From Bacillota bacterium (GTDB lineage Bacteria > Bacillota > Sulfobacillia > Sulfobacillales > Sulfobacillaceae), in contig JAIMAE010000018.1 in NCBI GenBank assembly GCA_023512105.1, positions 1 through 33,852 on the forward strand: 33,852 bases of DNA, written 5' to 3'. The notes beneath the pieces were generated by a model, which did not search any database, was not told the DNA's origin, and was given only the letters and a program-made list of their open reading frames with translations. Of this stretch, positions 1 through 33,852 are shown piece by piece. The translations under genes and the position numbers were made by a program. Every line of letters begins with the position of its first letter. Within the stretch, counting starts at the first letter, position 1.

Positions 1-387
1 GTCGAGGCCAGCCTAAAGCAGGCCGCTTTGTGGGACGAGGTCCGGGGAAAGCTGCGCCGCCCGGCGGCCTCGCTCTCCGGCGGTCAACAACAACGCCTCT
101 GTCTGGCGCGGGCCTTGGCGGTCGATCCGGAGGTGCTGTTGATGGACGAGCCGACCAGCGCGCTGGATCCGGTGGCGGCTGCTCGAATCGAGGAGTTGGT
201 GGTAGAGTTAAAAGGGCGGTATACGATTCTCCTGGTGACCCACAACCTCCAGCAGGCGGCGCGCATTTCCGACTTCACCGCGTTCTTGCAGCGCGGCGAG
301 TTGGTGGAGGTCGGGGAGACGCGCAGCATGTTCACGGCCCCCAAGGATCGGCGCACCGAGGAGTATCTGACCGGACGACTGGAGTGA
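1..387 (+). CDS. pstB: Phosphate ABC transporter ATP-binding protein PstB (3' part)
   Basis: The reading frame is open from the first base, so this is the C-terminal half of an ABC ATPase whose start lies outside the window. The ABC signature [15 protein letters not shown] is followed by Walker B ([13 protein letters not shown]) and the switch histidine in LLVTHN. The GGQQQR form of the signature and the phoU gene directly downstream point to PstB, the cytoplasmic ATPase that powers high-affinity phosphate import through PstCA. Walker A is not in the window. The gene ends 18 bases before phoU, as expected for the end of a pst operon. Family assignment as an ABC ATPase is certain; the PstB call rests on the signature and the neighbour. 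Confidence 0.92.
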
Positions 388-405
388 CGGCCGGGCGGAG
401 AGGGG

Positions 406-1074
406 GTGGCATCGGCGGTTCGCCAATTTTTTCAACGGGAGTTAAAGGATCTAGACCAGGAACTGTTGCGCATGGGGGCTTTGGTAGAGGACCAGATTCG
501 CCGCGCGGTGCGGGCGCTGACCGAGCACGACGTGACCCTGGCCCGCGAAGTGGTGGCCGACGACGACCGCGTCGACGATTTGGAGAAGGACCTGGAACGG
601 CGGTGCCTCACCCTGTTGGCCCTGCAACAGCCGCTGGCCGGAGACCTTAGGGCCGTCTCCACCGTGCTGAAGATCATCACCGACCTCGAACGCATGGCCG
701 ACCACGCCACCGACATCGCCCAGGTGGCGGTGCGACTGGGCGACCAGCCGTTTGTGAAGCCGCTGGTGGACATCCCTCAGATGGCGCGCCTGGCCAGCTC
801 CATGGTCCGGGCGGCCCTCAACGCCTACGTGCACCGCAGCCTGGAAGAGGCCTGGGCGATGATTCGACTAGACGACGACGTCGACCGGCTGTTTGCCCAG
901 ATCTTTCACGACCTCTTGGAGCTGATGCGCGAGCGGCCTGACACGGTGGCCCAGGCCACCTATTTGTTGTTCGTGGCCAACTACCTGGAGCGCATCGGCG
1001 ACCATGCCACCAACCTCGGAGAGTGGGTGATCTACATGGTCACGGGAGAGCGGCAACGCAAGCATCTGGAATAG
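406..1074 (+). CDS. phoU: Phosphate transport system regulatory protein PhoU
   Basis: This encodes 222 aa from a GTG start preceded by a purine-rich stretch (GAGAGGGG). It shows the tandem three-helix repeat of PhoU: each half carries an acidic metal-binding motif, DLERMADHATDIAQ near residue 90 and YLERIGDHATNLGEW near residue 190. Length matches the family (about 215-230 aa). PhoU is a peripheral cytoplasmic protein that links the Pst transporter to the PhoR kinase and represses the Pho regulon when phosphate is sufficient. It follows pstB by 18 bases and is probably the last gene of that operon. No phoR/phoB pair is next to it; the two-component pair at 11.7-14.0 kb is not obviously the phosphate pair. 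Confidence 0.95.
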   Translation: MASAVRQFFQRELKDLDQELLRMGALVEDQIRRAVRALTEHDVTLAREVVADDDRVDDLEKDLERRCLTLLALQQPLAGDLRAVSTVLKIITDLERMADHATDIAQVAVRLGDQPFVKPLVDIPQMARLASSMVRAALNAYVHRSLEEAWAMIRLDDDVDRLFAQIFHDLLELMRERPDTVAQATYLLFVANYLERIGDHATNLGEWVIYMVTGERQRKHLE

Positions 1075-1093
1075 CGGGGCGGCGATTTTTCGA

Positions 1094-1099
1094 TACAAT
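1094..1099 (+). promoter_or_regulatory. Possible -10 element for the gapA operon
   Basis: TACAAT lies in the 84-base gap between phoU and gapA, about 60 bases before the gapA start. I see no convincing -35 hexamer at 16-18 bases upstream, so the call is weak. It is the only AT-rich hexamer of this type in the gap. A promoter would be expected here because the gene function changes from phosphate uptake to glycolysis. Confidence 0.3.
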
Positions 1100-1143
1100 G
1101 GGAGGGGTACGGGCTCTCGGAGCGGATACCTTTTGCCGTTTAA

Positions 1144-2166
<1,023 letters not shown>

Positions 2167-2169
2167 GCG

Positions 2170-3411
2170 ATGGCGGAGGCGGTCATCCCATCTCAGTCCC
2201 GTCCCCCCTATCGCACCGTGGCCGACCTCGAGCCGGTCGCCGGCAAGCGGGTCTTGGTGCGGGTCGACTTCAACGTCCCCATCGATCGGGCTCGTGGCCG
2301 GATCGAAGACGACTCTCGAATCGTGGAGACGCTGCCCACCATTGAGTACCTCATCCAACGCGGAGCCGCCGTGATCCTGATCAGCCACTGGGGTCGACCC
2401 AAGGGCTGGGACCCCGAGGCCAGCCTCGGCCCGGTCGCTGCGCGCTTGGCACAACTTTTGGCCTGCCCCGTCCACTTTGTGCCCGACGTGGTGGGGGAAA
2501 AAGCGCAGGCGGCGGCCAGGGCGCTGAAACCCGGAGAGGTTTTGCTGTTAGAAAACGTGCGCTTTGAGCCCGGGGAGACCAAAAACAGCCCGGAGTTGGC
2601 CCAGGCCTTGGCCCGTTTGGCCGACTGCTACGTCGACGACGCCTTTGGCGCCGCCCACCGCGCCCACGCCTCGATCGAGGGCGTCACCCATTATCTGCCC
2701 TCGGCCGCCGGGTTTTTGATGGAACGCGAACTCAAGGCCTTGGATGAGATTTTAGGACAGCCGGATCGCCCCTACTGGGCGGTGATCGGCGGCTCCAAGG
2801 TCAGCGATAAGGCGCTCTTGCTGGAGGAGCTGCTACAAAAAGTCGACGGCTTGGTCATCGGCGGCGCCATGGCCAACACCTTTTTGGCCGCCGAAGGGCT
2901 GGATATGGGAGCCTCCAAAGTCGAAAAAGACGCCTTTGGGGCGGCCCGCCACCTTTTGCAGACCGCCCGCGAACGGGCAATTCCGGTGATTTTGCCTCAG
3001 GACCTGGTGGTGAGCGACGAATTTCGCGCCGATGCCTCCTGGCGGGTGGCCGAGCCCGGACGGCTTCGGGCCCAGGAAATGGCCCTGGACATCGGCCCGA
3101 AGACCGTGGCGGCGGTGGAAGAGGCCCTGTGCCACGCTCGCACGGTGTTCTGGAATGGGCCGATGGGCGTCTTCGAATGGGATGCCTTCGCCCACGGGAC
3201 GCTTGCGGTGGCGCGATGTTTGGCCCGGGTTTCCGCCAAGGTGGTGGTCGGCGGCGGCGACTCCCTGGCCGCGGTCACCAAGGCCGGGGTGCGCGAGCGG
3301 CTGACCCACGTCTCGACCGGCGGAGGCGCCTCCTTGGAATACCTGGAGGGCAAACCCCTGCCGGGGGTGGAGGCGCTGCGCCAAACGTCTTCGGGAGGGG
3401 CGCTTTCGTGA
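2170..3411 (+). CDS. pgk: Phosphoglycerate kinase
   Basis: This encodes 413 aa. The start ATG has AAAAGGGG about 7 bases upstream, inside the end of gapA. Family motifs in order are VLVRVDFNVPID (substrate loop), SHWGRPKG, LENVRFEPGE, YVDDAFGAAHRAHAS, GGSKVSDK, FWNGPMGVFEW and the glycine-rich VVGGGDSLAA, with HVSTGGGASLEYLEG near the end. It transfers phosphate from 1,3-bisphosphoglycerate to ADP. The protein begins about 15 residues before the usual family start (MAEAVIPSQSRPPYRT), giving a proline-rich N-terminal extension; no internal start has a better ribosome site. The stop codon overlaps the tpiA GTG start (GTGA), implying translational coupling. Confidence 0.97.
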   Translation: MAEAVIPSQSRPPYRTVADLEPVAGKRVLVRVDFNVPIDRARGRIEDDSRIVETLPTIEYLIQRGAAVILISHWGRPKGWDPEASLGPVAARLAQLLACPVHFVPDVVGEKAQAAARALKPGEVLLLENVRFEPGETKNSPELAQALARLADCYVDDAFGAAHRAHASIEGVTHYLPSAAGFLMERELKALDEILGQPDRPYWAVIGGSKVSDKALLLEELLQKVDGLVIGGAMANTFLAAEGLDMGASKVEKDAFGAARHLLQTARERAIPVILPQDLVVSDEFRADASWRVAEPGRLRAQEMALDIGPKTVAAVEEALCHARTVFWNGPMGVFEWDAFAHGTLAVARCLARVSAKVVVGGGDSLAAVTKAGVRERLTHVSTGGGASLEYLEGKPLPGVEALRQTSSGGALS

Positions 3412-4192
3412 GCCCGCGCACGCCGCTTCTGGTCGCCAACTGGAAGATGTACAAGACGGTGGCGGAGAGCCGGGTCTGGGCCGAGCGCTTTCGCGAGGCC
3501 GCCCTGCGCGAAGGCCTGGGGCAAGGGCGGGAGCTGGTGGTCGCTCCCACCGCGCCCTCATTGTGGGTGGTGGCCACCGCGCTGGACGGCACCGGCGTGG
3601 GGGTGGCGGCTCAAAACTTGGATCTGGGGGTCGAAGGGGCGCTCACCGGGGCGGTGTCCGGATACCTCCTGCGCCAAGCGGGAGCGGAATGGGTCGTCCT
3701 CGGGCATTCCGAGCGGCGCCAGCATTTTGGGGAGAGCGACCAACTGGTCGCCGAGAAGGTGTTGGCGGCGGTGGAAGCCGGGCTTGAGCCGATCGTCTGC
3801 ATCGGGGAGACCGAGGAGGAACATCGGGCTGGGAAAACCCAGGAGCGCCTGTTACAGCAGTTGAGTCCGGTGGTGGCCGCGGCAGGGCCGGAGCGGTGGC
3901 CCGGCCTCGTCATCGCCTACGAGCCGGTGTGGGCGATCGGCAGCGGGCGCACGCCCACGCCCGAGGTGATTGACGAGATCGCCGGCAGCTTGCGCAGCTG
4001 GCTGGGCCAACAATTGCCCGGCGTCGGCGCAGCCACCCGCATTTTGTATGGAGGCAGCGTGAACGAGCAAAACTTGGCATCCTTTTGGAGCTTGGAGCAC
4101 ATCGACGGCGCCTTGGTCGGCGGCGCCTCGCTGGACGTGGAGCGATTTGTGACCATGGCCAAGACCCCCCTGGGGGCAAAGGAGGAGAGGCG

Positions 4193-4196
<4 letters not shown>
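3408..4196 (+). CDS. tpiA: Triosephosphate isomerase
   Basis: This encodes 262 aa from a GTG that overlaps the pgk stop, with GGGAGGGG 7 bases upstream. The TIM barrel landmarks are all present: VANWKMYKT (Lys of the active site), VVLGHSERR (catalytic His), AYEPVWAIGSGRT (catalytic Glu and flexible loop 6), LYGGSVN and GALVGGASL (phosphate loops). It interconverts dihydroxyacetone phosphate and glyceraldehyde 3-phosphate. The same frame extends far upstream inside pgk, but the protein similarity begins only at this GTG. The ATGA overlap with gpmI continues the tight operon packing. Confidence 0.97.
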
Positions 4197-8096
<3,900 letters not shown>

Positions 8097-8103
8097 CGTT
8101 CGC

Positions 8104-8126
8104 CCCAGGGGGCTCTTCCCCTTGGG
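8104..8126 (+). terminator. Hairpin after the glycolysis operon, weak terminator candidate
   Basis: CCCAGGGG pairs with CCCCTTGGG (one bulged T) just after the HAD stop codon. No T-run follows, so intrinsic termination would be weak; it may instead stabilise the mRNA end. Confidence 0.35.
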
Positions 8127-8167
8127 ACTCCATAGGCTACTAACAAGCTAGGATTAGTCGGATATCC

Positions 8168-8196
8168 TTGCCTTTCTGATCCAGCTGTGCTAAGAT
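8168..8196 (+). promoter_or_regulatory. Sigma-A-type promoter for the peroxiredoxin gene
   Basis: TTGCCT (8168-8173) and TAAGAT (8191-8196) are separated by 17 bases, close to the housekeeping consensus. The predicted transcript starts near 8203, giving an unusually long leader of about 110 nt before the peroxiredoxin start at 8316. This makes the peroxiredoxin a separate transcription unit from the glycolysis operon. Confidence 0.6.
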
Positions 8197-8202
8197 GCGG
8201 AC

Positions 8203-8310
8203 GAGGCTTTTCCTGGGAGAATCTGGCCCAGGAAAGCGCGTCTTTCGCCGAAAACGGCAGAATCCTGCCTGTGAGGACAGGATTTGAATCCGAGCGAAAC
8301 CAAGGGAGGG
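8203..8310 (+). promoter_or_regulatory. Structured 5' leader of the peroxiredoxin mRNA
   Basis: The leader folds by eye into several strong helices. TTTCCTGGG (8209-8217) pairs perfectly with CCCAGGAAA (8227-8235). AATCCTGCCT pairs with AGG-A-CAGGATT (8261-8284) with one bulged A and a GTG loop. GCCG-AAAA-CGGC (8247-8258) forms a small hairpin. TTTCGC (8243-8248) can pair with GCGAAA (8294-8299) to enclose the middle part, competing for two bases with the small hairpin. The ribosome site AGGGAGGG (8303-8310) follows directly. I do not recognise a described riboswitch class, and the arrangement is not a tRNA. It could be a cis-regulatory RNA or just a stable leader. Confidence 0.45.
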
Positions 8311-8315
8311 TTTAC

Positions 8316-8966
8316 ATGGACGAGCACGTGGCTCCGCGGATGCCCGGCCTGGGCGAGGAGGCCCCCGACTTTGAGGCGGTTTCCACCTTCGGGCCGATTC
8401 GCCTGAGCGATTTCCGCGGCAAGAAGTGGGTGGTGTTGTTTTCCCACCCGGCGGACTTCACGCCGGTCTGAACTTCCGAGTTTGTCGCTTTTGCCAAGCG
8501 CGCCCCTCAGTTTGAGGAGCGTAACGTCCAATTGATTGGGTTATCGGTCGACTCGGTGTACTCTCACCTGGCTTGGCAGGCCAGCATCGAGCAGAACTTC
8601 GGGATCAAGATCCCCTTCCCGGTAATTGCCGACCTCGACCAGCGGGTCTCTCGCCTCTACGGGATGATTCACCCTGGCGCCGCTTCCACTGCCACCGTGC
8701 GCACCGTCTTCTTCATCGACGACAAAGGGATCGTGCGCGCCATGATCTACTACCCCTTGAGCCTCGGACGCAACATCGACGAGATTGTCCGGGTGGTAGA
8801 CGGGCTGCAAAAGAACGCCCGCGAAGGGCTGGCCACTCCCGCCGACTGGCGCCCTGGGGAGCCGGCGGTGATTCCGGCTCCGGTGACCGTTCAGGGTTTA
8901 AGGGAACGGCTGGAGCAACAGGGCTCGCCTGGACAGACCACCTGGTATTACAAAGTGACCACCTGA
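8316..8966 (+). CDS. Prx6-type peroxiredoxin with TGA (selenocysteine) at the peroxidatic position
   Basis: Starting at ATG 8316 (AGGGAGGG upstream), the frame meets TGA at 8469-8471 (codon 52) and then continues open to 8966, giving 216 aa if TGA is decoded. The interrupted motif is [15 protein letters not shown]. In the Prx1/Prx6 families the motif PxxxTxxC places the peroxidatic cysteine exactly at this codon. Other Prx6 features follow: the conserved Arg129 in [20 protein letters not shown], and a C-terminal arm with TPADWRPG. The decoded protein has no cysteine at all, so activity would rest on selenocysteine. Prx selenoproteins with the TxxU motif are known in bacteria (e.g. PrxU of Eubacterium acidaminophilum). 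The gene stands alone between its own promoter and a hairpin. A nonsense mutant is the alternative; intact downstream coding and the SECIS-like hairpin argue against it. Standard gene callers would split or truncate this gene. Confidence 0.85.
8501..8521 (+). promoter_or_regulatory. Candidate bacterial SECIS element
   Basis: The stem is CGC-C-CCTC / GAGG-A-GCG with one C·A mismatch: 8501-8503 pairs with 8519-8521 and 8505-8508 pairs with 8514-8517. The 5-nt loop is AGTTT. The stem begins 29 nt after the TGA, the upper stem has 4 base pairs, and G is the second loop base. This matches the bacterial SECIS rules as I recall them (apical stem-loop roughly 16-37 nt from UGA, G within the first two loop bases). 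It lies within the coding region, as bacterial SECIS elements do for SelB binding. The fold is by eye. Confidence 0.6.
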
Positions 8967-8974
8967 ACCTCCAA

Positions 8975-8994
8975 GGGCCGGCGAAAGCCGGCCC
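8975..8994 (+). terminator. Hairpin after the peroxiredoxin gene
   Basis: GGGCCGGC-GAAA-GCCGGCCC is a perfect 8-bp hairpin with a stable GNRA tetraloop, 9 bases after the stop codon. It is not followed by a T-run, so it may be a weak terminator or a 3' protective structure. Confidence 0.5.
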
Positions 8995-9025
8995 TGCGTC
9001 ATCTAAAGGCGGCCAAGCGGGGTGG

Positions 9026-9031
9026 TATAAT
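9026..9031 (+). promoter_or_regulatory. Consensus -10 element before secG
   Basis: A perfect TATAAT lies 64 bases before the secG start. The position 17 bases upstream (CTAAAG) is not a good -35 hexamer. It probably starts the secG-rnr transcript. Confidence 0.45.
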
Positions 9032-9094
9032 AAAGTGCACTGAGTTGGGAGCGCCTACGGGCGATTCGGGGATCTCAGAGAGGGAGTTTAGGCG

Positions 9095-9322
9095 ATGTTC
9101 GTCACGGTGTTGACCATTTTGGAAGTTGTCCTGGCCTTGGCCACCATGGCCGCGGTGCTGTTTCAAACCGGAACCATCCCCGGCATGTCCTCCTCCTGGA
9201 GCGCCTACCCGATGGGAGGCGGGCAGAAAAAAGGGGTCGACGAGTTCTTGGAGCGGGTGACCATCGTCCTCGGGGCGCTGTTGGCGGCGGTCACCCTGAT
9301 CTTGGTGCACCAAATTCATTGA
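9095..9322 (+). CDS. secG: Preprotein translocase subunit SecG
   Basis: This encodes 75 aa from an ATG with AGAGAGGGAG upstream. Two hydrophobic helices are seen, residues about 3-22 and 53-73, joined by a glycine/serine-rich loop that contains the family-like QTG....GMSSSW and the GGGQKKGVDEFLERVT segment before helix 2. It is the small membrane subunit that stimulates SecYE-SecA protein export. The secG-rnr neighbourhood is common in Firmicutes, often also with smpB and ssrA, which lie about 6 kb downstream here. Confidence 0.93.
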   Translation: MFVTVLTILEVVLALATMAAVLFQTGTIPGMSSSWSAYPMGGGQKKGVDEFLERVTIVLGALLAAVTLILVHQIH

Positions 9323-11658
9323 GGGAGCGGGGAAATATCGGAAAAGGTACGAGCAAGGCGTCTCGCCCCTCCGCCAAGCGGACGCCACCTAAAAACAGGC
9401 ATAAGACCGGTCCGGCCCAGCCGTCCCGCGCCGCCTCTGCCCGGGGAGGAGCAGCGGGACCGCAGGCATGGGAGGGGCGGCTGTATGACCTTTTGCGGGA
9501 ACAACCGGCTCCCCGCCCGATGGTGCTCCGCCGGCTGGCGCATGGCGCAAAGCGGGTCGAGGCCGGTCTTGAGCGGGCGTTGAGCGGGCTCATCCGCCAA
9601 GGGTGGGTGAGGCAGGACCGGCAGGGACTGCTGACCCTGGAACGGCGAATTGGGCGCATTAGCCTCAATCCCCGGGGGTTTGGATTTGTGGAGAGCGCGG
9701 AGCATCCCGGGGAGGATGTGTTCGTGCCTGAGCGCTGGCTCGGGGGGGCTTGGCACAACGACCAGGTCGAAGTCTGGGTGCGCCAAGCTCCGGATGGGCC
9801 GGGGCCGGAGGGGCGGGTCATGGGGGTGATTTCCCGAGCGGTCACCGAGGTGGTGGGGCGCCTCACCCCGACGCGACAGGGTTGGCTGGTGGTGCCCCAG
9901 GATACCCGGCTGCCTACCGTCTCCATAGGGCGGAAGCGGGGCGGGGAGGCATTTAAGGCCGGGGAGATGGCGGTGGCGGAGATCCGCGTCTGGCCGGAGC
10001 GGCCCGGTCAGTTGGTTCGCGGGGCCTTGCAGCGGGTCTTGGGTCGGGCCGGGGCACCGGGGATGGACATCGCCGTGCTGATGGCGGAGCGCAAGCTGCC
10101 GGCCGAATTTCCCCCCGAGGTGGTGCGCGAGGCCGAGCGCCTGCCGCGGCGGGTGCGCCCGCAGGACCGCAAGGGGCGTGTCGACCTCACCGACCAGTTG
10201 GTGGTGACGATCGACGGCAGCGACGCCAAGGACCTTGACGACGCCATCTCTTTAGAGAGGCTGCGAGGCGGCGGCTACCTGCTGGGGGTGCACATCGCCG
10301 ACGTCAGCTATTACGTGCCCGAGGGCAGCGCCTTGGACTTGGAGGCTCGGCAACGGGGCACCAGCATCTATCTGGTCGACCGCGTGATCCCGATGTTTCC
10401 AGAGCGCTTGTCCAACGGGATCGCCAGCCTCAATCCGCACGAGCTGCGCCTGACCGTGTCGGCGTGGATTGAGTTGGACCGCTACGGGCGGGTGCTAAAC
10501 GCCCGCTTTGGGCGTTCGGTGATCCGGTCCCGCCACCGCCTGACCTACGAAGGGGTCAATGCGATTTTGGCCGGCCGCGAGCCTGACCCCCACGGCCTGC
10601 GGCCGTGGCTGGAGATGGCGGCCGCTTTGCGGGAACTGCTGCTGCGGCGCCGGATGCAGCGCGGCGCGCTCGACTTCGACCTTCCGGAGGCCAAGGTCAT
10701 CTTGGACCGCCTCGGCCAACCGGTGGACATCCTGCTGAGGACGCGCGGAGTGGCGGAGTCGATCATCGAGGAGTTTATGCTGACGGCCAACGAGGTGGTG
10801 GCCCACAAGCTGCTGGAGGCTGGGCTGCCGGGGCTGTTTCGGGTCCACGAGGCTCCTGACCCCGACCGGATCGCCCAGTTTCGGGAGCTGATCGGCGCTT
10901 TGGGATATCGCTTGCCGCGGGAGGTGACCTCCAAGGCGCTGCAGCATCTCTTGGACCGGGTGGAAGGAAAGCCGGAGGAGCGGATCGTGAACACCGTCTT
11001 GCTGCGGACGATGCGCCAGGCGCGCTACAGCCCGAACAACATCGGCCACTTCGGCCTGGCCTCGGCCGAGTACACGCACTTCACCTCGCCCATACGCCGC
11101 TATCCCGACCTCTGGGTGCACCGGGTGTTGACCCATTTCCTCGAGGGGCGGCTGACCCCAGACCTTTTGGAACGTTGGCGCAAGCTGGCGCCAGAGGTGG
11201 CGGAGGTGGCGTCGGTTCGCGAGCGGGAGGCGATGGAGGCCGAGCGCGAGTCGGTGTTGATCAAACAAATAGACTACATGGCGGATAAACTGGGGGCGCG
11301 TTACCCGGGGGTGATCTCCGGAGTGACGGGATTTGGCCTGTTTGTGGAGTTGCCCAACCTGGTGGAGGGATTGGTGCGGGTAGAGAGCTTACCGCGCGAC
11401 CATTGGGTCTACGACCCGGTCCATTATCGATTGCGGGGCGAGCGCACCGGGATCGGTTTTCGCCTTGGCGACACGGTGGAGGTGGAGGTGGTCCGAGTCG
11501 ACCGACAGCTGCGCCGCATCGACCTCGGGTTGGTCTTGCCGCAAGGGGGGCTCGGCGACCGCCCAGAGCCGGGGGGCGCAGAGCGGAGCGACCAGCCCAA
11601 GCCGGGGAGAGGGCCGGTTTCTCGGTCGCGCAGAAAGCGGCGAGCCGCCGGGGGCTAG
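9319..11658 (+). CDS. rnr: Ribonuclease R
   Basis: This encodes up to 779 aa. Domain order is a basic N-terminus (to about residue 50), a winged-helix region near residues 50-105, cold-shock OB folds around 105-240, and the RNB catalytic domain. A C-terminal S1 domain (YPGVISGVTGFGLFVELPN, about residue 655 on) and a lysine/arginine-rich tail follow. The RNB metal centre is VTIDGSDAKDLDDAISLE with its Asp cluster, and TSPIRRYPDLWVHR is also diagnostic. It is a processive 3'-5' exonuclease that degrades structured RNA and takes part in tmRNA-mediated decay, which fits smpB and ssrA nearby. The TTG start overlaps the secG stop and has no clear ribosome site. The first 50 or so residues are therefore uncertain. 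Confidence 0.95.
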   Translation: MRERGNIGKGTSKASRPSAKRTPPKNRHKTGPAQPSRAASARGGAAGPQAWEGRLYDLLREQPAPRPMVLRRLAHGAKRVEAGLERALSGLIRQGWVRQDRQGLLTLERRIGRISLNPRGFGFVESAEHPGEDVFVPERWLGGAWHNDQVEVWVRQAPDGPGPEGRVMGVISRAVTEVVGRLTPTRQGWLVVPQDTRLPTVSIGRKRGGEAFKAGEMAVAEIRVWPERPGQLVRGALQRVLGRAGAPGMDIAVLMAERKLPAEFPPEVVREAERLPRRVRPQDRKGRVDLTDQLVVTIDGSDAKDLDDAISLERLRGGGYLLGVHIADVSYYVPEGSALDLEARQRGTSIYLVDRVIPMFPERLSNGIASLNPHELRLTVSAWIELDRYGRVLNARFGRSVIRSRHRLTYEGVNAILAGREPDPHGLRPWLEMAAALRELLLRRRMQRGALDFDLPEAKVILDRLGQPVDILLRTRGVAESIIEEFMLTANEVVAHKLLEAGLPGLFRVHEAPDPDRIAQFRELIGALGYRLPREVTSKALQHLLDRVEGKPEERIVNTVLLRTMRQARYSPNNIGHFGLASAEYTHFTSPIRRYPDLWVHRVLTHFLEGRLTPDLLERWRKLAPEVAEVASVREREAMEAERESVLIKQIDYMADKLGARYPGVISGVTGFGLFVELPNLVEGLVRVESLPRDHWVYDPVHYRLRGERTGIGFRLGDTVEVEVVRVDRQLRRIDLGLVLPQGGLGDRPEPGGAERSDQPKPGRGPVSRSRRKRRAAGG

Positions 11659-11736
11659 GGGTGCCATCCTGATTCCAACACTCTCCATTCACATTTCCAC
11701 GCCTCGGGTGCGAAGATAAGGGGAGAGTTGCGGGGG

Positions 11737-13257
11737 GTGAGGCAGGTGGAGCGCCCGGGTGGGGTAGAGTCCCGCTTAATTTGGCACAACTTTCAGGCCG
11801 CAGTCCAGCTGGCCCAGGCCGATGCCGCGGCGGTGCTGGCTCGACCCTTCTCTCCGGAGGAAGACGGACTAGAGGTCTTGGCTCAGTTTGGCGACGAGAG
11901 CGTGCTGGAGACCGTAGAGACCTTGGCCGCGGTAGCTCCCGAACGGTGGGAGCACCTTCGCCCGGGCCACGGCGATCCCATCGTCTGGCGCCTCAGCCCG
12001 GCCCACGAACGGTGGCTGCCTTTGTACCTGGAGCGCGACCCGGTCGGTTACCTGTTTCTCAAGTACCAGGCGCCTCGCCACTGGTCGGAAGAGCTGGAGC
12101 GCCGGCTCAAGACCTTGGTCGACGCCTTGGGCTTTCACGTCGCGATGTGGCGGCTGAGCCGGGAGGCCCAACTCTTCCGGGCGGTGGTGGATCAATCGGT
12201 CGACGCCATCGCCATCGTGGACGGACAGGGGCGGGTGGTATATGCCAATGGCGCCCACGCGCGCCTGCTTGGGCGTTCGAGTCCCCGCGACCTGGTGGGC
12301 CGCAGGTTGGACCAGATTGTGCCCGGCCTGCCCGATTTCACCCGCGACAGCGCCACCTTGCCGTACCGGGCCCAGGAGATCGCGGTGGGGCCGGACCGCC
12401 AACGCTGGGTGGACAGCCACGCCTTTCCGGTCACGGTGGACGACAATCAGCGTCGCTACCTGGCCGTCATCCACCGCGACGTCACCGGTCCGCACGAGCT
12501 TCGGCGCCGTCTCGAGGTGAAGAACGACGAGCTGTCGGCCGTCAACGCCCGGCTTCGGCAGGCCCAGCTGACCCAGGAGACGTTCTTGGCCATGGTGACC
12601 CATGAGCTGAAGACGCCGCTGCACATCTTGCTCAACGCGGTGGCCACCTTGAAACGCCGGGGGGATGCGCTGGAGGAGGGGGCGCGGCAGGAGATTCTGG
12701 AGATCTTGGAGGAGTCGGGCACCCAACTGGGCGTACTGATCGAAGACCTGTTGACTGTCACCCGGATTCAAACCGGCGCCTTGACGGTGGAGGCGGAGCC
12801 GCTCGACCTGGTCCGGGAGGTCGAGTCCTGCGTGCAGTGTTGGAACGATGACCGAATAGCCCTGCGTCTGGAGAGCTGCCCCAACGAGGTGCCGATTCTG
12901 GTCGGAGACCGGCGACGGATGCGTCAAGTGCTGGATAACCTATTGGCGAACGCTTTGGCCCATTGCCGGACCCAGGTGGTGATCAGCATGGGGCTGGAGG
13001 AGCAGGCGGTGGTGCTCGAGATCTGGAACGACGGGGAGGCCATCGCCGAGGAGGAGCGAGAGCAGATCTTTCAACCGTTTTTCCGCGGCAAACACAGTCC
13101 TCCGGGCGGGGTGGGTCTGGGATTGGCCGTGGCCCGCGGGTTGGTGGAGGCCCACGGCGGCCGGATCGAGGCCGTCCCCACCCAAGACGGGGCTCGGTTT
13201 AAGGTCTGGCTGCCCTACGGTTCTCCGGCTGGGGGGTTTCAAGATGACGGCCGTTGA
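11737..13257 (+). CDS. Soluble PAS-domain sensor histidine kinase
   Basis: This encodes about 506 aa from GTG 11737, chosen because AAGGGGAG lies about 11 bases upstream; a TTG at 11728 and GTG at 11746 are alternatives. There is no membrane segment. An N-terminal domain of about 140 residues (possibly GAF-like, not certain) is followed by a PAS domain around residues 145-255 (VVDQSVDAIAIVDGQGRVVY). Then come a short coiled linker, HisKA with the phospho-accepting His289 in MVTHELKTPLH, and the ATPase domain. The latter shows the N box in VLDNLLANAL, IWNDGEAI and GVGLGLAVARGLVEAHGG. It overlaps its response regulator gene by 14 bases, so the two are a cognate pair. The signal is unknown; a cytoplasmic cue such as redox or a metabolite is an inference from the lack of membrane helices. 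Confidence 0.88.
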   Translation: MRQVERPGGVESRLIWHNFQAAVQLAQADAAAVLARPFSPEEDGLEVLAQFGDESVLETVETLAAVAPERWEHLRPGHGDPIVWRLSPAHERWLPLYLERDPVGYLFLKYQAPRHWSEELERRLKTLVDALGFHVAMWRLSREAQLFRAVVDQSVDAIAIVDGQGRVVYANGAHARLLGRSSPRDLVGRRLDQIVPGLPDFTRDSATLPYRAQEIAVGPDRQRWVDSHAFPVTVDDNQRRYLAVIHRDVTGPHELRRRLEVKNDELSAVNARLRQAQLTQETFLAMVTHELKTPLHILLNAVATLKRRGDALEEGARQEILEILEESGTQLGVLIEDLLTVTRIQTGALTVEAEPLDLVREVESCVQCWNDDRIALRLESCPNEVPILVGDRRRMRQVLDNLLANALAHCRTQVVISMGLEEQAVVLEIWNDGEAIAEEEREQIFQPFFRGKHSPPGGVGLGLAVARGLVEAHGGRIEAVPTQDGARFKVWLPYGSPAGGFQDDGR

Positions 13258-13999
13258 CGAGGGGCGCGGAAGCGCTCACGTCCAGCGCCTCCTGGTGGTG
13301 GAGGACGAGCCGCGGGCCCAGCGGCTGCTCAAGGCCAACCTGGAGCCGGCGGGATTTGCGCTCCGCTTGGTCGGCACCGGAGAGGAGGCGCTGGCAGCCT
13401 TCTCGGAGTGGGCGCCCGACCTCATCTTGTTGGACCTGATGTTGCCGGGGATGTCTGGGTTGGAGGTCCTGGCGCGAATCCGGGAGACCAGCGATGTGCC
13501 GGTGATCATCGTCTCCGCCAAGGACCAGGTGGCGGATAAGGTGGCGGGGTTGCACCTGGGGGCGGACGACTACCTGGTCAAACCCTACGCCATCGAGGAG
13601 CTGCTTGCGCGCATCGACGCCGTCTCCCGCCGACAGAAAGGGGCCAGTCCCGGCTTGCGCCAGGTGGGGGCGATCACCTTGGACTTGCGCCACCACCGGG
13701 TCGAGGTGGAAGGGCGGGAGGTGGTGTTGAGCCGCACCGAATACGAACTGCTGGCCTTGCTGGGGAGGCACGTCAACCGGGTGGTGGTGGCCGACGCCCT
13801 GTTAAGCGAGGTCTGGGGGCCGGAGTACCGGGGCGAATACGGGATTTTGCACGTGACCATGAGCCGGCTGCGCAAGAAGCTGGGCAAGGCGGGAAAGACG
13901 CAGATTGTCACCCGGCCCGGGGTAGGATACGTGTTGCGCGAGGGGCAAGCGGATTGGGCTGAGGGAGGGGAAGAGCTGTCGGTGGGGGAATCGGAGTAA
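13244..13999 (+). CDS. OmpR/PhoB-family response regulator
   Basis: This encodes 251 aa from an ATG inside the kinase gene. The receiver domain (about residues 14-130) has the acidic pair Glu20-Asp21, phospho-acceptor Asp64 in ILLDLMLPGMSG, Ser91 in VIIVSAKD and Lys113 in YLVKPY. The C-terminal winged helix (about residues 140-238) shows LSRTEYELLALLGRH, SEVWGPEYRGEYGIL and the recognition helix in VTMSRLRKKLGK, ending with TRPGVGYVL. The VWGPEY form is seen in KdpE-type regulators, but no kdp genes are present here. It would be a DNA-binding transcription factor activated by the upstream kinase. An acidic tail of about 15 residues follows the winged helix. Targets are unknown; the monooxygenase-like gene 51 bases downstream is one candidate. 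Confidence 0.93.
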   Translation: MTAVDEGRGSAHVQRLLVVEDEPRAQRLLKANLEPAGFALRLVGTGEEALAAFSEWAPDLILLDLMLPGMSGLEVLARIRETSDVPVIIVSAKDQVADKVAGLHLGADDYLVKPYAIEELLARIDAVSRRQKGASPGLRQVGAITLDLRHHRVEVEGREVVLSRTEYELLALLGRHVNRVVVADALLSEVWGPEYRGEYGILHVTMSRLRKKLGKAGKTQIVTRPGVGYVLREGQADWAEGGEELSVGESE

Positions 14000-14050
14000 G
14001 CGGGCCGGGCACCGGGGCGAAACAACCTGGGGAGAGGATTTGAGCCAGCG

Positions 14051-15034
14051 ATGAGTCACGAGATACCGCAGCGCGTCATCAACCCCATCCGCCTTGGGTT
14101 TTCCTGGGTGCAAGAGCGCTTGGGGCGAGTGGCCAATCGCTACGAGGAGGCCTCGATCGAGGTCCAGCCGGAAGAGCATTTCCATTATCGCCCGCTTTGG
14201 GACTCTGACCACGAGCTGTTCGATCCGACGTACAGTAAGATCCGGCTGTCAGACTGGTATCGGTACGTCGACCCTCGGCAGTATTACTACTTCAGCTACA
14301 ACGCGGCCCGCAACAAGACTGCGGAGCAGCTGGAGTCGGTGATGCAATGGGGTGAGCAAAGTGGACCGCTCGACCGCCTTGCGCCGGCCTGGCGCCAGTT
14401 CGTCGGCACCACCCTGGCGCCCTTGCGCCACTTCGAGTACGGGGCCCACCTGGCCTTAGTCGAGGTCAGCCGGTTTGCCTACGGCAGCACCATTGAGCAA
14501 TCGGCGATTTTCTCTGCCTTCGACCACCTGGCCAATGCTCAGGCCATCACCAAGCTGGTGCTGCGGATGGGCGGCGGGAGCGCGGAGCTGGCCGAGGCCA
14601 AACGGCGATGGTTGGAAGAGGCGCCCTTGCAGCCGCTGCGGGCTATGCTCGAAGCTATTTTGGCCACCCGCGACTGGGGCGAGCAGTGGTTCGCCTTGAA
14701 GGTGGTGTTAAGCCCGTTGTTGTATGCCAACCTTTACGGCGGGGCCGAGGCGGGATTGCGAGCGGATGGCCACGAGGTGTTGGCCTTTTGGTGTGCCACC
14801 CGCTTGAACTGGTATCGCGAAGATCAGCAATGGTGCGAAGCCTTGTTGCGTTGCTTGCTCGAAGAAACGGTGCATGCCAATCGGCCGACGCTGCACGCCT
14901 GGTTTGAACAGTGGTATCCAGCGGCTCGAGCCGCCGTCGAAGCGCTCGTGCTCTCGCTTCCCCCTGCCCGACGTGTTAAGGCGCTCTCTGAGGAAGACTT
15001 AACCCCTTACCGAGAGCTTCTCTTCGCTGAGTGA
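14051..15034 (+). CDS. Orphan protein resembling the beta subunit of bacterial multicomponent monooxygenase hydroxylases
   Basis: This encodes 327 aa from an ATG with GGGGAGAGGATTT upstream. Length and motifs resemble the hydroxylase beta subunit of phenol/toluene monooxygenases (DmpL/TmoE-like). The motifs are KIRLSDWYRYVDPRQYYYFS followed by a long helix starting YNAARNKTAEQLESVM, and VEVSRFAYGSTIEQSAIF followed by DHLANAQAITKLVL. In the known complexes this ferritin-like subunit supports the alpha subunit, which carries the diiron site. Here no alpha subunit, coupling protein or reductase is in the window. It follows the two-component pair by 51 bases. It could be an orphan relative with another role, or a piece of a complex encoded elsewhere. 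The family call is from memory of motifs and should be tested by a profile search. Confidence 0.6.
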   Translation: MSHEIPQRVINPIRLGFSWVQERLGRVANRYEEASIEVQPEEHFHYRPLWDSDHELFDPTYSKIRLSDWYRYVDPRQYYYFSYNAARNKTAEQLESVMQWGEQSGPLDRLAPAWRQFVGTTLAPLRHFEYGAHLALVEVSRFAYGSTIEQSAIFSAFDHLANAQAITKLVLRMGGGSAELAEAKRRWLEEAPLQPLRAMLEAILATRDWGEQWFALKVVLSPLLYANLYGGAEAGLRADGHEVLAFWCATRLNWYREDQQWCEALLRCLLEETVHANRPTLHAWFEQWYPAARAAVEALVLSLPPARRVKALSEEDLTPYRELLFAE

Positions 15035-15104
15035 CTTTGGCCGTGAAACCGAAGGCCTCTCCCTTACGTTTTACCCCATAGGAGGGGGAGAGGGGGAAGC
15101 AGTC

Positions 15105-15509
15105 GTGGGCTGGCGCTTCGGACGGGCTCGCAACCATTATCGGCGGCAGGGATACGCCTGGGGATTTAGACTGGGCAGAGAGTGGTACTTTTTAGGTCGC
15201 TGGGGCGAGCGGCCGGCGGTGGCGATACAGCGCGGCCTGTGGTGGCGGCCCGCCGGCGCCATTCACTGGGTGCGTCTGGATGGTCCGTCGGGATTTTGGT
15301 GGGCCACGCGTCGGGACCGCTGCGTGGTGTTGCTGGGCTACGGGATGGGCCCGTCCCTGGTGGTCGCGCAGGGCAAGTGGCGCCGCCTGATCCTGGCTCC
15401 GAGGCGGGCGCTGACCGTGCCCCTGCCCGAAGCCGGCGCCTGCTGGATACGGCGACTGCCGGAGGCGTCGGGGCGGTGGCCCACAGCGCCGCGTTTACAT
15501 GGGTTGTGA
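15105..15509 (+). CDS. Hypothetical basic, tryptophan-rich protein
   Basis: This encodes 134 aa from a GTG preceded by GGAGGGGGAGAGGGGG. It is rich in Arg, Trp and Gly, with repeated tryptophans in the first 65 residues (GREWYFLGRWGERP, RGLWWRPAGAIHWVR), suggesting a small beta-rich or membrane-associated fold. I recognise no family. The ribosome site lies in an inverted repeat (CCTCTCCC at 15056-15063 with GGGAGAGG at 15086-15093) that could hide it. It sits between the monooxygenase-like gene and smpB, in the same direction. Real coding is likely but not certain. Confidence 0.5.
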   Translation: MGWRFGRARNHYRRQGYAWGFRLGREWYFLGRWGERPAVAIQRGLWWRPAGAIHWVRLDGPSGFWWATRRDRCVVLLGYGMGPSLVVAQGKWRRLILAPRRALTVPLPEAGACWIRRLPEASGRWPTAPRLHGL

Positions 15510-15523
15510 CCGGAGAGCCGCGG

Positions 15524-15529
15524 TATAAT
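15524..15529 (+). promoter_or_regulatory. Consensus -10 element before smpB
   Basis: A perfect TATAAT lies 42 bases before the smpB start. TTGTGA is found 14 bases upstream, which is too close for a standard -35, so this would rely on the -10 or on another factor. Confidence 0.45.
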
Positions 15530-15571
15530 GGGGAGGCAAGGACCTCGGAATGAAGGAAGGGTCGAGACCCC

Positions 15572-16033
15572 ATGCCGGCGGAAAAGACCATCGCGGAGAA
15601 TCGCAAGGCGTACCATGACTACTTTATCGAGGAAGTCATCGAAGCCGGCTTGGTATTAAGTGGCACGGAAGTCAAATCCTTGCGCTTGGGGCGCGTCAAC
15701 CTGCGCGACAGCTTTGCGCGCATCGACCGCGGCGAGGCCTTTTTGATGAACTGCCACATCGCCCCGTACGAGCAGGGCAATCGATGGAACCACGACCCCT
15801 ACCGAACTCGCAAGTTGCTCTTGCACAAACGGGAGATTCGCGAACTGCTGGCAAAAAGTCGTGAAAAGGGGTATACTTTAGTTCCGGTGCGAATGTACTT
15901 TGACCAGCACGGTCGGGCCAAAGTGGCGTTGGCGGTGGCGCGGGGCAAGAAGGTGTACGATAAGCGGCAATCCATCGCTCAGCGCGATGCCATGCGCCAG
16001 ATCGACCGGGCGTTGAAAGAGCGCCGTCGGTAA
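15572..16033 (+). CDS. smpB: tmRNA-binding protein SmpB
   Basis: This encodes 153 aa from an ATG with GAAGGAAGGG upstream. Family motifs are [14 protein letters not shown] at the N-terminus, [45 protein letters not shown], and the basic C-terminal tail ([19 protein letters not shown], ending KERRR). The tail enters the ribosomal mRNA channel. SmpB delivers tmRNA to stalled ribosomes. The gene ends two bases before the tmRNA gene, so the protein and RNA partners are adjacent. Confidence 0.97.
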
Positions 16034-16034
16034 C

Positions 16035-16385
16035 GGGGGCGAACTAGATTCGACGGGGATAGTGGGTCGTCAGATAGCGGGCCGAGCTCCGGACGCTCGA
16101 AAAACAGCCGGAACCCAATAAGTGCCAACGACACTGCTGAATACGCTTTAGCTGCTTAATGCGGCTGACGTTCCGGTTCGCCGCTCCCACCGGGGAGCCG
16201 AGAACGTAAAAACCGTGGGATATCCGACCGATAGGCCCGGATCGGCCGGAGAAACGAGGGCTGGTCCGTCCACAGCGTGCTCTGTGCGCGGTGGCCGGAC
16301 GAGACGAATACACAGGGCTACGCTCGTAGAAGTCTGACGGGTCGCATCTTCGGACGGGACGGGCAGTACGTCCCCGCCTCCACCA
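16035..16385 (+). ncRNA. ssrA: Transfer-messenger RNA
   Basis: The RNA is about 351 nt. The 5' end GGGGGCGAACTAGATTCGAC is typical of tmRNA. It pairs as GGGGGCG with CGCCTCC at 16375-16381, followed by ACCA at 16382-16385. The tag reading frame starts at the GCC resume codon at 16124 and ends at TAA 16157-16159, encoding ANDTAEYALAA (AANDTAEYALAA with the charged alanine). This ends in the ALAA degron seen by ClpXP-type proteases. It rescues stalled ribosomes together with SmpB. The T-arm is odd: GGGACG/CGTCCC closes a GGCAGTA loop instead of the expected TTCRANT. Confidence 0.95.
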
Positions 16386-16390
16386 AGTTT

Positions 16391-16423
16391 TTCCCTCACC
16401 GATCCTTTGGGAGGGAATTTTTT
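16391..16423 (+). terminator. Intrinsic terminator of ssrA
   Basis: TTCCCTC (16391-16397) pairs with GAGGGAA (16411-16417) and is followed at once by six Ts. It lies 5 bases after the mature tmRNA 3' end. Confidence 0.85.
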
Positions 16424-16449
16424 ATCGGAACAAGACAAGGAGCGGCGAA

Positions 16450-17196
16450 ATGGAGCGGCCAGACGGAAGAGGTTGGGACGAGCTCAGGCCGGTGGAACTG
16501 ACCTTAGGGGTTAACGCCTGGGCTGAAGGCTCGTGTTTGATCAAGATGGGGCGCACAACGGTGCTGGTCACGGTGACGGTGGAAGAAAAAGTACCGCAAT
16601 TTTTGCGGGGGATGGGACAGGGATGGATCAACGCGGAGTACGGCATGCTCCCCCGGGCCACCCTCGAGCGCACGCCCCGGGAGGCGGCGCGCGGGCGACA
16701 ACAGGGGCGCACGCAAGAAATCCAGCGCTTGATCGGGCGTGCATTGAGGGCCGTCACCGACCTTCAGGCCATCGGCGAGCGGACCTTCATCGTCGATTGC
16801 GACGTCATCCAGGCGGATGGCGGCACTCGGGCCGCTGCCATCTCGGCAGGATTTTTGGCTTTGGCCCAAGCGTTGTATCGGATGCACGATAGCCTGCCTT
16901 TTCCCTCGCCTCCCTTAAAGGATTGGTTGGCGGCGGTCAGCGTGGGGTGGGACGGGGGCGGACCTCGCCTGGACCTGGACTATGCCGAGGACTCCCAAAT
17001 GGCGGTGGATTTCAACGTGGTCATGACCGGGCGGGGGCAGATAGCGGAGTTGCAGGGCACCGCAGAGCAACGGCTCTTTGGCCGACCTGAGCTGGACCAG
17101 ATGCTAAGCTTAGCGGAGCGCGGAATCCAAGAAATCATCGGTTATCAGCGCCGGGCCTTTCCCGAGGGAGGGAAGGTGATCGATGCTCCCGAGTAG
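16450..17196 (+). CDS. rph: Ribonuclease PH
   Basis: This encodes 248 aa from an ATG with CAAGGAGCGGCGAA upstream. It starts RPDGRGWDELRPVELTLGV and has the phosphorolytic core motifs WINAEYGMLPRAT, the arginine-rich REAARGRQQGRTQEIQRLIG, VDCDVIQADGGTRAAAISAG and YAEDSQMAVDFNVVMT. Length is typical. It trims tRNA 3' ends by phosphorolysis in the cytoplasm. It is followed by rdgB with a 14-base overlap, a gene pair common in bacteria, and two tRNA genes lie 1 kb downstream. Confidence 0.97.
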   Translation: MERPDGRGWDELRPVELTLGVNAWAEGSCLIKMGRTTVLVTVTVEEKVPQFLRGMGQGWINAEYGMLPRATLERTPREAARGRQQGRTQEIQRLIGRALRAVTDLQAIGERTFIVDCDVIQADGGTRAAAISAGFLALAQALYRMHDSLPFPSPPLKDWLAAVSVGWDGGGPRLDLDYAEDSQMAVDFNVVMTGRGQIAELQGTAEQRLFGRPELDQMLSLAERGIQEIIGYQRRAFPEGGKVIDAPE

Positions 17197-17779
17197 AGTG
17201 ACCTTGGCCAGCCACAACCGCGGGAAATGGGCGGAATTCGCCCGGTTGCTCCAACCTTTGGGGGTGGCGGTGGACTTTTTGGAGGACGCCGAGGGCGACA
17301 TCGTCGACGAGGTGGGCACCACCTATCTGGAGAACGCTCGCCTCAAGGCGATGGATGTGGCCCGGCGACTAGGGGTTTGGGCCCTTGGCGACGATTCCGG
17401 CCTAGAGGTCGATGCCTTGGACGGGGCACCTGGCATCCACTCGGCGAGGTTTGTCAGCGACGATCCCTGGGTCAACACCCGAGAGATCTTGTTGCGTCTG
17501 ACCGCGGTGGCGTGGCCGGGACGCACCGCGCGGATGGTCGCGGTCTTGGTGTTGGCGGCCCCAGACGGCCGTTGGTATTGGGCAGAGGGCCAGGTGGCCG
17601 GACATATCCTAACCTATCCGCGCGGATACGGAGGGTTCGGCGTGGATCCCATCTTCAGCGCCGATGGGCGCCGATCGTTGGCGGAGTGCAGCGACGCGGA
17701 GAAAGATGCCATCTCCCACCGCGGGATAGCCTGTCGGCGGCTTTTTGGTGGCCATGCGATACCTGGTAGTGAGCGATAG
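17183..17779 (+). CDS. rdgB: dITP/XTP pyrophosphatase (RdgB/HAM1)
   Basis: This encodes 198 aa from an ATG inside the end of rph, with GGGAGGGAAGGTGATCG upstream. Signature segments are LASHNRGKWAEF (SxNxxK start), the catalytic loop ALGDDSGLEVDALDGAPG, IHSARF, RGYGGFGVDPIF and SHRGIA. It hydrolyses non-canonical purine nucleoside triphosphates such as dITP and XTP to monophosphates, keeping them out of DNA and RNA. It overlaps both neighbours, so the three genes rph-rdgB-yfcE form one operon. Confidence 0.95.
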   Translation: MLPSRVTLASHNRGKWAEFARLLQPLGVAVDFLEDAEGDIVDEVGTTYLENARLKAMDVARRLGVWALGDDSGLEVDALDGAPGIHSARFVSDDPWVNTREILLRLTAVAWPGRTARMVAVLVLAAPDGRWYWAEGQVAGHILTYPRGYGGFGVDPIFSADGRRSLAECSDAEKDAISHRGIACRRLFGGHAIPGSER

Positions 17780-18227
17780 CCACGGGCATCTTGACCTCTT
17801 GTGGAGCTGGCTGAAGACCTGCCACGCCTCGTGGGACGCCATCATTCACGCCGGGGATTACTATCGCGACGGTCAGGTGCTCAGTCAGCGGCTCGGCCTG
17901 CCGATGTTTGGCGCTCAAGGGAACAACGACCGCGATGCCAACGCGCCTTGGGAGATGGCGTGGCAAGATGGGACCATGCGGCTGGGTGTGATCCATGGAC
18001 ATCAGTGGGATGCGGACCACCGTCTGCGCGGCTTGGCGGAGTGGGCGAAGGGGCGTGGCTGTCAGGTGGTGGTTTTTGGCCACAGCCATGTGGACGGGGT
18101 TTTTCAGCGGGAGGGCCGCTGGTTGGTCAATCCGGGGGCGATTTGGCGGCCTCGACAGGGACGTCCCCCTTCGGTCATGACCCTGGAAGTCCCCAAGGTG
18201 ACTTGGCGTCTTCACCCTCTCAATTGA
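17754..18227 (+). CDS. YfcE/MJ0936-type metallophosphoesterase
   Basis: This encodes 157 aa from ATG 17754, overlapping rdgB by 26 bases; GTG and TTG codons up to 9 bases upstream are possible. All calcineurin-like motifs are present: VSDSHGH (DxH), HAGDYYRD (GDxxxD), AQGNNDRD (GNxD), VIHGHQW and FGHSHVDG, with VNPGAI near the end. Proteins of this family are small manganese-dependent phosphodiesterases or phosphatases in the cytoplasm; the natural substrate is not known. It is the third gene of the rph operon. Confidence 0.88.
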   Translation: MRYLVVSDSHGHLDLLWSWLKTCHASWDAIIHAGDYYRDGQVLSQRLGLPMFGAQGNNDRDANAPWEMAWQDGTMRLGVIHGHQWDADHRLRGLAEWAKGRGCQVVVFGHSHVDGVFQREGRWLVNPGAIWRPRQGRPPSVMTLEVPKVTWRLHPLN

Positions 18228-18252
18228 CGGGTTTTGTCAAGATTGTTATACT
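18224..18252 (+). promoter_or_regulatory. Promoter of the tRNA-Pro/tRNA-Arg pair
   Basis: TTGACG (18224-18229) and TATACT (18247-18252) are separated by 17 bases, close to the sigma-A consensus and the strongest promoter in the window. The -35 overlaps the stop codon of the preceding gene. The first tRNA starts 10 bases after the -10 element. Confidence 0.75.
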
Positions 18253-18261
18253 CGACGAGAG

Positions 18262-18338
18262 CGGGGCGTGGCGCAGCTTGGTAGCGCACTAGCTTTGGGA
18301 GCTAGGGGTCGGGGGTTCGAATCCCCCCGCCCCGACCA
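18262..18338 (+). tRNA. tRNA-Pro (UGG)
   Basis: The tRNA is 77 nt with encoded CCA. The acceptor stem is CGGGGCG/CGCCCCG with discriminator A. The anticodon arm is CTAGC-TTTGGGA-GCTAG with anticodon TGG. The T-arm has a standard GTTCGAATC loop. Confidence 0.96.
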
Positions 18339-18344
18339 GTATGC

Positions 18345-18420
18345 GTCCCCGTAGCTCAGTGGACAGAGCGCGGGACTTCTAATCCCGGCGTCGCAGGTTC
18401 GAATCCTGCCGGGGACACCA
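18345..18420 (+). tRNA. tRNA-Arg (UCU)
   Basis: The tRNA is 76 nt with encoded CCA. The acceptor stem is GTCCCCG/CGGGGAC. The anticodon arm is CGGGA-CTTCTAA-TCCCG with anticodon TCT. The T-arm GCAGGTTCGAATCCTGC is canonical. It is the last chromosomal-type gene before the mobile element, and its 3' half is a likely integration target, although no duplicate of it is visible in the window. Confidence 0.96.
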
Positions 18421-18427
18421 CCCCAAA

Positions 18428-18463
18428 CCCGCATGGCGTAAGGCTTGCGGGATTTTTGTTTTT
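18428..18463 (+). terminator. Intrinsic terminator of the tRNA operon
   Basis: CCCGCA (18428-18433) pairs with TGCGGG (18446-18451), followed by ATTTTTGTTTTT. Confidence 0.8.
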
Positions 18464-18486
18464 CCGCCATCGCGCAATCCTAGACC

Positions 18487-18509
18487 GGCGTCACCACGAG
18501 GCGTCACCA
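18487..18509. repeat. Short direct repeat at the left end of the element
   Basis: GGCGTCACCA occurs twice with a 13-base period (18487-18496 and 18500-18509), directly after the tRNA terminator. It could be an arm-type recombinase or regulator site. With only two copies and no recombinase gene in view, function is open. Confidence 0.4.
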
Positions 18510-18593
18510 GGAGAAGTAAAGGAGTTTTCAGACCGGGGTTCGCGCCGAGGCGAATTGGTTGCCACTTAGACGCCGGGGGCTCGCGGTTGACAG

Positions 18594-20282
18594 TCATGTA
18601 AGCCAACGCGCTTCCTGATCGCGGCACCACTGCGCTAACACGGACCACGGGCGTTTTGGCGTGCCTTCCGGTGTTCCTGTGGCACCCTCCGCCAACAGGT
18701 CTGCCACCGCGGCGGCCAGCTGCAAGCCCTGGCGGGTCGGCTGCGGTACCGCCTCGCAAATGCGCACGAGCCGCCGTTCCACGGTTTCCAGGGCTAGGCT
18801 GTCCGTGGGGTCATTGGGGTCCCAATCCCACACCGTCCATACCGTCAGCACCGGCCATTGGGCCAGGGTGCGGGCGGTTACCCGTAACTCCCAGGGGGAG
18901 AGGTCGCCCGGCTCCAGCAGCATCGTCTGCCACACGCCCGCTAACACGGGCCAGCTGCTGGCGTTGGGTAGTCCATGCACGGGAACCCGCGGACGCCGTA
19001 CGGGAGGCGGCGCATACGTTTCCAATGCCTCCAATAGCCGGACGACTGGGGGAGAGGTGGTCGCCCAGGCCATGGCTGCGGCCCGGAGGATGACCGCCCA
19101 CCCTGCCATGGAAAAGAACGTCCAGGACAGCGCGTCGAGTTCCTTCACCCATGCCTCTGGACTGGGCAACTCCGATACGGACGCCCACGCGGCCAGGATG
19201 GCCGATAAATGGGGGGCCATGAACGCGCCTTGCAACGCCACGGACAAGAGGGGAAGCGATAGAGTGACTGAACCTGAATTTTCGTCTTCTCGGCTCAAGA
19301 CGGGGTGCTGGTCTGCAGACGCTCGGGAGGTTGCGGGCGATTTCGCCCACGGAGGGTCCGGTGTATCAGGGGCAGAGAAATCGCTCTGCGGCCATTGAGC
19401 CAGAACTGCCAAAGCCAAGGTCCGCGCCGCCCGGCGCGCTCGGGCGAATAGGTGCAACAGTAGCGCAGCTTCTTGTTTTTCCGCTGGTTTCATTCCGGCG
19501 ATGATGACGCGAAGGTCTTTCAAGAATTCTGACGAAGTAACTGGCTGCTGGTTGAACTGCTCGCTCCGGGAGAATATGACTGAGCTTAGCTCCGCCACTT
19601 CGGACCAAGCTTCGACCTCCGCGTTGACCTCCAGGGCTACCCGCTCGGCAATCTGCAGCCCAGCTTCCACCACTTGGATAGGATCCGAAGACGTCCGAAT
19701 GATATGTCGTAGAGCTTCGGCGTTATAGTGGTTTTTGCCGGTGTCATCCCTTAGCGGAATGTCTGCTTCCGCGGACCCGAGAATCCACGCCCATGCAGGC
19801 CAGCTTGCGCGCCAAGGGAGTGAAGCGAGGCCGGGCAACCTCAGAGGCTCCGACAGCGCCCGCGCCCGTGCCACCAGGGATTCAGACTCTGGTCTGCCCT
19901 CAAGTTGGATCAGCGCGTCAACTACTCCACGGCTGAGTGCCAGCACCTGTCGTATGTGATCCGCCTCGGCTTGCCCGACGCGGAATGGAGGGCGCTGCGT
20001 CCAGACCCACACCAGGCCAACAAGCCAGGTGCGGCTTTGCGCTGTCGGCCACCAGGGCGGCCCGTAGGCCGGTGCGAGTCGTTCGAGCGTATCGCGGCGG
20101 ATTTGGGTGGTCTCGCCGCGCTCAAGTTTGCTGAGGGAACTCGGATTGAGCGAGCTCCCCCAGCGGGCGGTTTCTTCCAGGGTGCGGCCCAAGAGCTGCC
20201 GCGCCTGGCGGAGCCAATACCCAAGCGTCTCGGCGTTTTCGACTGTTCCCTCTTGAAAACTCGTTTCTGAACCCTGACCCAT
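18594..20282 (-). CDS. Large XRE-family HTH protein of unknown function
   Basis: This encodes 562 aa. The ATG at 20282 is preferred because GAGGGAG lies about 10 bases upstream; the frame is open 15 codons further to a TTG. Residues about 20-70 form an XRE-type helix-turn-helix (LGYWLRQARQLLGRTLEETA, then SSLSKLERGE). The remaining 490 residues are mostly helical by composition, rich in Trp, Ala and Leu, and match no domain I recognise. No ATPase motif or membrane protein pattern is clear. It is transcribed towards the tRNAs and diverges from the excisionase-like gene. It is placed like the master regulator of a mobile element, but its size is far beyond a normal XRE repressor, so a sensor or effector domain is likely. 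Confidence 0.75.
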   Translation of the reverse strand: MGQGSETSFQEGTVENAETLGYWLRQARQLLGRTLEETARWGSSLNPSSLSKLERGETTQIRRDTLERLAPAYGPPWWPTAQSRTWLVGLVWVWTQRPPFRVGQAEADHIRQVLALSRGVVDALIQLEGRPESESLVARARALSEPLRLPGLASLPWRASWPAWAWILGSAEADIPLRDDTGKNHYNAEALRHIIRTSSDPIQVVEAGLQIAERVALEVNAEVEAWSEVAELSSVIFSRSEQFNQQPVTSSEFLKDLRVIIAGMKPAEKQEAALLLHLFARARRAARTLALAVLAQWPQSDFSAPDTPDPPWAKSPATSRASADQHPVLSREDENSGSVTLSLPLLSVALQGAFMAPHLSAILAAWASVSELPSPEAWVKELDALSWTFFSMAGWAVILRAAAMAWATTSPPVVRLLEALETYAPPPVRRPRVPVHGLPNASSWPVLAGVWQTMLLEPGDLSPWELRVTARTLAQWPVLTVWTVWDWDPNDPTDSLALETVERRLVRICEAVPQPTRQGLQLAAAVADLLAEGATGTPEGTPKRPWSVLAQWCRDQEARWLT

Positions 20283-20326
20283 CCTTTTGATGCTCCCTCT
20301 GCCATCACGGATATATGACACCTGCA

Positions 20327-20369
20327 ATTATAGCAGCTGCCAGAGAAAAATTTTCCTCGAGGGCGAGGA
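20327..20369. promoter_or_regulatory. Divergent control region with an inverted repeat
   Basis: On the minus strand TATAAT (20332-20327) lies 45 bases before the start of the XRE gene. Next to it is the inverted repeat TCCTCG-AGGG-CGAGGA (20354-20369). On the plus strand, TTGTCT and GATATA about 17 bases apart could serve the excisionase-like gene. The repeat between the two is a natural operator for the XRE protein; this is inference. Confidence 0.45.
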
Positions 20370-20451
20370 TTTGTCTTGAGAATGTCGAAAGATGATATAC
20401 AGAGACGGTCGAATAACAATCACCGAGATGCGACGTCAGGAGGCGACGGGC

Positions 20452-20643
20452 GTGAGCTCAAAATCTAGACCGCCGCGGCAGGAGTTATTCACTGTGAAAG
20501 AAGTGAGCGCGATTACTCGGCTCAGTCTCCCAACCATTTACCGCGCCATTGAAAAGGGGGAAATCCCGGCTCTGAAAATTGGGCGGTCCCGCCGGATCCC
20601 CCGGTGGTGGGTGGAGGCCCAAACCCGCCCGCCAAGCTCTTGA
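20452..20643 (+). CDS. Excisionase-like helix-turn-helix protein (HTH_17 type)
   Basis: This encodes 63 aa from GTG 20452, chosen because AGGAGG lies 8 bases upstream. The core QELFTVKEVSAITRLSLPT is followed by IYRAIEKGEIPALKIG, SRRIP and a tryptophan pair. This is the MerR-like winged helix of the excisionase/HTH_17 family. Such proteins bend DNA as recombination directionality factors, or act as small regulators next to replication genes. It stands 91 bases before the P-loop ATPase gene in the same direction, so either use is possible. Confidence 0.75.
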   Translation: MSSKSRPPRQELFTVKEVSAITRLSLPTIYRAIEKGEIPALKIGRSRRIPRWWVEAQTRPPSS

Positions 20644-20734
20644 CCTCCAGCTAGGAAATAAAACCGAAAGCCGCCGGGCTCCACAATCCCGGCGGCCAAC
20701 CCCGCGCCCCATGGTAGCAACGGAGGATTCTCTC

Positions 20735-22819
20735 ATGGACGATTATACCACGCGTACACCAGGACAGTCCACCCCCGATACTTCCTCATCGCCACCCGAC
20801 CAACCGCCAGACGCCGCGCTGGCGGCGCTGGTGGCCGCCATCCAGGCCGCCCCCCCAAGCGCCCTGGAGCCGGAGACGATCGCCCGCGTGGCCGCCCTCG
20901 ACGCCGCCGGGTTTGCCCGGATCAGCATGTACCTGTCGCGGGTCCGCGGGTTCCCGTTCAGGGAATGGAAACGAGCCGTCTTTGCGGCGCGTGGCCAGGG
21001 GGAAGGCCGGCCCCGCCGTGCTGCCAGGCCCTCCGTCGGGGCCCGCACCGTGTGGCCGGACGCCCCGGCCGACGCACCCCTGCCGGGCGACCCCTGGATC
21101 TACACGCCAGATGGCATCTATCTCCCCAGCGGAGGAACCAAGGACGACGCTCTCGGTCTGGACTGGGCAGACTCCGCCTCCGCCGATCCCCCACCGACTC
21201 CAATCTTGGGGCCGGCCTACATCTGTGGCTGGGCCGTGCAGCTGGAGGACCCCACCCAGGTCCGGGCCGAGCTGGCGGTGCGGATCGGGCGAGGGTGGCA
21301 CCGATTCTACGTGACACCGGATGCGTTGCTGAAGGCTGACCAGACGGCCAGACTGGCGGCGCGCGGACTGTGGGTATACGGGAAGCCCGCCCTGGCCGCT
21401 GCGTACCTCAACGCGGGCTACCGTGCCGTCCGTGCGGCGCAAGCCCCCCGCCGGTTCACCGCCGTCGCCGGCCTCCACCAGGTGGACGGCCAGCTCGTCG
21501 CCGTGGGGCCGTGGGGCATCCGAGGCCCCACCGGGCGTGCGACCCCCGACGTCGTCCACGACGCCGAGGCGCGCCTGCCCTGGCTCCAGAGCGTCCGGTT
21601 CGGCGGCCCCGACCCCGGCGCCGCAACCCAGGTGTTCCGGCGCGTGTGGGCCATGGCCGACCCGAACGCCCTCGCCCCAGCCGTGGGCTGGTTCGCCGCC
21701 ACATACTGGGCCACCATGATCCGCCAGGTGACCGGACACTTCCCGGCCTGCAACCTCTGGGCCAGCCGGGGCACGGGCAAGACCACCCTGCTGCGACGGC
21801 TCCTCCTGGCCTTTTTCGGGATCACCTCCGATGAAGCCATCCGATCCGTGTCCCAGACCGCGTTCAGCGCCCTCCGGGACCTGGCCGCCTCGAACCTCGT
21901 CCCAGTCATTCTCGACGAATACCGGCTGGGGGAGGCAGATCCGAAGCGCCTCGCCGCGCTCCACCACCTCCTCCGCCGTGCGTACGACGGCAGCTCCGAG
22001 AGCCGGGGGCGGCCAGACCAGTCGGTGGTGACCTACGCACTCGCGACCCCCGTTGTCGTGGCGGGAGAGACTATGATCCCGGACCCCGCCCTCGCCGAGC
22101 GGAGCGTGATCGTGGCCCTCGCCAAGGCCGACACGGTGCAACACCCCGGCAGCCAGGACGCAATCACGTGGCTCCGCGACCACCCCTCCCTGGCGGCGGG
22201 AACGGCGGGCTGGCTCCTTCTGCGGCGGCTGGAGGCGCGCATGCAGCCCCCAGACATGCGCCAGAACCTCCAGACGGTGCGGGGGATCATCGCCCAAGCA
22301 GGCGGGGCAGACTTGCCAGACCGCGTGCAGGACGGGCTGGCCGCCGCCGGGGTCGGGCTCGGCTGGCTGCACGCCCTCGGGCTCACCGACCGCGCCGTCG
22401 CCGATTGGCCGTGGGCCCGGTGGGTGGCGGCGGCGCGAGAAGCGCGGAAGGACCGCTCGACCCTCGACTGGTTCGTGGTGTTTCTTCAGATTGTGTTCAG
22501 TAACCGCGGCCAGTTCGGTGGGATCACCGTCGCCTGTGCCGCGAGCGCCGACGAAGTCCGCGTGGAAGCGGCCCCGGTCGAGGCGGCATTCGACAAATTT
22601 CTCAAGGAGCACGACCTCCCGCGGCTGGGCAAGGAAACCCTACGGCAGGAGCTCGAGCAAGCCGGCCCGCACATCTTCCGCTGCGTGGGCCGGCGATGGG
22701 TAGGCGGAAAGACGGCACACGCCTATGTCCTCTCCCCAGCCGGGCTCGAGCGGCGGTGGGACATCCCCGCCGCGTTCTGGGCCGAGGCCTTGGCCGGCGA
22801 TCGCGAAGACGGCGAGTGA
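20735..22819 (+). CDS. P-loop ATPase, DUF927-like, possible replication helicase
   Basis: This encodes 694 aa from ATG 20735 with CGGAGG 8 bases upstream. The first 90 residues are Pro/Ala-rich and then helical. A middle region (about 110-320) contains AYICGWAVQLEDP and similar beta-rich segments. Walker A is ASRGTGKTTLLRRLL near residue 345 and Walker B is LVPVILDEYRLG near 393. A sensor-like stretch ATPVVVAGET and an arginine in ALAERSVIVAL follow. This layout resembles DUF927 proteins of plasmids and phages, which look like primase-associated helicases. It precedes a repeat array that lies between convergent genes, so a role in replication of the element is plausible. The strongly C-ending codon use differs from the chromosomal genes on the left. 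Confidence 0.65.
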   Translation: MDDYTTRTPGQSTPDTSSSPPDQPPDAALAALVAAIQAAPPSALEPETIARVAALDAAGFARISMYLSRVRGFPFREWKRAVFAARGQGEGRPRRAARPSVGARTVWPDAPADAPLPGDPWIYTPDGIYLPSGGTKDDALGLDWADSASADPPPTPILGPAYICGWAVQLEDPTQVRAELAVRIGRGWHRFYVTPDALLKADQTARLAARGLWVYGKPALAAAYLNAGYRAVRAAQAPRRFTAVAGLHQVDGQLVAVGPWGIRGPTGRATPDVVHDAEARLPWLQSVRFGGPDPGAATQVFRRVWAMADPNALAPAVGWFAATYWATMIRQVTGHFPACNLWASRGTGKTTLLRRLLLAFFGITSDEAIRSVSQTAFSALRDLAASNLVPVILDEYRLGEADPKRLAALHHLLRRAYDGSSESRGRPDQSVVTYALATPVVVAGETMIPDPALAERSVIVALAKADTVQHPGSQDAITWLRDHPSLAAGTAGWLLLRRLEARMQPPDMRQNLQTVRGIIAQAGGADLPDRVQDGLAAAGVGLGWLHALGLTDRAVADWPWARWVAAAREARKDRSTLDWFVVFLQIVFSNRGQFGGITVACAASADEVRVEAAPVEAAFDKFLKEHDLPRLGKETLRQELEQAGPHIFRCVGRRWVGGKTAHAYVLSPAGLERRWDIPAAFWAEALAGDREDGE

Positions 22820-22833
22820 GCCGCCTTCCAACA

Positions 22834-22866
22834 CCGGGCCAGCTTCCAGGCTGGCCCGGCCTTTTT
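22834..22866 (+). terminator. Intrinsic terminator of the ATPase gene
   Basis: CCGGGCCAGC (22834-22843) pairs perfectly with GCTGGCCCGG (22850-22859) over a 6-nt loop and is followed by CCTTTTT. Confidence 0.88.
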
Positions 22867-22893
22867 ATGCGCGTAACCGTCGCAATCTTCTCA

Positions 22894-23173
22894 CCTTACC
22901 TGAGGTAAGGCGGCCGGTAAGGCCGCAAAGCGTTGCGGCGCTTGGGATAGCAGGATACCTTACCGTTCTGACCCCCAAAACCTAGGTAGCAGCCAAAAGA
23001 GGAAAATTTGCGCGCGCTCGCGGAACCCTGGAACCCGCGGTCAGGGAGGGGGGCGCCGCGCAAAACGGTTTTAACTTGGGGGTATCATTTGGAGGTAAGG
23101 ATGGTAAGGCGGCCCGAAAATCCCCGTCCTGCCTCTGTTTGCGGGCCTTACCTTCGCCTTACCTGAGGTAAGG
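22894..23173. repeat. GGTAAGG iteron-like array, candidate origin
   Basis: The heptamer GGTAAGG or its complement CCTTACC occurs nine times in 280 bases: 22894, 22904, 22916, 22958, 23094, 23103, 23146, 23157 and 23167 (first bases). Two sites form the identical 17-base palindrome CCTTACCTGAGGTAAGG at 22894-22910 and 23157-23173, near the ends of the array. A perfect hairpin GCCGCAA-AGCG-TTGCGGC lies at 22922-22939. The array is in a gap of about 400 bases between convergent genes, so it cannot be a promoter operator for either. A replication origin, transfer origin or partition site fits better. Confidence 0.7.
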
Positions 23174-23222
23174 TCCGAATTGCGCGACACCATTCCCCTG
23201 CCCCCCCATAACCCCTGCTCAC

Positions 23223-23438
23223 TTACTCTTCCCCTCTGCGCGACAAAATGCGCTCCGCCGCGGCCAGCGCGCCCATTCGCAGCAACGCGGCCAGCGGCAA
23301 CCCCGCCCGGGCTGCCGCCTTTTCGAGCAATTCGTACTCTTCCGCATTGACCCATACGTCCAGCCGCCGCGACCGCGCCTTCCGGACCGCCCCCGCCCCT
23401 ATGCGCCGCCCCGCTCCGCCGACCTCCTTTTCTCCCAT
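23223..23438 (-). CDS. Ribbon-helix-helix DNA-binding protein, MobC/CopG-like
   Basis: This encodes 71 aa from an ATG with a GGGGGG run about 11 bases upstream. A basic N-terminus is followed by a beta strand and two helices: RRLDVWVNAEEYELLEKAA, then ARAGLPLAALLRMGALAAAE. This is the RHH pattern of plasmid relaxosome and copy-control proteins. Its 3' end faces the GGTAAGG array 50 bases away, so it may bind that array, though the array is not in its promoter. It is oriented opposite to the rest of the element. Confidence 0.7.
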   Translation of the reverse strand: MGEKEVGGAGRRIGAGAVRKARSRRLDVWVNAEEYELLEKAAARAGLPLAALLRMGALAAAERILSRRGEE

Positions 23439-23865
23439 TGCGCTGTTACCCCCCTTTTTTTCGCTCCTGCGCCCAAGCGTACCACCCGACCGCCCCTGTT
23501 ATCACCGCGGAAATCGTGCGATATTCGGCCGAATCGGGTTGAATCGGGTGTGATGTGGCGCATGCAGTAGCGAATGCGCTCTCATGGTCCGCCAGAGGCC
23601 GGAATACGGCTAAAACGGCGTTGAATCGCGGGTGAAGAGGCGGTATGATGAAGCCGAAGCCGGGGTAGGCCGAGGCCGGGGCAAGGGTCCGGGCCGCGGG
23701 GCACCCCGGGGCAAGCAAATTGGGTCCTTGACAAACAACACCAATCCGAGGATGACGAGAGGAGGTGAATGTTCGGGAAATCCTCGGAACGCATAGGGGT
23801 AAGACCTGCCGGCCGCCAATTGGTGCGTCGGGGGCACTTCGATTGCGTACATACTCGTTCTCAGT
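23439..23865. other. Intergenic region with a palindrome and short repeats
   Basis: No convincing gene was found in this stretch. It holds the perfect palindrome ATTCGGCCGAAT (23523-23534), overlapped by the tandem GAATCGGGT repeats at 23531-23549. Further on is a GC-rich stretch of repeated CCGGGG/GGCCG. A perfect TTGACA is at 23728-23733 without a good -10 (GATGAC at 17 bases). A strong AGGAGGTGA sequence at 23759-23768 precedes ATG 23769, but the spacing is short and the 70-residue frame that follows looks like no known protein. Probably a regulatory region for genes on either side. Confidence 0.4.
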
Positions 23866-24186
23866 TTGGAAGGGGGCGGTGCATGCGTGCGGTGGACAAC
23901 GATTACCGCATTGGCGTCGCAATACGGAACGGGCAACCCTGCGGAGCGGCGGACGATTGCATGGCGGTGCTGGGAGAGTGATGGAGCTGCTGGCATCGAA
24001 ACACTAGCTTATTTAACGCGCCTTGATCCGCACCAGGTCGCTTGTGCGGCCGGGCTCGGCGAGGCGTACTCTCGCGCCTTGGCCCGGCGGGAACGCCCGC
24101 GCCGCCCCCGCACCCCGCCGGGGTTTCGGCGCCAAGCCCGCGAGCTGGCGCGGCGAGCCGGCCGCGGCCGGGGGTGGATGCCGTGA
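23866..24186 (+). CDS. Possible small basic hypothetical protein
   Basis: The frame runs from TTG 23866 or, more likely, GTG 23887 (GGAAGGGGG about 10 bases upstream) to TGA 24186, giving 99-106 aa. The third codon positions are GC-rich in this frame, supporting coding. The middle (TLAYLTRLDPHQVACAAGLG) looks helical and the last 40 residues are very rich in Arg and Pro. I recognise no family. A DNA-binding role is conceivable from the charge but unproven. Other frames here are also open, so the call is weak. Confidence 0.35.
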   Translation: MEGGGACVRWTTITALASQYGTGNPAERRTIAWRCWESDGAAGIETLAYLTRLDPHQVACAAGLGEAYSRALARRERPRRPRTPPGFRRQARELARRAGRGRGWMP

Positions 24187-24316
24187 GGGGAGGACAAAGA
24201 TTCCATTCGTCCCTGGCCGTCTAGCGTCGGCTACCCGGTCAGCCAATTCGGGACTTTTTGGGCCAAATAAAGATAGACCCCACACCAAAGAAAAGAATTA
24301 AGGAGGCAGAAGAAAA

Positions 24317-24853
24317 ATGAGGATCACGAAAGAGGATATCGTGGCCGCGCTGGACGCGGGGGATGCGGGACCGGGCAACGTCGTATGCGACATTGCGAAC
24401 CGGGTCGCGGCCATTGTCGTCGACCATATCGGACCGTGGGGGGTCTGCGACCTGGTGGTGTGGGCATACTTCCGGCACGGTTGCATCGAATTACACGCTG
24501 GATCCGAAAATGAATGGGTCGGGGACGGATGTTGGCGGGGATCCGTGCTTTACCGCGCCGACGAAGCCTGGCCGATCATACGGGAGTTGGGCGCGGAGGA
24601 GGCCTGCCTGCCGGACGGCGTGTCCCTGGAGGAGTGGTCGGAAGCTGGGGAGGAATATGACGCCCTGGACGAGGCCCGAGTCGAGGCCTACATAGCGGGC
24701 ATGCGCGCCCGCGACCCAGAGGCCCTGCTGGCGGCGGCGGGCCACCCGCGGGAGACTATCGTCAGTGAGGTGCTCGAGGGACTATATGATTTGCTCGCCG
24801 AAATGCCCAGCGAGCGCAACGTAAAGGGGGATGAGCACGAGCTGGGCGGCTGA
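24317..24853 (+). CDS. Hypothetical acidic protein
   Basis: This encodes 178 aa from an ATG with AAGGAGG about 12 bases upstream (AAGGAGGCAGAAGAAAA). It is clearly coding by codon pattern and ends with an intrinsic terminator, so it is a single-gene unit. The sequence is acidic in the second half (SLEEWSEAGEEYDALDEARV) and has a hydrophobic stretch around residues 25-50 (ANRVAAIVVDHIGPWGVCDL). No domain is recognised. Small acidic proteins on mobile elements are sometimes anti-restriction DNA mimics, but nothing specific here supports that. Confidence 0.65.
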   Translation: MRITKEDIVAALDAGDAGPGNVVCDIANRVAAIVVDHIGPWGVCDLVVWAYFRHGCIELHAGSENEWVGDGCWRGSVLYRADEAWPIIRELGAEEACLPDGVSLEEWSEAGEEYDALDEARVEAYIAGMRARDPEALLAAAGHPRETIVSEVLEGLYDLLAEMPSERNVKGDEHELGG

Positions 24854-24881
24854 CGCCGCCCGGCCCCTGCGTCCGTCCCGT

Positions 24882-24910
24882 CCTCGGTCCCATCGGACCG
24901 GGGCGTTTTT
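24882..24910 (+). terminator. Intrinsic terminator
   Basis: CCTCGGTCC (24882-24890) pairs with GGACCGGGG (24895-24903) with one G-T pair, followed by CGTTTTT. Confidence 0.85.
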
Positions 24911-24935
24911 GTAGGGAGTAGGGAGGTGTTTGGCG

Positions 24936-25865
24936 GTGCGAATTGCTATCGATGTCGGACACGGCTGGGTCAAAGCGGTGGCCGAGGATGGGGGCCGGGT
25001 TTGTTTCCCTGCCCTCATCGCCCCCATGCCGGCCACCGTGGATCTCGGGGAATTTGCCAGCATGGACGCCGTGGTGATTGAGGGGACGCGCTATGTGGTC
25101 GGAGAGTCGGCGCGCCAGCATGCGACACCCCTTTGGTCTCGGGAGAAGGCCGCCGATCCGGACACCTTACGCCTCCACCTGGTGGCCGCGGCCCAATTAG
25201 GGGCCGTCGGCCCTGTGAAGCTGGTCACCGGCCTGCCCCTCGCCTGGTATGGGCCGCAGCGCCGCGCGCTCCGGGAGACGTTGACGGGGTTCGGAGGCGC
25301 GGTGACGTTGCCGGGGCGGGCGCCACAGCGACTCTGGTTTGACAGGGTGCTGGTCCTCCCGCAGGGGGTCGCAGCGGCCGGGCCGGTTCTGGCGACGGAC
25401 GCGTACGAACCCGGGACGTATGTGGTGGTGGACGTCGGGTACCGCACCACGGACCACCTGCTGGTGGAGAAAACCGAGACGGGGAAGCTTGTATTTGCGC
25501 CGGACGCCGCTGGTTCCATTGAGATCGGCGTCTACTCCGTGTTCCACTCGGTGGCCGACGCCCTGGCCCAGGCGTACCATCTGCCCTTCACCGCCGCCGA
25601 GGTCGAGGCTGCGTCCTTTGTTACCGTTCGGGGCCAAAAAATTGACGTGACCCAGCGGATCCGGGCCACGAAGGAGGCCGTCGGCCGGCAGGTCGCGCAA
25701 AAGCTGGCGGCAGCGCTCGACGCCCACCTCGAAAAGGTGCTCGGCGTGGTGGCGGTCGGCGGCGGGGCCGACCTGCTGGCGGCGGTGTTGCCTGGATGCA
25801 TTGTCTCGCCGGACCCGCAATGGGCCAACGCGGCCGGCTACCTGGCGGCTTTGGAAGCGGGGTAG
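24936..25865 (+). CDS. parM: ParM/Alp7-like actin-family plasmid segregation protein
   Basis: This encodes about 309 aa from GTG 24936, chosen because GGGAGG lies 9 bases upstream; a TTG at 24930 is too close to it. Actin-fold signatures are phosphate loop 1 IAIDVGHGWVKAV at the N-terminus, phosphate loop 2 VVVDVGYRTTDHLLVE near the middle, and the adenosine motif VVAVGGGADLL followed by PQWANAAGYLAALE at the end. Length fits ParM/StbA-type proteins. It would polymerise with ATP to push plasmid copies apart. A ParR-like gene follows after a 199-base gap full of repeats, completing a type II partition locus. Its presence argues for a plasmid-like state of the element. Confidence 0.85.
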   Translation: MRIAIDVGHGWVKAVAEDGGRVCFPALIAPMPATVDLGEFASMDAVVIEGTRYVVGESARQHATPLWSREKAADPDTLRLHLVAAAQLGAVGPVKLVTGLPLAWYGPQRRALRETLTGFGGAVTLPGRAPQRLWFDRVLVLPQGVAAAGPVLATDAYEPGTYVVVDVGYRTTDHLLVEKTETGKLVFAPDAAGSIEIGVYSVFHSVADALAQAYHLPFTAAEVEAASFVTVRGQKIDVTQRIRATKEAVGRQVAQKLAAALDAHLEKVLGVVAVGGGADLLAAVLPGCIVSPDPQWANAAGYLAALEAG

Positions 25866-26064
25866 GCGATGGACCATGCCAACCCGTTGCGGCGCAAGGG
25901 GTGGAGGCCATTTTGGGGTGCATTTTGGTCCGTCCGCGGTACCATCCGGTTTGTGCCGGCGGCAGCATGGTCCTTTAGACGGACCATTGGGACGGCCAAA
26001 ATGCCCGCAACCCCGCATCCCGCCTGGGTTTGACATGGTACCTCGGTGAGAAGGGAGGCCCCAC
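25866..26064. repeat. Repeat cluster between parM and parR, candidate centromere
   Basis: CATTTTGG occurs at 25909-25916 and 25921-25928, with its complement at 25996-26003. GCATTTTGGTCCGTCC (25920-25935) is an inverted partner of GGGACGGCCAAAATGC (25989-26004). GGACCAT occurs at 25871-25877 and 25981-25987 with its complement at 25967-25973, the last two forming ATGGTCC-TTTAGAC-GGACCAT. No open reading frame of note is present. Repeats recognised by a ParR-type protein form parC centromeres, usually upstream of parM; here they lie between the two genes. Confidence 0.5.
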
Positions 26065-26352
26065 ATGCTGGTCAAGCTGGCCTTGGACCCGGAGGCCGAC
26101 GCCGACTTGATCGCCGCCATCGCGGCCTGGCCGCGGGGCGAGCGGTCGGCCCGGGCAAAGGCGCTCCTGCGACTGGCCTTGGCCGGCACGGGCGGGCTCT
26201 TGGCCCGCGTCGAGGCGCTGGAACGGCGGGTGGCGGCCTTAGAACGCGGCGAGCCGGGTGAGCCGTCAGGGTCGCCCGGCGAACCGCCGAAGACGAATAT
26301 CCGGAAGGCTACCGTCGATCTACTACGCCAGTTCGGAGCCTTGGACGACTGA
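26065..26352 (+). CDS. parR: ParR-like centromere-binding partner of ParM
   Basis: This encodes 95 aa from an ATG with AAGGGAGG about 10 bases upstream. The first 50 residues (KLALDPEADADLIAAIAAW, PRGERSARAKALLRLAL) follow the pattern of small RHH partition adaptors, in which a polar segment ending PRGERS precedes a helix. The middle is a short coiled coil (LLARVEALERRVAALERG), then a Gly/Pro-rich linker and a C-terminal helix that could contact the filament. The assignment depends strongly on being next to the ParM-like gene; sequence alone would not settle it. Confidence 0.6.
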   Translation: MLVKLALDPEADADLIAAIAAWPRGERSARAKALLRLALAGTGGLLARVEALERRVAALERGEPGEPSGSPGEPPKTNIRKATVDLLRQFGALDD

Positions 26353-26392
26353 TGCGCCCGAAGTACGCAGGATAAGGGGAATCGTATACACA

Positions 26393-26411
26393 CCCCCGGC
26401 AGTGCCGGGGG
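26393..26411. other. Perfect GC-rich hairpin, oriT or terminator candidate
   Basis: CCCCCGGC-AGT-GCCGGGGG is an 8-bp perfect inverted repeat 40 bases after parR. No T-run follows, so it is a poor terminator. It sits at the upstream edge of the repeat region before the relaxase operon. Confidence 0.5.
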
Positions 26412-26438
26412 GAGAACCGAATAAGCATGCGGCTTTGC

Positions 26439-26570
26439 GGGTAGGGACCAAGTCCCTACCCGATATATATTCGACCGAATTTCCAGCCCAATTTAGGGAC
26501 TTCGCGAGAGCGCCGATGGCGCAACCACGCCACTTTTTCGAGTCCCTACCCGAGTCCCAAAGTCCCTACT
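26439..26570. repeat. GTCCCTA boxes upstream of the relaxosome operon, candidate oriT/operator
   Basis: GTCCCTA or its complement TAGGGAC occurs five times: 26442, 26452, 26494, 26542 and 26562 (first bases). The first two form GGGTAGGGAC-CAA-GTCCCTACCC, a perfect inverted repeat with 10-base arms (26439-26461). The last two are direct and 20 bases apart, two helical turns, ending just before the ribosome site of the next gene. An ATTCG-AC-CGAAT inverted repeat lies at 26469-26480. The position directly before two RHH-like proteins and a relaxase is where oriT and the autoregulatory operator of a transfer operon are usually found. Confidence 0.6.
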
Positions 26571-26592
26571 CCATACGGAGGTGGTGCCAAAA

Positions 26593-27042
26593 ATGGAAGG
26601 AAATCCCAAAGTCGAGAAAGTCGAGACGGAAGGCGTCCAAATCAAGGTGTGGCTGCCGGCCGACGTCTACGACCTCCTGAAGGCGCGTGCTGCCCGAAAG
26701 GGGACTTCCGTCGCAGCGGAGGCGCGGCGGCTGCTGTTGGCCGGCCTGGCCAACATCCGTCCTTCGGAAGGCGTTGAGCAGGCATTGGCGGGCTTAGGTC
26801 GCTTCATTGAACAGCACCTGGAGCCGCTGGTGTTTGTGGCGGCGATGGACGCGGCGTTCGGGCGGGAAGCCTGGCAGTACCAGTTCTACGCCGCCTATGG
26901 GGAGAAGGCGGAAGCGATGGTTCGGGAGCTGGGGGAGCGTGCCACGAAGCGGCTCCAGCGGAAGCTACGTGGGATCGACACGTCGGAGGGAGAGAGGCCG
27001 GGCCGTGAGTCGAGAGAAGACCAGGAAACGGAAAACGGGTGA
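26593..27042 (+). CDS. RHH-type relaxosome accessory protein 1
   Basis: This encodes 149 aa from ATG 26593, with GGAGG 11 bases upstream; a GTG pair at 26581/26584 overlaps or abuts the ribosome site. The N-terminal 60 residues show an RHH fold: VQIKVWLPADVYDLLKARA (strand and helix), then RKGTSVAAEARRLLLAGL. The C-terminal half is a longer helical domain (AALMD-like stretch near AAMDAAFGREAWQYQFYAAY) with a charged tail. It is probably the DNA-binding partner of the relaxase and repressor of the operon, acting on the GTCCCTA boxes just upstream. It overlaps the next gene by 38 bases. Confidence 0.65.
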   Translation: MEGNPKVEKVETEGVQIKVWLPADVYDLLKARAARKGTSVAAEARRLLLAGLANIRPSEGVEQALAGLGRFIEQHLEPLVFVAAMDAAFGREAWQYQFYAAYGEKAEAMVRELGERATKRLQRKLRGIDTSEGERPGRESREDQETENG

Positions 27043-27499
27043 CGCGTATTTGCTCCATCTCCCACCGGAGCTCCGGGCCGCGGCGCAACACATCGCGGAG
27101 GCCCGGGACCAGACGCTGGCCGATTACATTCGCCGGGCTGTCCGCACCCAGGTCCTCATCGATGGGACGGGCATGGAATCGGATACCGTCCTGCGCCTGG
27201 TGGAGGAAGGCACCGAGCGGATTTCCCGGGGGACGAATTTCGCCGCCGTGGCGAGCCAGGCGACGCTGCTGCTGGTGAAACAGCTTCTGCTGGAGCGCCG
27301 GTTGGCCGCCGGCCTCCCCCGCGACATCGCGGAGGGCCAGGTCGACGCCTTGGCCGACGCCGCGGTGACGGAGGCGGAGGCGATATACTCGGACCCCCGC
27401 ACCCGGGCGGCGTATGCCTGGGTGGAGCGGGAGGACCCGGAGGCCTTCGCGGAGCGGTTGTTGGAGGGCGTGGCCGAGGATGAGGATCTGGAAGACTGA
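27005..27499 (+). CDS. RHH-like relaxosome accessory protein 2
   Basis: This encodes 164 aa from GTG 27005 with GGAGGGAGAG upstream, overlapping the previous gene. The frame is open further upstream but the protein-like part starts here. DAYLLHLPPELRAAAQHIAE and QTLADYIRRAVRTQVL give a strand-helix-helix pattern similar to the preceding protein. The C-terminal part is helical and acidic (LLEGVAEDEDLED at the end). The gene stops 17 bases before the relaxase start and is most likely an accessory component of the same relaxosome. The family call is tentative. Confidence 0.6.
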   Translation: MSREKTRKRKTGDAYLLHLPPELRAAAQHIAEARDQTLADYIRRAVRTQVLIDGTGMESDTVLRLVEEGTERISRGTNFAAVASQATLLLVKQLLLERRLAAGLPRDIAEGQVDALADAAVTEAEAIYSDPRTRAAYAWVEREDPEAFAERLLEGVAEDEDLED

Positions 27500-27516
27500 G
27501 AGGAGGCGCGCCGGCG

Positions 27517-28689
27517 ATGCCGCAACAGCCGTTCGTCATGCGGGTCCATTTCTATCTTGCGAACGGCGTGGAAGACCAGAGCCTCAGCAGTGGCGCCCAT
27601 CATGTGGCCTACATCGGTTCGGTCGAAAAGCACGAGCTCCTCGTGGATGCCGACCGGAACACCCTGGAGAGCGCGGCGATACACTCTCGATACGCGGGCG
27701 AGCGGGCCGGGAGCCTCGGATACTTCGGGCCCGCTGGCGCTGATCCCCAGGCCGCGCGAAAGGGCATTCTCGCGGCCCAGGGCCCCGTCTGGCGGGTGAT
27801 TGCCTCCGTGGGGGAAGCGGATGCCCTGAATATGGGCGGCGACCTCACCAGGAAAGCGGGATGGGAAAAAGCCGCGAATACCGTGGTCCCTAAGATGGTG
27901 AAGCAGTTGGGCCTCGACCCGGCCAAAGTCCGGTGGATCGCGGCCGCGCACCGCTACCAAACCCACGAGCGCAATCCGCATATCCACCTGCTCTTCTGGG
28001 AAGACGGGGTGCCCACGCGGAAGACCGCCCAGTGGACGGATGCGGAGCGCCGGGCTATCCGGCGGGCGTGGATCACGGAGCTGTACCGTCCTGAGCGGGA
28101 GCGGCTGGGCCGAGAAAAAACGGAGGCCCGGCAAGCCGCCAGGGCCATCATGGAAGGACTGACCCAGGGGCGGCAGCGGGAACTCCGGCGGCGCCTGGAG
28201 GCGCTGGGCGCGATGCTCCCCGGGAAAGGGCGGCTGGCGTACGCCTACATGCCGCCCAAGGTTAAAGCCGAGACCGAAGCCGTTATCCGCTGGCTCTGGG
28301 CCAACGATCCCAGCCTGCGGGCCGCCCACGACCGCTATCTCGCGGCGGCGGAGGCGATGGGGACCTTCTACTGGCACCCCCAGGAAGCTAAGTCTCACGA
28401 CCGACCGGGCCGGCAGGCGGCGCTGGAGCGCATGCGCGAGAGCGCCGAGGCCGATCTCATCCGCCGCCTGGCGGGGCCGGTCCTGCGGGCGGCCCGGGCC
28501 ACCCGGCCCGACGCAGCCCTGGCGGCTGGCACCCGGATCCCATCCCTGTCCGGAGCGCTGGCGCGGCTGGTGCGACAGGCTGAAGTGGAAGCCCGGCGAA
28601 CCCAGTGGTGGCTGGCGGAGCAGCAGTGGCGGCGCCGGCAGGCGGAGGCGGCGATTGCCCGGGCCACCGGCGCGGAGTGGGCCGGATAG
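27517..28689 (+). CDS. MobL-like conjugative relaxase
   Basis: This encodes 390 aa from an ATG with GAGGAGG about 10 bases upstream. The N-terminal 170 residues have AYIGSVEKHELLVDA, an internal YAGERAGSLGYFGP, and the metal-site motif THERNPHIHLLFWEDG with His150, His155 and His157, a histidine triad of the HUH type. Candidate catalytic tyrosines are Tyr48 or Tyr56 in HSRYAGERAGSLGYFG. This resembles the MobL family found on Firmicute plasmids such as pLS20. The C-terminal half is a long, Arg/Ala-rich helical region. The enzyme nicks oriT and leads the strand into the recipient. The two RHH-like genes before it and the coupling protein after it support this. Confidence 0.75.
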   Translation: MPQQPFVMRVHFYLANGVEDQSLSSGAHHVAYIGSVEKHELLVDADRNTLESAAIHSRYAGERAGSLGYFGPAGADPQAARKGILAAQGPVWRVIASVGEADALNMGGDLTRKAGWEKAANTVVPKMVKQLGLDPAKVRWIAAAHRYQTHERNPHIHLLFWEDGVPTRKTAQWTDAERRAIRRAWITELYRPERERLGREKTEARQAARAIMEGLTQGRQRELRRRLEALGAMLPGKGRLAYAYMPPKVKAETEAVIRWLWANDPSLRAAHDRYLAAAEAMGTFYWHPQEAKSHDRPGRQAALERMRESAEADLIRRLAGPVLRAARATRPDAALAAGTRIPSLSGALARLVRQAEVEARRTQWWLAEQQWRRRQAEAAIARATGAEWAG

Positions 28690-28715
28690 TGGAGTTCCAG
28701 GAGAGGAGGGATGAC

Positions 28716-29018
28716 ATGGTGAAGGTGGTGAAGGAAACCGCAAACGTTGATCTCTCGGCACTCGTCGAGCAGGGCGGGATCTATAAACGCATTGATGAGG
28801 TGCGTGAACTATTTGAATTGTTGAAACGCGACGATCCGGCCTTTTTGGCGACCCATCCGTGGGTCGCAGGTTGGCTCCAGTCCACGGACGATTTTTTGGT
28901 GGGACTGGCCGAGCGTTTGGATGCGGACCGCAGATTGCCCATGATGTTTCCGCATCGCGATTCCACGTGGCCGGGCGGACCGTTTCCGCGGCCACGGCCA
29001 TCGTACCATAGGAGGTGA
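28716..29018 (+). CDS. Small hypothetical protein of the transfer operon
   Basis: This encodes 100 aa from ATG 28716 with GAGGAGGG 5 bases upstream. The first 70 residues are helical and charged (RIDEVRELFELLKRDDPAFL), with a WVAGWL stretch; the C-terminus is Pro/Arg-rich. No domain is recognised. Base composition is more AT-rich than that of its neighbours. It is placed between relaxase and coupling protein, 4 bases before the latter, so an accessory role in transfer is likely. Confidence 0.6.
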   Translation: MVKVVKETANVDLSALVEQGGIYKRIDEVRELFELLKRDDPAFLATHPWVAGWLQSTDDFLVGLAERLDADRRLPMMFPHRDSTWPGGPFPRPRPSYHRR

Positions 29019-29022
29019 GGCG

Positions 29023-31128
29023 ATGCAGGCGCGCACGGCCCGGGCCCTCGTGGCCGGGGCGTTCGGGTTTGTCCCGGCCTGGCTGGCCGGGATGGAGGCG
29101 GCAAGCTTCGGGATCGGCGTCGTGTCTCCCGTGGTGCGGGCGCTCCGGGCGGCCAAGGCCGCCGGCCACCCCGGGCAGATCCACCCGGGCCCGATCTGGC
29201 ACGCCTGGCTGGCCGGCCGGCACTACCTGCCCTGGCACTGGGGGCCGGTCTTCACCCACCCGGCGTGGGCGTTGGGAGCGCTGGGTATCGGCGCGGTGGC
29301 CGGCGCAGCCCTGGCCATCCAGGCGGGGAAGGCTTCCCGCGCGGCCACCTGGGGCGGCCCCAAGGCGGCCGGCAAGGGCCAGTTTGGGACCGCGCACTGG
29401 CGGCCGACAAGGAGCCTGGGCGAGAGCTATGCCCGGTGGGCCGCCCCGGATCGAGCGGGTCAGGGGAAGGCCAAACGGCGGGGGGAGGCCGGTCCGGGCG
29501 GCCTGCTGGTTGGCACGGACACCCTCCAAAATCCGCAGAGGGCGTGGGTGTTGGCGCGCGACGAGCACGCGCTGATTCTCGGGAGCACCCGGTCGGGCAA
29601 GACGCGGCGGCTGATTCTTCCAACCATTGGCATTGTCGGAGGCGCCGGCACCGAAAGCCTGGTGCTGGCCGACCCCAAAGGCGAGCTCTACGACCACACG
29701 GCGGCCTGGCTCGACCGGCAAGGGTACACGGTGATCCGCGTCGACCTCATCCGGCCACGGCCAGGCGGGACGCGCCGATTCAATCCCTTGACCCCCGTGT
29801 GGGCCGCGCTGCATGCGGACCCGCCGGACCCGGCCGCCGCCGCCAGGATGGCCCGACAAATTGCCCACATTATCACCTATGGCAGTGGGAACTTGGTCAA
29901 CACCGAGCCGCTTTGGATCAATGGGCAGATCTCGCTGACGGCGGCCATGATCTTAGCGGTGGCGGCGACAGCACCTCGGGCGCAAGCCCATCTGGCAGCG
30001 GCCTACCGCCTGCTGCTCTCGGCCGGCGCGGACGAGGGGAAGTCTCTCGACCGCTGGGTGGCCGACACCTTTCCCCCGGACCACCCGGCCGCGCTGGCCT
30101 ACGGGACGTATCAGCTATCGCAAAGTAAAACGCGAGCGTCCATCATCACCGGCACTGCCGCGGGCCTCCAATTGTGGGGCGATCCGGAGGTGTCCTGGCT
30201 CACCGCCGCGCAGGACCACGACCTGGCCGCCGTAGGCCGGGAGCCGACGGCGGTGTTTTTGGTGGTGCCGCACGACGATGCCTCCAGGTATATGGCCGCC
30301 GGGCTGTACGTTTCCATGCTCTTTCGGACCCTCACCGACCTGGCGCGCGACCGCGGCGGGCGGTTGCCCCTCCGTGTGAACTGCCTGCTGGACGAGTTTG
30401 GCAACCTGCCGCCGTTCCCGGACTTCGACCAGTTCGTGACGGTGAGCGCGGGCATGGGCATTCGCCTGGTGCTAGCGCTGCAAAACATTGAGCAACTGCG
30501 GAAGCATTACGAGCGCACCGAGCGCACCATCCGGGGGAACATGGGCACCTGGCTCTTCCTGCGGACGTCGGACTTGCAGACGGCCCGGGAACTGAGCGAG
30601 ATGATCGGGCGCTACACCACGCTTTCGGAGAGTGCGCAATATCCCAAGGTCGGCTGGACCACGGTGACGACCGCCGTAGGCCACACCTCCCAGGGGCAAA
30701 ACCTCACGGGCCGGGAGTTGGTCACGCCGGACGAGTTGCTGCGCTGGCCCGCCGACCAGGTGCTGGTCTGGCAGGCGGGCTACCCGCCCGCGAAACTGCC
30801 GCTGCCGGACTTAAGCGCGTGGAAGGTCTTCGCGGGGGCCATTGATCGGCGACGCGAATGGCGGTGGCCCGACACGCCGGTTCCGTCCCTGGACCTGGAC
30901 GCGGGAGAGCCCGATGGGGACACCGGCGACGACGAGCCAATCCGGGGCGAAGCCACCGAAGGCGGCGAAGAGAGCCTGAAGGGAGGTGATGGCATGACGG
31001 ACCATCGGACGGGCCGCGTCCCGGCGGAGCCGGAGATCCCGGCCGCCGCGCTGGGGCCTCTCGGCGGCCTGTTTGCCGGCCAGGTGGAGCCCTTGGCACC
31101 GGGCGACGTGCCCCCGGCGGGGTGGTGA
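29023..31128 (+). CDS. TraG/VirD4-type coupling protein (T4CP)
   Basis: This encodes 701 aa from an ATG with AGGAGGTGAGG upstream. Two hydrophobic segments near residues 8-26 and 84-106 anchor it in the membrane. Walker A is LGSTRSGKTRRLI near residue 190, followed by LADPKGELYD, and Walker B is NCLLDEFGNLPPF near 457. FVTVSAGMGIRLVLALQN and NMGTWLFLRT follow as in TraG proteins. The last 90 residues are acidic and variable. It is the hexameric ATPase that links the relaxase-DNA complex to the type IV secretion channel. Length is typical for Gram-positive forms. Confidence 0.93.
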   Translation: MQARTARALVAGAFGFVPAWLAGMEAASFGIGVVSPVVRALRAAKAAGHPGQIHPGPIWHAWLAGRHYLPWHWGPVFTHPAWALGALGIGAVAGAALAIQAGKASRAATWGGPKAAGKGQFGTAHWRPTRSLGESYARWAAPDRAGQGKAKRRGEAGPGGLLVGTDTLQNPQRAWVLARDEHALILGSTRSGKTRRLILPTIGIVGGAGTESLVLADPKGELYDHTAAWLDRQGYTVIRVDLIRPRPGGTRRFNPLTPVWAALHADPPDPAAAARMARQIAHIITYGSGNLVNTEPLWINGQISLTAAMILAVAATAPRAQAHLAAAYRLLLSAGADEGKSLDRWVADTFPPDHPAALAYGTYQLSQSKTRASIITGTAAGLQLWGDPEVSWLTAAQDHDLAAVGREPTAVFLVVPHDDASRYMAAGLYVSMLFRTLTDLARDRGGRLPLRVNCLLDEFGNLPPFPDFDQFVTVSAGMGIRLVLALQNIEQLRKHYERTERTIRGNMGTWLFLRTSDLQTARELSEMIGRYTTLSESAQYPKVGWTTVTTAVGHTSQGQNLTGRELVTPDELLRWPADQVLVWQAGYPPAKLPLPDLSAWKVFAGAIDRRREWRWPDTPVPSLDLDAGEPDGDTGDDEPIRGEATEGGEESLKGGDGMTDHRTGRVPAEPEIPAAALGPLGGLFAGQVEPLAPGDVPPAGW

Positions 31129-31155
31129 CGTGGTGACATGGAACGGCGAAGACGG

Positions 31156-31186
31156 CCGCGCCCCGGTGTGGGGCGCGGTTCCTTTT
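31156..31186 (+). terminator. Terminator-like hairpin inside the transfer operon
   Basis: CCGCGCCCC (31156-31164) pairs perfectly with GGGGCGCGG (31170-31178) over a 5-nt loop, followed by TTCCTTTT. It lies between the coupling-protein gene and the ArdC-like gene, so it may reduce expression of the downstream genes. Confidence 0.6.
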
Positions 31187-31205
31187 AGGGGGTGAACCTG
31201 CAATC

Positions 31206-32126
31206 GTGAAGGCGGAAGAAGCCAAAGCCCTGGTGGACCAGGGCGTCCAGCAACTCCTCGAGGACCCCGAGCAGTGGCGGCGGTGGGCGGCGACCCTGAG
31301 CCGCTTTCATCGGTACTCGCCCGGCAACGTGCTATTAATCCTGTCCCAACGGCCCGACGCCACCTACGTCGCGGGCTACCACGCGTGGCAAGCCCTGGGC
31401 CGGCAGGTGCAGCGGGGCGAGCACGGCATCACGATTTTGGCCCCGGTCACCCGCCGCCCGCCCCCGGAGGCGGAAGCGGCGACAGACGCCGAGGCCTCCG
31501 CCGAGCGGGCCCGCAAGGCTCCGGTGGTGGTGGGATTCCGGGCCGTCACCGTGTTTGACGTGTCGCAAACCGCCGGCCGGCCGCTCCAGATCCCGGAACC
31601 CCAGCTGCTCGACGGCGACACGCTCGCCCACCTGCTGCCGCACCTGGCGCAGGCGGTGGGCGTGCCCGTGCAGTTCGTGCCGGAGCTGGCGGGCGGGGCC
31701 AACGGCACCTACGACACCACGGCCCGCGCCATTGCCGTGGCCACGGCGGGACGGACGGCCGACCAGCAGGTGAAGACCCTGCTCCACGAATGGGCGCACC
31801 ACGCCGGCAACCGCGGGCCGGGCGCGGTCGACCCCGCCCCGTGGCTGCACCGGGGCGCGGAGGAGATCGCCGCCGAGACCACCGCGTGGGTGGTGGCCAA
31901 GCGGCTGGGCCTCGACACGCGGGCCTACTCCCTGCCCTACGTCGGCCACTGGGCCCAAGGCGACCCGGCGCAGGTCACCGCCGTGATGCAGGAGGTGGCG
32001 ACGCGCGTGCGGGCGATCGCCGACACCCTGGACCAGGCGGCCGAACGCGACCCCTTGCTGGCGCAGGCGTGGCCGGGGGCCCTGCAGGCCGCGTTGGCGC
32101 AGGAAGTCGAGGCCGAGATGGGCTGA
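31206..32126 (+). CDS. ArdC-like antirestriction / ssDNA-binding metallopeptidase-like protein
   Basis: This encodes 306 aa from a GTG with GGGGGTGAACC upstream. The N-terminal ArdC-type domain (about residues 1-130) has FHRYSPGNVLLILSQRPDA, VAGYHAWQALGRQVQRGE and HGITILAPVTRR. The C-terminal domain carries a zinc-peptidase motif HEWAHH (His194, Glu195, His198) with a downstream glutamate in EEIAAETTAWVV. ArdC proteins of plasmids bind single-stranded DNA and protect entering DNA from host restriction. Its place behind the coupling protein fits early expression in a recipient. Protease activity is not established for the family as a whole. Confidence 0.82.
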   Translation: MKAEEAKALVDQGVQQLLEDPEQWRRWAATLSRFHRYSPGNVLLILSQRPDATYVAGYHAWQALGRQVQRGEHGITILAPVTRRPPPEAEAATDAEASAERARKAPVVVGFRAVTVFDVSQTAGRPLQIPEPQLLDGDTLAHLLPHLAQAVGVPVQFVPELAGGANGTYDTTARAIAVATAGRTADQQVKTLLHEWAHHAGNRGPGAVDPAPWLHRGAEEIAAETTAWVVAKRLGLDTRAYSLPYVGHWAQGDPAQVTAVMQEVATRVRAIADTLDQAAERDPLLAQAWPGALQAALAQEVEAEMG

Positions 32127-32147
32127 GCTAGGAGGGGGGAACTGGGC

Positions 32148-32366
32148 GTGATCTCGTGGTGGCTAGGTTGGGGGGCTTGCGTGGTGGCCCTGGCGGCAGG
32201 CGGTTTCGGGGCGTACCACTTCCTTGACCTCAACGCAAGTTGCCTTGGCGCGACGCCCGAGGATTGGAAGCGTCACGAGCGGGCCACTCTGCGATGGGGG
32301 CTGTTCGTGCTAATCGCATGGGTGATGGCTATCGTCGCTTATTTGACTACGGTGCGAACTGTGTGA
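32148..32366 (+). CDS. Small membrane protein with two helices
   Basis: This encodes 72 aa from a GTG with AGGAGGGGGG about 11 bases upstream. Hydrophobic helices are at about residues 4-24 and 48-66, with a charged loop (PEDWKRHERATLRW) between. I recognise no family. It lies between the ArdC-like gene and the pilin-like gene, in the same direction, and is probably a minor mating-channel component. Confidence 0.6.
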   Translation: MISWWLGWGACVVALAAGGFGAYHFLDLNASCLGATPEDWKRHERATLRWGLFVLIAWVMAIVAYLTTVRTV

Positions 32367-32390
32367 ACTGGGAGAGGAGGTTCCTTCACC

Positions 32391-32699
32391 ATGACGTTTG
32401 ATCTCGTTCAGGGCGGGATCTATGTGGCCCAGGTGGCCACCTCGAATCCGAACATCGCCCAGACCCAGGCGGCGCAGACCATCACGACACTCCTGACGAG
32501 CGCAACGGGTTGGATCGCCGGACTGGGCGTATTGGGGGGCGGCCTCATGATTGGCTACCACGGGCTTATGCGCATGTTTTCCGGCGGGGACGCGGCCACC
32601 GACGCCCACCACCTCAGCGCGATGAAGAAGGTGATCTACACGACGGCCATCGTCTCCGGCGGCGCTGGCCTGGTCCATTTTCTGGCCGGACTTTTTTAG
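32391..32699 (+). CDS. Pilin-like/TrbC-VirB2-like membrane protein
   Basis: This encodes 102 aa from an ATG with GGGAGAGGAGG upstream. Two hydrophobic helices (about residues 40-60 and 82-101) flank a short polar loop, the usual topology of VirB2/TrbC-type proteins of Gram-positive type IV secretion systems. No clear signal peptide is visible: the N-terminal 30 residues are polar and moderately hydrophobic. It stands directly before the VirB6/TrbL-like gene. The family call is from topology and context. Confidence 0.55.
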   Translation: MTFDLVQGGIYVAQVATSNPNIAQTQAAQTITTLLTSATGWIAGLGVLGGGLMIGYHGLMRMFSGGDAATDAHHLSAMKKVIYTTAIVSGGAGLVHFLAGLF

Positions 32700-32757
32700 G
32701 CATGCTGCGGCCGCCTCTCCATCGGGGGGGCGGCCTCCCCGTCAGGAGGTGATCCGG

Positions 32758-33666
32758 GTGGCGACCTTGTTGGTTTCCGGCATCGAGGGCTTTCTGTTGC
32801 AACTGGTGCAGGGCATGTTGACGGTGCTGGGGCAGGTCGGCAGCTTTCTCGCGGTTCTCGCGGCGGCGCAGCTGCACCTGCCCTGGGTGGCCACGCTGCG
32901 GGTGACGCTGGAATCGGTGGCGTGGACGCTGCTGGGATTGGACGTGGGGTATACGGTGCTGACGCGCTACATTTTGTGGTCAGAAGGGACGGCGGACCCC
33001 GACGGGTCGATCCTGTGGAAAGGCATCGTCCGCGCGGTGCTCTATGGGGGACTTAGCGCGGCCTTGGTCCCCGCGGTGTTCACGTTCGGGGCCGATTTGG
33101 CCGCCACCATCGCCGCCTCGGCCATCACGGGTCCCGTCCAGACGCTCCAGGGATGGGTCGGCCAGCTCACCCACCTCACGGCCGACGCCGGTGAGCTGCT
33201 GGCGGTCGCGCTGACCCTGGCCGCCACGGTGGCGGTCTTCGTGATCCTGCTGGTGCAGATGGCGGTGCGGGCCGCCGAACTGGTGGTCTATTACCTCGCG
33301 GCGCCCTTCGTGGCCCTGGGCCAGTTGCAGCCGGACGGCGGGGTGTGGAACGGCTGGTGGGCGAACTTGGTCATTCTCAGCCTGAGCCAGGCGTGGCAAG
33401 TGCTGTGTTTGAAGGGCGCCACCGCCACCGCGGCCGACGTGTTCGCGGGCGCTTCGGGTCAGGCGGCCGGCAACCTGATTGTCGGCCTGACGCTGGAACC
33501 GCTGCTACTCTTGGGCTGGATCATCGTGGCGATTCGCGGCCCGCATCTACTCCGCCAGTGGAGCTATCGCACCGGGGTCGGCGGGGCCATGGTGTGGGCG
33601 ATGCAGCGCATGGTGGCCGCCCGCCTGCCGTTGGGGGGAGGAAAAGGAGTCACGAGCAATGGATGA
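32758..33666 (+). CDS. TrbL/VirB6-like polytopic conjugation protein
   Basis: This encodes 302 aa from GTG 32758, chosen because AGGAGG (32744-32749) lies 8 bases upstream; the GTG at 32749 overlaps that site. About six hydrophobic helices are visible, for example TVLGQVGSFLAVLAAAQL, AVLYGGLSAALVPAVFTFGA, VALTLAATVAVFVILLVQM and LIVGLTLEPLLLLGWIIVAI. The pattern with a conserved central segment (RAAELVVYYLAAPFVALGQL) resembles membrane proteins of the VirB6/TrbL group. These form the inner-membrane pore of the type IV secretion system. A hairpin GGCCGCC/GGCGGCC (32709-32735) precedes its ribosome site. Confidence 0.7.
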   Translation: MATLLVSGIEGFLLQLVQGMLTVLGQVGSFLAVLAAAQLHLPWVATLRVTLESVAWTLLGLDVGYTVLTRYILWSEGTADPDGSILWKGIVRAVLYGGLSAALVPAVFTFGADLAATIAASAITGPVQTLQGWVGQLTHLTADAGELLAVALTLAATVAVFVILLVQMAVRAAELVVYYLAAPFVALGQLQPDGGVWNGWWANLVILSLSQAWQVLCLKGATATAADVFAGASGQAAGNLIVGLTLEPLLLLGWIIVAIRGPHLLRQWSYRTGVGGAMVWAMQRMVAARLPLGGGKGVTSNG

Positions 33667-33852
33667 CGTGTACTACGTGGAGGTGCCGGAGCGCCACACC
33701 CGGCTCCGGCAGTTTTGCACCTGCCCGCGATGCCAGGTGGTCTGGGATCATCCCGAGACCCCTCAGCTGGCCCGCGATTGGGCCTGGGCCCGCGAACGGT
33801 ACGGAGGCATGGTGCGGTGTCCCTATTGTGGCGCCGAAAGCGCGCCCCAGAC
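33659..33852 (+). CDS. Zinc-ribbon-like protein, 5' part
   Basis: ATG 33659 overlaps the end of the previous gene by 8 bases, with GGGGGGAGGAAAAGGAG upstream. The frame is open to the window end (64 codons). Two cysteine pairs, CTCPRC near residue 20 and CPYCGAE near residue 56, form a likely zinc ribbon. The rest is outside the window. Placement inside the transfer operon is the only functional hint. Confidence 0.65.
   Translation, partial: MDDVYYVEVPERHTRLRQFCTCPRCQVVWDHPETPQLARDWAWARERYGGMVRCPYCGAESAPQ

Follow-up and report, generated by a model that had tools for sequence, protein, structure and literature searches.

A nine-copy GGTAAGG array beside the gene of a predicted AAA+ initiator is a probable SaPI/PICI-type replication origin of a conjugative element

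What is the role of a dense array of one seven-base motif in the gap between two convergent genes of a conjugative element? The initial annotation of this locus had offered an origin, a transfer site or a partition site, and had named as candidate binders the RHH protein encoded on one side of the gap and the ATPase encoded on the other. The DNA analysed here, referred to as the window (33,852 nucleotides at its full length), makes up a complete contig from a metagenome assembly of 3.48 Mb. It is a chromosome end together with an integrated conjugative element, the latter being cut off by the contig end. Chromosomal genes extend to tRNA-Pro and tRNA-Arg; tRNA-Arg(tct) (18345–18420, + strand) is the last of them and marks the presumed attachment side. 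The element then encodes a large HTH regulator (18594–20327), an AlpA/excisionase-like HTH_17 protein (20392–20643, + strand; Pfam HTH_17 E 1.4e-12, PHROG excisionase matches), an AAA+ protein that we call Rep, a ParM-like actin, RHH proteins, a MobL-like relaxase, VirD4/TraG, ArdC, a T4SS pilin and TrbL. Neither an integrase nor the right end of the element was found in the contig, and a second copy of the tRNA end, which would mark the right boundary, was not found in the assembly.

The array spans 280 bp (22894–23173) and contains nine exact copies of GGTAAGG or its complement CCTTACC. Four of them, at 22894 (−), 22904 (+), 23157 (−) and 23167 (+), form two identical 17-bp palindromes, CCTTACCTGAGGTAAGG, at the left and right ends (22894–22910 and 23157–23173). 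The remaining five sites are single: 22916–22922 (+), 22958–22964 (−), two within 23094–23109 (+; starting at 23094 and 23103) and 23146–23152 (−). A perfect stem-loop lies in the left part of the array (22922–22928/22933–22939, GCCGCAA-AGCG-TTGCGGC). The sites, the palindromes and the stem-loop are thus all present as initially annotated, and so is their placement between convergent genes: rep ends on the + strand at 22819 and is followed by an intrinsic terminator (22834–22866, + strand; its hairpin and T tract occupy 22834–22859), the array starts 75 bp past the rep stop, and the RHH gene on the − strand ends at 23223. Between the two site clusters there is a core (22965–23093), a candidate melting region, in which inverted ACCCCCAA/TTGGGGGT occur at 22971–22978 and 23076–23083. 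Its AT content is 42% compared with 34% for the contig, and a GC-rich block splits it into two AT-richer blocks (about 55–57% AT per 40 bp). Enumeration of k-mers revealed no second short motif (e.g. GTATCA) shared by the arrays above chance.

In 20,000 order-1 Markov resamplings, the region 22820–23222 contained 0.12 copies of GGTAAGG on average and 3 at most, compared with the nine observed. Only a single further copy is present in the 33.8 kb contig, at 15005. A motif scan, which had been proposed as a check, identified the array as the sole GGTAAGG cluster of its kind in the 404-contig, 3.48 Mb assembly, and closely spaced pairs of the motif are confined to it as well. The 17-mer CCTTACCTGAGGTAAGG was not found again in the rest of the assembly, in 60 related genomes or in viral contigs. 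Since nine copies far exceed those in the resamplings, and since neither a comparable cluster nor another such palindrome occurs in the assembly, a chance origin of the array is ruled out.

The gene upstream of the array encodes a predicted AAA+ initiator helicase, identified by profile and fold matches. Its ORF of 700 aa (20579–22819, + strand) has a likely start at ATG 20735, preceded by GGAGG, and carries Walker A (SRGTGKTT) and Walker B (VILDEY) motifs; the C-terminal domain is predicted to be winged-helix-like. The protein matched a primase/polymerase PHROG, and tblastn against plasmid and phage records returned no match. A profile of 15 Rep relatives matched SaPIbov1 Rep (8tch) over the helicase region with an E-value of 3.5e-4, a result sensitive to the choice of alignment (the E-value was 3.5e-4, 0.0058 or 0.44 in different cases). 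Two AlphaFold models of Rep were of low confidence (mean pLDDT 56 and 64). For the first of these low-confidence models, the only significant Foldseek matches were SCCmec Cch (5dgk, E 1e-6) and SaPIbov1 Rep (E 4e-5); for the second, which covered the core and was likewise of low confidence, Cch was the top match and 8tch was absent among the matches listed. Taken together, the profile and the low-confidence fold models relate Rep to SaPIbov1 Rep and SCCmec Cch. Both of these are self-loading initiator helicases.

Relatives of Rep were detected in 10 of 201 relatives of the window genome (itself counted) and in 15 of 398 genomes of the phylum; the nearest records come from Sulfobacillus benefaciens and Bacillota MAGs of the same family, and an NrS-1-like branch was found in viral contigs. 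In distant relatives (15–37% identical over the aligned protein) from several Bacillota families, arrays about 200–290 bp long lie 3′ of rep. Their motifs differ, including GTTAACA, GTTAAGA, TGTAAGG, CGTAACG, TGTCACA, GGTAACA, GTGGACA, GGTTAGA and others, and change by lineage; a cross-table of motifs and arrays is close to diagonal. The exception is AGGTAAG, which the window shares with G035, a genome from the same order but a different family. In 15 of 23 Rep loci the top-ranking 7-mer cluster of the locus as a whole has its centre 0–450 bp 3′ of rep, compared with 0.98 expected by position; the loci are partly related and not fully independent, so that this count is indicative, though the motifs themselves differ. 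The other eight loci have no top-ranked array within 450 bp, and in some of them the array is farther off or the gene is truncated. At locus L022 the top cluster is a short tandem at a terminator, with TGTAAGG sites just after it; the same locus also contains a helicase (ResIII) gene split by a HINT domain, an intein-like insertion (6153–8630). The arrays of relatives are often AT-rich in the middle, more clearly than in the window at loci such as L049 (98% AT in a 40-bp segment). Conservation in related elements, the absence of which the initial annotation had regarded as damaging, is therefore found for position and architecture and not for the motif. Rep proteins paired with orthogonal motifs make the recognition code of self-loading helicases directly testable.

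Because arrays follow the ATPase family across Bacillota at the same place, with the motif changing from element to element, an origin bound by the ATPase is strongly favoured. We consider it highly probable that the array is a SaPI/PICI-type replication origin of the conjugative element and that the adjacent Rep binds it; we infer binding, melting and replication from the sites, their position 3′ of rep, the recurrent arrays with changed motifs and the kinship of Rep. Rep would act as both initiator and self-loading helicase of this integrative conjugative element. Its C-terminal winged-helix-like domain would bind GGTAAGG sites in both flanking clusters, one Rep ring might assemble per cluster, the AT-richer DNA between the clusters would melt, and the two rings would depart in opposite directions (bidirectional loading). 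The probable use of such an origin is replication of the excised circle before or after transfer.

This layout of rep and downstream repeats is best known from staphylococcal pathogenicity islands, and here a similar layout is found on conjugative elements and phage-like Bacillota loci. SaPI Rep uses its C-terminal domain to recognise repeats that immediately follow its gene, and the C-terminal domain of Cch2 binds repeats downstream of its operon (PMC7581432). In PICI origins an AT-rich region is always flanked by two sets of repeats (PMC6092414). Like the rep-ori modules of SaPIbov1, SaPI1, EfCIV583 and EcCICFT073, the window combines an AAA+ Rep helicase, homologous to SaPI Rep by the alignment-dependent 8tch profile and the low-confidence fold, with an origin candidate immediately 3′ of its gene, and has multiple short repeats of element-specific sequence (as seen in the cross-table) in two sets around a presumed melting core. 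The differences are that its repeats comprise two perfect 17-bp palindromes together with single sites in either orientation, that the core is only mildly AT-rich, and that Rep matches no Pfam family and has no recognised primase domain or adjacent primase gene. Moreover, the module resides on a conjugative element and not on a phage satellite: with relaxase, VirD4, T4SS pilin and TrbL present, the element as a whole is not a phage-inducible chromosomal island, which lacks conjugation genes. SCCmec Cch (pattern 1) is the best fold match to the window Rep, at about 13–15% identity in the structural alignment; Cch2 (pattern 2) differs from the window array in having three direct repeats only, and SCC elements rely on serine recombinases and lack conjugation genes. 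NrS-1-type phage primase-polymerase-helicases (L047–L069) fall in the same AAA+ core family in the alignment and have arrays of about 200–275 bp at the same position. However, they have an N-terminal primase domain (matching NrS-1 primase structures), and the gene after their array is co-directional whereas that of the window is convergent. Iteron plasmid origins, represented by the RepA_C locus L110, are similar in having initiator-bound repeats, but these are longer direct repeats in one orientation and the initiator is unrelated.

The alternatives have to be weighed against the same loci. Were the array an origin of transfer, the NikA-like RHH protein (23223–23438, − strand; Pfam NikA-like E 5.5e-6, just under the cut-off) would bind the palindromes and recruit the relaxase. 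Its gene does adjoin the array, and genes for a MobL-like relaxase, VirD4 and parts of a T4SS are present in the element, yet relatives of Rep have the array in examined loci where neither the window's RHH gene nor its ParM, conjugation or transfer genes were found. The RHH gene was also not found in the examined related conjugative elements, and the protein is probably not the binder; of the two binders initially proposed, it is the ATPase whose family the arrays follow. In addition, there is a better candidate for a transfer site. Related conjugative elements of the same bacterial family share the order RHH-relaxase-VirD4-ArdC-pilin-TrbL, and several of them have, 170–213 bp 5′ of the RHH gene, a hairpin in which GGCAGTGCC is invariant and the stem pairs are changed; short repeats come after it, adjoining the RHH start. 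The window has a counterpart just 5′ of its RHH-relaxase genes, namely the hairpin CCCCCGGCAGTGCCGGGGG (26393–26411) and palindromic repeats GTCCCTAC (26442–26572), which judging by sequence is a better oriT candidate than the array. No GGTAAGG array was seen in eight examined loci of these related elements (on incomplete contigs), so it is not conserved together with relaxase and accessory genes, and we regard a transfer role for it as very unlikely.

Equally improbable is that the array is the partition site (parC) of the ParM-like actin system (24930–26352; ALP_N E 6.5e-20). Partition sites are indeed repeat arrays, and the element has both the actin and a small protein of 95 aa encoded after it (26065–26352), but the array is 1.8 kb from parM with other genes in between and thus lacks the adjacency of a parC, and arrays at Rep loci of relatives are found where the examined DNA shows no match to this parM. 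Some related elements have repeats between parM and the next gene; in the window, the corresponding stretch (25866–26064), a possible partition site, has GGACCAT/ATGGTCC-like sites, and the stem-loop element recurs there at 25880. Least probable, by a little, is a regulatory role, in which a repressor encoded by the element would use the array as a set of operators or as a silencer of the genes on either side. Dimeric regulators typically have palindromic sites such as the 17-mers, and the large HTH protein could be such a repressor, but both flanking genes end at the gap, a simple scan of the array found no promoter-like site, and a repressor array would not be expected to recur 3′ of rep while changing its motif. 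Finally, an attP of a recombinase with arm sites was dismissed on grounds of position: the array is internal to the element, some 4.5 kb away from the tRNA end, and not at an end.

With the array read as the Rep-bound origin, comparison of the window (24930–33666) with the other Sulfobacillaceae conjugative elements (L104–L111) reveals a conserved transfer module next to unrelated Rep-origin modules (Cch-like, D5_N/DUF5906 and RepA_C). In L108 the Rep is of the D5_N/DUF5906 kind and a CCTGGGAC array lies downstream of it; L110 has a RepA_C initiator with its own downstream array of long direct repeats. The 606-aa Rep of L108 was considered as a homologue of the window Rep and dismissed, no homology being detectable. 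It appears that these elements keep their transfer module and replace their replication module: within one conjugative family that has a single transfer module, at least three unrelated Rep-origin modules seem to be interchanged.

The stem-loop within the array deserves separate consideration. A Gibbs search over the arrays recovered a 20-nt element covering it, with a score of 138 as opposed to 105–115 for shuffled sets; a homologous coding block present in four rows accounts for part of this signal. In the window, the accessory stem-loop (22922–22945, + strand) includes this element as CAAAGCGTTGCGGCGCTTGG (22926–22945). A position matrix gave 15 matches in 900 kb and none in shuffled sequence, and those outside the training set fell mostly within further repeats, among them the ATTCCGG array of L108 and the repeats flanking parM in L109. 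One of these matches lies at the tRNA end of the window and looks terminator-like: this copy (18424–18455), directly 3′ of tRNA-Arg, is a hairpin followed by T-rich DNA. The related 19-nt pattern AAACCCTTGYGGCRYAAGG is abundant in viral contigs (IMG/VR loci L113–L192, among the matches listed). In a blind scan of viral contigs for it, 14% of the loci among the matches listed had a strong array surrounding the element, compared with 0.3% of control windows; the loci include near-duplicates, leaving about seven independent array cases, and the association is partial. At several of these loci the array is 3′ of a large gene, three of which, among the matches listed, have a Walker A motif. The element is also common without arrays, and a literature search for its sequence returned nothing relevant.

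By sequence comparison, then, the stem-loop appears to belong to a recurring element of about 20 nt that is also present in unrelated phage arrays. It is conceivable, though rather doubtful, that it represents a recurring origin element (approximately CAAACCCTTGYGGCGYAAGG, a hairpin with a G-rich loop) common to iteron arrays whose initiators and motifs are unrelated, and that, once exposed by melting, it might serve as a site for single-strand priming or for a host factor. If so, origins of phages, satellites and conjugative elements would share one hidden part beside their element-specific sites; in any case, the stem-loop is a concrete new element for testing. A third array, at 9808–10040 of L108, consists of nine ATTCCGG sites arranged as palindromes, has no recognised Rep gene adjoining and contains the stem-loop element too. 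A sub-class of AAACCCTTGYGGCRYAAGG continues as ACTTACG in unrelated contexts.
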